Shown here in pieces: positions 1 to 64,000 of a stretch of DNA of 64,000 bases. The stretch is from Actinomycetota bacterium (GTDB taxonomy: Bacteria > Actinomycetota > Actinomycetes > Mycobacteriales > Mycobacteriaceae): assembly GCA_018268465.1 (NCBI GenBank), contig JAFDWN010000010.1:1-64000 (forward strand), given 5' to 3'. The notes under the pieces were generated by a model. The model searched no databases. It was not told the DNA's origin and saw only the letters and a program-made list of their open reading frames with translations. Position 1 is the stretch's first letter. The number at the start of each line of letters is the position of its first letter. The position numbers and the translations under genes are program-made.

Positions 1-64
1 ACCCGAGTTCGAACTGATCGATCAACCGGGGCACCGGCGCGGGGGCCGAATCGATAATCGTCAT
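1..64 (-). CDS. mftC: Mycofactocin radical SAM maturase MftC, 5' end only
   Basis: Only the first 21 codons lie in the window. The start ATG (64-62) overlaps the mftB stop as ATGA. The visible N-terminus ends RLIDQFELG, which resembles MftC starts. MftC is a radical SAM enzyme that decarboxylates and cyclises the C-terminal Val-Tyr of MftA. The call rests on the short match and on position directly after mftA-mftB. The radical SAM cysteines are outside the window. Confidence 0.85.
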   Translation of the reverse strand, partial: MTIIDSAPAPVPRLIDQFELG

Positions 65-318
65 GCGCGCACCAACATCTTCGAATCGGCCAGCACGGCA
101 AGCGCTTTGGCGTAGGGCGCGGGATCGTCGACACCCGCGGCCGTGAGCGCCTGCCTGGCACTGGGTTGCTCGGACAAGGAACGGACCACCTCGACGACGG
201 TGACGTTCTTCAGAAAGGACAGCTTGCGGGTCCCGAAGTGGTACAGCAGCGCTCCGAACGGTTCGGGCCGCACCGCCACCTGCGGATGCAGGCGCCACCG
301 TGCGTCGAGGTCGAACAT
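61..318 (-). CDS. mftB: Mycofactocin peptide chaperone MftB
   Basis: An 85-residue protein that starts MFDLDARWRLHPQVAVRPEPF and has the GALLYHFGTRKLSFL core of MftB. MftB is a small RRE-type (PqqD-like) chaperone that binds the MftA precursor and presents it to MftC. The ATG at 318-316 follows the mftA stop by one base and its TGA overlaps the mftC start, so the three genes are tightly coupled. In-frame extension upstream to 687 would cross mftA and the promoter and is rejected. Confidence 0.93.
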   Translation of the reverse strand: MFDLDARWRLHPQVAVRPEPFGALLYHFGTRKLSFLKNVTVVEVVRSLSEQPSARQALTAAGVDDPAPYAKALAVLADSKMLVRA

Positions 319-319
319 G

Positions 320-418
320 TCAGTAGACCCCGCACATCCCGTCGATCGACACCTCTTCGACGAGGCTTTCGGTGACCAGGTCCTCGGTGGTCGCCTCGGG
401 TTCGTTGTGTTCAGGCAT
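320..418 (-). CDS. mftA: Mycofactocin precursor peptide MftA
   Basis: A 32-residue peptide starting MPEHNEPEA and ending in the diagnostic core IDGMCGVY. The terminal Val-Tyr becomes the mycofactocin redox cofactor after MftC/MftE/MftD processing. A strong Shine-Dalgarno, CAGGAGG, lies 5-6 bases before the ATG. It is the first gene of the minus-strand mft operon and is divergent from the methyltransferase at 581. It is easily missed because of its size. Mycofactocin accepts electrons from dehydrogenases with non-exchangeable NAD(P), such as the one at 17915. Confidence 0.96.
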   Translation of the reverse strand: MPEHNEPEATTEDLVTESLVEEVSIDGMCGVY

Positions 419-458
419 GACATCCTCCTGGTTGTGTGACGTGTCTCACCGAAGCTAT

Positions 459-471
459 GGCACTGAGTGCC
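459..471. promoter_or_regulatory. Palindrome in the mftA/mftM divergent promoter, candidate operator
   Basis: GGCACT-G-AGTGCC is a perfect 6-1-6 inverted repeat, 41 bases upstream of the mftA start and 110 bases upstream of the divergent methyltransferase start. mft operons are usually controlled by the TetR-family repressor MftR, whose gene is not in the window. Assigning this site to MftR is inference. A second weaker repeat, GGTGGG (488-493) and CCCACC (504-509), lies nearby. Confidence 0.5.
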
Positions 472-580
472 GAAAGGCAACTCGCCAGGTGGGCAGTTAC
501 CTACCCACCCGGACGGGCCGACGAATCGCACCCATTCGGGGTGCGCGCGGGAGACCTGCCGGGACATACAGTCGACGGGT

Positions 581-1480
581 ATGACACCCACGGCCGTGAC
601 CACGGTGGAGCCCGCAACCATCGACCCACTGGCACCCGCGCCGCGCGGCACCTGGTTCGGCCAAGGTGTGAGCGTGAGCCGGCGCATCGGACCGCATCAT
701 GCGCACACCGACACCAGCTGGGTGTGCACGCCCCGGTTCTGCGCGCGCCGGCGCGGTGGCCTGCTCAGCGTGGTGCACAATCTGACGCCCGACGAGCTGA
801 ACGACGAACTGACGACACTGCTGGTCGGAGAATTCGCCGACACCACCGTGCTGCGCGGCCGCAGCGACTTCGAGATGGTGTTCACCGGGGTGGTCCGTTC
901 GACCGTCGACGGCGGTCTGCCGGCGTGGCTGCGCTTCTACCGCAACTCGATGGCGATGCTCGAAGGTGGCAACACCGCATTCGCACCGATCCACGAACGC
1001 GCGGCCGGGCTGATCACCGGACCCACCCTCGTGGATCTGGGCTCCTGCTTCGGTTTCTTCCCGCTACGCGCCGCGGCGCACGGAATCGACGTCGTGGCAA
1101 CCGATCTCAGTGAACCGACGATGCGTCTGCTGGCCGCGGTGAGCGACCGCATGTGCCGTCCCCTGCGCACACTGAGCTGCGACGCAACCCGTGTTCCGCT
1201 GCCCGACGGGGTGGCCACCACGGTGACCGCACTACATCTGGTCGAACATCTCACACCCGCGCAGACCGACGCGGTGATCGAGGAGGCGCTGCGGCTGGCC
1301 CGGTGCCGGGTCGTCATCGCGGTGCCGTTCGAGGAGGAACCGACGGCGTGCTACGGCCACGTGCAGCGGTTCGACCTCGACACGCTGCGCGGGGTGGGTG
1401 AGCGGATCAAGCGCGCCCACCCGTCCGTGCGGGTCAGCGTGCAGGAATTCCACGGCGGCTGGCTGGTTCTCGACCGCTGA
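581..1480 (+). CDS. mftM: SAM-dependent methyltransferase, probable mycofactocin oligosaccharide methyltransferase MftM
   Basis: A 299-residue protein. The SAM-binding glycine-rich motif is GPTLVDLGSCFGFFPLRAAA (about residues 147-166), followed by an acidic DVVATDLSE strand and the ALHLVEHL post-motif of class I methyltransferases. MftM methylates the glucose chain attached to mycofactocin. The assignment rests on overall resemblance and on being divergent from mftA. The ATG at 581 was chosen because further in-frame upstream sequence would run through the promoter. If the mft context were absent it could only be called a class I methyltransferase. Confidence 0.75.
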   Translation: MTPTAVTTVEPATIDPLAPAPRGTWFGQGVSVSRRIGPHHAHTDTSWVCTPRFCARRRGGLLSVVHNLTPDELNDELTTLLVGEFADTTVLRGRSDFEMVFTGVVRSTVDGGLPAWLRFYRNSMAMLEGGNTAFAPIHERAAGLITGPTLVDLGSCFGFFPLRAAAHGIDVVATDLSEPTMRLLAAVSDRMCRPLRTLSCDATRVPLPDGVATTVTALHLVEHLTPAQTDAVIEEALRLARCRVVIAVPFEEEPTACYGHVQRFDLDTLRGVGERIKRAHPSVRVSVQEFHGGWLVLDR

Positions 1481-1487
1481 GGCCGAG

Positions 1488-2150
1488 TCAGCCGGGCGGC
1501 CGGGTGCCGGGCCGCTGCGGTGCGCGGTGCAGGAAGTAGAACGCGGGGCCGCCCCTGCCCAGCGTGGTCGATCCGGTCACCCTGCCGTCGGGAATCGCCT
1601 CGGCGTAGAACGGCAGCAACCGCTTCTCGCAGTTTCCGTACACCACAACGTCTTCCGCGTCGGCGCGGTGCAGCAGCCGGGCGACGAGTGCGTGCGCCGC
1701 GCCGGCGCCGTACCAGTCCGGGTCCACGCCGAGGTACATGGCGTACAGGTGGCGATCCCGCGGCTTCCCCCTCGCCACCGCCGCCTCGACCGCGAGCCCG
1801 GCGACAACCCGGCCACGCATCGCCGCAAGCAACGCGAGACTCTCCCTCAGCTTGCGCACCGGGTGGGGCCTGCCCCACGATCGGCTCCACAGGATGACCG
1901 CGACGATGCGGCCGTCGGCGGCGACGGCGACGTCCGCGCCGCCCTCGGGGAGATAGCGGTGTCGGATCATCGCCGCGAACATCCGCGGTTGCCGGACGGC
2001 GCGCTGCGCGTCCTCGGGGAACATGAAATCGCCCACGGCGTCCCCGGTTTGAAACGTCTGTCCCAGCAGCGCCGCCATCGCGGGGATCTCCGCTACGGCG
2101 GCGCCCCTGACCCGGAACGACGCCGCCGATTCCGGGGCCGTCGACGCCAT
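1488..2150 (-). CDS. GNAT-family N-acetyltransferase
   Basis: A 220-residue protein. The C-terminal half has the GNAT acetyl-CoA core: a beta-strand YAMYLGVDPDWYGAGAAHAL (about residues 137-156), close to the V-x-P-x-x-x-G-x-G/A motif, then a helix that would bind the pyrophosphate. It is the last gene of an operon with the alpha-oxoamine synthase (2-base gap) and the polyketide synthase. The likely role, acylating the amine made by its neighbours, is inferred from context only. The substrate is unknown. Confidence 0.75.
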   Translation of the reverse strand: MASTAPESAASFRVRGAAVAEIPAMAALLGQTFQTGDAVGDFMFPEDAQRAVRQPRMFAAMIRHRYLPEGGADVAVAADGRIVAVILWSRSWGRPHPVRKLRESLALLAAMRGRVVAGLAVEAAVARGKPRDRHLYAMYLGVDPDWYGAGAAHALVARLLHRADAEDVVVYGNCEKRLLPFYAEAIPDGRVTGSTTLGRGGPAFYFLHRAPQRPGTRPPG

Positions 2151-2152
2151 CC

Positions 2153-3457
2153 TCAGCGCTCCCCGGACCGGTACCGGCCGAGCAACTCGACCAGCCGGTC
2201 CAGTTGGCCGGTGGTGTGCTCGGACGAGAAGAACAGGCGCACCCGGTCCTGCCCGGGGTCGACGCCGGGCTGGGTGATCGGCGCGGCGTTGATTCCGTGC
2301 TGCAGCAGCCACAGTGACAGTTCGACGGTGGCCACCTGGTCGCCGATGATCAGCGGGACGATCGGCGTGCCCGCGCTGGTACCGGTGTTCCAGCCCTGGT
2401 CGCGCAGCGCCGTCAGCGCGCGGGCGGCGTTGGTGCGCAATCTGGCTGGGCGCTCAGGTTCGGCGCGCAGGACGTCGAAGGCCGCGATCGACGCCGCCGC
2501 CTGCGCCGGCGTCGAGGCGGTCGCGTAGAGACTCACCCCCGGTGCGAGCAGCCGGATGGCCCAGATGAGGTCGGCGTCACCCGCGAGGAATCCCCCGCAG
2601 CCGGCCAGCGTCTTGGACAGCGTCCCCATCCAGATGTCGACGGAATCCGGCGCCAGCCCGAAATGCTCCCGCACCCCCATGCCGCGCTCACCGAGCGTGC
2701 CGAACGAGTGTGCTTCGTCGACCATCACCAGAGCGTCGTATTCGCGTGCGACGGCGGCCAACTCGGGCAGGGCCGCGATGTCGCCATCCATGCTGTACAC
2801 GCCCTCGAGAACGACCAGGGCCCGCTCCCCCGAACCACGCGAATGACGCAACACCGATGCCAGCGACTCGGGGTCGTTGTGCCGGAACGTCAATCGCCTG
2901 CACTGTGCCCACCTGGTGCCCGAAACCACGCTCGAGTGGATCAACCCATCGCAGACCGCGATGTCGGCCGGTGTCAGCAGAAACGGGATCACGGCGGCAT
3001 TCGTCAAGTATCCGCTCGGGGTGACCACGGCGTCGTCCACCCCGTAGGCGCCCGCGAGCCTGCGCTCGAGTTCCCCGAACAGGGGAAGTTCCCCGGCCAC
3101 CGCCCTGCTGGCCGACGCAGACGTGCCGTAGAGGTCGATGGCATCCTTCGCGGCGGCCAGCACGCGCGGATGGTAGGCCAACCCGAGGTAGTTGAACGCC
3201 GCGAAGTTGAGCATCTCCCGGTCGAGGATCTCGATCGTGGGCCCGCTGACTCCGCGGTGGGGCAGGAAATACGGGCTGGGCAGCCCGCGCTCCGTCAGCG
3301 ACGCAAGGGCACGTCTGGCCGCTCTCCCCTGCGCGACGAGGGGGTGGTCCGTCAGCCCGGCGCGCCTGCGCACCGGCGAGGGGACCGCCGCGTTCGGCGC
3401 GCCGTATCGGCTGATCAGGTCGCGGGCCAGGGACCGCGGGTCGGATCCGTTGTTCAC
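2153..3457 (-). CDS. Alpha-oxoamine synthase (AONS/KBL/ALAS family, PLP-dependent)
   Basis: A 434-residue fold-type I PLP enzyme. It has DEAHSFGTLG, where Asp binds the PLP ring nitrogen and His stacks on it, and GTLSKTLAGCGGF with the Schiff-base lysine at residue 282. Family members condense an amino acid with an acyl thioester, losing CO2, to give an alpha-aminoketone (as in BioF, KBL, serine palmitoyltransferase). The GTG start overlaps the PKS stop as GTGA, so it is translationally coupled to the PKS. No bioA/D/B neighbours are present, so biotin synthesis is unlikely. The inferred job is release of the PKS chain onto an amino acid. Confidence 0.88.
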   Translation of the reverse strand: MNNGSDPRSLARDLISRYGAPNAAVPSPVRRRAGLTDHPLVAQGRAARRALASLTERGLPSPYFLPHRGVSGPTIEILDREMLNFAAFNYLGLAYHPRVLAAAKDAIDLYGTSASASRAVAGELPLFGELERRLAGAYGVDDAVVTPSGYLTNAAVIPFLLTPADIAVCDGLIHSSVVSGTRWAQCRRLTFRHNDPESLASVLRHSRGSGERALVVLEGVYSMDGDIAALPELAAVAREYDALVMVDEAHSFGTLGERGMGVREHFGLAPDSVDIWMGTLSKTLAGCGGFLAGDADLIWAIRLLAPGVSLYATASTPAQAAASIAAFDVLRAEPERPARLRTNAARALTALRDQGWNTGTSAGTPIVPLIIGDQVATVELSLWLLQHGINAAPITQPGVDPGQDRVRLFFSSEHTTGQLDRLVELLGRYRSGER

Positions 3458-6400
3458 AGGGCCGTCATCCCGCCAAGGGCCTGCTTGGCGATTGCCGCCA
3501 AACCGGGAAGCCGGCCGAAATCGACGGCCGACAGCCGGATGTCCAGCGTGGTGGCCACCCGCGAGGCGAGATCGACCGCCGACAACGAGTCGAGACCCAA
3601 CTCCGGCAACGGGGTGTGTGCGTCCAGACTGTCCGCAGGGATGCCCAGGACGGCCCCGACGTGTTCGGCGAGCACCAAGGTCAGCACCTCCAGACGCTGC
3701 TCGGCGGGCAGGGCCAGCAGCTCCGCCCGGAATCCCGGCGCGCCGTCACCGCCGGGCGAGGCGAACTCGCCGAATCGTGTCGAATTCCTCGACCCGGGAT
3801 GCGCGGACAAGAGGGTTTGCCAATCCAGCGCGGCCACAACGGGATTGGGTACCTGGTCGGCGAGGCCGGCGACCGCGTCCAACAGCCCCGGCAGCTCGGA
3901 GAGCTCAATCAGCCGGTGCCCGGTGGTGTCCATGTAGCGCCGAACCGCATCCGATGCGGTGAGCATGCCGCCGCCGCCGAGCGCGCCCAGGCACACCGCC
4001 AGCGCGGGTTTTCCGCGTGCATGGCGCAATTCGGCGATCGCGTTCAGCCCGGCGTTGGCGGCCGCGTAGGTGATCTGCAGCGCGATCCCGACCACCGCGG
4101 ACACCGACGAGAACATCACGAAGGCCTGCAGGTCGATTCCGGCGGCCTCGGTCGCGTTGTGCAGGTTCCACGCTCCGCGCAGTTTGGGATCGATCATCCG
4201 CCGCACCGTCTCCGGTGTGATCGCCTCGACGGCGGTGTCCTCGGCGACCCCGGCCGCGTGGAACACCCCGCTCAGCGGCGGCATCTCGGCGCCGGCCCTG
4301 TGGACCAGGTCGGTGACGGCGGCGGCGTCCCCGACATCGACGGCTTCGGATCGGACCTGCGCGCCGGCAGCGCGCCACGCGGCCAGCCGCTGAGCGGCCC
4401 GCCTGCTGCGGGCCCCACCCCTGCTGACGACGATCAGGTGGCGCGCGCCCTGATCCACCAGCCAGTCGCCGATCGTCAGGCCGACGGCGCCGAAACCACC
4501 GCTGATCAGGTAGGTGACGTCGGATCGGACCGAGAACCGCGGCGGGCCCGGCCGCACCGACGGGCTGCCGCCGAGTGCGACGACCACCCGGCCCCGCTGC
4601 GCACCCTGCGCGACGATGGCCAGCGCCTCGGCGAGCCGGTCGGCCGGATACGTCGTCGCGGGCAACGGGATGAACCTTCCGCTGTCGAGCCGTTCGACCA
4701 CCTCGTGGACGACACCGTCGGCAAACCCGCGGCGCAGCGCGAACATCCGGTCCATGTCGATGGCGAAGTACTGCAGGTCGCGGTTGAACGGCCCGAGTTC
4801 GATCGCTCCGTTGGCGAAGATGTCGGCCTTGCCGATGTCGACGATCCGGCCGAACTCGGCTGCCGCCCGCAGATTCTGGCGAAGCAGCTCGCCGGGAAGC
4901 GAGGTGTAGATGACGTCGGCACCCCGCCCGTCCGTCAGCCGCAGCACGTCGTCGACGAACCGGGTGCTCCGCGAGTTCACCGTGTGGTGGGCACCCGCGG
5001 CCACGGCGAACTCGCGACGCTCGGCGGTACTCGCGCTGCCGATCACCCGCGCACCCAGTCCGCGCGCGACCTGCACCGCCGCCAGGCCGGTGCCGCCCGC
5101 GGCGCCGTGCACCAGGATCGTCTCACCCGCGACCAGCCGGGCCGCGCACTCCAGCCCGTAGTATGCGGTGAGCAGCGGGACGAAGGAACCCGCGAACCCC
5201 GGCGCCACCTCATGCGTGAGCTTTTCGACAAAGCCGTCCGCGGCGTCGAGCGTGAGATAGCGGCGGAACATTCCCGGAACCGATACCAGCACCAAATCAC
5301 CCGGGGCGAAGCGAGTTCCGCCGCCGGTGCGGACCACGACGGCCACCCCTTCCATGCCGATCGATGCGCCGAAGAAGGTTCCGCGCAGATGCTCGGGAGT
5401 CAACAGGCCGAGCAGTTTCATCGCATCCTTGTAGTTGAGCCCGACCTCGTCGATGCGCAACTCGATCTGGCCGGGGCCCGGCGCGACCCGAGGTGCGGAC
5501 TGCAGTGTGACGTCGTCGAGCCGTCGCGCGGCTGGCGGCACCACGATGAACGATTCCTCCGGATCGCGCTGCGGCGCCGCGACCGAGTACGGCGCGAGTC
5601 GCTCGGCCAAGCCGCGATGCAGGAAGGGAACGTACAGTCCCCCGCGGCGCACCGCGATCTCGTCGGCCACCTGATCGTCGTCGTGGATCTCGTTGAGCAG
5701 GTGGGGATCCCAATCATCGACACGCCGGGCCGGCGCCAGGTCGATCTGCCGCCAGCGCACCCACAGCTGCGAGTTCTGCAGGGCCCGGCGCGCACCGGTC
5801 AGCGCCGCGTGCAACACGTGGGGTTGGTGGGTGTCTCCCGGCACCTGAAACGCCCCGCTGGTCAACACGACGGCGTCGACCTTCACGTCGGGATGGGCGG
5901 CGGAGACCGCGTCGAGCTGTCTGGACACTTCCGCCAGGTCGGCGATCAGCGTCACCTCGTCGCCCGTGCCGGCGACCACCACGACGGTGGCATCCGCACC
6001 GCCGAGGCCGCCGACGGCCTCCGCCAGCCGCGCCGGCCGCATCGGGGAGTGCTCGGCGGCGTCGCGGCGGCGTCCCCAACGCCGCAACGGACTCGCCTGT
6101 GGGGCATGGACGTTCAGGGTGGCGGTGGGCAGCCGGAATCCACTCGGTGGTTCCCCGAGACCGACCGTCAGCACCGCCCGCTCGCCACGGGACATGTCCG
6201 GTGTGGACATCGCGGTGAGCTCCCGCCACTGCATCTCGTAGAACAGCGCGCCCAGCCGGGTCAGCGGCGGCGGCGCGGGCGCGAAGCTGCCGAACCGGAC
6301 GTCGAGCAGTTCCAGCAGCGCCGAGCCGTCCCGGCCGGTCACCTGGATGTCCGCCGCGACGCCGTCGCCGCGGCGACGGACGGTCACCGTCGCCGACGGT

Positions 6401-9400
6401 CCCGCTGTCGGGCCGAACCACCGCACGGTTCCCGCGGCGACCGGCACCATCGGTCCCGCCGGCAGACCGGGAAGCGCTGCCACACACTGCAACACGGCGT
6501 CGAGGACCGCGGGGTGGACGATGTGACCCGCCCCGGGCAGCCCCGTGTCGATCGTCGCCACCACGATGTCGTCGGTCCCGTCGCCACCCACCCACGCCCG
6601 CGTCACCCGCCGGAACATCGGACCGTACTGTAGGCCACGTTGATTCAGCAGCGCGTAGAACTCGTCGCCGCCGAGCGGTTCCTCGCCGAACTCCGTGGGC
6701 GGCAGATACCCCGGCGCGTCGACCGGCGCGTCGACTATTCGGGCGGTGCTGTGCACGGTGCGCACGCCGGAGTCGTCGTGCGACGCGAAGCTCACCCGCA
6801 TGGTGGCCGGCTCCACGGTGATGGACACCCGCGGCACGGCGTGGTCGCTCACCACGAGCGGGGCCACGAAGCGTGCCGACTCGATGCTGAGGCTGGCATG
6901 CCTGGTGGTCTGGGCGGCCGCCGAGAGGAACGCGTCGAGGTAGGCGGCGGCGGGCAGCACGATCATCCCGTCGATGGCATGGTCGGCCAGCCACGGCAGC
7001 CGGGCGGCGGCCAGCTCGGTCGACCAGGCCATCGGATCGAGTTCGGAGCGGCCACCGAGCATCGGGTGTTCGGCGGGGTCGCCGCAGCGTTCCTGCACCG
7101 CCCGGGCGGGCTCGGTCCACAACATTCGGTGCTGCCAGGGATAGCGGGGCAGTTCGACGTGCGGCACGACCGCAGGCCGGCCGGGCGCGGTGTCGCCGAG
7201 ACACCCCGCCCGGTACAGGTCCCCGACCGCGCGGACGAGGTTGTCCCGCTCGCCTTCGCCGCGTCGCAGCGTCACGATCGCCTCGCCCGGTTCGGCCCGG
7301 CCCGCCAGGATGGCCCGGATGGAGCCGGACAGCACGGGATGCGGACCGACCTCCAGGAACACCCGGCGTCCGTCGTCGATGAGCAGCTCGACGGTGTCCC
7401 GGAACCGCACCGGCCTGCGGACGTTGGCGCACCAGTACCCGGCGTCCCACTCCGCGGCGGTCACCTGTGCGGCGGTGACCGTCGAATACAGCTTCCGCAC
7501 GGGTATTTTCGGTGTGATGCCGGCGAGCGCCGCTGCCAGGTCGCCGAGGATCGGATCCATCAGCGGACTGTGGTAGGGGACGGTCACCTGCAGGCGGCGT
7601 GCGAAGACACCGTCGGCCTCCAGGATCCGGTGCAGGCGCTCCAGCGCACCGGAGGGGCCGGCGATGGTCACGGAGTCGGGCCCGTTGATCGCCGCCACGG
7701 CCAGATCAATCTCACCGACATCCGAAATCCACTTGAGTGCTTGGGATTCGGACATTTCGGCGGCTAGCAACCCGCCCGCGCCGTCGATCCCCGCCTGCAG
7801 CCGTCCCCGGTGGTAGCTGACCATCAGCGCATCGTCGAGGTCGAGTGCGCCGCCGACGTAGGCGGCACTCACCTCGCCGACGCTGTGCCCGACGACGGCT
7901 GCGGGCTCGATACCCATCGCGGCGAGCTCCGCCACGAGCGCCACCTGCACCAGGAAATTGGCGGGCTGCGCGTACGCGGTGTGCGGAATACGGGACAGCT
8001 GCTCGGGTTTGGACAGTTCGTCGAGGATCGACCAGCCGGTGATACCGGTGAACACGGCGTCAACCTCATGGGCCTTGTCTGCGAAAGCGCCTCCGGCGGT
8101 GAGGAGTTCACGGCCCATCCCCCACCACTGCGGGCCCATACCGCTGAGGACGAAGACCGGGCCGGCGCCCGCGGCCACACTCACCCGGGTGATCGGCGCC
8201 GCCCCGGCGACCACGTCGTCGAGGTGCCTGGCCAGTTCGGCTTTGTCTGTGCAGGGCAGGACCGTGCGGAACTGGTGGTGGGCCCGCCTGCTCCAGGCGG
8301 CCGAGCAGAGGCCCTCGACCGAAGGAGCCGACGCCAGTGTGGTGCGCATCGCCGCTGCGACGTCGCGGACGGCCTGCTCGCTCGCCCCCGACACGGGGAA
8401 CAGGGCCACCGCGGGGGCGACCGCGGGCGTGGCCGGCACATCCGGGGCCTCGACCAGGATGGCGTGCGCATTCGTCCCGCCGTAGCCGAAGGCGTTGACC
8501 GCGGCGACGACGCGCCCGCCGCCGTCGCCGATCGGGGTCGCCTCGGCGACCACCTCGATGTTGAGGTCCGCGAACGGAATCGCCGGATTGGGGGCGACGA
8601 ACCGGGACTGCGGCGGGGCGATCCGGTGATGTACGGCCAGCGCGGCCTTGATCACGCCCGCCACACCCGCGGCGGCTTCCAGATGCCCGATCGCCGCCTT
8701 CACCGAACCCACCGGCAACGGCCGCGACCGCCCGTCGACCCGGCCGTACGCCGCACCGAGCGCGGTCAACTCGATCGGGTCGCCGACCGGAGTCCCCGTC
8801 CCGTGCGCCTCGACGTAGGTGATGTCGTGCGGCTCGAGCCCGGCCGACGCGCACACCGCGCGCGCGAGGTCGCGCTGGGCCACGCCATTGGGGACGGTGA
8901 TCCCGGGGGTGCGACCGTCCTGGTTGACCCCGGTGCCCGCGATCACCGCATAGATGCGGTCGCCGTCGCGCAGTGCGGCGCCGACCTTCTTGAGGACGAT
9001 CATGCCGGCACCCTCGCCGCGGCCGTACCCGTCGGCAGCGGCCTCGAACGGCTTGCAGCGGCCGTCGCGGGCAAGGAACCTGCCCTTGCACATGGTGACG
9101 AACACCTCGGGGTGGATCATCACGTTGACACCGCCGGCGATCGCCACGTCGCATTCACCACCGCTGACCGCCCTGGTGGCCTGGTGGATCGCCACCAGCG
9201 ACGACGAACACGCGGTGTCGATGGTCATACTCGGCCCGCGCAGGTCGAGCGCATGGGACACCCGGTTGGACACCATCGCCAGGGTCGCCCCGGTCGACGT
9301 GTGGCTGTTGATCGCGCGGCGCGCCGAGGGCATGTGCCGCCGGATCTGGGCGTCACTCATGAAGCCGCCGAGATAGACACCGACGTCGCGGCCGGCCACC

Positions 9401-9741
9401 CGGCCGGCGATACCTGCATCGTCGAGCGCCTCCGACGCCACCTCCAGGGCCCACCGCTGCTGCGGATCCATGACCTCGGCTTCGCGCGGGGAGATACCGA
9501 AGAACTCGGCGTCGAAATCCCACGGGGACATCACGACGAATCCACCGTGGCGCGTGTAGGACCGCCCGGGGGCGTCGGGGTCGGGGTCGTAGAAGAGGTC
9601 GGTGTTCCACCGTTCCGCCGGCATTTCGACGATGCCGTCACCGCGCCTGAGCATGAAATCCCAGTAGTCGGCGGGCGAGTACACGCCGCCGGGAAATCGG
9701 CACCCCATACCCACGATGGCAACACCCGCGCCCAGGTCCAT
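3454..9741 (-). CDS. Single-module highly reducing type I polyketide synthase (KS-AT-DH-ER-KR-ACP)
   Basis: A 2095-residue protein. KS has DTACSSS (nucleophile Cys178), EAHGTGT and KAAIGHLEAAAG. AT has GHSVG (Ser620). DH has HAIDGMIVLP (His921) and the partner HPAVLDAVLQ (Asp1081). ER has VHGAAGGTG near residue 1547. KR has SGGFGAVG near 1745 and a Ser/Tyr pair ending YAAANAG near 1890. ACP has LGLDSLSAVDL (Ser2052). All reducing domains look intact, so a fully reduced chain is predicted. There is no thioesterase, reductase or loading domain. ATG 9741 was chosen because a GAGAGG ribosome site lies nine bases upstream and the KS starts at once. AT specificity is not clear: the motif is VPYHSP. 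Confidence 0.95.
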   Translation of the reverse strand: MDLGAGVAIVGMGCRFPGGVYSPADYWDFMLRRGDGIVEMPAERWNTDLFYDPDPDAPGRSYTRHGGFVVMSPWDFDAEFFGISPREAEVMDPQQRWALEVASEALDDAGIAGRVAGRDVGVYLGGFMSDAQIRRHMPSARRAINSHTSTGATLAMVSNRVSHALDLRGPSMTIDTACSSSLVAIHQATRAVSGGECDVAIAGGVNVMIHPEVFVTMCKGRFLARDGRCKPFEAAADGYGRGEGAGMIVLKKVGAALRDGDRIYAVIAGTGVNQDGRTPGITVPNGVAQRDLARAVCASAGLEPHDITYVEAHGTGTPVGDPIELTALGAAYGRVDGRSRPLPVGSVKAAIGHLEAAAGVAGVIKAALAVHHRIAPPQSRFVAPNPAIPFADLNIEVVAEATPIGDGGGRVVAAVNAFGYGGTNAHAILVEAPDVPATPAVAPAVALFPVSGASEQAVRDVAAAMRTTLASAPSVEGLCSAAWSRRAHHQFRTVLPCTDKAELARHLDDVVAGAAPITRVSVAAGAGPVFVLSGMGPQWWGMGRELLTAGGAFADKAHEVDAVFTGITGWSILDELSKPEQLSRIPHTAYAQPANFLVQVALVAELAAMGIEPAAVVGHSVGEVSAAYVGGALDLDDALMVSYHRGRLQAGIDGAGGLLAAEMSESQALKWISDVGEIDLAVAAINGPDSVTIAGPSGALERLHRILEADGVFARRLQVTVPYHSPLMDPILGDLAAALAGITPKIPVRKLYSTVTAAQVTAAEWDAGYWCANVRRPVRFRDTVELLIDDGRRVFLEVGPHPVLSGSIRAILAGRAEPGEAIVTLRRGEGERDNLVRAVGDLYRAGCLGDTAPGRPAVVPHVELPRYPWQHRMLWTEPARAVQERCGDPAEHPMLGGRSELDPMAWSTELAAARLPWLADHAIDGMIVLPAAAYLDAFLSAAAQTTRHASLSIESARFVAPLVVSDHAVPRVSITVEPATMRVSFASHDDSGVRTVHSTARIVDAPVDAPGYLPPTEFGEEPLGGDEFYALLNQRGLQYGPMFRRVTRAWVGGDGTDDIVVATIDTGLPGAGHIVHPAVLDAVLQCVAALPGLPAGPMVPVAAGTVRWFGPTAGPSATVTVRRRGDGVAADIQVTGRDGSALLELLDVRFGSFAPAPPPLTRLGALFYEMQWRELTAMSTPDMSRGERAVLTVGLGEPPSGFRLPTATLNVHAPQASPLRRWGRRRDAAEHSPMRPARLAEAVGGLGGADATVVVVAGTGDEVTLIADLAEVSRQLDAVSAAHPDVKVDAVVLTSGAFQVPGDTHQPHVLHAALTGARRALQNSQLWVRWRQIDLAPARRVDDWDPHLLNEIHDDDQVADEIAVRRGGLYVPFLHRGLAERLAPYSVAAPQRDPEESFIVVPPAARRLDDVTLQSAPRVAPGPGQIELRIDEVGLNYKDAMKLLGLLTPEHLRGTFFGASIGMEGVAVVVRTGGGTRFAPGDLVLVSVPGMFRRYLTLDAADGFVEKLTHEVAPGFAGSFVPLLTAYYGLECAARLVAGETILVHGAAGGTGLAAVQVARGLGARVIGSASTAERREFAVAAGAHHTVNSRSTRFVDDVLRLTDGRGADVIYTSLPGELLRQNLRAAAEFGRIVDIGKADIFANGAIELGPFNRDLQYFAIDMDRMFALRRGFADGVVHEVVERLDSGRFIPLPATTYPADRLAEALAIVAQGAQRGRVVVALGGSPSVRPGPPRFSVRSDVTYLISGGFGAVGLTIGDWLVDQGARHLIVVSRGGARSRRAAQRLAAWRAAGAQVRSEAVDVGDAAAVTDLVHRAGAEMPPLSGVFHAAGVAEDTAVEAITPETVRRMIDPKLRGAWNLHNATEAAGIDLQAFVMFSSVSAVVGIALQITYAAANAGLNAIAELRHARGKPALAVCLGALGGGGMLTASDAVRRYMDTTGHRLIELSELPGLLDAVAGLADQVPNPVVAALDWQTLLSAHPGSRNSTRFGEFASPGGDGAPGFRAELLALPAEQRLEVLTLVLAEHVGAVLGIPADSLDAHTPLPELGLDSLSAVDLASRVATTLDIRLSAVDFGRLPGLAAIAKQALGGMTAL

Positions 9742-9982
9742 GCCCAGGATCCTCTCTGCACACCAGCGGTTCAGCCTCGCGACGCCGCGACGCGAGATGT
9801 CGCCGGCGACCGATTCTGCACACGTTGCAGGCTCAAGAAGCGTCCTCAGACTACGGTCACTTCGTCCTCTTGCCCCGACGAACGGCAAACTCGTCGGCGA
9901 TTGCCGCCGGATGCCGACCCGACCTCGCCACGATCGCGCCCGCGGCCGGAAATCGAGGGTGGCGGTACGCACCGGACACCCG
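9742..9982. other. Divergent intergenic region between the PKS operon and the SLC13 transporter
   Basis: 241 bases with no credible gene. It must hold the promoter of the PKS operon and that of the transporter. No clear operator palindrome or -10/-35 pair stood out by eye. Confidence 0.4.
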
Positions 9983-11665
9983 ATGGGTTCAGAATCTCAA
10001 CCCATGGCATGGATCGCGGCGGTCATCGTCATCGCCACGCTGGCGGTGATGACCGCGGGAACGGTGCCGGCAGTGCTGGCGCTCATCTGCGCGCTGGTGG
10101 TGGCCGGGCTCGTCGGTATCGCCACCCCCGCCGAGTTGTTCGCCGGCTTGAGCAACGGCGGTGTCATCACCATCGCGGCAATGCTGGTCATCGCCAAGGG
10201 GGTGCTGCATACCGGCGTGGTCTCGCGGGTGATGTACCGCCTGCTGTCCGGCGTCACGACGTCCACCCAAGCGCTGCGCCGGCTCATCCCGCCGGTCGGG
10301 TTCGTCTCCGCGCTGATCAACACCACGCCGATCGTGGCCATGCTGATTCCGGCGGCCAAGGAACTCGAACAGCAATCGGGCGTCCCGGCGCGCGGCGTGC
10401 TGCTGCCCATCGCCCACGCCACCACGCTGGCGGGGTCCGCCACGCTCATCGGGACCAGCTCCAACCTGCTCATCGCGGGTATCGCCGCACCGTCGGGGGT
10501 CGAGGTCACGATGTTCTCGTTCGTGCCGATCGCCGTCCCCGTCGCCCTGGTGGGGTGGGCGGTGCTGCTCATCACCGCCTCGAGGATGCTGCGCGGCCGG
10601 GCCCCTTCGTCCGACCGCGATCTCTCGTGGCGCGCGGAGATCCCGATCGCCCCGCACGCCAACGCCGTCGGCCGGACCGCCCCCGAACTCGGCATCCGGG
10701 CGACACCGGACTTCGAGCTGGTGGAGATCCAGCGGTGGGGCGAAGCCGTCGACGCCGACTCCACCCTGGAGGACGGTGACCTGATGATCTACCGAGCTAC
10801 CGAGGCCGGCGTGCGGATGCTGTGGAACAGCCCTCGGTTCGGCCAGTCACCCCAGGACCTCTACCTGGTGTCCATCGCGACCCACGAGCAGGCGACGGTG
10901 CGCGAATTGGAGGAGGACGACGATATCCAGGTCGTCGCGGCGCAGACCACCGACCTGCTGCGCGACACCCCCGCCCGGCCCGGGGAGATGTGCCTGGTGA
11001 CGGCCCGGTCGGTGGATGTACTCACCGACCATCCGCTGGTCGGGCTGTGGCAGAAGGTGGCGGGCAAGGCCCCGCAGACCGGAAAGACCTGGATCGCGCT
11101 GGCCATCCTGGTGGCGGTGGTGGTGGCCGGTTCGTTCGGCCTGGCGCCGATCGAGCTGATCGCCGTCACCGGGGCCACGCTGATGGTGGTCACCGGGGTG
11201 CTGACGCCGCGCTCGGCGGTGCGCGCACTGAACTGGAACATCCTGGCCATCATCGCCGGCTCGGTGGGGCTGGGCACGATCGTCGTGCAGAGCGGTCTGG
11301 GCGACCACATCTCCGATGCCATCCTCACGCTGTCCGGTGGCAGCACGGCGCTCGTGGTGCTGGTGATCGCGCTGGGCACCGCGTTGCTGACCAATGTCGT
11401 GACGAATTCCGCCGCGGCCGCCATCCTCACGCCGGTAGCGCTGACCGTCGCCGCGGGCACCGGTCTGGACCCCGTCCTGCTGCTGACACTGATCGGTACG
11501 TGTATCTCGTTCACGTTCCTCAACCCGTTCAGCCACCAGTCCAACCTGATGGTGATGAAACCGGGCGGGTATTCGTCGGCCACGTTCCTGCGCTTCGGTA
11601 TCCCGCTGACCCTGGTGTGCCTGGGGACCGCATTCTGTGTCGGCTGGGCGCTGCTGTCGCTGTAG
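9983..11665 (+). CDS. SLC13/DASS-type anion transporter with cytoplasmic RCK_C (TrkA-C) region
   Basis: A 560-residue integral membrane protein. Two hydrophobic halves carry the SLC13-like repeats INTTPIVAMLIP and TLIGTSSNLL, then LLTNVVTNSAAAAILTPVAL and the final CISFTFLNPFSHQSNL. About 170 soluble residues between the halves (around 215-345) include two RCK_C-like stretches. Such proteins move sulfate, dicarboxylates or similar anions, but the substrate cannot be read here. ATG 9983 and ATG 10004 are both in frame and neither has a strong ribosome site. It is divergent from the PKS operon, and any functional link is unproven. Confidence 0.85.
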   Translation: MGSESQPMAWIAAVIVIATLAVMTAGTVPAVLALICALVVAGLVGIATPAELFAGLSNGGVITIAAMLVIAKGVLHTGVVSRVMYRLLSGVTTSTQALRRLIPPVGFVSALINTTPIVAMLIPAAKELEQQSGVPARGVLLPIAHATTLAGSATLIGTSSNLLIAGIAAPSGVEVTMFSFVPIAVPVALVGWAVLLITASRMLRGRAPSSDRDLSWRAEIPIAPHANAVGRTAPELGIRATPDFELVEIQRWGEAVDADSTLEDGDLMIYRATEAGVRMLWNSPRFGQSPQDLYLVSIATHEQATVRELEEDDDIQVVAAQTTDLLRDTPARPGEMCLVTARSVDVLTDHPLVGLWQKVAGKAPQTGKTWIALAILVAVVVAGSFGLAPIELIAVTGATLMVVTGVLTPRSAVRALNWNILAIIAGSVGLGTIVVQSGLGDHISDAILTLSGGSTALVVLVIALGTALLTNVVTNSAAAAILTPVALTVAAGTGLDPVLLLTLIGTCISFTFLNPFSHQSNLMVMKPGGYSSATFLRFGIPLTLVCLGTAFCVGWALLSL

Positions 11666-11669
11666 GCGG

Positions 11670-11701
11670 TGACGCGCCGACTGGCCCCGATGGGCGCGTC
11701 A
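11670..11701. terminator. Hairpin between convergent transporter and mnoR genes
   Basis: TGACGCGCC (11670-11678) pairs with GGCGCGTCA (11693-11701) across a 14-base loop, between the transporter stop and the response-regulator stop, which it partly covers. There is no strong T-run on either strand. Confidence 0.4.
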
Positions 11702-12361
11702 GATCAGGCCGCGTTTGCTGGCCGCGTACACCGCCTCGGCCCGTCGGCTGACCTCGAGTTTGCGCATGATGTTGCTGACGTGGAACTTGGCGGTGGTGGC
11801 CGAGATGTAGAGCTTCTCGCCGATCTTGTTGTTGGACAAGCCCGCCGCGAGCAACCTCAGCACCTCGATCTCGCGGTCGGTGAGCTGCTGGCGCGGTTCG
11901 GTACGGCCCGACAGCGTCCGGACCACCGCGGCCGCGCTGCGGGAGTCGAACGCGCTCTCCCCCGTCGACACCGCCCTGATCGCCCGCACCAGTTCGGTGG
12001 TGTCGACGTCCTTGACCACGTAGCCGCGGGCACCCGCGTGCACCGCTCGCACGACGATCTCATCGTCGAGGAACGTGGTGAGGACCAGCAACCCGAGTGC
12101 CGGATGACCGGCCGACAGCTTGGCGCACAGGGACAGACCTTCGAACTCCGAGCCCGCCGACAGTTTGAGGTCGAGCACCACCACGTCGGGACCGGTCGCC
12201 GCCACCACCGCTTCGGCCTCGGCTTCGGAGGATGCCTCGCCGACGACCACCAGATCCTGTTCCCGCTCGAGCACCGAACGCAGTCCCTGCCGCAGGATCG
12301 CGTGGTCGTCGACGAGCACCAGCCGGATCGACCGGGCCGGCCGGGACAGCGACGAATTCAT
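11699..12361 (-). CDS. mnoR: NarL/FixJ-family response regulator, MnoR-like
   Basis: A 220-residue protein. The N-terminal receiver has VLVDDHAILRQGL with the acidic pair, phospho-acceptor Asp in VVVLDLK (about residue 61), a conserved Thr in LVLTTF and the lysine in YVVKDVD. The C-terminal LuxR-type helix-turn-helix has LTDREIEVLRLLAAGLSNNK and ISATTAKFHVSNIMRKL. Its ATG overlaps the kinase stop as ATGA. In M. smegmatis the MnoS/MnoR pair controls the methanol dehydrogenase locus, and the same gene set is present here, which supports the name. Confidence 0.85.
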   Translation of the reverse strand: MNSSLSRPARSIRLVLVDDHAILRQGLRSVLEREQDLVVVGEASSEAEAEAVVAATGPDVVVLDLKLSAGSEFEGLSLCAKLSAGHPALGLLVLTTFLDDEIVVRAVHAGARGYVVKDVDTTELVRAIRAVSTGESAFDSRSAAAVVRTLSGRTEPRQQLTDREIEVLRLLAAGLSNNKIGEKLYISATTAKFHVSNIMRKLEVSRRAEAVYAASKRGLI

Positions 12362-13770
12362 GTCGACACACCTTCCGCAGACTCCGCGGACCCGCGGGGT
12401 ATCCGAGTGACCACCCGCACACCACCGATCCGCGACGGCAGCACCTCGAAGGTGCCCCCCATCTCCCGGGCGCGGGCGAGCATGTTGGCCAGACCGCGGT
12501 GATGACCGTCCATATCGGCGGCCTCGGCCAGCCGCAACATCATCCGCAGCTTCGCGGGTTCGCCGGTGCCGTCGTCGGAGATGGACAACGTCACCGCCGC
12601 GGGACGATAGGTCAGCCGCACGATCGCGCGGGAGGCGTTGCCGTGCACCGCGGTGTTGAACAACGCCTCACCGGCGATGCGCAGCAGCGCGTGCTCGACG
12701 TTGCCGGGCAGTTCGGCCGCGGCACCCTCCACCCGTAACGTGACCCGCAGGTCCTCGGGCATATGCACCGTGGCCAACTGCTCGAGCATCTCGGGCAGGC
12801 TGGACCGCTGCGCGTCGCCGGGGTGGTTGAGCGCGTAGATCGCCGAACGCAGCTGCTCCACCGCGGATCGGGTGAGGTTCTTGGCGGTATCCAGACGATC
12901 GACGAGTTCTGTTGCCGCCGAGAGTGATTCGACCTCACTACGGCACACCTCGATCTGCATGCCCGCCGACAGCACGGTCTGGGCGACGCTGTCGTGCAGC
13001 TCGCGGGCGATGCGGTGCCGTTCGGAGTCGAGCACCTGATGACGTTGCGCGGCGCCGAGTTCGCGCTGCGTGGCGATCAACTCGGTATTGCGGGCGGCGA
13101 GGTCGGCCGCGTGGCGGCTGGCCTCGGCATAGGCGTCCTCCGCGCGGGTCAGCGAGGCCTGGGACTTCTGGAACAGCGCGCAGTTCTGCAGGGCGACAGC
13201 CGTCTGGCTCGCCAGGATGCGCATCACCGCCTCGTCGGTGCCGTCGAGCGTGCGGACGCTGGGCGTCCATGCGGCGAACGCACCGATGACGCCGCCGTCC
13301 AGTTCGATCGGCACGTGTGCGTGATGGCTTTCGATCAGCGGGAGCCGGAACTGGGCGAGCTGACCCCGCAGGATGTCGTTGAGCCGGTTGAGAACGACGT
13401 CGGGCAGATACGGCCCGGGGTCGCGGGCGTCGGAGAGCCCCTCGAACGCGTATGCGACACCGTCGGCGTCGAGGATCAGGTGGCGGGGCCGCGCCTCGGG
13501 GAGCGCCCCGTCGGCCAGGGCGAGCAGCACCCACTCCGCCCCCAGATGGATCCGGGCGGCGTCCGCGACCGCCCGGACCAGGGGTGCGGGGCCGTGCACC
13601 GTCTGCACCAGCGCCCGCGAGATGGCGTCGAGGGCGGCCACCACCCGATTCAGGCGCTGCGCGGTGACGCGGAACTCGGGGTAGAACGAACTCTTCCCCG
13701 ACCGCACACCGGTGAGTCGGTCGAGATCGGGGGCGTTCGCTCGGGGACGGTGCGTCGGGAAGGTCGTCAC
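12358..13770 (-). CDS. mnoS: Cytoplasmic GAF-domain sensor histidine kinase, MnoS-like
   Basis: A 470-residue protein with no membrane segment or signal peptide. A GAF-like sensor spans about residues 35-210. A coiled-coil linker follows, then a HisKA_3 dimerisation box with ERHRIARELHDSVAQ (His is the phosphorylation site) and an HATPase with GLANMLARAREMGG. It pairs with the adjacent response regulator. The GTG at 13770 overlaps the alcohol dehydrogenase stop as GTGA. Longer in-frame starts would lie inside that gene. The lack of membrane segments suggests it senses an internal metabolite, which is inference. Confidence 0.85.
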   Translation of the reverse strand: MTTFPTHRPRANAPDLDRLTGVRSGKSSFYPEFRVTAQRLNRVVAALDAISRALVQTVHGPAPLVRAVADAARIHLGAEWVLLALADGALPEARPRHLILDADGVAYAFEGLSDARDPGPYLPDVVLNRLNDILRGQLAQFRLPLIESHHAHVPIELDGGVIGAFAAWTPSVRTLDGTDEAVMRILASQTAVALQNCALFQKSQASLTRAEDAYAEASRHAADLAARNTELIATQRELGAAQRHQVLDSERHRIARELHDSVAQTVLSAGMQIEVCRSEVESLSAATELVDRLDTAKNLTRSAVEQLRSAIYALNHPGDAQRSSLPEMLEQLATVHMPEDLRVTLRVEGAAAELPGNVEHALLRIAGEALFNTAVHGNASRAIVRLTYRPAAVTLSISDDGTGEPAKLRMMLRLAEAADMDGHHRGLANMLARAREMGGTFEVLPSRIGGVRVVTRIPRGSAESAEGVST

Positions 13771-15008
13771 ATCGCCGCCCGGAACAGCGCCTGCATCTGC
13801 GCCTCGTCGGCGGTGCGCGGGTTGGTGGTCATACACGCATCCCGCAGCGCCGTGGACGCCAGCCGCGGCACATCCTCGTCGCGCACCCCCAGTTGCGCCA
13901 GCCCGCGGGGCACCCCGACGTCGGCGGACAGCTGCTGGATGCGGTCGGCGAGCGCGAGCGCCGCCTCGCCGGGCGGGCAGCCCGCACCGGCCAGGCCGAG
14001 ACTGGCCGCGATGATGGCGTACGGCTTCGGACCCTCTTCGGCGTTGAACCGGATCACGTGCGGCAGCAGCACACCGTTGATGACCCCGTGCGGCAGGTCC
14101 AGCAAACCACCCACCTGGTGGCTCATCGCGTGCGCGGCGCCGAGGATGGCGTTGGTGAACGCCAGCCCCGCCTCGAGTGCCGCCTGGGCCATCATGGTGC
14201 GTGCCCGCATATCCTCGGGGCGCTGCATCGTGTGCACGAGATGATCGGTGACCAGCCGCACCGCCCGCAGCGCGTGGTGGTCGGTGAGCTGGTTGTGGCC
14301 CAGCGAGACGAACGCCTCGATACCGTGCGTGAGCGCATCCAAACCCGTTGCCGCGTTGAGCCATTCGGGCATCGTGGTGAGCAGCCGCGGATCGATGACG
14401 GTGATGTCGGGCACCAGCGCGCGGCCCAGGATGGTGACCTTGGTGTTGCGGGTGGTGTCGGTGACGATGCAGAACTGCGACACGTCGGCCCCGGTTCCCG
14501 ACGTCGACGGGACCACCACCAGCGGGGGGATCGGCATCGTCGCCTTGTCGACGCCCTCGTAGTCGAGGATGTCGCCGCCGTTGGCGGCGAGGATGGCGAT
14601 ACCTTTGGCCGCGTCGATGACCGATCCGCCGCCGACGGCCACCAGCACGTCGCACCCCTGCGCGGCGTACCATTCGTAGCCCGCGGCGATCTCATGGTCC
14701 TTGGGGTTGGGCGTCAGTGCGCTCCACACCTTGGCGTCGACGCACTGGTCCTTGAGGTGGCGGGTCATCTCGTCGGCCCAACCGGCCTCGATCAGGCCGG
14801 GATCGGTGACGAGCAGGGGGCGCAGCGCGCCCAGCCGTGCGGCGGCGTAGGCGGCTTCGATCATCGAGTCGATACCGAACACGATCTCGGGGGCGTGGAA
14901 TTTCAGCACCCGACCGGCCTGCACGGCGGGGTCGGCGCGTTCGTACTCGGGCACCAGCAGCGGCGTCATCGCCGCGTGGCGCGATCTGACCGTGTCCAGC
15001 TCTGCCAC
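13767..15008 (-). CDS. Iron-containing (group III) alcohol dehydrogenase
   Basis: A 413-residue protein with the family's NAD-binding VAVGGGSVIDAAKG, the VPSTSGTGADVS motif and metal-ligand histidines in GAAHAMSHQVGG and DLPHGVINGVLLPH. It is distinct from the Mno enzyme at 17915. The equivalent M. smegmatis locus also has a second iron-type dehydrogenase between mno and the two-component genes, linked to methanol/diol oxidation. Start is GTG 15008 with GAGGCGGGG upstream; an in-frame ATG 13 codons later (MTPLLV) is a possible alternative. The stop overlaps mnoS. Confidence 0.88.
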   Translation of the reverse strand: MAELDTVRSRHAAMTPLLVPEYERADPAVQAGRVLKFHAPEIVFGIDSMIEAAYAAARLGALRPLLVTDPGLIEAGWADEMTRHLKDQCVDAKVWSALTPNPKDHEIAAGYEWYAAQGCDVLVAVGGGSVIDAAKGIAILAANGGDILDYEGVDKATMPIPPLVVVPSTSGTGADVSQFCIVTDTTRNTKVTILGRALVPDITVIDPRLLTTMPEWLNAATGLDALTHGIEAFVSLGHNQLTDHHALRAVRLVTDHLVHTMQRPEDMRARTMMAQAALEAGLAFTNAILGAAHAMSHQVGGLLDLPHGVINGVLLPHVIRFNAEEGPKPYAIIAASLGLAGAGCPPGEAALALADRIQQLSADVGVPRGLAQLGVRDEDVPRLASTALRDACMTTNPRTADEAQMQALFRAAM

Positions 15009-15102
15009 TACCCCGCCTCGACTCCCGACTGTGACCCGGACAACATCTCGACAACAAGCCTACGGGCTCGGCAGTGCCGTTCCAACATGACGACGGGCAG
15101 CC

Positions 15103-15130
15103 CCCTACCTACCCGATCGGGCAGGTAGGG
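15103..15130. promoter_or_regulatory. 28-bp near-perfect palindrome upstream of the alcohol dehydrogenase
   Basis: Outer arms CCCTACCT (15103-15110) and AGGTAGGG (15123-15130) flank the perfect inner palindrome CCCGATCGGG (15112-15121). One A/C mismatch separates the two on each side. It lies 24 bases after the VWA stop and 95 bases before the dehydrogenase start. No T-run follows it on the minus strand, so an operator is as likely as a terminator. Confidence 0.5.
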
Positions 15131-15154
15131 CTCGCCGTACCGGCCGGCCGCGGA

Positions 15155-16687
15155 TCAGCGGCCGACGGCTTCGGCGGCGAAATCATGGGCGGCGCGCTCC
15201 AGCCCGCTGAGGTCGCGGACCACCCGCACGCGGTCGCAGTACTCGGCGTAGGCGGGCAGATCGCAGCTTCCCAGACCCCACGAATAGCGCGGTTCGGGTG
15301 TCAGCCAGATCGTCTCGCGGGCCCGCCGGGTGACCTCCTCGAACGCGGCGAGGTTGGGATCGTTGCCGTTGTTGCGTCCGTCGCCGAGCACGAGCACCGT
15401 GGTGCGTCTGCTCACCGCCGACACGTGTTCGGCGATGAACTCCCCGAACACGGCGCCGTAGTCGGAGTTGGCGGCCGTGTCGATGACGTCGCCGCCGAAG
15501 ATCATGGCCAGCGCCCGTTCGGAGGGGTGGTCGCGGAACAGTTCGGTGGTCTCGGCGATGTCGGCGACGAACGCGAACGAGCGCACCTGGGTGAACATGT
15601 CCTGCAGCCCGTGCACGAGGTTGAGGGTGAACCGCGACGTCGCGCGCACCGAGAGGCTGACGTCGGCGAGGACGACGAGTCGGGGCCGGTCCTCGGCGCG
15701 CTGCACCGTCACCGGCACGAACGGCACACCGTCGGTGCGCATGTTGCGGCGCATCGTCTGCCCGGAGTCGACCCGCCCGGCCGCGGCGATCCGGCGCGGG
15801 TGGGTCAGCGCGCCGTGCAGCGTGCGCGCCAGCCGTCGCAGTGAGTCCTCCAGGTCGGCGCGTTCGGATTCGCGCAGCCGGTCCGACCCGGACAGCGCCG
15901 CTTCCCGTTTCTCACGCTCCTCGACGACCTTGCTCTCCAGGGCCATCAACGCCTCCAGGTGACGTTTGAGGGCGGCCGGCAGGTTCTCCAGCACACCGGC
16001 CAGGCGCTTGCGCAGCGCCGCCGCGTCGCCGTCGTCACCGGTACCGTCGTCCAGTTCGTCGGCCAGCCAGCCCAACAGCACATCCTGCTCGGCCAGGGAC
16101 AGCTGCGCGTCGATCTTGGTTCCCGATGCGGTGGACAGTTTGCCCGCGGACCCGGCGCCGTGCAGCCGGGTGGTCTCCAGCTGCACCCGGTAGCTGTCCT
16201 CGCGGGGATCGCCGGATTCCTTGGAGAACACGATCTCATCGGTCAGGGCCGCCAGGTCGATGCGGTTGGCTTCCTGGTGCAGGTTGTACTGCTGGGCCAG
16301 ATCCTCCTGTTTGAAGTAGTCCCGGATGCTGGCCGGTTTGCCGTGTTCGTGCCCTTCCTGCGGGGTTTCGCTGGGCTCCTCGGACAATGTGAACGAGTCG
16401 AGTTCGCCGGTATCGACGAGGTCGTCGTGGGCGTGGCTGTGCCCGTGCCCCGTGCCGTCGTCGCCGACACGCACCAGCGAGAAGAACGCGTCGAAAATCC
16501 CGTCGAAAATCGGTTCGTCGCGATGGTCTTTCACCAGCGCGACGCGCAACGCGGTGCGCAGGGTGTCCTTGTCGGACAGCACGCCCGGCTGGCCCGCACA
16601 CCGCATGGCGTCCAGCGCCTCGGGGATCGAAACCCGCAGACCCCCGAGGCGAAGCAGCCGGACGAACCGGTGCAGGGTGGCTTCCAC
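15155..16687 (-). CDS. CoxE-like von Willebrand A domain protein
   Basis: A 510-residue protein. The C-terminal VWA domain (about residues 320-500) has the MIDAS start LADVSLSV (D-x-S-x-S) and a later TVLVLGDGRNN. The N-terminal part resembles CoxE/DUF-type partners of MoxR ATPases. Near residue 80 there is a histidine cluster, HGHSHAHDD. MoxR-VWA pairs act as chaperones that assemble or activate metalloenzymes. It lies 21 bases after the moxR stop in the mno operon, so the two dehydrogenases are the obvious clients. That client assignment is inference. Confidence 0.88.
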   Translation of the reverse strand: MEATLHRFVRLLRLGGLRVSIPEALDAMRCAGQPGVLSDKDTLRTALRVALVKDHRDEPIFDGIFDAFFSLVRVGDDGTGHGHSHAHDDLVDTGELDSFTLSEEPSETPQEGHEHGKPASIRDYFKQEDLAQQYNLHQEANRIDLAALTDEIVFSKESGDPREDSYRVQLETTRLHGAGSAGKLSTASGTKIDAQLSLAEQDVLLGWLADELDDGTGDDGDAAALRKRLAGVLENLPAALKRHLEALMALESKVVEEREKREAALSGSDRLRESERADLEDSLRRLARTLHGALTHPRRIAAAGRVDSGQTMRRNMRTDGVPFVPVTVQRAEDRPRLVVLADVSLSVRATSRFTLNLVHGLQDMFTQVRSFAFVADIAETTELFRDHPSERALAMIFGGDVIDTAANSDYGAVFGEFIAEHVSAVSRRTTVLVLGDGRNNGNDPNLAAFEEVTRRARETIWLTPEPRYSWGLGSCDLPAYAEYCDRVRVVRDLSGLERAAHDFAAEAVGR

Positions 16688-16708
16688 TGGTGGCTCCCCC
16701 TGGCGGCG

Positions 16709-17911
16709 CTACAGCGCCCGGCGACGGCCGAGCGAACTGGTCGGCGTCTTTTTGGGGGTGCCGTAGTAGCCGTCGGCGAACCGGCCGGGCTTGTCCTTGG
16801 CGGCCCGCACCGCGCGGCCGTCGGGCCCGGAATCCTCGTCGGCGGCATGGCTGTGCGGATGCGGGTGATCGTGCCCGTGATCGTGGCTGTGCCCGTGATC
16901 GTGGTCATGGCCGTGATCGTGGTCATGCCCGTGGCCGTGACTGTGGTCGTGGCCGTTGCGCAGTGATGTCGGCACCACCGCATTGGGGTCCACCAGCCGG
17001 GGCAGCGCGTCGAGTGCCTTCCGGACATCCTTGTCGTACTTCACCACCACCGCGACGGTGTCCGACAGGACCGCCGAGGACAGTTCGCCGACTCCCAGCA
17101 CCGCCAGGGTGCGGGCCCAGTCGATCGTCTCGGAGATGCTCGGCGACTTGCGCAGATCCAGCTCGCGCAGCCCGCGCACGATGTCGACGAGCTGAGCGGC
17201 GAGCGCGTCGGACAGGCCGGTGTCCTTGGACTTCACGATCTCCAGTTCCCGCTGCGCGGCCGGGTAGTCCAGGAACAGGTGCAGGCACCGCCGTTTGAGC
17301 GCGGCCGCGAGGTCGCGGGTGTTGTTCGACGTCAGGATCACATACGGCGGATGCTTGGCCGTGAACGTGCCGATCTCGGGAACCGACACCTGATACTCGC
17401 CGAGCAGTTCGAGCAGCACCGCTTCCAGTGCCTCGTCGGCCCGGTCGATCTCGTCGACCAACAGGACCACCGGATCCTCGGACCGGACCGCCTCCAACAG
17501 CGGTCGCGGCGCGAGGAACCGGTCGGAGAAGAACACGCTCTCCTGCTTGCCGATCCGGTCGACGGCCTCCTCGAGATCCTGGGCATCGGCGACGATCTGG
17601 CCGATCTTCTCCCGCAGGATCTGGGTGTACAGCAGTTGTTTGCCGTAGTCCCATTCGTAGAGCGCTTTGGTCTCGTCCTGGCCTTCGTAGCACTGCAGCC
17701 GCAGCAGGCGCCGGCCGGTGGCCGCGGCGAGAACCTTCGCGAGTTCCGTTTTGCCGACCCCGGCCGGGCCCTCGATGAGCAGGGGCTTGTCCAGCCGGGT
17801 CAGCAGGAAGACGGTCGTGGCGAGGCGCTCGTCGGCGATGTAGCCCTCGCCGGCGAGCGCTTCGCGGACCGCGTCGACGGAGTCGAACGTGGAGAACATG
17901 CTTTCCAGCAT
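16709..17911 (-). CDS. MoxR-type AAA+ ATPase with histidine-rich metal-binding tail
   Basis: A 400-residue protein. Walker A is EGPAGVGKTELAK (near residue 49), Walker B is VVLLVDEIDRAD and sensor-1 is ILTSNNTRD. After the AAA+ core, residues about 318-356 form a His/Asp/Gly tail with about 19 histidines, mostly His-Asp or His-Gly repeats, then a basic end. The core is of ordinary CoxD/MoxR size, so the tail is an addition. It starts three bases after the mno stop and precedes the VWA gene. The inferred role is metal delivery or remodelling for the neighbouring dehydrogenases. Confidence 0.9.
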   Translation of the reverse strand: MLESMFSTFDSVDAVREALAGEGYIADERLATTVFLLTRLDKPLLIEGPAGVGKTELAKVLAAATGRRLLRLQCYEGQDETKALYEWDYGKQLLYTQILREKIGQIVADAQDLEEAVDRIGKQESVFFSDRFLAPRPLLEAVRSEDPVVLLVDEIDRADEALEAVLLELLGEYQVSVPEIGTFTAKHPPYVILTSNNTRDLAAALKRRCLHLFLDYPAAQRELEIVKSKDTGLSDALAAQLVDIVRGLRELDLRKSPSISETIDWARTLAVLGVGELSSAVLSDTVAVVVKYDKDVRKALDALPRLVDPNAVVPTSLRNGHDHSHGHGHDHDHGHDHDHGHSHDHGHDHPHPHSHAADEDSGPDGRAVRAAKDKPGRFADGYYGTPKKTPTSSLGRRRAL

Positions 17912-17914
17912 CCT

Positions 17915-19207
17915 CTAGGTGAGCAGGTCGTCGAGGTCACCGGTCATGCAGTGCTCGACGACGGGGCGGACCAGGTCGAAGGTGCACTCCTTGGCATTGC
18001 CAGGGGTGCAGGCGTCGCCGAGGACGTGGTTGGTGATGCGGTCGACGTCGGCTTTGTCGCCCTTGATGACCGGGGCGTTCTCATAGAACTTGGTCGGGCC
18101 CTGGCCCAGGCGGTTCTTCGAGTAGCTGTCCTGCTTGACGTCGACGAAGCGCTCGATGATGTTGACGTCACGCAGCAGCCGGATCGCGGCGGCCAGGGCC
18201 GCGTCGGCGGCCTGCACGTCGGTCATGCCGTAGGTGTCGACCCCCATCGCCTGGGCGATGTCGGCGAAACGCTTGTAGGCGACCGGCATGTTGAACGCCC
18301 ACACGCGAGGCAACGCGATGGCGTTGTTCAGGCCGTGGTGGGTGTCGTAGAAGGCAGACACCGCGTGGCTGATGGAGTGGATGATGCCAAGGCCACCGGA
18401 GTTGAACGCCTGGGCGGCGATGTACTGGGCGTACATCATCCCCTGGCGGCCGGCGAGGTCGCTGCCGTTCCAGGTGGCCTCACGCAGGTTCTCGGCGGTC
18501 AGCTTGATGGCGCGGATCGCGTTGCCCAGCGACGGCTCGAAGTTCAGCCGCGAGACATAGGGCTCGCTGGCGTGCGCGAGGACGTCGAAACCGCACTGCG
18601 CGGTGTAGTCGACCGGGCATTCGTAGTACAGCACCGGATCGTCGACGGCCAGCGTGGTCACCGAGGCGTCGTCGAACGCCACGTACTTGTGCGGGTTGTC
18701 GGGGTCGGTGGTGGTGTCGGTGATGACGTAGGCCCACGAGGTCTCCGAACCGGTGCCGGCCGTGGTGGAGATGGCGATGTGCGGCGGGTTCTTCGGGTTC
18801 TCGCTCTTGTTGAAGCCCTCGAAGTCGTTGACGTTGCGACCGTCGTGGGCGACGGAGATGCGGGCGCCCTTGCAGGCGTCATGGGTGGAGCCGCCGCCGA
18901 TGGAGATGAAGCTGTCGCACTCGTTCTCCTGGTAGAGCTTCACCGAGTCCATGACGTTGTAGTCCTTGGGGTTGGACTCGACCTTGTCATAGAGGACGAC
19001 CTCCAGGCCGTGCCACTTCAGCGACTCGACGAGGTTGTGGACGATGTTGGTGCCCCGCAGACCCGAGGTCATCACCAGGGTCTTCTTGAAGCCCATCTTC
19101 AGGGCCTCCGGGCCCACCATCTCGTGGGCGCCCGGCCCCATCATGGCGCGGGGGAACGGGTGAAACTCCTTGATCGGGAACGGCTTGAGGAGATCCTCGA
19201 CCTTCAT
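17915..19207 (-). CDS. mno: NDMA-dependent methanol dehydrogenase (methanol:NDMA oxidoreductase)
   Basis: A 430-residue iron-type alcohol dehydrogenase. It has FISIGGGSTHDACKG, AISTTAGTGSETS and metal-binding histidines in HSISHAVSAFYDTHHGLNNA. The strong match is to the actinobacterial Mno/MDO family, which holds a non-exchangeable NAD(P) and passes electrons to mycofactocin (in vitro to N,N-dimethyl-4-nitrosoaniline). It oxidises methanol and other primary alcohols or diols. Start ATG 19207 has AGGAAGGA upstream. It leads the operon mno-moxR-VWA. The need for mycofactocin ties it to the mft genes at 1-418. Confidence 0.93.
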   Translation of the reverse strand: MKVEDLLKPFPIKEFHPFPRAMMGPGAHEMVGPEALKMGFKKTLVMTSGLRGTNIVHNLVESLKWHGLEVVLYDKVESNPKDYNVMDSVKLYQENECDSFISIGGGSTHDACKGARISVAHDGRNVNDFEGFNKSENPKNPPHIAISTTAGTGSETSWAYVITDTTTDPDNPHKYVAFDDASVTTLAVDDPVLYYECPVDYTAQCGFDVLAHASEPYVSRLNFEPSLGNAIRAIKLTAENLREATWNGSDLAGRQGMMYAQYIAAQAFNSGGLGIIHSISHAVSAFYDTHHGLNNAIALPRVWAFNMPVAYKRFADIAQAMGVDTYGMTDVQAADAALAAAIRLLRDVNIIERFVDVKQDSYSKNRLGQGPTKFYENAPVIKGDKADVDRITNHVLGDACTPGNAKECTFDLVRPVVEHCMTGDLDDLLT

Positions 19208-19304
19208 GGCGGAACAGTCCTTCCTGCGATGCAGCACTGGTGTCGCCCATCAACGTAGGCACGTCGCTGTGATCCAGGGAACACTCCGCGCATAAGACTC
19301 ATCG

Positions 19305-19317
19305 TTGGGCAGCCCAA
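19305..19317. promoter_or_regulatory. Inverted repeat upstream of mno, candidate regulator site
   Basis: TTGGGC-A-GCCCAA is a perfect 6-1-6 repeat about 98 bases upstream of the mno start, close to GGCAC-N9-GTGCC (about 19322-19340). The window shows no competing gene on this side of mno. MnoR binding is a guess from position. Confidence 0.35.
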
Positions 19318-19370
19318 TTCGGCACGACCAGACAGTGCCGGGCCTGTCCGCCCGGGCAGGACGACGGACG

Positions 19371-19883
19371 TCAGCCCGAGCCGCCGCCCACCTCGGCGGG
19401 CAGCGGCGGCGGCAGCGGTGTGGGCGACGGTGACGGGCTGGGCTCCGGTGCGGGGCTCGGTGCGCCGGCCGACTCCGACGTGTCGGACCGGTGCCAGTCG
19501 GTCACCGGTTCCTCGCGGATCACCTGGTTGCCGGCCTTCACCACCAGCGTGTTCGCCGTCAGCGTGTAGGTGACGCCGCTGTTCTCGGCGACGAACGTGT
19601 CGCCGCTCGATCGGGTGGCGGGGAGGACGAGCCTGGCGCCGTCGCGCACCCGCACCCCGCGGTATTCGTATCCGCCGCCGGGGGTCCGGCAGATCGCCAC
19701 GCGGGACGTCGGCGTGCTGCCGAACACCACCGCCGTGTCCGGGGGACCGCAGCGCGCCGTCGAGTCGAGATAGCCCGAACCGTCCGACGCGGGGGCGGCG
19801 GCGGCCGACGGCGCCGCGGCGATCAGCAACGTCGACGACGCCGCGACGGCAAAGGACACGAGGGAGGCGGATAACCAGGACAT
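19371..19883 (-). CDS. Secreted protein of unknown function with proline/serine tail
   Basis: A 170-residue protein. The N-terminus has a Sec signal peptide: a hydrophobic core from about residue 8, then APSAAAAPAS as a likely signal-peptidase site. The mature part has two cysteines (in ARCGPP and AICRTP), which may form a disulfide, and beta-rich sequence. It ends in a low-complexity Pro/Ser tail. No known family was recognised. Start ATG 19883 was chosen because GGAGGT precedes it and the signal peptide follows. It stands alone between mno and the carboxylate-amine ligase. Confidence 0.7.
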   Translation of the reverse strand: MSWLSASLVSFAVAASSTLLIAAAPSAAAAPASDGSGYLDSTARCGPPDTAVVFGSTPTSRVAICRTPGGGYEYRGVRVRDGARLVLPATRSSGDTFVAENSGVTYTLTANTLVVKAGNQVIREEPVTDWHRSDTSESAGAPSPAPEPSPSPSPTPLPPPLPAEVGGGSG

Positions 19884-20055
19884 CGACCTCCACCTGACCA
19901 CGGGCCTGCGGGATGCGCGACCGCCGACGCCGAACTCAACACAATCGTTAGGACCTGGAGACATGCCCGCGACCCGAACCTGCGGGCGCGCATATCCGCG
20001 ACGCTGAAACCGGATCCCGCTCCTCGCCGCGGGTCCGGTCCCGCGGTCGACGGGT

Positions 20056-21198
20056 CTAACGCAGCGTGGTGACGGTGTTGTCGCGCAGTTCTGCGGCCAG
20101 AGCACCGACGACGGCCTTGAGACTGCCGAAGTTGGCCTCGGCGACCCGCAGCTGGCGCAGATAACTCGGACCCCGCTCGATGATCGTGTGTACCCGGTGC
20201 AGTTCGTCGAGACTCCCGAGTTCCTCGGCGATCGGCGCGAGCCTGGCGATCACCTCCACCAGATCGTCGGTGACCAGCCGCTCGTCCCCGTCGGGGCCGA
20301 CCACGACGATCGACTCGATCCCGTACCGGGCCGAACGCCATTTGTTCTCCCGGTGAAAGTAGGCCGGAAACACCGGTATTTCGCGTCCGGCATCGAGTTC
20401 CCGCGAGAAGTGCTCGACGAGTGCTTGGGTGAATGCGGCGATAGCACCGATCTCGTAGGCGGTGGACACTCCGTCGAACACCCGCAACTCGACCGTTCCC
20501 CAGCGGGGCGAAGGACGGATATCCCAGCGCAGATCGCCGAAACCCTCGATCACGCCGATGTGCAGCAGGTCGGACACCGTCTTCTCGTAGGACTCCCAGT
20601 CGGCGAACTGCGGCGTCAATCCGGCGGTGGGCAACTGCTGGAACATCAACGCCCGGTTGGAGGCGTACCCGGTGAGCTCGCCGGCCCAGAACGGACTGGA
20701 GGCCGACAGCACCTGGAAGTGCGGGAGATAGTTCAGGAGCCCGTCGATGATCGGCAACACCTTGTCGCGCCTCTCGACGCCGATGTGGATGTGCACGCCC
20801 CAGATCATCATCTGGCGACCCCACCACTGGGTGCGGTCGATGAGCACCTCGTAGCGCGGGTTGCCGGGGGTGACCTGTTGGGCGAACCACTGGCTGAACG
20901 GATGGGTGCCCGACGAGATCAGTTCGACACCGAGAGGTTCGGCGATGTCGATGACGGTGTGCGCCAGCCGGCTGAGCTCGTCGGTGGCCTGCCTGACGAT
21001 GTGGTGGGGCGCGGTCACCAGTTCGACGGTGTTCGTCAGTAGCTCGCCGGTGACGTGCGGGAAACCCTCCGCCGGGCCGACTTTGGCCAGGATCTCCGGG
21101 GCCGCCGGGGTGAGCTCACCACTGCGCCGGTCGACCAGTGCGACCTCCCACTCCAGGCCGATCCTGCCTCGCTTCGATCGCGTGAACTCGATCCCCAT
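20056..21198 (-). CDS. YbdK-type carboxylate-amine ligase (glutamate-cysteine ligase 2 family)
   Basis: A 380-residue protein starting MGIEFTRSKRGRIGLEWEVA with the GLEWE motif, then SSGTHPFSQW and GVHIHIGV, which mark the GCS2/YbdK family. The M. tuberculosis counterpart is probably Rv0433. These enzymes form an amide bond using ATP. The E. coli member has weak glutamate-cysteine ligase activity, but the physiological substrate in mycobacteria is not clear to me. It begins one base after the metI-like stop in the same direction. Confidence 0.85.
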   Translation of the reverse strand: MGIEFTRSKRGRIGLEWEVALVDRRSGELTPAAPEILAKVGPAEGFPHVTGELLTNTVELVTAPHHIVRQATDELSRLAHTVIDIAEPLGVELISSGTHPFSQWFAQQVTPGNPRYEVLIDRTQWWGRQMMIWGVHIHIGVERRDKVLPIIDGLLNYLPHFQVLSASSPFWAGELTGYASNRALMFQQLPTAGLTPQFADWESYEKTVSDLLHIGVIEGFGDLRWDIRPSPRWGTVELRVFDGVSTAYEIGAIAAFTQALVEHFSRELDAGREIPVFPAYFHRENKWRSARYGIESIVVVGPDGDERLVTDDLVEVIARLAPIAEELGSLDELHRVHTIIERGPSYLRQLRVAEANFGSLKAVVGALAAELRDNTVTTLR

Positions 21199-21199
21199 C

Positions 21200-21862
21200 T
21201 CAGCGTCGCAACGCCTTTCCGGACAACCAGTTTCCGAAGAACTGGGCCGCCTGCACCATCACGATGATGGTCAGCACCGCGATCCAGGTGACCCACCAGT
21301 TGAAGCGCTGGTAGCCGTAGACGATGGCGAAGTTGCCCAAACCTCCGCCGCCCACCGAACCGGCCACCGCCGTCATATCGACGACCGCGATGAACACGAA
21401 GGTGTAACCGAGGATCAGAGGACCGAGCGCCTCGGGCAACAGGACCCGGGTAATGATCCGGAATGGGCTGGCGCCCATGGCCTGTGCCGCTTCTACCACG
21501 CCAGGGTCGATCGATACGAGATTCTGTTCGACGATACGCGAGATTCCGAACGTCGCCGCGATTACCAGGGCGAAGATGGCCGCTCTGGTGCCGATCGTCG
21601 TACCCACCACCGACAGTGTCAGCGGCCCGATCGCGACGATGAAGATGATGAACGGAATCGGGCGTACGAAGTTCACGACTATGTTGAGAATCGTGTACAA
21701 CCAGGTGTTCTCGAGGATGCCGCCCTTGCGGGTCGTGTAGAGGAGCACACCGAGTACCAGGCCGAAGAGTCCTCCGAGCACCAGTGTGGTGACCACCATC
21801 TGCAGGGTCTGCCAGATCGACTCCCAGAAGATCGGGCGCAGCACATCCCAATTGATGGTCAT
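21200..21862 (-). CDS. metI: Methionine-type ABC transporter permease (MetI family)
   Basis: A 220-residue protein with about five membrane segments and the permease EAA loop EAAQAMGASPFRIITRVLLP, which docks on the ATPase. The C-terminal GGGGLGNFAIVYGYQRFN is typical of MetI. Its ATG overlaps the metN stop as ATGA. With metN and metQ it forms an importer for D/L-methionine or a related amino acid. Substrate is inferred from family only. Confidence 0.9.
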   Translation of the reverse strand: MTINWDVLRPIFWESIWQTLQMVVTTLVLGGLFGLVLGVLLYTTRKGGILENTWLYTILNIVVNFVRPIPFIIFIVAIGPLTLSVVGTTIGTRAAIFALVIAATFGISRIVEQNLVSIDPGVVEAAQAMGASPFRIITRVLLPEALGPLILGYTFVFIAVVDMTAVAGSVGGGGLGNFAIVYGYQRFNWWVTWIAVLTIIVMVQAAQFFGNWLSGKALRR

Positions 21863-22887
21863 CGCAACTCCTGCACGGTGGTCTGTGAACTGAGCTGGGC
21901 CACAACCTGATCCACGGCAGCATCCGAGCCGGTCAGGGCGAGCGTGATGTTGCCCACCGACTTTCCCTGCAGTGCGGAGATGCCGCCGTACACGAACTCG
22001 AATCCGATATCCGTGGCGCGCACGGCATCGGCGAGAACGCGCCCGACCCGGTCGGCATCGGAGACGCTCACGGCGACGAGCCTGCCCGGGTAGCGCTGCG
22101 CCAGTTCCGCGGCGTCGCTGGCCGACGGTTTGTCGTGCAGCGAGTTGGCGACGATCTTCTGCGTCAAGTCGGCCTGAGGCTCGGAGAAGATGCTGTAGAC
22201 GTCGCCCTCCTCGACCAGTGCCCCGCGGTCGAGGACGGCCACCCGGTCGGCGATCTTGCGCACGACGTCCATCTCGTGGGTGATCACGATGACGGTGATT
22301 CCGAATTCGGAGTTGACGCGTTTGAGCAGTTTCAGCACATCGTTGGTGGTCTGCGGATCCAACGCCGAGGTTGACTCGTCGGCCAGCAGGATCTTCGGGT
22401 TGGCGGCCAGCGCACGGGCGATGCCAACCCTCTGCTTCTGCCCGCCCGAGAGTTGTCGCGGATAAGACCAGGCCTTCTCGGCAAGGCCGACGAAGTGCAG
22501 CAATTCGGCGATCCGGTTGCGGTGCCGCTCCGAGGGGACACCGGCGGACTCGAGAGCGAACGCGATGTTGCCGTAGACGGTGCGCGAATTGAGCAGGTTG
22601 AACTGCTGGAACACCATGCCGACGCGGGTGCGAAGTGCACGGATCTGCTTGGCGCTCAACGTCGTGATGTCGGCGCCTTCGACGATCACCTGACCGGAGG
22701 TGGGGCGTTCCAGCGCGTTGATCATCCGCACCAGGGTGCTCTTGCCTGCGCCGGAACCGCCGATGATGGCGTAGATGCTGCCCGCCTCTACGCTCAGGCT
22801 CACCGACGCGAGAGCATCGAAGGTCTCCTTCGACCCCTCCACCGGATATGTCTTGGTCAGGTTGACGAATTCGACGATCGCGCTCAT
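21859..22887 (-). CDS. metN: Methionine-type ABC transporter ATPase with NIL domain (MetN)
   Basis: A 342-residue protein. Walker A is IGGSGAGKST, the Q-loop FQQFNLLNSRT, the signature LSGGQKQRVGIARAL, Walker B ILLADESTSALDP and H-loop VIVITHEMD. The C-terminal 80 residues are a NIL (ACT-like) domain that in MetN binds methionine and inhibits transport when the cell is replete. It lies between metQ (33-base gap) and metI (overlap). Confidence 0.93.
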   Translation of the reverse strand: MSAIVEFVNLTKTYPVEGSKETFDALASVSLSVEAGSIYAIIGGSGAGKSTLVRMINALERPTSGQVIVEGADITTLSAKQIRALRTRVGMVFQQFNLLNSRTVYGNIAFALESAGVPSERHRNRIAELLHFVGLAEKAWSYPRQLSGGQKQRVGIARALAANPKILLADESTSALDPQTTNDVLKLLKRVNSEFGITVIVITHEMDVVRKIADRVAVLDRGALVEEGDVYSIFSEPQADLTQKIVANSLHDKPSASDAAELAQRYPGRLVAVSVSDADRVGRVLADAVRATDIGFEFVYGGISALQGKSVGNITLALTGSDAAVDQVVAQLSSQTTVQELR

Positions 22888-22920
22888 CTGCTGTCCTCGC
22901 CGGAGATGGCACTGGGTCGG

Positions 22921-23883
22921 CTACTTCGCACGGATCTGCTCCTCGAGCTTGCGGGTGATCTGCTGCAGCGCAGCGGCGGGTTTGTCCACGATGACCGCGG
23001 TGCCCTTCGAGGCGTCGACCACGGCCTTGGTCACCTCCGGGTTGTGGTACAGCTCGGCGATCCGCAAGTAGGTCGGATTGTCCTTGTCCTCTTGCCGGGA
23101 TACGAACGCATTGATGTAGGGCTCGGCGGCCGGACTGTTGGGGTCGTCGTTGTAGATCGCCGCGGACGGATCGAGGTTCGCGTCGAGGGCGAATCCGTTG
23201 TTGATCACCGCCGCGGCTACCGACGGGAGCGAGGTCACTGTCTGTTGGGCGCTGATGGGCACGACCCGTACCCGAGTCCCGGCGGACTCGACGTCGACCG
23301 GTGTCGACAGGACACTGCCGCCGTCGCGCAACCGCACCAGACCGGCCTGCTGCAGTACCAACAACGCCCGGGCCTGGTTGGTCGGGTCGTTGGGGATCGC
23401 CACCTCGGCGCCGTCGGGAATGTCCTCGACCGCGGTGTAGCGCTGCGAGTACAGCCCGAGCGGCACCACGACCGTCGAGCCGATGGGGGTCAGCGTCTGA
23501 TCGGCCGCCACGTTATAACTGGCCAGGAACTGCAAGTGCTGAAACAGGTTCAGATCGGTCTGTCCCTGCGCCAGTGCCGGGTTGGGTTGGGAGTAGTCCG
23601 CGAAGTTCACAATCCGGATAGTGATGCCCTCGTCGGCGGCGAGTCGTTGCAGAATCGGCCAGAAGTCGGCGCTGCCTTCGGTGGTGCCGATGCGGACGAC
23701 GTCGGCCCCGTCACTGCGCAGAATGGCGTTGGAACCACCGAACAACGAGAAGACCAGTCCGACGACCAACAGCACGCTGACTGTTGCACCGGCGACGATG
23801 AGACTCCGGTCACGCCTGGGTTTCGGCGGCAGCCAGTGCGAGTCGACCTGATCGCCATGCACGGGCTCTTCGCGGCTGGCCAC
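22921..23883 (-). CDS. metQ: MetQ/NlpA-family substrate-binding protein with N-terminal membrane anchor
   Basis: A 320-residue protein. Residues about 28-50 form one hydrophobic segment after a basic stretch (PPKPRRDRS). No lipobox cysteine follows, so it looks like an anchored protein, not the usual lipoprotein. The rest matches NlpA/MetQ proteins: VVRIGTTEGSADFW, LNLFQHLQFLASYN and IPNDPTNQARALLVLQQAGL. GTG start with GTGAGG upstream. It is the first gene of the metQNI operon. Confidence 0.88.
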   Translation of the reverse strand: MASREEPVHGDQVDSHWLPPKPRRDRSLIVAGATVSVLLVVGLVFSLFGGSNAILRSDGADVVRIGTTEGSADFWPILQRLAADEGITIRIVNFADYSQPNPALAQGQTDLNLFQHLQFLASYNVAADQTLTPIGSTVVVPLGLYSQRYTAVEDIPDGAEVAIPNDPTNQARALLVLQQAGLVRLRDGGSVLSTPVDVESAGTRVRVVPISAQQTVTSLPSVAAAVINNGFALDANLDPSAAIYNDDPNSPAAEPYINAFVSRQEDKDNPTYLRIAELYHNPEVTKAVVDASKGTAVIVDKPAAALQQITRKLEEQIRAK

Positions 23884-24069
23884 GTGACCGCCTCACTTCC
23901 ATCCAGACCTGTCGTCGTACGCCGTAGGCGACCGCTCCGAGCCATCAATCCGGCGCGACCGCTAGCAAGTCGCACGGTTGTAGCAAGGCCATGGGTGTCG
24001 GCGTCGTGCGCTACGGAGCGGGTCCGGCCGGACGCGCGGCCGCTGACGAGGATCGACGCCGTTCAAACA

Positions 24070-24094
24070 GGTTTTGCGCATGCTGCGCAAAACC
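24070..24094 (-). terminator. Hairpin downstream of the ergothioneine operon
   Basis: GGTTTTGCGCA (24070-24080) and TGCGCAAAACC (24084-24094) form a perfect 11-bp stem with a 3-base loop, 28 bases after the egtE stop. On the minus strand it is followed by TGTTTGAAC, a weak T-rich tail. It separates egt from metQ. Confidence 0.65.
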
Positions 24095-24121
24095 GTCCCC
24101 CCGCGACGTCCCCGCTACCCG

Positions 24122-25240
24122 TCAACCAGCGTCGGCGAGCGCGCCGACCAGTAGCTCCAGCTCCGCTTCGGTGACGTCGACGTGGGGCGACAGCCGCAGC
24201 ACCGGCCCGGTCAATTCGAACGGCGCGCGGGCGACCTCCGCGACAGTGGTCACGATGCCGTGGTCGGCGATCAGCCGGGCCCGCACCGCCGCGGGCTCCA
24301 CACCGTCGGGCGGTGCCAGCGTGGTGATGGCGCTGGGTTCGCCGGGTTCCTCGACGACGCGCCACCCGCCGGCGCCGGCGAGGGCGGTGCGCGTCATCCG
24401 GCCGACTTCGGCCAGCCGGGTGCGCATCCGGGCGGGCCCGGCACCGAGGTATTCGCCGATGGCCACCGAGAATCCCACGCGCGCAGCAACATTGGTCTCA
24501 CCGTATTCGAGTTTCTGCAGCACACTCATCGGCACATCCCAGCCTGCCGGAGGCAGCCGGGGGCGCAGGCGTCCCGCCAACTGCGGGTGCACGACCAGGA
24601 CACCCACACCGCGGGGTCCGGCCAGCCACTTCCGCGACGAGGAGTACAGCGCGTCGGCGGCGACGTCGCAGTCGATGTGCCCGAGCGCCTGGGCGGCGTC
24701 GACCACCAGCGGAACACCGACGTCGCGGCAGACGGCGGCGATATCCGCCAGCGGCTGCACCACGCCGCGATGGCTGCCCAGCGCCGTCAGGTGCACGAGC
24801 GCGGGCGGATCGGCGGCCAGGGCGTTCGCGGTGCGCTGCACCGCCAACCGCCCATCACCGTCGACGGGTAGCGGGCGGACACGGAAGCCGTTGGCCGCCA
24901 TCACCGCAAGATTGGGGCCGAATTCACCCGGCAGACAGGCCAGGGTGCGTTCGCCCGGCCAGGCGCCCAGCAGCAGATCCAGCGCATGCGCCGAACCGGA
25001 GGTGAACACGACGTCGGCGCCGCGGTGACCCGTCAGCGCCGCCACGGCCGCGCGCCCCGCCGCCAGCACCGGTTCGGCCGCCTCCGCGGCCACATACCCG
25101 CCGACCTCGGCTTCGTGGCGGGCATGGCGGGCCGCGGCGTCGATGGCGGCGAAACTCTGGCGCGAGCACGCCCCGCTGTCGAGGTGCACGCCGGCGACCT
25201 TCGGGCGGGCGTCCCGCCAGCCCTCTGCACAGTCCGTCAT
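24122..25240 (-). CDS. egtE: Ergothioneine C-S lyase EgtE
   Basis: A 372-residue PLP-dependent fold-type I enzyme. The PLP lysine is in [16 protein letters not shown], and [13 protein letters not shown] gives the ring-binding Asp. EgtE cleaves the cysteine sulfoxide conjugate to release ergothioneine, the last step. Start ATG 25240 overlaps the egtD stop as ATGA. A start 15 codons earlier is possible but lies inside egtD. Confidence 0.93.
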
Positions 25241-26202
25241 CGCACCGACAGGGACAGTCCGAAGTCGCCCGCCTCGTCGGTCCACCAGTGCGTCCGCGTC
25301 AACCCGGCGGCGGCCAGTTCATCGGCCACGCCCCCGGCGGTGAACTTGCACGACACCTCGGTGAGCATCTCCTCCCCGGCGGCGAAATCCACGGTGAGGC
25401 CGAGCGCCGCGACATACACCCGCTGGGCGTCGTGAGCCCGCAGCCACATCTCGATGCGCTGCTCCGCGTCGTTGTAGCGGGCCACATGGTCGAATCCGGC
25501 CAGGTCGAAGTCGGCGCCGAGTTCGCGGTTGACCACCGCCAGCACGTTGCGGTTGAACTCGGCCGTGACACCGGCGCTGTCGTCGTAGGCGCGCACCAGC
25601 CTGCCGGTGTCCTTCACCAGGTCGGTGCCCAACAGCAAGGTGTCGCCCGGCTGCAGGCCGTCGGCAAGCGTGGCGAGGAACTCCGCGCGCGGCGCACGGT
25701 TCAGATTCCCGATGGTGGAGCCGAGGAAGGCCACCAGCCTCCTGCCCACCCGGGGAATCTTGCCCAGATGCTCCTCGAAATCGCCACACACGGCGTCGAT
25801 CTCGATGCCGGGATACTCGCGCGCGATCGCCGCGCCGGCCGCCCGCAGCACCCCAGCATCGACGTCGAACGGGATGAATCGGCGCAGAGATCCGCTGTCG
25901 CGCAGGGCGTCGAGCAGCATCCTGGTCTTCTCCGAGGTGCCGCTGCCCAGTTCCACCAGCGTGTCGGCACCCGACGCGGCGGCGATCTGCGCCGAGCGCT
26001 CGCGCAGGATCTGCGCTTCGGCGCGGGTCGGATAGTACTCCGGCAGCCGGGTGATCCGGTCGAACAGATCGCTTCCCACCGAATCGTAGAACCACTTGGG
26101 CGGCAACGACTTCGGCGTCGCCGTCAGTCCGGCCAGCACATCGCGGCGCAACGCCTGGGCGGCCGAGTCGGCCGCCAGATAGTTGGCGAGGGAGAGGGTC
26201 AT
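25237..26202 (-). CDS. egtD: Histidine N-alpha-trimethyltransferase EgtD
   Basis: A 321-residue SAM-dependent methyltransferase of the EgtD family (DUF2260), with [20 protein letters not shown] as SAM motif I and [10 protein letters not shown] further on. It converts histidine to hercynine, the first committed step of ergothioneine synthesis. It overlaps egtC upstream and egtE downstream by four bases each, so the operon is translationally coupled. Confidence 0.96.
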
Positions 26203-26891
26203 GCCGATCCTTTCACACCGGTGAGTTCCACGCCGGAGGCGTCGACCCGCACCAGGTGTCTGTCGGGGATGTCCTGCCAGCGCGGGTCGTCGTCGTAGGG
26301 TTCGCTGGCCAGCACCACCCCGTCGGGGGTGCGCAACATCGACAACGTGTCGCCCCAGGTGGTGGCCAGCAGTTGGGATCCGTTGGCCGCCAGGATATTC
26401 AGCCGCGCGTTCGGATCGGCCGCACCGACTTCACCGACGACCCCGGCGAGGTCATCGAGGCCGCGCGCGAAGATGTGCGCGGCCAACAGCGCACTGTCCA
26501 CCGTCGATTCGGCCGTCGCGGACATCGGCAGTACCGACCGGTCGACGAGTCCGTTGTGCGAGAGCAGCCAGCGGCCGTCGGTGAACGGGGCGGCGGCCGA
26601 CGCCTCGATCGGCATCCCGATACTCGCCGAGCGCACCGCGGCCACCACGCACTGGCTGCGCAGCGCGGGTGCGACGGAGGAGAACGAGGCATCGCCCCAT
26701 AGCGGCGCGGCACTGCGCCAGCGGCGAGCGGTGCCCCCGTCGAAGAATCCGGCGCCCCAGCCGTCGGCGTTGACCAGGCCGTGCTTCTGCCGCCGCGGCG
26801 AATACGACTGCACCAGAAGGCTGTACGGCGGATCGAGTATCAAGGCCCCCAGCGAACGCGGTTCGCCAAGCCAGGCGAGATGGCGGCACAT
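26199..26891 (-). CDS. egtC: Gamma-glutamyl hercynylcysteine sulfoxide amidohydrolase EgtC
   Basis: A 230-residue class II glutamine amidotransferase-like Ntn hydrolase. It starts MCRHLAWLG, so Cys2 is the nucleophile after Met removal. LLSHNGLVD and [10 protein letters not shown] are family motifs. EgtC removes the gamma-glutamyl group from the EgtB product. Its ATG shares one base with the egtB stop. Confidence 0.95.
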
Positions 26892-28213
26892 CAGGCGGCA
26901 TCCCAGGCGAGACGCACACCGCTGAAGATCTGCCTGCGGATCGGGTGATCCCAATTGCGGAAGCTGGGCCGCAGGATCCCCGGCGCCACCGCCCAGGATC
27001 CACCGCGCAGCACCTTGTAGTCGCCCGTCCCGGCGCCGTCGAAAAACGGCTGCGAGTACCTCTCGTAGACCATGGGGGTGAACCCCGGCCACGGCCGCAG
27101 CGGCGAGGTGGTCCACTCCCACACGTCGCCGAGCATCTGTTCGGCACCGTAGGCCGACGTACCCGCCGGATAGGCGCCGACCGGCGCGGGACGCAGCGAC
27201 TCGCCGCCCAGGTTGGCCACGTGTGCAGTGGGTTCCGTTGCACCCCAAGGGAAGCGGCGGCGCCTCCCCGCGGCGGGATCCCAGGCGCAGGCCTTCTCCC
27301 ATTCGATCTCGGTCGGCAGGCGCGCCCCCGCCCACTTCGCGTACGCCTCCGCCTCGAAGAAGGTCACGTGTTGCACCGGTTCGTCGGCGGGGACCTCCTC
27401 GACGTGGCCGAAGCGGGTACGGGTACCGGCCAGGGCGCCGTCGTTCCAGAACCTCGGCGCCGTCAGCCCGACCTGCGCGCGATGCGACCAGCCCTGCTCG
27501 GACCACCATTGTCTGCGCTCGTATCCGCCGTCGTCGACGAACTGCCGCCATTCACCATTGGTCACCGGGACCCGCCCAATGCGGAAACTTGGCACGTCGA
27601 CCACATGCGCGGGCCGCTCGTTGTCCAGCGAGTGCGGTTCGGTGGCCGCGTCGACACCCAGCACGAACGGTCCACCGGGCACCGGCACCGAGGTGCCCGC
27701 CAGACCCGGTCGGCCCGGCGGCAACGGCGCCCCCGCGTCCAGCAGTGCCGGACCCGACCTCAGGTTCAGCGCCTGCAGCATCGTCTCGACATGCTGATTC
27801 TCGTGGCTGACGACCAGACCGAAGGGGAAGGTGGGGTCGGTTGCGCCCGCCGCGGGATCCCGGTCGGCGGGCAGCGCGTCGAGGGCGTCGAGCGCCCTGC
27901 CCCGAACCGTTGCGCAGTACGCGCGGGCGTCGGCCGGTGGCAGCAGCGGCAGGGTCACCCGGCTGGCGCGGCTGTGCACGAACGCGTCGTAGAGCTGGTC
28001 GACGGCGGGCGGCAACAGGCCGGGCACCTGGGGGTTGCCCGCACGCAGCAGCCACAGTTCCTCCTGCTGGCCGATGTGCGCCAGATCCCACACCAGCGGA
28101 CTCATCAGCGGGTCGTACTGGCGATGCAGTTCGGCGTCGTCGAAGTCGACGAGTCGCATCGTCCGTTCGCGTGCCCTGGTCAGTTCCCGGGCGATCGTGT
28201 CACGCGAGGTCAC
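26891..28213 (-). CDS. egtB: Hercynine oxygenase (sulfoxide synthase) EgtB
   Basis: A 440-residue non-heme iron enzyme. The N-terminal DinB-like four-helix domain carries the iron triad HENQHVE (His-x3-His-x-Glu) and an upstream His in [11 protein letters not shown]. The C-terminal FGE-sulfatase fold has [23 protein letters not shown] and VLRGGSW. It joins gamma-glutamylcysteine and hercynine using O2. GTG start, three bases after the egtA stop. Confidence 0.96.
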
Positions 28214-28216
28214 CGC

Positions 28217-29512
28217 TCACCTTCCGCAAAGTTGGCCGACCGCGCCGGCGATCCCGCACCGCACCGCACGATCGGCGACGTCGTCGCCGGGACAGCGCCC
28301 CTGCTGCACCGAACGCACGAGGAGGCTCATCGATTCCGCCAGCGCGCCGGGGGCGCGTTCGGCGGCGGCCTGCACGCACCGGATGGCCGCCGCGTGCAGG
28401 CGCCGGTCGGCCAGGCCGACCCGGGCCGCCCGATCCCAGGCGGTGGCCACGGGCGCGGTGGCTTCGGCGGCGATGCCGGCGGCCTCCGGATCGTCGAGCA
28501 GGGTGGCCATGGTGAACACCACGGCGGGCCAGACGTCATCGGGAACGCTGTCGAGGTAACGGATCTCCAGGAAACCGCGCGGGCGGACCGGCGGAAACAG
28601 CGTGGTCAGATGGTAGTCGAGGTCGTCCTCGGTGGGCCTGCGCCCGCCGAGGACCGCGCTGCCGTCCGCCCAGTCGGCGAATGGCACCCAGTTGGTCACC
28701 GCCATCGCGCCCGACGCCGACGTCGCCGATCGATCCGCGTCGCGCACCAGCATGACCGGTGCCCGCAGCGCATACCGGGCCCAGTCGCTGGCCGGATCGT
28801 CGCCGCTGGCCCCCAGGACCGGGCCGCAACGCGCCGAATCGAGTTGGCCCCACACCCGCTGGCGCGTGCTGCGCCAGCCCGTGAACGCGCCGCCCAGCAG
28901 GGGTGAATTGGCGGTGATCGCGATCATCGTCGGACCCAGCGCATGGGCGAGCCGCACCCGATCGGCCCACCCTCCACGCGCGCCCGCGTCCAGATTGACC
29001 TGCACGGATGCCGTCGACGTCATCATCGCGGCCCCGGCGGCTCCGGTGCCGCTGGCGGCGAAGAACCGTTCCATCGCCTGGTAGCGGGCCCCGGGGTTGA
29101 TGCGCTTGGCCGGGCGCAACGGGTCGGCCCCGAGCAGCACCAGCGCCAGACCGGCGGCGGCGAACGCGTCGCGCAGCACTGCACGGTCCCGCGCCATCGC
29201 CGCGATCGCGGGCACGGCGCCGTCGGCGGGAGGTCCGGACAGTTCGACAGCGCCGCCGGGTTCGACCGTGATTCGGCTGCCGCCCGGCAGTGCGCCGGCC
29301 GACGCGATCACGTCGGAGAGTTCCTCCCAGCCCGGGCGGCGCATGGGGTCGGCGACGTCGAAACAGTGCGCCTCGAGTTCGATTCCCACCCGGCCCGGCG
29401 GACCGTCCAGCAGGCACCGCTCACCGATGTGGGCGGCGGCGTCGTTGGCGCTGCTGAACACCGCCGGAGCGGCGCGCACCCGTTCCCGGCGCGTACTGAT
29501 GGGCAGGGTCAT
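28217..29512 (-). CDS. egtA: Glutamate-cysteine ligase EgtA
   Basis: A 431-residue GCS2-family enzyme with GIELEAHCF, TVEPGGAVELSGPP and MMTSTASVQVNLDAG. It makes gamma-glutamylcysteine for EgtB. It is the first gene of egtABCDE and matches M. tuberculosis Rv3704c. Start ATG 29512 has GGAGGGA about ten bases upstream. An alternative 20 codons earlier adds an Arg-rich, non-conserved stretch. Confidence 0.94.
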   Translation of the reverse strand: MTLPISTRRERVRAAPAVFSSANDAAAHIGERCLLDGPPGRVGIELEAHCFDVADPMRRPGWEELSDVIASAGALPGGSRITVEPGGAVELSGPPADGAVPAIAAMARDRAVLRDAFAAAGLALVLLGADPLRPAKRINPGARYQAMERFFAASGTGAAGAAMMTSTASVQVNLDAGARGGWADRVRLAHALGPTMIAITANSPLLGGAFTGWRSTRQRVWGQLDSARCGPVLGASGDDPASDWARYALRAPVMLVRDADRSATSASGAMAVTNWVPFADWADGSAVLGGRRPTEDDLDYHLTTLFPPVRPRGFLEIRYLDSVPDDVWPAVVFTMATLLDDPEAAGIAAEATAPVATAWDRAARVGLADRRLHAAAIRCVQAAAERAPGALAESMSLLVRSVQQGRCPGDDVADRAVRCGIAGAVGQLCGR

Positions 29513-29701
29513 TGAGAACCATCCCTCCGTGCCCCGGCGACTGCGACGCCGCGACCACTGGCCGACAGCCATGCCACCCCGGCTGGCCGACGAGGCGGGA
29601 TCGGCCGATCACCGCCATGGTTCCCGTCTACCAGAGGGCACTGACAAATTCTCGCCGCGGAAGGTGACACGTCGATGTCGTGTACCCAAAAACGCCGACC
29701 G

Positions 29702-30358
29702 TTACTGCCCCAGGGTGTTCTGCATCGCACCCGCGAGCACGTTCACCGCGGGCCCGCCGTTACCCGACTGGCACACCTTGGCCTGCAGCAGAACGTTCTC
29801 CCGTTTACGGGTGGTGAGGAAGCAACGGCGGTCGGTGCCCGCTTCCTGTTTGACCCAGTCCTCGTCGGTGGCGGTCGCGGGACCGCCGGTGAACGACCAC
29901 ACCTGCGTGGTGAAGTTGTCCAGATGCATCGCGGTGGTCTGGCCCGAACAGCCCACGGTGCGATCGGTCACCCGGTGAAACGCCCGGTCGGCGGCGTCGG
30001 GTGTGGCGAACACGCCGACCGCCTGTTTGACGAAATGCGTGACGTCGGCCGCCGACGTCTGCGTCACCGCGCTGTTGAACGAGGCCAGATCCGGATCCTG
30101 GTACACCTCGGGCAGCCCGATATCGGCCCAGTTGTTGCAGACCGGGTTGTCGACGTAGAACGCCTGGACCGGCTCGGTGGACACCGACTCCCACGTCATC
30201 GGCGCACCGACGATGTTGCCCACCGAACCCTTGCCGAGCACGGCGTAGGAGACCACACCCGGATCCGAGGGACGGGCCCAGGACGGTGGCGCCGGCGCCA
30301 CGGCAACGACCGCGGCGCCGGCGACACTGAGACCCAGGGCCGCCACGGCGACCCGCAC
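29702..30358 (-). CDS. Secreted PknH-type sensor-domain protein
   Basis: A 218-residue protein. The N-terminus is a signal peptide (hydrophobic residues 3-22, then PSWARPSDP as likely cleavage site). The mature part resembles the extracellular sensor domain of kinase PknH and LppH: NPVCNNWADIGLPEVYQDPD, a central WSF and two pairs of cysteines placed for disulfides. There is no lipobox. The position before egtA matches M. tuberculosis Rv3705c. GTG start, four bases after ohr, so it may be co-transcribed. Ligand is unknown. Confidence 0.82.
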   Translation of the reverse strand: MRVAVAALGLSVAGAAVVAVAPAPPSWARPSDPGVVSYAVLGKGSVGNIVGAPMTWESVSTEPVQAFYVDNPVCNNWADIGLPEVYQDPDLASFNSAVTQTSAADVTHFVKQAVGVFATPDAADRAFHRVTDRTVGCSGQTTAMHLDNFTTQVWSFTGGPATATDEDWVKQEAGTDRRCFLTTRKRENVLLQAKVCQSGNGGPAVNVLAGAMQNTLGQ

Positions 30359-30362
30359 GGAA

Positions 30363-30791
30363 CTACACCTTCGCCGACAGCGCGACGTCGATGTTTCCGC
30401 GGGTGGCCTTCGAATACGGGCAGAACTGGTGCGCCTTCTCCATCAGATCGTCGGCGACCGACTGCTCCAGCCCCGGCAGGTAGCCGATCAGGTTGGCGCT
30501 GATACCGAAGCCGCCCGCCGAATCCTTGCCGAACCCGACCTGTGCGGTGATGGCCGTGGCGTCGTCGAGCTGAACCTTCTCGTTCTTGGCGATCAGGCGC
30601 AGCGCGCCGAGGAAACAGGCCGAGTAGCCGGCCGAGAACAGCAGCTCGGGGTTGACACCCTCGCCGCTGCCGCCCATCTCCTTCGGCGGACGTGCGTCGA
30701 GGTCGATCTTTCCGTCGGCCGACTTGATGTGGCCGTCGCGGCCGCCGCCGGTCGCGGTCGACTCCGCCGTGTAAACAACGTCGATGCTCAT
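30363..30791 (-). CDS. ohr: Organic hydroperoxide resistance protein (Ohr, OsmC superfamily)
   Basis: A 142-residue protein with the two reactive cysteines in SAGYSACFLGAL and HQFCPYSKATRGN. Ohr reduces organic peroxides through these thiols. Start ATG 30791 is preceded by AAAGGGAG about 12 bases upstream. A GTG four codons earlier would place the ribosome site too close. It has a catalase gene next to it, giving a small peroxide-defence group near egt. Confidence 0.93.
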   Translation of the reverse strand: MSIDVVYTAESTATGGGRDGHIKSADGKIDLDARPPKEMGGSGEGVNPELLFSAGYSACFLGALRLIAKNEKVQLDDATAITAQVGFGKDSAGGFGISANLIGYLPGLEQSVADDLMEKAHQFCPYSKATRGNIDVALSAKV

Positions 30792-30817
30792 GAGTAGTGC
30801 CACTCCCTTTCGCGGTG

Positions 30818-30825
30818 TGTATACA
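30818..30825. promoter_or_regulatory. Short palindrome upstream of ohr
   Basis: TGTATACA lies 27 bases upstream of the ohr start in otherwise GC-rich sequence. It could be a -10 element or a MarR-type (OhrR) half of an operator. No ohrR gene is adjacent. Evidence is weak. Confidence 0.25.
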
Positions 30826-30927
30826 ACCGCTCTCGATCATGCCAGCCGTGTCGATAGGGGCAAGGTCCGCCCGGGTCCGCGGGCGGCTGATCGGTGCCGG
30901 TACCCGCCGTCGCGTGCGGTTCAACGG

Positions 30928-32376
30928 TCACTGGGCGTTGCCGCGCACGCCCTCTTCGACGGCCTTGCCCAGATCCGGGTCGACGTTGCGCCAGTAGTCG
31001 AACACCCGTGACAGCACGGGTTCGCGCACCCCCTTGGACACGTGCCCGACGATGTTGTGCGCCAGGCGGTCACGGGCGGCGTCGTCGAGCACTTCGCGGA
31101 CCATGGCGCCGGCCTGGCCCCAGTCGTCGTCGTCGGTGCGCAGCGTGTACGCGCGGCGCACCATGTCGCCGTCGGACAGCCAGTGCACCTCGGCGGCACG
31201 CGCGGCGTCGGCCACCGGGCCGCCCATCGAATTCGGCGCGTACACGGGGTCGGCGACGTTGCGGATGCGCATCGCGCCGTCCTTGGAGTAGCTGCGCACC
31301 TCCACCTTCGGCTCGTTCACCGGAATCTGCTTGTAATTCACCCCCAGCCGGGCGCGGTGGGCGTCGGAGTAGGAAAAGCCGCGGGCCAGCAGCATCTTGT
31401 CCGGGCTCAAGCCGGTGCCGGGGACGATGTTGTTCGGCTCGAATGCCGCCTGCTCGATCTCGGCGTGGTAGTCGGTGACATTGCGGTCCAGCGTCAAACG
31501 CCCGACCTCCCGCAACGGGTAGTCGCCGTGCGGCCACACCTTGGTCAGGTCGAACGGATTGAACCGGTAGGTCTTGGCCTCCTCGAACGGCATCACCTGC
31601 ACGTGCAGCGTCCAGCTGGGGAAGTCACCGCGCTCAATCGAGTCGTACAGATCCCGCTGGTGGTAGTCGCCGTCCGCACCCGCCAGCCGGTCCCCCTCCT
31701 CCTGGGTGAGGAACTCGATGCCCTGATCGGTCTTGAAATGGTATTTCACCCAGAACAGCTCGCCGGCTGCGTTGAGCCAGCTGTAGGTGTGGCTGGAGTA
31801 GCCGTTCATGTGGCGCCAGGACTTCGGTATCCCACGGTCACCCATCAGCCAGGTGACCTGATGCGCCGACTCCGGCGACAGCGTCCAGAAATCCCACTGC
31901 ATGTGGTGGTCGCGCAGATTGGTCGCCTGCATCCGCTTCTGGCTGCGGATGAAATTCTGGAACTTCAGCGGGTCGCGGATGAAGAACACCGGGGTGTTGT
32001 TGCCGACCATGTCGAAGTTGCCCTCGCTGGTGTAGAACTTCAGCGCGAAACCGCGCGGGTCGCGCCACGTGTCGGGACTGCCCCGCTCACCTGCGACGGT
32101 CGAGAACCGGATCAGGGTGTCGGTCCTGGTGCCCGGCGCGAAGACCGCGGCCCGGGTGAACGCGCTGACGTCGCCGGTCACCTCGAAGTGACCGAAAGCG
32201 CCGCCGCCCTTGGCGTGCGGCTGGCGTTCGGGGATGCGCTCCCGGTTGAAGTTCGCCATCTGTTCGATCAGGTAGTGGTCGTTCAACACGATCGGGCCGT
32301 CGGGACCGACGGTCAGCGAATGCTCGACGCTGGGTACCGGGGCTCCGCCGTCCGTCGTCGCGAACTTCTCCGTCAT
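30928..32376 (-). CDS. katA: Monofunctional heme catalase (small-subunit type)
   Basis: A 482-residue protein. The distal His is in [11 protein letters not shown], the distal Asn in [10 protein letters not shown], and the proximal heme Tyr in [16 protein letters not shown]. Length and the absence of a C-terminal flavodoxin-like domain mark a small-subunit clade 3 catalase. It decomposes hydrogen peroxide in the cytoplasm. No furA lies next to it. A tandem repeat and an inverted repeat occupy the upstream region (32506-32550). Confidence 0.96.
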
Positions 32377-32505
32377 CTGTCACTCATCTCCTCGTGGGTG
32401 TCGCGGCCGTGCTGACGAGATGGGCCGCCGACTCATCCACAAGGTGGTTCCCCGACACGGCCGCGACACAAACCCCCCAGACCGCCCGGTGACGCCGCGA
32501 GTCCG

Positions 32506-32550
32506 CGCGAACACCGTTCGCGATACGCACACACCGTTCGCGATACGCAC
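32506..32550. repeat. Tandem 20-bp repeat with overlapping inverted repeat upstream of katA
   Basis: ACACCGTTCGCGATACGCAC occurs twice head to tail (32511-32530 and 32531-32550) with no mismatch. CGCGAAC (32506-32512) and GTTCGCG (32516-32522) form a perfect inverted repeat with a 3-base spacer. The block is 130-170 bases upstream of the katA start, just beyond the end of the proline-rich gene. Confidence 0.8.
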
Positions 32551-32582
32551 ACCGGCACCGAGCGGCCTACGGGCCGGAGCGG

Positions 32583-32981
32583 TCAGGGTCGAGAGGGCCC
32601 CGGGGCCGCCGGTCCACCCGGCGCAGGGGGCTGCGGCAACTGGAAGGCCGGGCCGCCGGGGAAGACGAACGGCGGACCCGGCCGTTCCATCGGCATCATC
32701 GGCGCCCGGTCGCGGAACTCCGCGAACCGGTGATGCCCGCCACCGGACTGTCTGCCCAGCGCGAACCCTGTGAAGAAGACGACCGCCACGATGAAGACCA
32801 CACCCGCGACGATGACCACCCACGCCGCCGCCTTGTAGAGCCGGTTGGATCGATGTTCGGCGGGCGCGGGCCTGCGGTCGGGCGCCGGTGCGACGTAGCT
32901 CGGCGGTGCGGGCGGGGGTGGTGGCGGCACCGTGGCCACGGGGCCCGTCGCCGGTTCGGAGGACGATTGCGGTTCGGTCAT
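32583..32981 (-). CDS. Proline-rich single-pass membrane protein
   Basis: A 132-residue protein. The N-terminal 50 residues are Pro/Ala/Ser-rich with a run of seven prolines. One membrane helix (AAAWVVIVAGVVFIVAVVFF, about residues 51-70) follows, then a Pro/Gly-rich tail with a HH pair. The N-out or N-in orientation is unclear. By position it may match the proline-rich Rv3706c of M. tuberculosis. Starts at 32990 (MRGMTEPQ) or GTG 33008 are also possible. No function is known to me. Confidence 0.6.
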   Translation of the reverse strand: MTEPQSSSEPATGPVATVPPPPPPAPPSYVAPAPDRRPAPAEHRSNRLYKAAAWVVIVAGVVFIVAVVFFTGFALGRQSGGGHHRFAEFRDRAPMMPMERPGPPFVFPGGPAFQLPQPPAPGGPAAPGPSRP

Positions 32982-33122
32982 ACCTCGCATGATGCCCAGC
33001 TCAATCACAGGATCAGTTAGGTCCTCGATATGAATTGGCTGTGAAGGTCGGCAGCCCCTCGCGGCGGCTGCGGACGGCCCGAATCCGTGGCCGCGGTGTC
33101 GGCGCGGTCACGGCGAGAATAA

Positions 33123-33141
33123 AACGCCACCCGGTGGCGTT
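33123..33141 (-). terminator. Intrinsic terminator on the minus strand
   Basis: AACGCCACC and GGTGGCGTT form a perfect 9-bp stem. Read on the minus strand the stem is followed at once by TTATTCTC, giving a TTTT run at its end. No protein gene is found directly upstream of it, so it may end a short RNA or read-through from the thiolase gene. Confidence 0.6.
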
Positions 33142-33469
33142 GTGATGGCCAGTTCGGCCCGTTGATTTCATCCCCCGAGCGGCGGGCCGAACACCACTAT
33201 ATATTCCGACGAGTGCGAAAGCGACTGGATAACAACGGATTCCACAGCGGTGTCCGGGGTTTTCGGCTGCGCGGACTGCGATGCCGCGATCCGGCCGCCG
33301 ACCAGGTTCGCGGCGCGGGCGCCCGGTGGAGGCCAAGCTGTCCGGGGCCGTTGAGCTTGCTGCCAATCCGCCGTGAAGTGTTCGCATCCGCGCCGATGTG
33401 CGCTGTGATGGGTGCAGGGATACTCGCCGAACGTGCGCGGCCGCCGCGTTTGTGCCGGGTGTCCCCCGC

Positions 33470-33504
33470 GAGCACCCCCGGTTCTCCCCTGTCCGGGGGT
33501 GCTC
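33470..33504 (-). terminator. Hairpin after the thiolase gene
   Basis: GAGCACCCCCGG (33470-33481) pairs perfectly with CCGGGGGTGCTC (33493-33504) across an 11-base loop, 27 bases after the thiolase stop. No T-run follows, as is common for mycobacterial terminators. Confidence 0.6.
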
Positions 33505-33531
33505 AGCACATCCGGGGCCGGCGCGGCATCC

Positions 33532-34710
33532 TCAGCTGGTGCCGAGCAGAGTGGCGTAGTTGGCCACCGCGAGTCCGCCCATGTTGTGCACCAGCCCCAG
33601 CGTCGGCGCGGCCAGCTGCATTCCGGCGGCCCGGCCGGACAGCTGCAGCGCCGCCAGCACATGCTGTGAGACCCCCGTCGCACCCACCGGGTGCCCCTTG
33701 GCTTTGAGTCCACCCGAGACGTTGACCGGCAACTTCCCGTCGGGCAGCACCCACCCCTCCTCGATCGCTCGGCGTCCTTCGCCCCGGGCGGTCAGTCCGA
33801 GCATCTCGTAGCAGATGAGTTCGGCGATCGTGAAGCAGTCGTGCACCTCGGCGAAGGACACATCGGAGATGTCCGCGTCGGCCATATCCAGTGCGCTGCC
33901 CACCGCCCTGCGTCCGCCGGCGAATTCGAGCACATCCCGGCGATCCGCCTCGAGGTTGTCGTTGGCGTGGCCGAAGCCGAGCACCACGGCCAGCGGATCC
34001 ACGGGATCCCGCCGCAGGATCAGCGCGGCCGCGCCGTCGCTCACCAATGAGCAGTCCGTGCGTCGCAGCGGGTCGGCCACCACCGGGTTGCGTTCGGAGA
34101 CGGTGGAACAGAATTCGACGCCGAGATCCTTGCGGATCTGCGCCCACGGATTGGCGCAGCCGTTGCGGTGATTCTTCGCTGCGATACTGCCCAGCACGTC
34201 GCCGAGCCACGCCTGCGCACCGAAGCGCTCCCCGTACCGGCGTGCCACGTCTGCGAAGATACCCGCGAAACCCGCCGGCGAATCGGTGCCCGCCAGAACG
34301 GGATCGGCACCCAACAGCGCCTGCGACACCTGCGCGCCGGACGCATGGGTCATCTTCTCGACGCCCACCACCAGCACGGTGTCGGCCAGCCCCGACAGGA
34401 TCGCCCGAAAACCCTGGTGCACCGCCGCCGAACCCGACGCACACGCGTTCTCCACCCGGGTCATCGGGATGCCCCACAACGCCGACTCCGCGGAGAGCGG
34501 CAGCGACGAGGGGAAGGCGAACGGTGTGAGGCCACTGTTGAACTGCGATACGAACACCTCGTCGATCTCCGCCGGTTCGACCCCGGCGTCCTTGATCGCA
34601 GCGACGGTCACCTGGCCGACAAGGCTTGCCACGGTTTCGTCTTCGAGTTTTCCGAACGGAGTGTGCGCGACACCGACGATTCCGATGTTCGACGTCAGAG
34701 ATGGGGTCAT
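33532..34710 (-). CDS. SCP2-type thiolase (acyl-CoA acyltransferase)
   Basis: A 392-residue thiolase-fold protein. The nucleophile Cys lies in TRVENACASGSAAVHQ (about residue 88). The later His motifs are EVHDCFTIAE and GGLKAKGHPVGATGV. These fit the SCP2/lipid-transfer thiolase group more than classical FadA. In context it would cleave the 3-oxoacyl-CoA made by the carboxylase and CoA-transferase, e.g. acetoacetyl-CoA to acetyl-CoA. ATG 34710 was chosen over an Arg-rich upstream extension. A partial copy of the cluster operator precedes it. Confidence 0.85.
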   Translation of the reverse strand: MTPSLTSNIGIVGVAHTPFGKLEDETVASLVGQVTVAAIKDAGVEPAEIDEVFVSQFNSGLTPFAFPSSLPLSAESALWGIPMTRVENACASGSAAVHQGFRAILSGLADTVLVVGVEKMTHASGAQVSQALLGADPVLAGTDSPAGFAGIFADVARRYGERFGAQAWLGDVLGSIAAKNHRNGCANPWAQIRKDLGVEFCSTVSERNPVVADPLRRTDCSLVSDGAAALILRRDPVDPLAVVLGFGHANDNLEADRRDVLEFAGGRRAVGSALDMADADISDVSFAEVHDCFTIAELICYEMLGLTARGEGRRAIEEGWVLPDGKLPVNVSGGLKAKGHPVGATGVSQHVLAALQLSGRAAGMQLAAPTLGLVHNMGGLAVANYATLLGTS

Positions 34711-34745
34711 TCCTCTGACGCTAGGCGCCGAACGCCGTCGCCGGA

Positions 34746-34762
34746 TGTCCCAATTCTGCACA
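34746..34762. promoter_or_regulatory. Partial operator upstream of the thiolase
   Basis: TGTCCCA-ATT-CTGCACA has a complete left half and four of seven right-half bases of the palindrome at 36694-36710. It is 36 bases upstream of the thiolase start. Confidence 0.4.
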
Positions 34763-34773
34763 GTGCGAGGGGA

Positions 34774-36624
34774 TCAGGCGGTGATCCCGTACGTCTTGAC
34801 CTTGCGGTACAGACTCGATCGCGACATGCCCAGATGCGCCGCGGCGGCCACCCTGTTGCCGCCCGTGTCACGCAACGCCGCGACGATCGCGTCGCGTTCG
34901 GCGGCTTCCAACGGCGTCAGCGCATGCCGGGAGACGGTCTGGCAGTACCCCGGCAGATCGGACTCCTGGATCTCCCCGACCGGCCTGCGCCGCACCGCAT
35001 GCACCAAGGCCTCCCGGAGTTGGGAGATGTTGCGCGGCCACGAGTATCGGGCGATGAGACGCTGAGATCCCGGGCTGAGCCGAACCCTGCGGTCCGGTGC
35101 GACGCCGCGCAGCAGCGCCGAAGTGATCGCGGGCAGATCGTCGGTGCGGCATCGCAAGGGCGGCAACGTGATCGACACCTCGAAGTGGTGCAGCAGCTCG
35201 CGGAACGGCAGGTCCGCGGCGGCCGCCGAGTCCGAACCGGTGGCGACCACCCACACCGGGCCGTCCAGGGCTTCCACGGCGGTGAAGTACTTCTCGAGCC
35301 ACTCCACGCCGTCTGTGCTGGCCTGGTCGATGTCGCGGATGATGTGCAGCGTCGGCTCTTCCGGATTACCCAGCAGTGTAACGAGATCCGACGACGACCC
35401 CTCGACGCCCAGCTGGGTGGCGTCCACCGAAATGCTCCGCGCACCCGGGTACACCGCGTGGAACAGCTCGGCCACCATGGTGAACTTCCCGACGCCGGAC
35501 TCGCCGACGACCAGTGCCGGCGTGGCCTGTTCGAGCGCGTCGCGCAACTCTGTGCACCCACGCACCCATGCCGGCGAACGCCCGCCCGCCATCGACTCGC
35601 GCGAGCGTGACAGACCGTCGGCCAGCTGCGACGTGTGCGGGGTGGCGATCGCGATCTGCGGCAGCCGCTGTTCGCAGAAGTCACCGGGTGAGGCGGGCTG
35701 GGGGACGGCGACCAGCTCGGCGATCACCACCATGCCCGCGACCTCCGACCCTGCCAGGATGCGCGTACCCCGGATATGGACCAGCCGTTCCCCGCCGGGC
35801 AGGGCGAGTGTGTCGCTGGCGCGATCCTTGCGCGCCATCAGGAACGTCGCATGTTCGCGCAGGATGCGCTGCTCGTCGCCGTCGAACAGCTGCTGCGCGG
35901 CGGGATTGGCCATGAACACCGAGTCGCCGAAAGCGAATACGGCCTGCCGCGAGGAGCGCACGGTCGCCTTCATGTACGTGTCGAAAATCGCCTGCTGCGA
36001 CTGCCCGCGGTCCAGCAGCAGATTGCGCCCGATGTCCTTGGCGGCGCTCTTGACCAGCGTGTGCATCAGCGGACTCCACGCCTGCGACAACGTCGAGATA
36101 TCGAGCACACCCTCGACGCGGCCGGTCACCGGATCGATCACCGGGGCTCCGGTGCAGGCGAACAGGTGCAGATTCTCGCTGAAGTGTTCCGGCCCGACGA
36201 CGCTGATCGGCTGCCCCGCCTCGAAGACTGTCCCGATGCCGTTGGTGCCCATCGTCGATTCGGAGTAGTCGAAGCCGGGGGCCAGATCCACCCGGTCCAG
36301 AAGCCGCGCGACTGCGGCCGAACTGTCGATCCGCTGCACCACCCTGGCCTTGTTGTCGGTCAGCGCGATCACCAGCGGCATGTCGGCGGTGTCGGCCTCG
36401 AGTTGTTGCAGCACCGGCCGCGCGCTGCGGATGAGCAGCGAGGCGGCGTCGACATCACCGGCGAACGCCGAGTTGGGGTGGGACACATCGACCCCGGCCG
36501 CCTGGCTGCGCTCCCAGGACGCGGCTACCACGTCGGAGACGCCGGCAGCACCCGACCCGCCGTACTCCAGAAAGTCCGCGCGCGCCGCAGCGACCCGCAG
36601 CATCCGGGCTGGGCTGTTGGGCAT
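34774..36624 (-). CDS. AcoR/AcxR-type transcriptional activator with degenerate sigma54-interaction region
   Basis: A 616-residue protein. An N-terminal GAF-like sensor (about 70-220) is followed by a PAS-like region (about 225-320). The AAA+ domain has Walker A VVGESGVGKFTM and a Walker B-like TLHIIRDIDQ. A Fis-type helix-turn-helix ends the protein (GGNRVAAAAHLGMSRSSLYR). The GAFTGA loop that contacts sigma54 is missing and that part is short. Mycobacteria lack sigma54, so it must act with another sigma factor. It is divergent from the carboxylase operon. ATG 36624 has GGAGGAG upstream. Confidence 0.88.
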   Translation of the reverse strand: MPNSPARMLRVAAARADFLEYGGSGAAGVSDVVAASWERSQAAGVDVSHPNSAFAGDVDAASLLIRSARPVLQQLEADTADMPLVIALTDNKARVVQRIDSSAAVARLLDRVDLAPGFDYSESTMGTNGIGTVFEAGQPISVVGPEHFSENLHLFACTGAPVIDPVTGRVEGVLDISTLSQAWSPLMHTLVKSAAKDIGRNLLLDRGQSQQAIFDTYMKATVRSSRQAVFAFGDSVFMANPAAQQLFDGDEQRILREHATFLMARKDRASDTLALPGGERLVHIRGTRILAGSEVAGMVVIAELVAVPQPASPGDFCEQRLPQIAIATPHTSQLADGLSRSRESMAGGRSPAWVRGCTELRDALEQATPALVVGESGVGKFTMVAELFHAVYPGARSISVDATQLGVEGSSSDLVTLLGNPEEPTLHIIRDIDQASTDGVEWLEKYFTAVEALDGPVWVVATGSDSAAAADLPFRELLHHFEVSITLPPLRCRTDDLPAITSALLRGVAPDRRVRLSPGSQRLIARYSWPRNISQLREALVHAVRRRPVGEIQESDLPGYCQTVSRHALTPLEAAERDAIVAALRDTGGNRVAAAAHLGMSRSSLYRKVKTYGITA

Positions 36625-36693
36625 CCGCACTCCTCCGGTGATAACGACGCCTCCCAGTGTGGACGAGAGCTGAGTCACATCCAAGGCGCGGTG

Positions 36694-36710
36694 TGTCCCA
36701 TCTTGGGACA
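36694..36710. promoter_or_regulatory. Perfect palindrome in the regulator/carboxylase divergent promoter
   Basis: TGTCCCA-TCT-TGGGACA is a perfect 7-3-7 inverted repeat. It lies 70 bases upstream of the regulator start and 110 bases upstream of the first carboxylase gene. It is the best candidate for the AcoR-type regulator site. Confidence 0.65.
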
Positions 36711-36819
36711 TCCCGCCGCCATGAGACGTCGCCACCGTTGTGGGTAGCGATGTGACGCACGGCATAGCTCCTGTGTTTCATCCATCGCCCACGACAACGC
36801 CATCCATGAACGGAGCGGT

Positions 36820-38733
36820 ATGGGAACCCTCATCAACATCGACAACGGCGGCACACTCACCGACATCTGCGTCTGGGACGGTGACGCGTTCACTTTCACC
36901 AAGACGCTGACCACCCCCCATGACCTGTCGGAATGCCTGTTCACCGGCATCGAGAAGGCGTCGGCGGCGCTGTACGGCGACGCCGACGTCACCCGGCTGC
37001 TGCACGCCACCGAACACATCCGCTACTCCACCACCCAGGGCACCAACGCCCTGGTGGAGCGGCGCGGACCCATGATCGGCATTCTCACCTCGATGGCGGG
37101 GCTGGCCGCCGATATGCAGCAGACCGGCGACGAGCAGAAGCTCTTCGCCGGTCTGGTGTCCGATCGTGTCCTCACCATCGACCCCGGCGCCGCGGAAGAC
37201 ACCTTCGAATTCGACGCCGTGCAGAAGATCAACCGACTCACCACGCTGGGCGCGGCGCGTGTGGTGATCGCCGGATCCAGTCCGGACGAGGAACGCCGGC
37301 TGCGCCACGTCCTGTTGCGCAAGTTCCCCCGCCACCTGCTGGGATCGGTGCCGCTGATCTACAGCTGGGAGCTGGCGGGCGACCGCAACGACGCCCGGCG
37401 AGTCTGGTCGTGTGTGGTGAACTCCTTCCTGCACCCGACCATGGAACGCTTCCTCTACGGCGCCGAACGGCGGTTGCAGTCCTACAAGGTGGTCAACCCG
37501 CTGCTCGTCTACCGCAACGACGGCGCATCCTCGCGCGTCGCGAAATCGATTGCGCTCAAAACATATTCGTCGGGCCCGCGCGGCGGCTTGGAAGGCACCG
37601 CGGCGCTGGCGAAGGTTTACGGACTCGACCACGCCCTGATGATGGACATCGGTGGCACGACAACCGACGTCGGCGTCGTCACCGACGGCGCAGTGGCCGT
37701 GGCCGATCGCGGCGCGATCGAGGGTGTGCACATCTCCTACCCGATGAGCGACGTCGCCTCCGCCGGCGTCGGGGGTTCGTCGGTAATCCAGGTCGTCGAC
37801 GGACGGATCACCGTCGGCCCGCAGTCCGTCGGCGCCGCACCGGGTCCGGCATGCTTCGGTTTCGGCGGCAAGCAGGCCACGATCACCGACGTCAACCTGC
37901 TGTTGGGGATCCTCGACCCCGACACGTATCTGGACGGCACGTTCACCCTCGACCCGAGCCGGTCGAAGGCGGTGATCACCGAGTCCGTCGCAGCACCTCT
38001 GGGGATCTCCCTGGAAGAGGCCCTGATCCGGATGGAGCACGCGTACTTCCAGGCGCTGGCCGGGTCGTTCGCGCACCTCGTCACGAACGGCACGACGCTG
38101 CTGGCGTTCGGCGGCGCCGGACCCATGAGCGCCACCGGTGCCGCGCGGCTCGCAGGGGTGAAGAAGGTGCTGGTGCCCCGCACGGCGGCGGTCTTCTCCG
38201 CCTTCGGTATCTCGTTCTCCGACATCGGCAAGACCTACGACGTCATCGTGACGGAGCCCACCACCGCCGCGGCGGGGGCCACCCACGACACCCTGCTGGC
38301 CCGCGCCGAGCGGGATATGTTCCAGGAGGGCTACTCGCTGGCTGACTGTGTCACGACGTGGCGCCTGCTCGTCGAGAACCTCGACGAACAGACCGTCTCG
38401 CATCTGCCCTACGAACCGGGCGACGAGGTCGACTACCCCGGCTGCGTGGTGTCGCTACAGCTCAATGTCGCTGCGCCGCTGCCACATCCGGATTTAGCCG
38501 CGGAGGCGCCGGTCTCCGCGCAGGCCGCGCCGCAGGCGGGCCGTCGCACGGTCCGCTCGGGCGCCGAAACCGTCGACGAAGTGCCGGTACACGTACTGGA
38601 GGAACTGAGCGCAGGCCACACCGGCGAGGGCCCGGCGATCATCGAAGGTCCGTTCTTCACCGCGCGCGTCCTGCCGGGCTGGTCGTTCCAGGTCACCTGG
38701 TCCGGTGACGTCGTCCTCACCGACAACAGCTGA
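36820..38733 (+). CDS. Ketone carboxylase subunit, hydantoinase A/oxoprolinase family (first large subunit)
   Basis: A 638-residue protein of the HyuA family with an actin-like ATP-binding fold: NIDNGGTLTDICVW at the start and LMMDIGGTTTDVGVV near residue 270. GPACFGFGG and LLAFGGAGPMSATGAARLAG are family motifs. The gene order and sizes (638, 142, 709, 770 and 260 residues) resemble acetophenone carboxylase Apc1-5 (70, 15, 87, 75 and 34 kDa), though the two larger subunits may be swapped. Acetone carboxylase has only three subunits. The substrate cannot be told from sequence. The starts of all four genes are well supported. Confidence 0.82.
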   Translation: MGTLINIDNGGTLTDICVWDGDAFTFTKTLTTPHDLSECLFTGIEKASAALYGDADVTRLLHATEHIRYSTTQGTNALVERRGPMIGILTSMAGLAADMQQTGDEQKLFAGLVSDRVLTIDPGAAEDTFEFDAVQKINRLTTLGAARVVIAGSSPDEERRLRHVLLRKFPRHLLGSVPLIYSWELAGDRNDARRVWSCVVNSFLHPTMERFLYGAERRLQSYKVVNPLLVYRNDGASSRVAKSIALKTYSSGPRGGLEGTAALAKVYGLDHALMMDIGGTTTDVGVVTDGAVAVADRGAIEGVHISYPMSDVASAGVGGSSVIQVVDGRITVGPQSVGAAPGPACFGFGGKQATITDVNLLLGILDPDTYLDGTFTLDPSRSKAVITESVAAPLGISLEEALIRMEHAYFQALAGSFAHLVTNGTTLLAFGGAGPMSATGAARLAGVKKVLVPRTAAVFSAFGISFSDIGKTYDVIVTEPTTAAAGATHDTLLARAERDMFQEGYSLADCVTTWRLLVENLDEQTVSHLPYEPGDEVDYPGCVVSLQLNVAAPLPHPDLAAEAPVSAQAAPQAGRRTVRSGAETVDEVPVHVLEELSAGHTGEGPAIIEGPFFTARVLPGWSFQVTWSGDVVLTDNS

Positions 38734-38774
38734 TCCACCCGTCCACGAACCCGTTCCACGAAAGGAGGACTCCC

Positions 38775-39203
38775 GTGCGAGTCCCCATGACCGAATACCT
38801 CCTCATCGATCTCGACACCGAACGCTGGGTGTGCCGCGTCTGCGCCCACGACATGGGCTCGGCCCACGAGAACTACAAACCCGGCACGCTGGTCTACGAC
38901 CGCGATCCCCGCGAGATCCACCAGCCGATCATCGATCCCGATCGCTACGAGTACACCTTCAGCCCGGATCCGACGTTCTGCCGCATCCTGGAGTACTACT
39001 GCCCCGGCTGCGGCACGCAGATCGAATGCGAATACCTGCCGCCGGGACACCCGCCGGCCGTCGACATTCTCATCGACGTCGCCGCACTGCGGGCGCAGTG
39101 GACGGAACGCGGCGTCGACGCCGAAGCGGTGCACAACTACGGCCCCGGCGAGGACGCCCAGAAGTACACCGCCGCGCTCAAAGCCGCCGGCCACCTGCAC
39201 TGA
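38775..39203 (+). CDS. Small zinc-site subunit of the ketone carboxylase (AcxC/Apc2-like)
   Basis: A 142-residue protein with paired CxxC motifs, WVCRVCAHDMG and YYCPGCGTQIEC, which should bind a metal such as zinc. It is close to the small gamma-type subunit of acetone and acetophenone carboxylases. GTG 38775 is preceded by AAAGGAGGA with ideal spacing. The in-frame ATG four codons later is less likely. Confidence 0.82.
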   Translation: MRVPMTEYLLIDLDTERWVCRVCAHDMGSAHENYKPGTLVYDRDPREIHQPIIDPDRYEYTFSPDPTFCRILEYYCPGCGTQIECEYLPPGHPPAVDILIDVAALRAQWTERGVDAEAVHNYGPGEDAQKYTAALKAAGHLH

Positions 39204-39242
39204 CTCGCCGGCACAGCCACATCTGACAGGAGATCTGAAGAT

Positions 39243-41372
39243 ATGAAACGTATTTCGGTCGACATCGGTGGCACCTTCACCGACTGCTTCTTCGTCTGGG
39301 ACGACATCTACGTCGACGCCAAGGCACTGACCACCCACCACAACCTGGCCATCGGCTTCAACGACGCCCTCGACCTGGCCTGTAAGCGGGCCGGGCTGGA
39401 CCGCTCGACCGTACTCTCCGAGGTCGACTCGGTGCGCTACGCGACCACCCTGGGTACCAACGCACTCATCGAACGCAACGGGCCCAAGGTTGCCGCCATC
39501 GTCACCCACGGGTTCGAGGACACCATCCCGCTGTCGCGCGGACGCGGTTACGGCGAAGGCCTGGATTACGCGATGCAGCAGAATCTTCCGGCCGCCGAAC
39601 GGCCCGAAGCGCTGGTGCCGCGGGCGATGATCCGCTCGGTGAAGGAACGGGTCAACTCCGCCGGTGCGGTCGTCGCGCGCCTGGACCCCGAGGACGTGCG
39701 CACGGTGGTGCGGGAACTGGTGGACGCCGGAGCCGAGGCGGTCGTCGTGTCGCTGGTCAACGCCACCGAGAACCCCGAGCACGAACTGGCCATCCAGGAG
39801 ATCATCCTCGACGAATTCCCGCCGCATGAACTCGGTGCGATCCCGGTGCTGCTGGGCCATCAGGTGTCGGGCCGCAAGGGCGAATACGTGCGGGCCACGT
39901 CGACGATCATCGACGGCTATCTGCACGAGATCATGTTCCACGCCCTGGCGCAGCTGTCGAGCAATCTGCGCGACTTCGGCTACGACAAGCCGATGCTGGT
40001 GATCCACAACTCGGGCGGCATGGCACAGATGAACTCCACCGACGCCCTGCAGACCATCCACTCCGGGCCGATCGCCGGTGTCGGTGCGGCCGAACATCTG
40101 TCGAATGAGACGGGACTCGGACACGTTATCGCCACCGACATGGGCGGGACGTCGTTCGACATCGGTCTGGTGCCCGAGGGTGGGGTGAAACACTACGACT
40201 TCCTGCCCACCATCGACCGGTGGCTGGTCTCGGTTCCGATGGTGCACCTGGACACCCTCGGCGCGGGCGGCGGCTCGATCGCCAGCTACGACCGCATCCA
40301 CAACTCGGTCAAGATCGGTCCGAAGTCCGCCGGTTCCAACCCGGGCCCGGCCTGCTACGACCGCGGTGGCCTGCGCCCCACGGTGACCGACGCCGACCTG
40401 GTGCTGGGCTATCTGGATCCCGACAACTACGCCAACGGCTACATCAAACTCAACCCGAAGCGTTCGCTGTTCGCCATCGAGGAAGATCTGTGCGACCACC
40501 TCGACATGGATCCGATCGACGTGGCACGGGTGATCAAGGACGGTGTCGACGAGCAGATGGCCATCGGCATCGGCAAGGAACTGCGCGTCCGCGGGTACCT
40601 GCCCGAGGATTTCACGATGCTGGCCTACGGCGGGAACGGGCCGCTGCACGCCTGCGGCGTCGCACGACACGCCGGCATCAGAAGAGTTCTGGCTCCGCCG
40701 TTCTCGTCGGTGTTCTCCGCCTGCGGTGCGGGCAACATGAAACAGTTGCACTTCCACGAGCGCGGCGTGCACATCACGATGTACAACGCCACCACGCGGG
40801 CGCTGTTCGACGACTACGCCGAATTCAACTCTGTCGTCCAGGAGTTGGAGGCCCGCGGACGGGAAGACCTCATCCGGCAGGGCTTCTCCGAGGACGCCGT
40901 CAAATACCGCCTCGAACTGGACATGCGCTACGGAAACCAGTTGCTCACCCAGGCCGTGGCGCTGTCGGACATCCACCGCATCAACGGCGTCGGCGACGTG
41001 CTGGACATCATCAAGACCTTCGGCGATGTATACAGCCACCGCTTCGGTGCGTCCTCGGCCGCCCCGGAGGCCGGGATCCGCTGCAGCACGGTGCGCGTCG
41101 CATCCTTCGTCGACGGCGACGTGGTCAACTTCGAATCACTGCAGCACGGTGGGCGGCGCTCCGCCCCGGCACCCGTCGGGACACGCAGGGCCCACTTCAT
41201 CGGGATCGACGAACCGATCGACACCCCGGTGTACGACCAGGGTGCGCTCACCCCGGACCGGGTGATCGCCGGACCGGCGATCGTCACCACCGAGAACACC
41301 ACCTTCCTCGTCGAGCCTGGTTGGCGCCTGGAGCCGACCGCCCAGGGTGCCGTGTGGTTCCTGCAGGACTGA
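39243..41372 (+). CDS. Ketone carboxylase subunit, hydantoinase A/oxoprolinase family (second large subunit)
   Basis: A 709-residue HyuA-family protein. It has RISVDIGGTFTDCFFVWDD, TTLGTNALIERNG, VIATDMGGTSFDIGLV, GPACYDRGGLRPTVTDADLV and MLAYGGNGPLHACGVARHAG. AcxA of acetone carboxylase is about the same length. The subunit would use ATP to activate the ketone enol and bicarbonate. ATG 39243 follows AGGAGATC. It differs clearly from the subunit at 36820, so the two are not a recent duplication. Confidence 0.87.
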   Translation: MKRISVDIGGTFTDCFFVWDDIYVDAKALTTHHNLAIGFNDALDLACKRAGLDRSTVLSEVDSVRYATTLGTNALIERNGPKVAAIVTHGFEDTIPLSRGRGYGEGLDYAMQQNLPAAERPEALVPRAMIRSVKERVNSAGAVVARLDPEDVRTVVRELVDAGAEAVVVSLVNATENPEHELAIQEIILDEFPPHELGAIPVLLGHQVSGRKGEYVRATSTIIDGYLHEIMFHALAQLSSNLRDFGYDKPMLVIHNSGGMAQMNSTDALQTIHSGPIAGVGAAEHLSNETGLGHVIATDMGGTSFDIGLVPEGGVKHYDFLPTIDRWLVSVPMVHLDTLGAGGGSIASYDRIHNSVKIGPKSAGSNPGPACYDRGGLRPTVTDADLVLGYLDPDNYANGYIKLNPKRSLFAIEEDLCDHLDMDPIDVARVIKDGVDEQMAIGIGKELRVRGYLPEDFTMLAYGGNGPLHACGVARHAGIRRVLAPPFSSVFSACGAGNMKQLHFHERGVHITMYNATTRALFDDYAEFNSVVQELEARGREDLIRQGFSEDAVKYRLELDMRYGNQLLTQAVALSDIHRINGVGDVLDIIKTFGDVYSHRFGASSAAPEAGIRCSTVRVASFVDGDVVNFESLQHGGRRSAPAPVGTRRAHFIGIDEPIDTPVYDQGALTPDRVIAGPAIVTTENTTFLVEPGWRLEPTAQGAVWFLQD

Positions 41373-41409
41373 CAGCCGAGCCACCCAAAGAGCAAAGGAA
41401 AAACGAGAA

Positions 41410-43722
41410 ATGACCACAATCAACGAACAGCCGGCCGGCAACCTCACCGCCGAGGAGCAGCAATGGGTCGACCAGTTCATGGACGAGACCACGCTGTTCC
41501 TGGGCCCCGACCCCGAGATCATGCGCAGCCACAGCATCTCGGACCGATCGCTGCACGAAGAGGTCGCGATCGCCGCCGGGGTGGACCGGATGCAGGTGGA
41601 GCGGATCCGCAAACGCATCGCGGGCGCCCTGGACGAGGGTTACGAGATGTGCGAGGCGCAGGGCGCCGCGCCCGGCGCCAAATGGGGCGACCTCACCACG
41701 GCGATCTACACCGCGTCCGGTGACGTGTCCTACCTGTCCTGCCATGGGGTCATCGCGTTCAGCGCGATCCTGCACCACCCGATCCGCTACATCATGAAGT
41801 ACTGGAAGGACGAACCGACCGTCGGCATCAACCCGGGAGACGGGTTCATCCACAACGACGCCCGGTTCGGCAACGTGCACAACACCGACCAGTCGATGAT
41901 CATGCCGATCATCCGCGACGGGCAGATCATCGCCTGGGTCGCGGCGACCATCCACGAGGGTGAGAACGGCGCGTGTGAGCCGGGGGGTATGCCGTCGGGT
42001 TCGGAGACGCCGTTCGACGACGGGCTGCGGATGAGCCCGTTCAAGATCGTCGAAAGGGGCGAGCTCCGCCGGGATCTGCTGACGTTCCTGCAGCATTCGG
42101 TGCGCGATCCCAAACTGCAACTGGCCGACCTGAAGGTCAAGATCACCGCGGTCCGCAAGATCATGGAGCGCATCGACAGCGTCATCGACGAGGTGGGCGT
42201 GGATACGTTCGTCGCCGCGCTGCGCACCACCGTCGAGGATGTGGACGCGGAGGTGCGGCGCCGCATCAGTGAACTCCCGGACGGCACCTACCGTTTCGAC
42301 CAGTTCATGGACAGCACGCTCAAGGAGAACATCCTCATCAAGTTCGCGTGCACAATCACCATCAAGGGCGACCACATGACCGTCGACCTGCGCGGCACCG
42401 GCCCGGAGATCCTCAACCGGGCCATCAACTCGCCGCTGTGCTCGGTGAAATCGATGATGATGCAGGCGATCCTGGCCTTCTGGTGGCCGGACCTGCCGCG
42501 CTGCACGGCGGCGATGAGCTGCATCGAGATCATCTCCGACGAGGGGACCTGGGCCGACGCCTCCTACGACGCCCCGATGGGACAGTCTCTGCAGGCCTCG
42601 TTCCGCGGATTCTCCTGCATGCAGGCGCTCTACAGCAGGATGTCGTTCTCCACCCCGCACAAGTACAGCAACGTGGTGGCCAACTGGTTCAACCAGATCA
42701 ACACGTTCCTGTGGGGCGGCATCACCCAGCACGGCGACATGGTGGGCAACCTGTGCGCCGACCTCAACGGGATGCCCGGCGGCGCAAAGCCGTTCCGCGA
42801 CGGCGAGGACGCGGTGTCGCCCCTCTTCTGCGCCATGGCCGACACCGCCGAGCAGGAGGTGATGGAGGAGGAGGTGCCGTTCATGCAACTCGTCGCCAAA
42901 CGCCTGGTGCGCGACAACATGGGCTTCGGCAAATTCACCGGCGGCATGGGCTACGAGATGATCGTGGCCGCCGAGGGCACGCCGCAGTGGGGGTTCATGA
43001 CGGTGACCTCCGGCGCCAAGTTCTCCTCGATCTACGGGATGTACGGCGGCTACGGCTGCGGCACGTACCCGCTGTCGATGGTCAAGGGCACCAACGTCTA
43101 CGAGCATTTCCGCGCCGACAACAAGAAGTTCGACCTGTCCATCGAGAAGGTCATGAACGAACGGCCGTTCGAGGACGGGCGCTATTCGACCTATCACATG
43201 GGACTGCAGTTCGACATCGCCAAGGACGGTGAGCTCTACATGATCAGCCAGGGCGCCGGCGGCGGCTATGGCGATCCGCTGGAGCGGATGCCGGAATCGG
43301 TGATCCGCGATGCCGAACTGGGCCGGATCAGCCGGAAGGTGGCCGAGGATGTCTTCGGGGTGCGATACGACCCGAACACGTTCCGTCTGGATGTCGCCGG
43401 CACGCAAACCGCTCGTGCCGAGGCACGCAAGGCCCGGTTGCGGCGAGGGCAGCCGTTCGCCGAATTCTGCACGGAATTCGTCACCCCGGAACCGCCGAAA
43501 GATCTTGCCTACTACGGTTCATGGGGCACCTGGACCGACGAGAACCAGGACCTCACGGCGACCGTGTACACCATCGACGGACCGCAGCGCGTCACCGCGC
43601 CGCTGGATGAACTGCCGATCGTCATGGTGCCCGACCGCCGCGAGGTGAAGATCGGCAAGCTCGAGGCCCGCATCGCCGAGCTCGAACAGAAGTACGGCGA
43701 GACCGTCACACGGCTCACCTGA
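41410..43722 (+). CDS. Ketone carboxylase subunit, hydantoinase B family
   Basis: A 770-residue HyuB-family protein. It has PGDGFIHNDARFGNVHNTDQ near residue 140, TVDLRGTGPEILNRAINSPL, and GGYGDPLERMPESVIRDAELG near the C-terminus, all typical of HyuB/AcxB. It forms the catalytic assembly with the HyuA-type and small subunits. ATG 41410 has AAAGGAAAA upstream. It begins 37 bases after the previous stop in the same operon. Confidence 0.9.
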   Translation: MTTINEQPAGNLTAEEQQWVDQFMDETTLFLGPDPEIMRSHSISDRSLHEEVAIAAGVDRMQVERIRKRIAGALDEGYEMCEAQGAAPGAKWGDLTTAIYTASGDVSYLSCHGVIAFSAILHHPIRYIMKYWKDEPTVGINPGDGFIHNDARFGNVHNTDQSMIMPIIRDGQIIAWVAATIHEGENGACEPGGMPSGSETPFDDGLRMSPFKIVERGELRRDLLTFLQHSVRDPKLQLADLKVKITAVRKIMERIDSVIDEVGVDTFVAALRTTVEDVDAEVRRRISELPDGTYRFDQFMDSTLKENILIKFACTITIKGDHMTVDLRGTGPEILNRAINSPLCSVKSMMMQAILAFWWPDLPRCTAAMSCIEIISDEGTWADASYDAPMGQSLQASFRGFSCMQALYSRMSFSTPHKYSNVVANWFNQINTFLWGGITQHGDMVGNLCADLNGMPGGAKPFRDGEDAVSPLFCAMADTAEQEVMEEEVPFMQLVAKRLVRDNMGFGKFTGGMGYEMIVAAEGTPQWGFMTVTSGAKFSSIYGMYGGYGCGTYPLSMVKGTNVYEHFRADNKKFDLSIEKVMNERPFEDGRYSTYHMGLQFDIAKDGELYMISQGAGGGYGDPLERMPESVIRDAELGRISRKVAEDVFGVRYDPNTFRLDVAGTQTARAEARKARLRRGQPFAEFCTEFVTPEPPKDLAYYGSWGTWTDENQDLTATVYTIDGPQRVTAPLDELPIVMVPDRREVKIGKLEARIAELEQKYGETVTRLT

Positions 43723-43789
43723 CAACCGGTGGCGGCCCCGGGGCGCCGGGGCCGCCACCCTCCTCGCCGTACCCGTGAAAGGAATCTCC

Positions 43790-44572
43790 ATGAGTGTGAA
43801 ATCGCTGCTCACCGCTCCGCCCAGCGGGCGGCGGCGGCCACTGTTGATCGACGACACCGACTACTCCACCACGGTGATCCGCCAGGGCACCCCGATTCCG
43901 TGGACCGACACCACCCTGGCGGCAGGGCATTTCGGCCAGGTGCGGGCCCTGCTCGATCCCGACGCGCTGTGGATCGACGTCCGTCGTCTGCTGGCCGCAC
44001 ACACCGACGCGCGTCCGGATGTGGTCGCGGCCATGGGTGCCCGCAGTCGCACCGGATATCCGTTGCGGACCCTGCTGACCGAGGAGACGGTGCTGGCCGC
44101 CACCGTCGAGATGGCCGCGACGGCGGCTAAAACCTCACGGCGCCAACTGGTTCTGCAGGTTCCATCGCCGGCGGTGTGGCTGGCCGCGGCGCACGAGACG
44201 GCGGGCAACCCCCTCGACGGCGTCGACGCCGACCGGTCCGACAGCGCATCGATGTACCTTGCCGAATGGCTGGGCCGGCTGGGGTCGCTGCCCGTCGCGC
44301 TGGTACTGCTCGACGCCCGTGGCGGGCCGGTGGCCGAGGAGCTTGCCTCCTACACCGCCGTGGCCAATGTGGCATCGCATTTCGACTGGTCCCTGGCGAT
44401 GTGGCGGGACTCGGGAATCGAGACAGCGCCGGGTGATCCGGCCCTCGCCGTCCTACCCGGCGCATTCTGGACCGGCGGCGCCGAAATCCCCGACGCCGAC
44501 GTACTCCTGACCGCGATCCCCGCGGCGGCAACCCCCGAATTCGTCCTCGATCAACTGTCGAAACTGAACTGA
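43790..44572 (+). CDS. Carboxylase-operon protein of unknown function (possible Apc5 counterpart)
   Basis: A 260-residue protein, probably soluble and cytoplasmic. No family was recognised. The sequence has alternating strand/helix character and an acidic N-terminal segment LLIDDTDYST. It lies between the last carboxylase subunit and the CoA-transferase, in the same position as the accessory Apc5 in the acetophenone carboxylase operon, which is needed for full activity there. Homology to Apc5 is not claimed. ATG 43790 has AAAGGA upstream. Confidence 0.6.
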   Translation: MSVKSLLTAPPSGRRRPLLIDDTDYSTTVIRQGTPIPWTDTTLAAGHFGQVRALLDPDALWIDVRRLLAAHTDARPDVVAAMGARSRTGYPLRTLLTEETVLAATVEMAATAAKTSRRQLVLQVPSPAVWLAAAHETAGNPLDGVDADRSDSASMYLAEWLGRLGSLPVALVLLDARGGPVAEELASYTAVANVASHFDWSLAMWRDSGIETAPGDPALAVLPGAFWTGGAEIPDADVLLTAIPAAATPEFVLDQLSKLN

Positions 44573-44580
44573 GAGAAGGC

Positions 44581-45384
44581 ATGGACAAAACGGTTGCGAC
44601 CGCTGCCGAGGCGGTCTCCGATATCGGCGATTCGGTGATGCTGGCCACCGGCGGTTTCGGTGTGTGCGGCATACCCGGCAATCTGCTGGCAGCCCTGGCC
44701 GAACGCGGTAGCCGCGACATCACCCTGGTGTCCAACAACTGCGGCATCGTCGATGTCGGGAACTCGCTGCTGCTGCAGAATCGGCAGATACGGCGCCTCA
44801 TCGCCTCGTACGTCGGCGAGAACAAGGAACTCGAACGGCAGTACCTCACCGGTGAGATCGAGATCGAACTCATCCCGCAGGGCACCCTGGCCGAACGGTT
44901 GCGCGCCGGCGGTGCCGGAATCGCCGCGTTCTACACCCGAAGCGGCGTCGGCACCCAGATCGCCGAGGGCGGCCTGCCGATTCGCTACGCCGCCGACGGG
45001 ACGGTCACGATCGCCTCGACACCCAAACCGGTCGGGCGGTTCCGGTGGGACGGGCGTGAGGAGGTGTTCGTTCTCGAGGAGGCGCTGCGGCCGGATTTCG
45101 CGCTGATCCATGCCTGGAAGGGCGACCGGCACGGGAATCTGGTGTTCCGCAAGGCCGCCCGCAACTTCAATCCGCTGTGCGCCATGGCGGCCAAGGTCAC
45201 CGCGGCGCAGATCGAAGTGCTCGTGGAGCCCGGCGAAATCGACGCCGACGCGATCCACCTGCCGGGCATCTACGTGGATCGGGTGCTGCCGTTGGCCGCG
45301 ACCGACATCGCCGCGAAGGGGATCGAACGGCGCACCGTGCGCACGCGCCCCGACACCGGCGACGCCAGGAAGGGAGCGGCGTGA
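44581..45384 (+). CDS. scoA: 3-oxoacid CoA-transferase subunit A
   Basis: A 267-residue family I CoA-transferase alpha subunit with [16 protein letters not shown] at the start and the [17 protein letters not shown] segment. With scoB it moves CoA from succinyl-CoA (or acyl-CoA) to the 3-oxoacid produced by the carboxylase. It starts eight bases after the previous gene and its stop overlaps the scoB start by one base. An acetate or other donor is possible. Confidence 0.92.
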
Positions 45385-46025
45385 TGGCGTGGACCCGCGA
45401 CGAAATGGCCGCGCGCGCGGCGGCCGAGCTGCGCGACGGCGACTACGTCAACCTCGGGATCGGACTGCCGACACTGGTGCCCGGGCATGTGCCCGACGGT
45501 GTGCACATCGTGCTGCAATCCGAGAACGGGATACTCGGCCTGGGCCCGTATCCCTATGCCGGAGAAGAAGATCCCGACCTCATCAACGCCGGTAAGGAGA
45601 CCGTCACCACGGTGGCGGGCGCGAGCTTCTTCGACTCCGCCGCCAGTTTCGCGATGATCCGGTCGGGCAAGGTCGACGCGGCGATTCTCGGCGGCATGCA
45701 GGTCAGCGCGCGCGGCGACCTCAGCAACTGGGTGGTGCCCGGCAAGCTCGTCAAAGGCATGGGCGGGGCCATGGATCTGGTGCACGGCGCGCGCAAGGTC
45801 ATCGTGCTGATGGAACACACCGCCAAGGACGGATCGCCGAAGATCCTCGTGGCGAACACCCTGCCCTTGACCGGCAGAGGTGTGGTCGACCGGATCATCA
45901 CGGATCTGGGGGTCATCGACGTGACGCCGGACGGTCTGCGGTTGGTGGAGCTGGCGCCCGGGGTGGACGAAACTGAGCTGCGGCGCCACACCGGGGCGCC
46001 CGTGGGGGCCATGACCAGGGTTTGA
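45384..46025 (+). CDS. scoB: 3-oxoacid CoA-transferase subunit B
   Basis: A 213-residue beta subunit. The catalytic glutamate is in [13 protein letters not shown] (the SENG motif). [14 protein letters not shown] is also conserved. Its C-terminus, [16 protein letters not shown], lies inside the 63-base segment that is repeated at 47886-47951 and that reads, on the other strand, as the end of the DUF4185 protein. A GTG one codon earlier could also be the start. Confidence 0.92.
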
Positions 46026-46037
46026 ACGGGTTCACCG
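45975..46037. repeat. Direct repeat, copy A (3' end of scoB)
   Basis: Paired with 47886-47951. Two blocks are identical: 21 bases (A 45975-45995, B 47886-47906) and 22 bases (A 46011-46032, B 47925-47946). The middle differs by several bases and 3 bases in length. On the minus strand this copy still reads VNPFKPWS, the C-terminus of the DUF4185 protein, but without its stop. Confidence 0.85.
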
Positions 46038-46089
46038 GGTAAACGTCCCATATGGGGCAAAACAGTTCCGATTCGCGTTGCCTCGACCT

Positions 46090-46128
46090 CCTGCGACGTA
46101 GTCGATTTACCTTTGGCTACGTCGCAGG
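46090..46128. terminator. Hairpin after the carboxylase/CoA-transferase operon
   Basis: CCTGCGACGTAG (46090-46101) pairs perfectly with CTACGTCGCAGG (46117-46128) across a 15-base loop. It lies between convergent scoB and the CGNR gene and could serve both. Confidence 0.6.
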
Positions 46129-46164
46129 GGCTGGGCCGCTACGTCCGGTGCGCCGACCGACACG

Positions 46165-46752
46165 TCAGCCGGTGTCACGACCGTTCGAGGCGCGTCGACG
46201 AGCTCGTGATGCCCGCAGGTTGATCGCATTGCCACACACCTTGACGTCATGCCAGACGCCGCTGTTGTTCTTCGATCGATCGTAGAAGGCCGACCTGCAT
46301 TGTGGATGGCGGCACAGCTTGAGCCGGGGCCAGGTTCCGGCCCGCTGACTCGACAGCATCTCGCCCCACAGTGCCGACGCCATCCATTGCCATCCCTTGC
46401 CCGCCGGCGTCCACATCACCCGGCCACCGCCGTCGGTGATGAACTGACTCGTCCCCGGCAGTCGCGTGGCCGCGGGCGGCGGTGCGCCTGACAACCAGTC
46501 CTCGAGCGTGGTTCTCAATGAGCGCAGCTTGACCACATCGCGATCGGTCAACGTCGGCGGCTCGACCGTCACCGGATGTTGCGCGGCCCACGCCGCCGTC
46601 GCGTGTCCAGCCCACCTGCGGGCACGCGGTCCGGTGCTCAGCATGTCGGCCTCCTCTCCGATCGGTCGTGTGTTGAGGAGGTCCTGTACCAGTGCCAGGC
46701 CGCCCGGCGCGATCCCCAACCCGTAGCGCTCGGTCGCCGTCCAGGAAGACAT
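46165..46752 (-). CDS. CGNR zinc-finger (ABATE-domain) transcriptional regulator
   Basis: A 195-residue protein. The N-terminal part has the ABATE pattern GLALVQDLLNTRP; a WMASALWGEMLSS helix precedes the zinc finger. The C-terminal finger has KLCRHPQCRSAFYDRS and VCGNAINLRASRARRR, i.e. four cysteines with the CGN signature followed by a basic helix. It is divergent from the SDR gene, the usual sign of a local regulator. It belongs to the cassette framed by the direct repeats. Confidence 0.85.
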   Translation of the reverse strand: MSSWTATERYGLGIAPGGLALVQDLLNTRPIGEEADMLSTGPRARRWAGHATAAWAAQHPVTVEPPTLTDRDVVKLRSLRTTLEDWLSGAPPPAATRLPGTSQFITDGGGRVMWTPAGKGWQWMASALWGEMLSSQRAGTWPRLKLCRHPQCRSAFYDRSKNNSGVWHDVKVCGNAINLRASRARRRASNGRDTG

Positions 46753-47046
46753 AGGTGAATTCTTATTGGATCAGTCACTGTGGTCAACTGGCCTCCGCGG
46801 CGCAATGCCGGTCGGTCCGGCGAGCGTGCCGGCCCCAGCTCGCAATACGTCGCCAGGTGGTGCGACCTTGACGTGCGATCGCCGCCGCCATAGCATCCGA
46901 GACATAAGCAAAATCTCTTTATCTCTGTCGACTCTGTCGCGGGTGGTTCTGCTCGTGACGAGCAGAACCACGGCGGGTGCATCCCCGCCACCGTCGTGAC
47001 GGCTCCATCGAGACGGCTCAGTCCACTAACCGGAAGGATCCCCAGA
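46753..47046. other. Divergent intergenic region, CGNR regulator and SDR
   Basis: 294 bases, no gene. It holds the long palindrome at 46943-46971 and, next to it, an AT-richer stretch (46904-46924). The direct repeat CTCTGTCGA/CTCTGTCGC spans 46923-46940. Confidence 0.5.
46943..46971. promoter_or_regulatory. 29-bp perfect palindrome upstream of the SDR gene
   Basis: GTGGTTCTGCTCGT (46943-46956), a central G, and ACGAGCAGAACCAC (46958-46971) form a perfect palindrome, 75 bases before the SDR start. It could be an operator for the CGNR regulator or a transcribed hairpin. No T-run follows on either side. Confidence 0.6.
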
Positions 47047-47790
47047 ATGCCCCCCACCATGGAGAACTCCACCGTCCTCGTCACCGGCGCCAACGGCGGC
47101 CTGGGCGTCCAGTTCGTACTGCAGGCGCTCGAGCTCGGAGCCGCAAAGGTCTACGCCACGGCACGGCGCCCACGTGACTGGCCGGACGCCCGCGTCGTGC
47201 CACTGCACCTTGATGTCACCGACGAAGAGTCGGTCGCCGCCGCTGCCCGCATCGCCGGCGACACCACGGTGGTGGTCAACAACGCCGGTATCTCCCTGAT
47301 ACCCGACAGGCTGCTGACGCTCCCGATGGCCGATATCCGCGCCACGTTCGAGACGAACTTCTTCGGAGCGCTCCGAGTGGCTCGTGCCTTCGCGCCGATC
47401 GTCAGTGCCAACGGGGGCGGCGCGTTCCTGCACGTGCACTCCGCGTTGAGTTGGGTGGTTGGCGATCCTCAAGGACCGACCGGAGGCCACGGCGCCTACG
47501 CCGCGGCCAAGGCGGCGTTCTGGTCGGCCACCAACTCGTTGCGCCTGGATCTGGCGGCACACCGAATCCATGTGATAGGTCTGCACATGGGCTACACCGA
47601 CACCCCCATGGCCGAAGCCATCGACGACCCGAAGTCCGACCCCGCCGACATCGTGCGGTTCGCCTACGAGGGGCTGGGCGCCGGTGAATTCGAAGTCACG
47701 GCCGACGATCTGAGCCGCACACTCAAACAAGCACTGTCCGCGCCGGTGGAGGTCCTCTACTCGCAGCTCACCCTGCCGTCTCCCAGTTAG
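47047..47790 (+). CDS. Short-chain dehydrogenase/reductase
   Basis: A 247-residue classical SDR. The cofactor site is LVTGANGGLG, followed by VVNNAGIS; the catalytic Ser, Tyr and Lys are in HVHSALSW and GAYAAAKAA. ATG 47047 has GGAAGGAT upstream. It is divergent from the CGNR regulator, so the regulator probably controls it. The substrate is unknown. Confidence 0.88.
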   Translation: MPPTMENSTVLVTGANGGLGVQFVLQALELGAAKVYATARRPRDWPDARVVPLHLDVTDEESVAAAARIAGDTTVVVNNAGISLIPDRLLTLPMADIRATFETNFFGALRVARAFAPIVSANGGGAFLHVHSALSWVVGDPQGPTGGHGAYAAAKAAFWSATNSLRLDLAAHRIHVIGLHMGYTDTPMAEAIDDPKSDPADIVRFAYEGLGAGEFEVTADDLSRTLKQALSAPVEVLYSQLTLPSPS

Positions 47791-47885
47791 ACGACCGGCG
47801 GTTGCGGTATCCGCCGCCGCCGCGCACGCTCGCGACGACGGGTTCGGCCACCAGGTCCGCCGAGTATCCCGAAGCGACACCGGCG

Positions 47886-47951
47886 GAGCTGCGGCGCCAC
47901 ACCGGGACGCGCCGGTAGGGAGCTATGACCAGGGTTTGAACGGGTTGACCG
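47886..47951. repeat. Direct repeat, copy B (remnant of scoB end overlapping DUF4185 3' end)
   Basis: Partner of 45975-46037. On the plus strand it reads ELRRHTG like the scoB C-terminus and then a stop, without any scoB start or body. On the minus strand it encodes the real end (NPFKPWS and stop) of the DUF4185 gene. Confidence 0.85.
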
Positions 47952-49044
47952 CGAACTGGATGACGCGGTAGGGCGCCTGAGCGCGCGGCCCGGTGTTCCA
48001 CTGGCTGACGAACACCCGCACGTCGTCCAGCGTGGATCCCGGCGAGATGTACCCGCCGTAGGGCTGCGCGAGCCGGTTGTCCTCGGGCGGTGGCAGACGT
48101 TCGGCGGGGTCGGGCCAGGCGCTGGCGAATACGACCGTGGTGACGGGTGCGGTGCCCAGCCCGGTCGGGTTGTCGGCGACCCGCATCTCCATGTTCCCGG
48201 TGGTGGCGTTGAAATACGACAGCACCGTCTTGCCGTCGATCTGACGGACGCTCATCTCGCCGACCCGGTCGGGCCACAGCGGTGTCGGGGGCCGCCCCCA
48301 GCCCCCACCCGACGCACCGGACCAGCCCTGCCAGCGGGCCCGGTCGGTGAAATCCGCGGGCGCCACCCGGTAGAGCTCCACGGGGCCGCTGCGGTCGAAG
48401 TTGTTCGCGACGACGTACACCCAGCCGGTCGGGGAATCCGGGGTCGGGATCGGGTCGTAGAACCCGCTGATCTGCGACTGCCCGCCGCCCGCATAGTCCG
48501 CGGCCCGCTGCGAACCCGGCACCGTCAGCCAACCACCTTGCGCCGGATCGGCTTTCACCAGCCGCGAGCTGAGCGGCCGCAGATCCTTGGTGGTGGTGAC
48601 CAGCATGTAGTTCTCGCGGTTGATCTCCACCACCCCGGCGGGCAACTGTGACGCACCGGCGGGCGTGGCATCGGCGAGCAACGGTTTGTCCACGCCCGTG
48701 ACCCCGTCGTAGCGCACACCGGAGGCATCGCCGATCGAATCACCCGCCACGTGCAACGCGATGGGCGAGTACCACCCGCCGAAGCCGACGCCCTGTCCGG
48801 CAAAGCTGTCACCGCACACCTGCAGGATTCCCGTCGGAAACTCCATGAATTCACACAGATCCGTGGCGCCGATGCCGTAATCGGCGGTGGGAGTTCCCGT
48901 TCCGGCCGCCGGCCCGAGGCGGACCACCTGCCCGGGCTGCAGCGGGGGCAGCTCGACCGGGGTGGCATGGGCGGCCGCGTGCGGTGTGAGCAGGAGCGCG
49001 ACCGCGCACGCCGAAATCAACGTTCTGCAGGCGCCAACCCGCAC
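47923..49044 (-). CDS. Secreted DUF4185-type protein
   Basis: A 373-residue protein. A signal peptide (TLISACAVALLLTPHAAAHA, about residues 8-27) is followed by beta-propeller-like repeats of the DUF4185 family (e.g. GGWYSPIALHV, ENYMLVTTTKDLRP, SYFNATTGNMEMRVADNPTG). It corresponds by position to M. tuberculosis Rv3707c. A TTG start at 49074 and the GTG at 49044 are both open; GTG 49044 puts the signal peptide at the right distance. Its 3' end is in the repeat copy B. Function is unknown. Confidence 0.75.
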   Translation of the reverse strand: MRVGACRTLISACAVALLLTPHAAAHATPVELPPLQPGQVVRLGPAAGTGTPTADYGIGATDLCEFMEFPTGILQVCGDSFAGQGVGFGGWYSPIALHVAGDSIGDASGVRYDGVTGVDKPLLADATPAGASQLPAGVVEINRENYMLVTTTKDLRPLSSRLVKADPAQGGWLTVPGSQRAADYAGGGQSQISGFYDPIPTPDSPTGWVYVVANNFDRSGPVELYRVAPADFTDRARWQGWSGASGGGWGRPPTPLWPDRVGEMSVRQIDGKTVLSYFNATTGNMEMRVADNPTGLGTAPVTTVVFASAWPDPAERLPPPEDNRLAQPYGGYISPGSTLDDVRVFVSQWNTGPRAQAPYRVIQFAVNPFKPWS

Positions 49045-49082
49045 TTCTGCTGCCAAACGTTGATCTCGGCGCAACGCGGGTT

Positions 49083-51385
<2,303 letters not shown>

Positions 51386-51440
51386 TACTCAGCCTTTCCG
51401 GTACTGGGGAGATCCCATAAAGGATAAAGGCTGCGCGCAT

Positions 51441-52097
51441 GTGATTAATCCGGCCGGTAGCGTCCCCCGGGTGCCCGCAACATCCCCCGGCGACTCCGCC
51501 GGATTCGTCGCCGTGCCCACCGATCGGTTGGCCGACACCTCGGTACCGATCCATCAGCCCATCGCGGCCCGCTGGAGCACCCGCGCGTTCGACCCGTCCG
51601 CCGTACTGACCCGCGAGGATCTGGTCGCGCTTCTCGAGGCCGCGCGGTGGGCACCGACCTGGGGGCGGCGCCAGCCGGTTCGGTTCGTTGTCGGTCTGCG
51701 CGGCGACACCGCTTTCGGCACCCTCGCCGGGCTGCTGCGGCGCGGCAACAGCTACGCCACGGTCGCCAGCGCGCTGATCCTGCTGGCCGCCGACGAGGGT
51801 GACGACGAAAACACGGCGCTGTACTCGGGTGTCGACGCCGGTGCGGCGATGGCGAACCTCACCATCGAGGCGGTGTCGCGGGGACTGGCGGTGCACCCGA
51901 TGGCCGGCTTCGACGCACCGGGGGCCGCAGAGGCGTTCGGCCTGCACGGACTGCGCCCGCTGGTGATGATCGCCGTCGGCCGGCTCGCCGACCACGCCGA
52001 CGTCGCCCCCGAGATCGCCGAGCGTGACCGTCAGCCCCGTGAGCGTCTGCCGCTGGACGAGATCGTGCTCAACTGGCCGGAACTGCCAGGAAGGTGA
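51441..52097 (+). CDS. Nitroreductase-family protein
   Basis: A 218-residue flavin-type reductase. PIAARWSTRAFDP is the FMN-binding RRS/RST start; LEAARWAPTWGRRQP and TIEAVSRGLAVHPMAGFD follow the family pattern. The GTG at 51441 has AAAGG upstream; a GTG at 51471 would remove ten residues. It is divergent from ask and its end overlaps the Ntn hydrolase tail by 29 bases. Confidence 0.78.
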   Translation: MINPAGSVPRVPATSPGDSAGFVAVPTDRLADTSVPIHQPIAARWSTRAFDPSAVLTREDLVALLEAARWAPTWGRRQPVRFVVGLRGDTAFGTLAGLLRRGNSYATVASALILLAADEGDDENTALYSGVDAGAAMANLTIEAVSRGLAVHPMAGFDAPGAAEAFGLHGLRPLVMIAVGRLADHADVAPEIAERDRQPRERLPLDEIVLNWPELPGR

Positions 52098-53058
52098 ACG
52101 GCTGCGCCGGCTCGAACTTCGCGCTCGCATCGCCGGCGTACACCGTCGTCTCGCCTTCGCCCAGACTCAGCCGCAGCGTCGGGGCCCCCTCGCTGAAGTC
52201 GAGGTTCTTCAGTTCGACCCAGAAGGTGTTGGGCGACAGGGCCGATTCGAAGAAGTAACGCAGCGCGGTGTGGTCGATGACGGTCCGCCACCGCGTGGTG
52301 GAGATGTTGGGCTCCTCCGATGTCGCGATGCCGTACGGGGTGGACGCGTTGCGCACGACGCTGAACACCGCCGCGACGGCGACCCGCGGATCGGCGGTCT
52401 TGGGCACGGCGTTGACGTAGAACGAAGCCCGCACGAAGCGGTCGGCGGCACGGTTCGTGCCGGGCAGCATCACGGTGCCACCGATCTCGTCCCAGTACTC
52501 GGTGATGGCCAGCTGTTTGGCGAAGATCGGCGAGTTCGTCATCACCTGGTATTCGCGACCGTGGTGGATGACCTGCTCACCGTCGATGTACTCGACGATG
52601 GCGCTGTCGCCGCCGGCATCCGAGAGCGCCAGGTGCACGGTGGCCAGCCGCTCCTCCCCGGGGACCTCCGCGGACAGGACGCGCAGCGGCGTCGCGGTCA
52701 GCGCCTGCACCGCATCGCCCACGGTCGCGAAGTTGTCGAGGATGTACTGCGCCCACAGCGCCACCGACAGTGCCGGCCGGTCGCCGGTGCCCGACGGGTA
52801 CTGCGATTCGGCCAGCCAGAGCAGGTTGGCGACCAGCCCCGCCTCGTTGACCCCGTCGGTGGTGGCGATGTCGTAGCCGCTGGCCACCACACTGCCGTAG
52901 GTCGACGTCCACTCCACCGAACCCGGCCCCGCCTGCCCGGTGCGCCGCACACCGCGCGGGAACGCCCACAGGTTGGTGCCGATTTCGACCTTCCAGTCCA
53001 TCGACCGGCCCGTCACGATCCGCTCGCCGGTTCCCAGGTAGACCACTCGTGTACACAC
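52069..53058 (-). CDS. Linear-amide C-N hydrolase (choloylglycine hydrolase/penicillin V acylase family)
   Basis: A 329-residue Ntn hydrolase. The GTG at 53058 gives MCTRVVYLG, so Cys2 becomes the nucleophile after Met removal. GRSMDWKVE and GVNEAGLVANLLWL match the family. A start 18 codons earlier would bury the cysteine and is rejected. Possible substrates are bile-acid amides, penicillin V or N-acyl amides such as homoserine lactones. The sequence does not decide. Confidence 0.85.
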   Translation of the reverse strand: MCTRVVYLGTGERIVTGRSMDWKVEIGTNLWAFPRGVRRTGQAGPGSVEWTSTYGSVVASGYDIATTDGVNEAGLVANLLWLAESQYPSGTGDRPALSVALWAQYILDNFATVGDAVQALTATPLRVLSAEVPGEERLATVHLALSDAGGDSAIVEYIDGEQVIHHGREYQVMTNSPIFAKQLAITEYWDEIGGTVMLPGTNRAADRFVRASFYVNAVPKTADPRVAVAAVFSVVRNASTPYGIATSEEPNISTTRWRTVIDHTALRYFFESALSPNTFWVELKNLDFSEGAPTLRLSLGEGETTVYAGDASAKFEPAQPFTFLAVPAS

Positions 53059-53132
53059 CAGGGGCACGGTACCCGTAGCAAGCGGGTCCACAGCTAACCC
53101 ACAGCGATTCACCCAGATTCCTACAGCAGCTG

Positions 53133-53148
53133 GTTACCGCGGTGAAAC
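53133..53148 (+). promoter_or_regulatory. GlnR-type box upstream of amt
   Basis: GTTAC-CGCGGT-GAAAC fits the GTnAC-N6-GnAAC GlnR consensus exactly, 91 bases upstream of the amt start. A second degenerate site, GTAAC-TGTCGG-TGAAC, is at 53181-53196. Confidence 0.72.
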
Positions 53149-53238
53149 TGCGGAGGACCGTCCAGGTAACAGCAACGGCGGTAACTGTCGGTGAACGGCT
53201 CGTACCGGAGCCGCACACCCATCCACAGGAGATCGCCC

Positions 53239-54492
53239 ATGAATACAGGGACGACCGCGTTCATGCTGTGTTGCATCATCGGACTCACCCTGATGATCCC
53301 CGGCCTCGCGTTGTTCTACGGCGGCATGGTGTCCGTCAAGAGCTCGACCAACATGATGATGATGACGTTCGGCGCGGTGGCCGTCGTCGGCGTGCTGTGG
53401 GTGTTGTTCGGGTTCTCGATGACGTTCGGCAGCAGCTACGGCGGATTTGTCGGCAGCTTCACCGAATTCGCCGGCATGAAGAATCTGACCGAACCGATGA
53501 CGACCATCGACGGGCTGCCCGTCAGCCTGTTCTCGCTGTTCCAGGCGCTGTTCGCGGCCATCACGGTGGCACTGATCTCCGGCGCGGTGGCCGACCGGAT
53601 GAAGTTCGGCGCCTGGATGGGTTTCGCGACGCTGTGGGCGGTGCTGGTCTACTTCCCGGTCGCGCACTGGGTCTTCGCATTCGACGGCGTGGTGACCCCG
53701 GATTCCACCGGCGGCTGGATCGCCAACAAGCTCAAGGCGATCGACTTCGCCGGCGGCACCGCGGTGCACATCAACGCCGGTGCGGCCGCGCTGGCGGTGG
53801 CCATCGTGCTGGGCAAGTCCAGGAGCTGGGGACAGTTGCGCAAACCGCACAACGTGCCGCTGACGCTGCTCGGCGCGGGCCTGCTGTGGGCCGGCTGGTA
53901 CGCGTTCAACGGCGGTTCGGCGCTGGCCGCGGGCAATTCCGCCGCCATCGTGATGGTGACGACGTTCGTCGCCACCTGCGCAGCGACGCTGGCCTGGATC
54001 GCCGTCGAGAAAGTCAAGGACGGACACGTGACCGGTGTCGGCGCGGCATCCGGGGCCATCACCGGGCTGGTCGCCATCACCCCCGCCTGCGGCGCGGTCA
54101 CCCCGGTCGGCGCGATCATCCTCGGCGCGATCGCGGGTGTGGTGTGCCCGTACGCGGTCGGCCTCAAGGAGCGTTTCGGCTATGACGACTCCCTCGACGT
54201 CGTCGGGGTGCACCTGGTCGGCGGCGTCATCGGGACGCTGCTCATCGGCTTCCTCGCCAGCGACACCATGCCCAACGCCACCAACGGCCTGTTCTACGGC
54301 GGCGGATTCGGTCAGCTCTGGCGGCAGGCCATCGCCGCGGGCGCGGTCATGGCGTACTCGTTCGTCATCGCCGGGATCATCGCGTTCGCGCTGAAGAAGA
54401 CCGTCGGCATTCGCATCTCGCCCGACGACGAGGAGAAGGGTATCGACACCGCGTTCCACCGCGAGGCGTCCTACGAACTGCAGCCCGCGTAG
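53239..54492 (+). CDS. amt: Ammonium transporter (Amt)
   Basis: A 417-residue Amt/MEP/Rh protein with 11 membrane segments. GALLPGLALFYGG-type start (LTLMIPGLALFYGGMV), FAGGTAVHINAGAAALA with the pore His and DDSLDVVGVHLVGG with the second pore His are visible. It passes ammonium across the inner membrane. ATG 53239 has CAGGAGA upstream. A GlnR box precedes it. No glnK or glnD follows. Confidence 0.95.
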   Translation: MNTGTTAFMLCCIIGLTLMIPGLALFYGGMVSVKSSTNMMMMTFGAVAVVGVLWVLFGFSMTFGSSYGGFVGSFTEFAGMKNLTEPMTTIDGLPVSLFSLFQALFAAITVALISGAVADRMKFGAWMGFATLWAVLVYFPVAHWVFAFDGVVTPDSTGGWIANKLKAIDFAGGTAVHINAGAAALAVAIVLGKSRSWGQLRKPHNVPLTLLGAGLLWAGWYAFNGGSALAAGNSAAIVMVTTFVATCAATLAWIAVEKVKDGHVTGVGAASGAITGLVAITPACGAVTPVGAIILGAIAGVVCPYAVGLKERFGYDDSLDVVGVHLVGGVIGTLLIGFLASDTMPNATNGLFYGGGFGQLWRQAIAAGAVMAYSFVIAGIIAFALKKTVGIRISPDDEEKGIDTAFHREASYELQPA

Positions 54493-54506
54493 CCGGCTCG
54501 GTCACC

Positions 54507-54537
54507 GCCGGTGCGGACCGTTCGGGTCCGTACCGGC
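54507..54537 (+). terminator. Hairpin after amt
   Basis: GCCGGT-G-CGGACC (54507-54519) pairs with GGTCCG-T-ACCGGC (54525-54537), a 13-bp stem with one G-U pair and a 5-base loop, 14 bases after the amt stop. Confidence 0.6.
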
Positions 54538-54645
54538 CGCTCCGGGTACCTCGGCGACACGGTGATTCGCCCCGGGGGACGTGCGGTGCAGACGCCGACG
54601 ACATGCGTGGGTCGGGATGTTCCGTCCGCGGGAGGATGACATGCG

Positions 54646-55329
54646 ATGATTCCTCTCAGTAAACACATCGACCCGAGTGAGCGCGTGACAGATCCCCTAC
54701 TTCGCAACAAGTCCGGCACCGCACGCGACCGCGCCCCGGACGAACCCGCCGAAGAGTTGGAGTTCGAATCGGCGATCGGCAACAACGTGCGCCATCTGCG
54801 CCAGCAGCAGGGCCTCACCGTCGCCGAGATGGCCGCCCGCATCGGCATCTCCAAGGCGATGATGAGCAAGATCGAGAACGCCCAGACGTCGTGCAGCCTG
54901 TCCACGCTGGCGCTGCTCGCCAAGGGTTTCGACGTGCCGGTCACCAGCCTGTTCCGCGGCGCCGACGTGGAACGCGCCGCGGCGTTCACCAAGGCAGGAA
55001 CCGGGACGCGGATCGCCCGCAACGGCACCAAGGAAGGCCACGAATACCAGCTGCTGGGCTCGCTGCGCGGCGAGCACAAGCGGCTGGAATGCCTGCACGT
55101 CACGCTGAGCGAGAAGAGCCAGACCTACCCGCTGTTCCAGCATCCGGGCACCGAGTTCATCTACATGCTCGAAGGCGTCATGGACTACAGCCACAGCCGT
55201 TCGGTGTACCGGCTGCACCCGGGCGACTCGCTGCAGATCGACGGCGAGGGGGCGCACGGCCCGGTCGACCTGATCGAGGTGCCGATCCGGTTCCTGTCGG
55301 TGATCGCGTTCCCGGATTCGCAGGTGTAG
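54646..55329 (+). CDS. XRE-family transcriptional regulator with C-terminal cupin
   Basis: A 227-residue protein. An N-terminal helix-turn-helix (VRHLRQQQGLTVAEMAARIG, residues 47-66, then SKAMMSKIENAQ) is joined to a cupin (about 130-225, FQHPGTEFIYMLEG and LHPGDSLQID). This is the PuuR/SutR-type layout, where the cupin senses a small ligand. GGGAGG lies upstream. It is downstream of amt but after a terminator. Confidence 0.87.
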   Translation: MIPLSKHIDPSERVTDPLLRNKSGTARDRAPDEPAEELEFESAIGNNVRHLRQQQGLTVAEMAARIGISKAMMSKIENAQTSCSLSTLALLAKGFDVPVTSLFRGADVERAAAFTKAGTGTRIARNGTKEGHEYQLLGSLRGEHKRLECLHVTLSEKSQTYPLFQHPGTEFIYMLEGVMDYSHSRSVYRLHPGDSLQIDGEGAHGPVDLIEVPIRFLSVIAFPDSQV

Positions 55330-55332
55330 GCG

Positions 55333-55944
55333 TCACCCCTCCCGATCGTCGGCCAGTAGCCGTTCCATCCCCGTGACCAGCCAGCCCAGCTGCAGCGTGA
55401 ACGCCGCTTCACTGCGCCCCTCGGCGAACTGAGCGCCCGCCACCGCGGCGTGCAGAGCCGAGTCGGGCTCCTGCGGCCGGCTCCACACCGTCGACGGCGC
55501 CGCATGGTCCAGCGCGGCCCCGAGGCACAAGACGTCGAGCATCGAGACCGCCAGGACGATCGAACGAGCACTGAACCCCGCCTTCGTCAGGGCCTCGGCC
55601 AGCGCGTCGTACTGGCGCAACGTGGTCGGATCGCTCACTGTCTGCGCCACCAGCGCCGGGATGGCCCCGGGATGGCGGGCGAATGCGTCGCGATAGTGAC
55701 GGGCCCACTGCGCGACCATCTCCCGCCAGTCCGGGAGTTCTCCGCAGTCCCAGTCGGCGATGATGCCGCGGATGCCCTCGAGCACCGCGGCCCTGCCTTT
55801 CACGTGGTGATAGAGCGAGGACACGCTCACCCCCAACTCGTGGGCGAGTTCGGGCATAGTGAGCTGGCCGGTCCGGTCCAGCTGGCTGAGGGCCGAGCGG
55901 AAGATGAGATCGCGGGACAGGATCGGTTTGCTGGGTCTGGGCAC
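55333..55944 (-). CDS. TetR-family regulator
   Basis: A 203-residue protein. The HTH is LTMPELAHELGVSVSSLYHHVKG near residues 28-50, and a C-terminal TetR_C-like region follows. It is the last gene of an operon with the amidohydrolase and permease, which it probably represses through the palindrome at 59138-59156. GTG start, 15 bases after the amidohydrolase stop. Confidence 0.88.
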   Translation of the reverse strand: MPRPSKPILSRDLIFRSALSQLDRTGQLTMPELAHELGVSVSSLYHHVKGRAAVLEGIRGIIADWDCGELPDWREMVAQWARHYRDAFARHPGAIPALVAQTVSDPTTLRQYDALAEALTKAGFSARSIVLAVSMLDVLCLGAALDHAAPSTVWSRPQEPDSALHAAVAGAQFAEGRSEAAFTLQLGWLVTGMERLLADDREG

Positions 55945-55959
55945 TGTTTTCCTTTGGCG

Positions 55960-57603
55960 TCAGTTCTCGGCACGGTGCGCCACGGAAGCGCCGACGACAG
56001 TCAACGGCACCGGGGTTTCGGCGAACTCGTCCGGCGGCACCTGCAGCGGATCGAGTGCGAATGCGGACAGGTCCGCGCGACGTCCCGGGGCGATCGCCCC
56101 TGCGACGCTGCCGAGACCCGCCGCCGCGGCCGCCTGCGTGGTGTAGCCCTCCAGTGCCATCAACGCGGTCAGTCGCTGCCCGGCTCCGATCGGGCGCTCC
56201 CCGATGTGGCCGTGCCGGCGGCGTAGCTGTGCATCGGCGATGATGCCCCGCGGGTCGAACGGCGCCACCGGCCAGTCAGAGCCCAGCACCACGCGTGCAC
56301 CCGCCTCGCGCAGGTCGCGCACCCGAAAGCCGCGGTCGGCGCGTTCAGAGCCAAGACGACGCGACCAGTTGTCCGTGTGATCGGCCCGGGTGTACAGCGT
56401 GCAATGGGTCGGCTGCATGCTGGCGGTCACGTCCAGTGCGCGGAATCGGGGCAACAGGTCGCTGGGGATGGTCTCGATGTGTTCGATGCGATGCGGGACC
56501 CGTCTGCCCGGCTCCGCCCGCCATGCCCGGCCGGGCCGCACACCCGCCAACGCTGCCAGCACGTACCGCACACCGGCGTCGCCGATGGCGTGGGTGACCG
56601 TCGGCACACCCGCGGCCGCTAGGTGGCGAACGCAGTCGACGTACTCCGCGGGATCCGGCCAGAACGGCGCCGTCGACTCACCCTGGCAGTCGGGATGTTC
56701 CAGCCATGCGGTGCCGGCGTCGATGGTGCCGTCGATCATGAATTTCACCCCCTCGACCTCCCATCGGGCACCGTGCAGGCGTTGCAGGTCCACGATGTGG
56801 TCGAGGTAGGCACGGTCGGATCCCGGCATGCACATCGGCGCGAATCGCAGCCGCAGCGGCAGGTCCGCGTCGCCGGCCAGCGAGGTCATCACCTCTTCGG
56901 AACGGCCGTCGAAGTCCATGGCGTTTCCGGCGGTCAAGCCCGTCGCCGCCATGGCCGTCAGCAGTGCGCGCAACCGCCGGCGCAGTTCGGCGACCGGTGG
57001 TTGGGGCATCACGGCGCGGACCAGATCGTAGGCCGGGATCTCGAGTAGATGTCCGGTGGGACAGCCCTTTTCGTCACAGACCACCGACGCCCCGCCGTCG
57101 AATCGGATGGCGCCGGTGATGCCGGCCCTGCGCAACGCCTCCGGAGTGGCGATCGCCGCGTGGGCGTCGAACAACACCACCAGCGCCGGGATGTCACCGA
57201 TCGCCTCGACCAGCGGGGCCGACGTGACCGGCTGCGACCCGAACACATTGGGGTCCAGACCCCAACCCTGAAACCACGCCTCGGCGGGATGGGCCTGCCG
57301 GTGGGTCCGCACCGCCGCGACGAGGTCGGCGATCGTGCGCACCTCCGTCAGGTCGGCCCCGTTGGCCAGGCTGATTCCCAGTGTGGGATGGATGTGGCCG
57401 TCGACCAGCCCGGGGGTCACCGTGGCCCGGCCCAGGTCGATCACCTCGGTCCCGCGGCTCCGCCACCCCTTGGCGTCGGCACGGTCACCGACGGCGGTGA
57501 TGACCCCGTCCCGCATTGCGACGGCCTGGGCGAGGGGACGGGCAGGGTCCAGGGTGTGCACGCGATCGGCGAGGACGATCAGCTCGGCGGCGTGGGCCGT
57601 CAC
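55960..57603 (-). CDS. YtcJ-type amidohydrolase
   Basis: A 547-residue protein of the metal-dependent amidohydrolase superfamily. VDGHIHPTLG carries the HxH metal motif; PTVTHAIGDAGV and HRIEHIETI give later histidines; VLGSDWPVAPFDP gives the Asp. Close relatives hydrolyse formamides or similar N-acyl compounds. Substrate unknown. GTG start overlaps the permease stop as GTGA. Confidence 0.87.
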   Translation of the reverse strand: MTAHAAELIVLADRVHTLDPARPLAQAVAMRDGVITAVGDRADAKGWRSRGTEVIDLGRATVTPGLVDGHIHPTLGISLANGADLTEVRTIADLVAAVRTHRQAHPAEAWFQGWGLDPNVFGSQPVTSAPLVEAIGDIPALVVLFDAHAAIATPEALRRAGITGAIRFDGGASVVCDEKGCPTGHLLEIPAYDLVRAVMPQPPVAELRRRLRALLTAMAATGLTAGNAMDFDGRSEEVMTSLAGDADLPLRLRFAPMCMPGSDRAYLDHIVDLQRLHGARWEVEGVKFMIDGTIDAGTAWLEHPDCQGESTAPFWPDPAEYVDCVRHLAAAGVPTVTHAIGDAGVRYVLAALAGVRPGRAWRAEPGRRVPHRIEHIETIPSDLLPRFRALDVTASMQPTHCTLYTRADHTDNWSRRLGSERADRGFRVRDLREAGARVVLGSDWPVAPFDPRGIIADAQLRRRHGHIGERPIGAGQRLTALMALEGYTTQAAAAAGLGSVAGAIAPGRRADLSAFALDPLQVPPDEFAETPVPLTVVGASVAHRAEN

Positions 57604-59117
57604 CGATTCACGCTCCGCTCATCCTGGCTGTCCGCCGGCTCGGGAGGCGGAATGTGCCCGTCTTCGGGATGGAGTCCTCCGATCGCCGCGTACACGGCAG
57701 GCCTGCTGCGTTTGAGGATCAGGGCACCGACGACGCCGGCGGCAAACGTCGCCGGCACGATGCCCACGAGCACCACGTTAGTGACCAGCGTGGCGTTGGT
57801 GAGCAGGTCGATGTGTGTCACGAGGATGACGCACGCCGCGCACAGCAGCAGCGCGGCCAGCGCCGCACACGCGGTGGCGGTGCGCGCGTGGACGGTGTGG
57901 CGGCGGCGGACGAAGTACACCACCACGGCCACGGAGGTCAGTGCCTGCAGCGCGATGATGCCGACCACGCCCGGGGAGTTCACCTTCAACAGCAGGTCCA
58001 CGTAGGGATCAGCGCCCGCGATCGCGAACCCGGCGACGACGGCGAAGGCCAGCACCGTCTGTGCGTTGCCCGCCGCGGCGGGCGACCCGAACCGCGGGTG
58101 GGTGTGGGCGAGGCGAGCGGGCAGCAGACCGTCGCGGGCGAGGTTGAAGGTGTAGCGGGTGATGGCGTTGTGGAACGCGATCTGCGAGGCCAGGACGCTG
58201 GTGACGATGAGCAGGTACATCACGTCCGAGGCCCACGGACCGACGTAGCGCTCGATCGCGACGAAGAACATGTTCGCGGGATCGTCCGCGGCGGCCGCGA
58301 GCACGCCGTCGTCGCCGTAGGCCTGGATGATCGCCCACACGACAAGGCAGTAGAACAGCATCATGAAGATCACCGCGCCGTAGGTGGCGCGCGGGATCGT
58401 GCGCTCGGGATCGCGCGCCTCGGGCCGATACAGCGCCGTCGATTCGAACCCCATGAAGGCGGCGAACGCGAAGGCCAGAACCCCGGCCATACCGGGGGCG
58501 AAGACAGCCGACGGGGTGAACGACGTGGCGCTGAGGCCGTGATCGCCGCCCTGGACGACCACCGCCACCACGAGCAGCGCCAGGATCGCCGTCTCGGCGA
58601 CCAGCAGTACACCCAGGATGCGGGCGCCGACGTCGATCCCGCGCCGGCCCACCCACCACACGATCGCGATCGCGGCGAACACGCAGGCCCACCACGGCAC
58701 AACGATGCCGGTCAGGGTGGCCAACGCGTCGGCGGTCTGGACACCGAGCAGCCCGTAGACGCCGATCTGCAGCGAGTTGTAGGCGACGACGGCGAGCACA
58801 CCCGCTGCCATTCCCGCGGGCCTGCCCAGGCCGAGTGTCACGTAGGAGTAGAAGGCGCCCGCGCCACCGGTGTGGCGGGTCATCGCCATGAAACCGACCG
58901 CGAAGAGCAGGAGCACCGCGCCCGCGCCCAGGTAGCCGACGGGCGCACCGAGTCCGCCGACCAGAACCGCGAGCGGCGCCACACCGGCCATCACGGTGAG
59001 CGGTGCGGCGGCGGCGACTACCAGAAACGCGATGCCGGGCGCCGTGAGTGAGTTGCTTTTCAGATGCTCTGCCGTCGCCGCCGGTGCGGTGGTCGGCGGT
59101 GCGCTCGGGTCGGGCAC
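57600..59117 (-). CDS. APC-superfamily amino acid permease
   Basis: A 505-residue protein with about 12 membrane segments. The first helix region LTAPGIAFLVVAAAAPLTVM and GFESTALYRPEARDPERTIPRA are typical of APC permeases. It likely imports an amino acid or amine handled by the following amidohydrolase. GTG start with AGGGGA upstream. Confidence 0.9.
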   Translation of the reverse strand: MPDPSAPPTTAPAATAEHLKSNSLTAPGIAFLVVAAAAPLTVMAGVAPLAVLVGGLGAPVGYLGAGAVLLLFAVGFMAMTRHTGGAGAFYSYVTLGLGRPAGMAAGVLAVVAYNSLQIGVYGLLGVQTADALATLTGIVVPWWACVFAAIAIVWWVGRRGIDVGARILGVLLVAETAILALLVVAVVVQGGDHGLSATSFTPSAVFAPGMAGVLAFAFAAFMGFESTALYRPEARDPERTIPRATYGAVIFMMLFYCLVVWAIIQAYGDDGVLAAAADDPANMFFVAIERYVGPWASDVMYLLIVTSVLASQIAFHNAITRYTFNLARDGLLPARLAHTHPRFGSPAAAGNAQTVLAFAVVAGFAIAGADPYVDLLLKVNSPGVVGIIALQALTSVAVVVYFVRRRHTVHARTATACAALAALLLCAACVILVTHIDLLTNATLVTNVVLVGIVPATFAAGVVGALILKRSRPAVYAAIGGLHPEDGHIPPPEPADSQDERSVNR

Positions 59118-59137
59118 GGTGTTCCCCTTCGGTCAGT

Positions 59138-59156
59138 AACCGAAATCGATTCGGTT
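59138..59156. promoter_or_regulatory. Palindrome before the permease operon, likely TetR operator
   Basis: AACCGAA-ATCGA-TTCGGTT is a perfect 7-5-7 inverted repeat, 21 bases upstream of the permease GTG. The TetR gene in the same operon is the obvious binding protein. Confidence 0.7.
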
Positions 59157-59164
59157 TAGGATAG

Positions 59165-61237
<2,073 letters not shown>

Positions 61238-61366
61238 CCGCGGCGCGTGCGACTTCGGTCACACCCGGCGAATTGGTGCCGTCGGGCCCTGCCGCGGGGA
61301 CTGCTTCGCATGGTTAACTGACGGCCGCGTAGACAGGTGTCCAAAAACGGTTGAGGAGTAGCCGCC

Positions 61367-61750
61367 ATGTGGGATTCGTTCTGGAGCTTTTTGTGGTCGA
61401 CGGTGGTGATCTTCGCGTTCATCGCCTACCTGATGATCCTGTTCAACATCCTGGTAGACCTGTTCTGGCGTGATCACAAGACCAACGGATTCGTGAAGGC
61501 CGTCTGGGTGATCTTCCTGATCCTGCTGCCGTACCTGACGGCGCTGGTGTACCTCATCGCCCGGGGCAAGGGCATGGCCGAGCGTGGTCGCGAAGCGGCG
61601 GTGGCGGCCAAGAAGGACACCGACGACTACATCCGCCAGGCCGCGGGCCGTTCGCCCGCGCAGGAGATCGCCGACGCGAAGGCGCTACTCGAGGCGGGCA
61701 CCATCACGCCGGCCGAGTTCGAATCGCTCAAGGCCAAGGCCCTGGGGTAG
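61367..61750 (+). CDS. PLDc_N-SHOCT small membrane protein
   Basis: A 127-residue protein. Two membrane segments (about 10-30 and 44-66) with WRDHKTNG between them match the PLD nuclease N-terminal domain. The tail (EIADAKALLEAGTITPAEFESLKAKAL) is a SHOCT oligomerisation motif. GAGGAG lies seven bases before the ATG. Function unknown. Confidence 0.82.
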   Translation: MWDSFWSFLWSTVVIFAFIAYLMILFNILVDLFWRDHKTNGFVKAVWVIFLILLPYLTALVYLIARGKGMAERGREAAVAAKKDTDDYIRQAAGRSPAQEIADAKALLEAGTITPAEFESLKAKALG

Positions 61751-61821
61751 CAGCGGGTCAGTCGCCGAGTAACACCCGCACCAGCCGGCCGGCCGGTGCC
61801 CTCCCAGTGAACAGTTCGAAG

Positions 61822-61852
61822 CGAGCCGACCCGCAGTCTGCGGGTCGGCTCG
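61822..61852. terminator. Bidirectional hairpin between the SHOCT and exonuclease genes
   Basis: CGAGCCGACCCGCAG (61822-61836) and CTGCGGGTCGGCTCG (61838-61852) form a 15-bp perfect inverted repeat around a single T, between convergent genes. Confidence 0.8.
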
Positions 61853-61868
61853 TCGGGTTCGGCGAGGA

Positions 61869-62888
61869 TCAGAAGAGAGTGAACTGCTCGCCGTCGTCGG
61901 AGGTCGCGGCGAACTCCTCGACACCCGCACCGCCCACCACGTGGTCGAGCCGGCGCAGGAAATCGGCGTCGGACACCAACGGCACCCCGAGTTCGAGCGC
62001 CTGATACCCCTTGCCCTGCTCGGGGCCGGGATCGTCGCACACGATCAGCGACGTCTCCGCGTCCACCGCATCGCTGAACGCCAGCCCGGCATGCACGATC
62101 CGCTCGATCAACTCCTCGTGCGTGTGCGTCACCTCGGCGGCCAGCGCCACCCGCATCCCCTGCACGAGCGGCCGGCCGGTGACGAACCGGCCGGGATTGA
62201 CGTACGGGCAGGGCAGCCGGGACGCGAGGGCCTTGAGCGGGCGCAACTCCTCATGCGTCACCCGGCCGTTGGGCCAGCGCTTCCGGCTCAACGACCGCAC
62301 CGGCAGCCAGGCCCGCCGTTCCCGCGCCCGGGCCAGCGCAGGTTTGAGGATTTGCGCCAGGACCTGGGCGTCGTCGAGAGCGTCGTGGGGCCGCAGCTGG
62401 GTGGCGCCCCAATGCGCGGCGAGGGTGTCCAGGCGCAGATTCTCGGTGCCCAGATCGAGGCGGCGCGCCAACTCGACGGTGCACATGGCGCTGTCGATGG
62501 GCAACTCGGCGCCGACGAGTTCGGCCTCGGCGGCCAGGAAGGAGTAGTCGAACCCGACGTTGTGTGCGACCAGCGTGCGTCCCCGCAACACCTCGCAGAG
62601 CTCGCCGACGATGTCGGCGAAACACGGCTGGCCCGCGAGCATCTCGGCGGTCAGCCCGTGGACGTGGGTGGGACCGGGGTCCACACCGGGATCGAGCAGC
62701 GTGGAGACGCTGAACTCGACGTTTCCGTCATCAGCCACGGCGAGGGCCGCCAGGCTGACGATCCGCGCCTGGCTGGGACTGAACCCGGACGTCTCGACGT
62801 CGACGACGGCCCAGCCGGTGCCCGGCTCGACCGCCGGCCGGCCCCAGCAGCCGACGGGGTCGGTGGGTACGGCGGATGTGGGGCTCAC
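61869..62888 (-). CDS. DEDDh exonuclease with BRCT domain (DnaQ-like)
   Basis: A 339-residue protein. WAVVDVETSGFSPSQ, VAHNVGFDYSFL and HDALDDAQVLA give the DEDDh residues of the epsilon/RNase T fold; a BRCT domain (LVQGMRVALAAE to about residue 320) follows. It corresponds to M. tuberculosis Rv3711c. GTG 62888 was chosen; the frame is open to GTG 62948, nearly reaching murT. Confidence 0.88.
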   Translation of the reverse strand: MSPTSAVPTDPVGCWGRPAVEPGTGWAVVDVETSGFSPSQARIVSLAALAVADDGNVEFSVSTLLDPGVDPGPTHVHGLTAEMLAGQPCFADIVGELCEVLRGRTLVAHNVGFDYSFLAAEAELVGAELPIDSAMCTVELARRLDLGTENLRLDTLAAHWGATQLRPHDALDDAQVLAQILKPALARARERRAWLPVRSLSRKRWPNGRVTHEELRPLKALASRLPCPYVNPGRFVTGRPLVQGMRVALAAEVTHTHEELIERIVHAGLAFSDAVDAETSLIVCDDPGPEQGKGYQALELGVPLVSDADFLRRLDHVVGGAGVEEFAATSDDGEQFTLF

Positions 62889-62949
62889 ACGGCCAGGATG
62901 GCACGGTCCTCCGACATCACTCGCCCGGCGACGCCGCGTGTCGGCCACC

Positions 62950-62955
62950 TAAAAT
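62950..62955 (+). promoter_or_regulatory. Likely -10 element of murT (leaderless start)
   Basis: TAAAAT lies seven bases before the murT ATG at 62963, the spacing expected when transcription starts at the A of the start codon. No ribosome site is found. Confidence 0.55.
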
Positions 62956-62962
62956 GCCGGGA

Positions 62963-64000
62963 ATGATCACCACCCGCGGACGTGTCGCACTGGCGGCGGG
63001 GGCGACCGCCCGGTGGGCCTCACGGGTCAGCGGACGCGGCGCCGGCGCGATGATCGGCGGCCTGGTCGCCATGACCCTCGACCGCTCGATCCTGAGCCAA
63101 CTGGCCCGCGGCCGCCGCACGGTCGTCGTGACCGGCACCAATGGCAAGTCCACCACCACCCGCATGACCGCCGCGGCCATGGGCACTCTCGGCGCGGTGG
63201 CCACCAACGCCGAGGGCGCCAACATGGACGCCGGGCTCGTCGCGGCGCTGGCGGGCGCCCGCACGGCGGACCTCGCAGCGCTGGAAGTCGACGAGATGCA
63301 CGTGCCGCATGTGGCCGACGCGGTGGACCCCGCCGTCATCGTGCTGCTCAACCTGTCGCGCGACCAGCTCGACCGGGTCGGTGAGATCAACCACATCGAG
63401 CGCACCCTGCGCGCGGGGCTGGCCCGTCATCCCGACGCCGTCGTCGTCGCCAACTGCGACGACGTCCTGATGGCCTCGGCCGCCTACGACTGCCCGCGAG
63501 TGGTGTGGGTGGCGGCCGGCGGCGGATGGTCGGGCGACTCGGTGAGCTGCCCGAGGTCCGGCGAGATCATCGTGCGCGACGGACAACCCGGCGGGGCCTG
63601 GTACTCCACGGGCATCGACTTCAAGCGGCCCACCCCGCAATGGTGGTTCGACGACGAGAACATCTACGGCCCGGACGGGCTGACGTTGCCGATGGCGCTG
63701 TCGCTGCCGGGCACGGTCAACCGCGGCAACGCGGCCCAGGCCGTCGCGGCAGCGGTGACGCTGGGCGCCGACCCGGCGAAAGCGGTGGCCGCGGTGTCAC
63801 TCGTCGACGAGGTCGCCGGCCGCTACCGCAGGGTCCAACTCGGGGCGCACACGGTGCGGATGCTGCTGGCCAAGAATCCGGCGGGCTGGCAGGAGGCGCT
63901 GTCGATGGTCGACACCGACGCCGGATCCGTCGTCATCGCCGTCAACGGGCAGGTCCCCGACGGGGAGGACCTGTCCTGGCTGTGGGACGTCAACTTCGAG
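62963..64000 (+). CDS. murT: Lipid II isoglutaminyl synthase subunit MurT, 3' end outside
   Basis: The first 346 residues of a Mur-ligase-like protein. VVVTGTNGKSTTTRM is the ATP P-loop; LLNLSRDQLDRVGEI and GTVNRGNAAQAVAAA are MurT/DUF1727-type motifs. With GatD (expected next) it amidates the D-Glu of lipid II. It matches Rv3712. ATG 62963 or 62954 (MPGM) are both in frame; the promoter favours 62963. Confidence 0.93.
   Translation, partial: MITTRGRVALAAGATARWASRVSGRGAGAMIGGLVAMTLDRSILSQLARGRRTVVVTGTNGKSTTTRMTAAAMGTLGAVATNAEGANMDAGLVAALAGARTADLAALEVDEMHVPHVADAVDPAVIVLLNLSRDQLDRVGEINHIERTLRAGLARHPDAVVVANCDDVLMASAAYDCPRVVWVAAGGGWSGDSVSCPRSGEIIVRDGQPGGAWYSTGIDFKRPTPQWWFDDENIYGPDGLTLPMALSLPGTVNRGNAAQAVAAAVTLGADPAKAVAAVSLVDEVAGRYRRVQLGAHTVRMLLAKNPAGWQEALSMVDTDAGSVVIAVNGQVPDGEDLSWLWDVNFE

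What the first reader, a model, noticed from the sequence alone, without database searches (positions are those of the whole stretch)
1488..9741. Complete reducing PKS module coupled to a free alpha-oxoamine synthase and a GNAT: likely undescribed aminoketone pathway
The sequence shows KS-AT-DH-ER-KR-ACP with all catalytic motifs but no thioesterase or reductase. The alpha-oxoamine synthase gene overlaps the PKS stop by four bases and a GNAT follows two bases later. Alpha-oxoamine synthases are known to off-load acyl chains onto amino acids. The inference is a reduced alkyl alpha-aminoketone, then N-acylated. No acyl-AMP ligase or transporter specific to lipids of the PDIM type is present, so it is not one of the well-known mycobacterial lipid loci I can name.
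Basis: partly seen in the sequence, partly recalled or inferred. Interest (0 to 1): 0.78.

Follow-up and report, generated by a model that had tools for sequence, protein, structure and literature searches.

The report
Mycobacterial polyketide-fed amino-lipid gene trio
A mycobacterium carries a three-gene operon that probably builds a long fatty chain, joins it to an amino acid and caps the nitrogen, giving a sphingolipid-like lipid; the two-enzyme core is already known from Pseudomonas, this version is not.

Summary
In detail: window 1488-9741 (-) holds a PKS (KS-AT-DH-ER-KR-ACP), an alpha-oxoamine synthase (AOS) and a GNAT in one operon, catalytic motifs present. The stand-alone AOS type occurs in 15 of 396 genomes of the genus, a PKS beside it each time, and in Nocardia; the two genes diverge together (r=0.978, 23 loci). 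The AOS is not BioF/KBL: it lies in a clade of PKS- or carrier-linked AOSs. A GNAT of this subfamily recurs in four other loci of the genus, one related genus and six Nocardia loci; 16 of 17 Mycobacteriaceae loci have an MMPL gene nearby, the window being the exception. The kind is not wholly new: Pseudomonas PfSgaAB (iterative PKS + AOS) makes sphinganines (PMC12134224). Here the PKS is of another branch, no ketone-reductase gene was found beside it, and the GNAT model best matches puromycin N-acetyltransferase. Best reading: a saturated long-chain acyl-ACP plus an amino acid (serine likeliest) gives a 2-amino-3-ketone that is N-acetylated and, in relatives, exported. The chemistry is inferred, not shown.

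The parts
3454..9741 (-). Mono-modular reducing type I PKS, KS-AT-DH-ER-KR-ACP; the ORF is open as far up as 9972
8443..9723 (-). KS domain (residues 84-510 of the ORF counted from 9972)
   Evidence: Pfam PF00109/PF02801; Cys/His/His motifs
7249..8157 (-). AT domain; GHSVGE and VPYH (aromatic third residue, nearer malonyl HAFH than methylmalonyl YASH; rule recalled)
   Evidence: Pfam PF00698
6277..7068 (-). DH domain, HxxxGxxxxP and DxxxQ
   Evidence: PF21089 and PF14765
4579..5511 (-). ER domain
   Evidence: PF08240/PF00107/PF13602; TIGR02824 match 1488-1798
3979..4515 (-). KR domain, catalytic Ser-Tyr-Asn; LDD motif altered to AED
   Evidence: PF08659
3487..3672 (-). ACP domain, GLDSL
   Evidence: PF00550
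2153..3457 (-). Stand-alone PLP alpha-oxoamine synthase, 434 aa; N-terminal stretch RSLARDLIS and linker (possible PKS docking element, inferred)
1488..2150 (-). GNAT N-acyltransferase, 220 aa, fold nearest to puromycin N-acetyltransferase

Best explanation
The operon makes a sphingolipid-like amino lipid. The PKS works iteratively: it extends an acyl starter (probably acyl-CoA from fatty acid synthesis) with malonyl-CoA and fully reduces each unit, so a long, saturated, probably unbranched chain sits on its ACP. The AOS docks on the PKS, forms an external aldimine with an amino acid (L-serine most likely, L-alanine or glycine possible), and releases the chain by decarboxylative Claisen condensation, giving a 2-amino-3-ketone such as a 3-ketosphinganine homologue. 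The GNAT then acetylates the primary amine beside the carbonyl, which stops self-condensation and may protect the cell. In most relatives an MMPL transporter probably exports the product; in this genome it must be encoded elsewhere or lost. Shown: gene order, motifs, co-divergence, family placement, predicted fold. Inferred: iteration, chain length, extender unit, amino acid, docking, N-acetylation, export.
For: Catalytic motifs present in PKS and AOS and no releasing domain listed. The AOS nests among AOSs paired with or fused to PKSs or other carriers. PKS and AOS diverge together (r=0.978 over 23 loci, 0 of 5000 permutations as high; species relatedness not removed). The AOS's best solved-structure sequence matches are serine palmitoyltransferases 8guh/3a2b, 232.6 bits. 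At the amino-acid-selecting site (ThAOS Val79) it has Ser117, as SPT and BioF do, not Val (KBL) or Thr (ALAS) (PMC11906848 passages). AT motif VPYH has an aromatic where methylmalonyl ATs have Ser (rule recalled). PfSgaAB is shown to make sphinganines, with Ser strongly preferred over Ala and Gly (PMC12134224). GNAT model: puromycin N-acetyltransferase first, E 1.8e-12, TM 0.76 by query, an enzyme for a primary amine next to a carbonyl (recalled). PKS-AOS-GNAT-MMPL run in that order in L021, L023, L179 and L180, with 4-base overlaps at all three junctions of L180 and two of L179.
Against: No SDR-type reductase gene match and no MMPL match beside the window trio, so the pathway may end differently or be partly decayed. 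The AOS sits in a branch separate from the Pseudomonas/Burkholderia one, with different active-site segments (SGYLTN against mostly SGHATN), so Ser use need not carry over. The PKS is of another branch than the proteobacterial paired PKSs. BioF also has Ser at the selecting site, so Ser117 does not separate Ser from Ala. In the GNAT the usual Gln/Arg of the acyl-CoA loop is Tyr. Eleven of 17 Mycobacteriaceae loci lack a clear GNAT of this kind (L022 has a weak one; L024 and L025 are short contigs), so the GNAT is not essential to PKS-AOS chemistry in general. The AT inference rests on one motif. The assembly has an estimated contamination of 5.86%.
Confidence: 0.58

Rival explanations
1. Same PKS-AOS chemistry, but the amino ketone is reduced by a reductase encoded elsewhere to a free sphinganine-like base; the GNAT is a self-protection enzyme (as Pac is for puromycin) that acetylates toxic sphinganine analogues rather than a biosynthetic step.
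For: Pac-like fold. A clear GNAT of this kind in only 6 of 17 Mycobacteriaceae loci. Some relatives carry a zinc alcohol dehydrogenase directly after the AOS (L162, L163), and one Nocardia group an SDR about 4 kb on. SgaC, an SDR, is the proposed reductase in Pseudomonas.
Against: No SDR match next to the window trio; the GNAT overlaps the AOS by 4 bases and the MMPL by 1-4 bases in L179/L180.
Confidence: 0.22
2. The AOS uses L-alanine or glycine, giving 1-deoxysphingoid or 1-amino-2-ketone lipids instead of a serine-derived 3-ketosphinganine.
For: Ser117 is shared with BioF (Ala-using) as well as SPT; highest NCBIfam score is BioF, 321 bits, below its cut-off of 426.
Against: The nearest solved sequences are SPTs; PfSgaB hardly uses Ala or Gly.
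Confidence: 0.25
3. The AOS is a BioF or KBL paralogue that lies beside the PKS by chance (biotin or threonine metabolism).
For: BioF is the top NCBIfam model.
Against: Below the curated cut-off; a second match was counted in the own genome (2 in G000; its place was not listed, presumably the true BioF); BioF, KBL and SPT reference rows lie outside a 60-row clade of 100% SH-aLRT (one KBL and one SPT row only); PKS and AOS diverge together.
Confidence: 0.02
4. The cluster is a decaying remnant: with the MMPL gene gone the product is no longer exported or made.
For: The window is the only one of 17 Mycobacteriaceae loci with no MMPL nearby; GNAT acyl-CoA loop residue altered.
Against: The three frames are open over 8.2 kb; motifs present; codon-position pattern shows constraint in all three genes; four MMPL genes 60-63% identical to that of G064 exist elsewhere in the genome.
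Confidence: 0.1

Closest known systems
PfSgaAB, Pseudomonas fluorescens MYb115 (PMC12134224, Nat Commun 2025)
   Same: Mono-modular type I PKS next to a stand-alone AOS; AOSs fall in one larger clade (using Pseudomonas homologues L045, L094, L103, not the MYb115 sequence itself). Domain order KS-AT-DH-ER-KR-ACP is the same in the Pseudomonas homologue scanned (L094).
   Different: PKS in another branch and shorter: about 2,140 aa against some 2,440-2,660, the two proteobacterial PKSs scanned (L043, L094) having about 350 more residues between DH and ER; no SDR (SgaC) or LTA-synthase-like match beside it; GNAT of another subfamily than those near proteobacterial pairs; MMPL in relatives.
Capsule-locus PKS+AOS pairs of rhizobia (rkpA/rkpG) and Burkholderia (wcbR and partner); AOS gene names recalled
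   Same: PKS followed by AOS, as in Sinorhizobium meliloti pSymB L043 and, with an LpxC-like gene between, Paraburkholderia L044.
   Different: Set among capsule or polysaccharide genes, with SDR, LpxC-like or LTA-like genes. That rkpA/wcbR are PKSs of polysaccharide clusters was read in PMC3908369 (parts 1-2 of 5); naming L043 an rkp-type locus is my inference.
Mycocerosic acid synthase (Mas) and Pks2
   Same: Same domain order and similar length; Mas is the best solved-structure match, 867 bits over 84-2149.
   Different: Pks2 model score 1034 against a cut-off of 2400; partner is an AOS, no FAAL or MMPL match nearby; AT motif nearer malonyl. Mas itself was not in my tree.
Fused KS-AT-AOS proteins with separate ACP and acyl-AMP ligase in other mycobacteria
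   Same: PKS-linked AOS, 41-47% identical to the window AOS.
   Different: AOS domain on the PKS chain; no DH/ER/KR found in the two scanned (L034, L038); acyl-AMP ligase beside it.
Fumonisin-type fungal PKS + AOS
   Same: Reducing iterative PKS chain released by an AOS.
   Different: Fungal; recalled and seen only in search listings, not compared here.
Puromycin N-acetyltransferase (Pac, PDB 7k09)
   Same: Closest fold to the GNAT.
   Different: 22% identity; substrate here unknown.

Membership tests
SgaAB-type PKS-derived sphingolipid cluster | Mono-modular type I PKS adjacent to a stand-alone AOS | tested here: met
SgaAB-type PKS-derived sphingolipid cluster | AOS in the SgaB lineage | tested here: inconclusive
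   Same 60-row clade (100%), but a separate 24-row mycobacterial/Nocardia branch (99%); SgaB of MYb115 itself not in hand
SgaAB-type PKS-derived sphingolipid cluster | PKS of the SgaA lineage and layout | tested here: not met
   Same domain order but separate clade (KS-AT tree, midpoint-rooted), with an own-genome PKS (L165) as nearest outside row at 100%; about 350 residues fewer between DH and ER. The two branches do join at 98%, so a common older PKS is not excluded. SgaA itself not in hand
SgaAB-type PKS-derived sphingolipid cluster | L-serine as AOS substrate | not testable with these tools
   Ser117 compatible with Ser or Ala
SgaAB-type PKS-derived sphingolipid cluster | KDS reductase (SDR) in the cluster | tested here: not met
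   Neighbours are MftM and a CitMHS transporter; no separate SDR match in window 1-20000
BioF (8-amino-7-oxononanoate synthase) | Score over curated cut-off; groups with BioF | tested here: not met
   321 of 426 bits; outside in tree
KBL (glycine C-acetyltransferase) | Groups with KBL; Val at selecting site | tested here: not met
   Outside in tree (one KBL row only); Ser117; 234 of 493 bits
Mas/Pks2 methyl-branched lipid synthases | Domain order KS-AT-DH-ER-KR-ACP | tested here: met
Mas/Pks2 methyl-branched lipid synthases | Equivalog score; locus with FAAL and MMPL | tested here: not met
   1034 of 2400 bits; no FAAL or MMPL match in window 1-20000
Mas/Pks2 methyl-branched lipid synthases | Pap acyltransferase in the locus | not tested
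   No Pap profile was run
GNAT superfamily | GNAT fold | tested here: met
   AlphaFold2 model pLDDT 86; 227 PDB matches at E<=0.001, Pac first
GNAT superfamily | N-acylates an amine made by the AOS | not testable with these tools
   No assay; inferred from operon and fold

The most novel reading that the evidence does not exclude
Some mycobacteria and nocardiae make and export an undescribed class of polyketide-derived, N-acetylated sphingoid ketones (a sphingolipid-like envelope or secreted lipid), through a PKS-AOS-GNAT-MMPL operon built on a PKS branch of their own rather than the SgaA/RkpA branch; N-acetylation by the GNAT takes the place of ketone reduction or ceramide-type capping.
Probability: 0.4. 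Interest if true: 0.78.

Novelty: new variant of a known kind. Interest (0 to 1): 0.57.

Why it matters
[quoted passage not shown] mycobacteria are marked by unusual envelope lipids made by PKSs and moved by MMPLs (recalled). An AOS-released, N-capped amino lipid with an MMPL partner would be a new envelope or signalling lipid class for the order, would extend PKS-derived sphingolipids beyond the Pseudomonas and Burkholderia examples on a different PKS branch, and is directly testable by AOS assay and lipidomics. It also offers an explanation for orphan 'BioF-like' genes beside PKSs in mycobacterial and Nocardia genomes.

Tried and rejected
BioF/KBL paralogue by chance: rejected by tree, scores and co-divergence. 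PDIM/Mas-type locus: rejected on scores and neighbours. Straight SgaAB orthologue: rejected on the PKS side. Homology of the GNAT with the GNATs near proteobacterial pairs (L044, L117, L045): only 6.8, 6.0 and -0.1 bits against the mycobacterial/Nocardia GNAT profile, so these look like other GNAT subfamilies. Insertion-site analysis through MftM: abandoned, since MftM matched in only 3 of 61 genomes, the own one included. Ceramide-synthase-like GNAT (PF13480): two matches in the genome, both on contig C71, unlinked.

Limits. Paper searches: 10 of 10 used; none of the listed titles or abstract starts concerned a mycobacterial PKS-AOS-GNAT, but I opened only PMC12134224, PMC3908369 and PMC11906848, and searches listed a part of the papers found. 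Supplements of PMC12134224 were not available to me; its list of 6,101 clusters may include mycobacteria or Nocardia. Both trees are quick searches with SH-aLRT only; several reference rows have long branches, 18 of 81 AOS rows were in no group, and the four BioF rows were not one side of a branch over all 81 rows. In the KS-AT tree one of 18 rows labelled as paired (L068_11282, a second PKS in a Nocardia locus) falls elsewhere, and the root is a midpoint. The blastp kept only the best segment per pair, so its stop after DH for proteobacterial PKSs is not proof that ER-KR-ACP cannot be aligned; Pfam finds those domains there too. The 23 loci were chosen by me: near-duplicates and loci with an incomplete PKS were left out, and so were some complete Nocardia ones (L067, L070, L071, L072, L079). 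The GNAT and MMPL profiles include seeds from loci they then find; for the GNAT, seeded from three mycobacterial sequences only, already found the six Nocardia ones at 182-199 bits; for the MMPL, Pfam confirmed five loci. The N-terminal AOS motif was written after I had seen alignment A1.
Full report
Observation. The PKS ORF runs 9972-3454 (-) with an ATG at 9741; its stop overlaps the GTG of the AOS (3457-2153) by four bases; the GNAT ATG is at 2150, two bases after the AOS stop, and the gene ends at 1488. Pfam gives KS, AT, DH, ER, KR, PP-binding in order and lists nothing that would release a chain. An alignment of 20 PKSs shows the catalytic motifs in place. The AOS keeps the residues invariant in its 11-sequence alignment, the PLP lysine among them. 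The GNAT just misses Pfam's cut-off, but its AlphaFold2 model (6-sequence alignment, mean pLDDT 86, pTM 0.83) matches GNATs, with four chains of puromycin N-acetyltransferase (7k09, 7k0a) first (best E 1.8e-12, TM 0.76 normalised by query, 22% identity) and Corynebacterium 2qec fifth; 2qec was also the only sequence match in the PDB at E<=0.1.

Surroundings. The trio stands between MftM (467-1480 +; NCBIfam 355.8 bits, cut-off 200), a mycofactocin gene near the contig start, and a divergent CitMHS/DASS-type transporter (about 9998-11665 +). Profiles for acyl-AMP ligase, MMPL, SDR, free AT and methyltransferase found no separate gene in window 1-20000; Pap was not searched. The genome (G000, 6.88 Mb, 72 contigs, completeness 99.87, contamination 5.86) belongs to the genus Mycobacterium by inference: a genome of the same genus group, G057, has a contig of the same length (133,877) and the same locus as Mycobacterium attenuatum MK41.

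Distribution. Of 396 genomes of the genus, 30 have an AOS match at E<=1e-85. Fifteen of them (16 places, window included) have the stand-alone type; the 15 places other than the window are 49-66% identical to it, and a PKS lies next to all 16. Sixteen genomes, one of them also among the fifteen, have a type 41-47% identical, which in 15 of 16 places lies in an open frame of 1392-1695 aa; the sixteenth starts at a contig end. Pfam on two of these shows KS-AT-AOS on one chain without reducing domains; L034 has a separate ACP and AMP-ligase. Of 298 genomes of the order, 11 reach E<=1e-75.

Gene partners. The own genome shows 22 MMPL stretches, which I count as 11 genes in 6.88 Mb, so a chance MMPL in 20 kb would be expected in about 3% of loci (my estimate). 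A GNAT of the window's subfamily is in the window, L021, L023, L179, L180 and L164 (6 of 17); L022 has a weak one (60 bits), and L024 and L025 are short contigs. In L021, L023, L179 and L180 the order is PKS-AOS-GNAT-MMPL; in L180 all three junctions overlap by four bases, in L179 two do and the third shares one base. Of 17 Nocardia loci six (L041, L065, L069, L070, L072, L074) have this GNAT just before the PKS; in four of the 17 (L073, L077, L078, L080) the PKS is cut or broken on that side. Other versions lack it: zinc alcohol dehydrogenase after the AOS and a flavin monooxygenase-like gene before the PKS (L162, L163), a leucine-carboxyl-methyltransferase-like gene after the MMPL (L028, L030, L031, L181), and in Nocardia vinacea L076 FG-GAP/UnbV, DUF1702 and SDR genes. 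No MMPL of the own genome lies beside the trio; four genes elsewhere are 60-63% identical to the L021 MMPL.

Kinship. In an 81-row tree the window AOS pairs with that of G064 (100%), inside a branch of 24 mycobacterial/Nocardia paired AOSs (99%), inside a 60-row clade (100%) that also holds 17 paired AOSs of Proteobacteria and one relative group, 13 of the fused actinobacterial type (some judged by open-frame length only), three from Planctomycetes (FAAL-ACP-AOS in the one scanned, L133) and three others; the BioF, KBL and Bacteroidetes SPT references are outside. In a 50-row, midpoint-rooted KS-AT tree 17 paired PKSs of mycobacteria and Nocardia form one clade (100%), joined first by another PKS of the own genome (L165, 100%) and then by the proteobacterial paired PKSs (98%). 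Blastp aligns the window PKS with L165 over its length (35.6%, 2139 columns); its best segment with proteobacterial PKSs ends after DH, where the two of those scanned have about 350 more residues before ER. PKS and AOS identity matrices over 23 chosen loci correlate at r=0.978, 0 of 5000 permutations as high; species relatedness is not removed from this figure. So the pair has diverged together, with an AOS akin to the proteobacterial ones and a PKS of its own branch; a common older PKS is not excluded.

Mechanism. Full reduction follows from the domains. The AT motif VPYH has an aromatic third residue as in malonyl ATs (HAFH), not the Ser of methylmalonyl ATs (YASH); the rule is recalled and the evidence moderate. 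Release by an AOS needs no further domain. At the position that sets amino-acid choice in ThAOS (Val79; PMC11906848, passages only) the window has Ser117, as SPT and BioF do, so Ser or Ala fit better than Gly. PfSgaB used Ser almost only, and MYb115 makes C24-C28 sphinganines (PMC12134224 sections 7 and 8). The AOSs of this branch carry an N-terminal motif of the form R-[D/E/A]-x-A-x-x-L-L: a search expression written after seeing alignment A1 found it in 15 of 18 actinobacterial rows and in none of 16 proteobacterial ones; the window has the variant RSLARDLI and was missed, as were L022 and L066. I read it as a docking element for the PKS; this is inference. The GNAT's nearest fold acts on a primary amine next to a carbonyl (recalled for Pac), which is what an alpha-aminoketone offers.

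Known or new. PKS-derived sphingolipids by PKS+AOS are established in Pseudomonas (PMC12134224), and capsule loci hold such pairs; the main text of that paper does not contain 'mycobacteri', its supplements were not seen, and the listings showed no paper on a mycobacterial trio. The window is therefore best called a new variant: another PKS branch, a GNAT instead of an adjacent reductase, an MMPL partner in relatives.

Confidence (judgement). PKS-AOS release of an amino ketone about 0.8; Ser as substrate about 0.55; GNAT acting on that amine about 0.65, with acetyl about 0.5; the explanation as stated, with Ser the likeliest but not the only amino acid, 0.58.

Noticed in passing
window 61-1480: Contig starts in a mycofactocin region: MftB (-) and MftM (+), both above NCBIfam cut-off; an MftM match at E<=1e-60 was found in only 3 of 61 genomes searched, the own one included.
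   Followed up: partly
window 13767-19237 (-): NDMA-dependent methanol dehydrogenase (TIGR04266 over cut-off) with MadB-like ATPase, MadC-like VWA and ErcA-like iron alcohol dehydrogenase genes (these three below cut-off): looks like mycofactocin-linked alcohol oxidation (link recalled).
   Followed up: partly
window 20056-29572 (-): Ergothioneine genes egtA, egtB, egtD, egtE (over cut-offs), then a MetN-like ABC ATPase (21859-22887, below cut-off) with an NlpA-type lipoprotein (22921-23883) and a second glutamate-cysteine ligase (20056-21198): possibly an ergothioneine transport system tied to the pathway.
   Followed up: partly
L032-L040 and G605, G630, G634, G636, G507, G645: Second PKS-AOS type in the genus: KS-AT-AOS on one chain (Pfam on L034 and L038), with an acyl-AMP ligase match beside it in nine of nine loci L032-L040 and an MMPL match in four of them (L032, L036, L039, L040). 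No paper looked up.
   Followed up: partly
L021:4786-5799 (-): Stand-alone acyltransferase (PF00698) gene behind PKS-AOS-GNAT-MMPL in G064, with no match in window 1-20000: possibly a trans-acting AT or chain-loading enzyme.
   Followed up: no
L076 (Nocardia vinacea) 11374-16606: FG-GAP/UnbV protein, a 468-aa protein without clear family, DUF1702 and SDR genes follow PKS-AOS; Nocardia loci L073, L075 and L077-L081 also have an SDR match about 4 kb beyond the AOS.
   Followed up: no
L133: Planctomycete FAAL-ACP-AOS on one chain: an AOS of the same clade fed by a fatty acyl-AMP ligase instead of a PKS.
   Followed up: no
L044, L117, L045: GNAT genes of apparently other subfamilies stand next to or near proteobacterial PKS-AOS pairs, so GNAT recruitment may have happened more than once.
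   Followed up: partly
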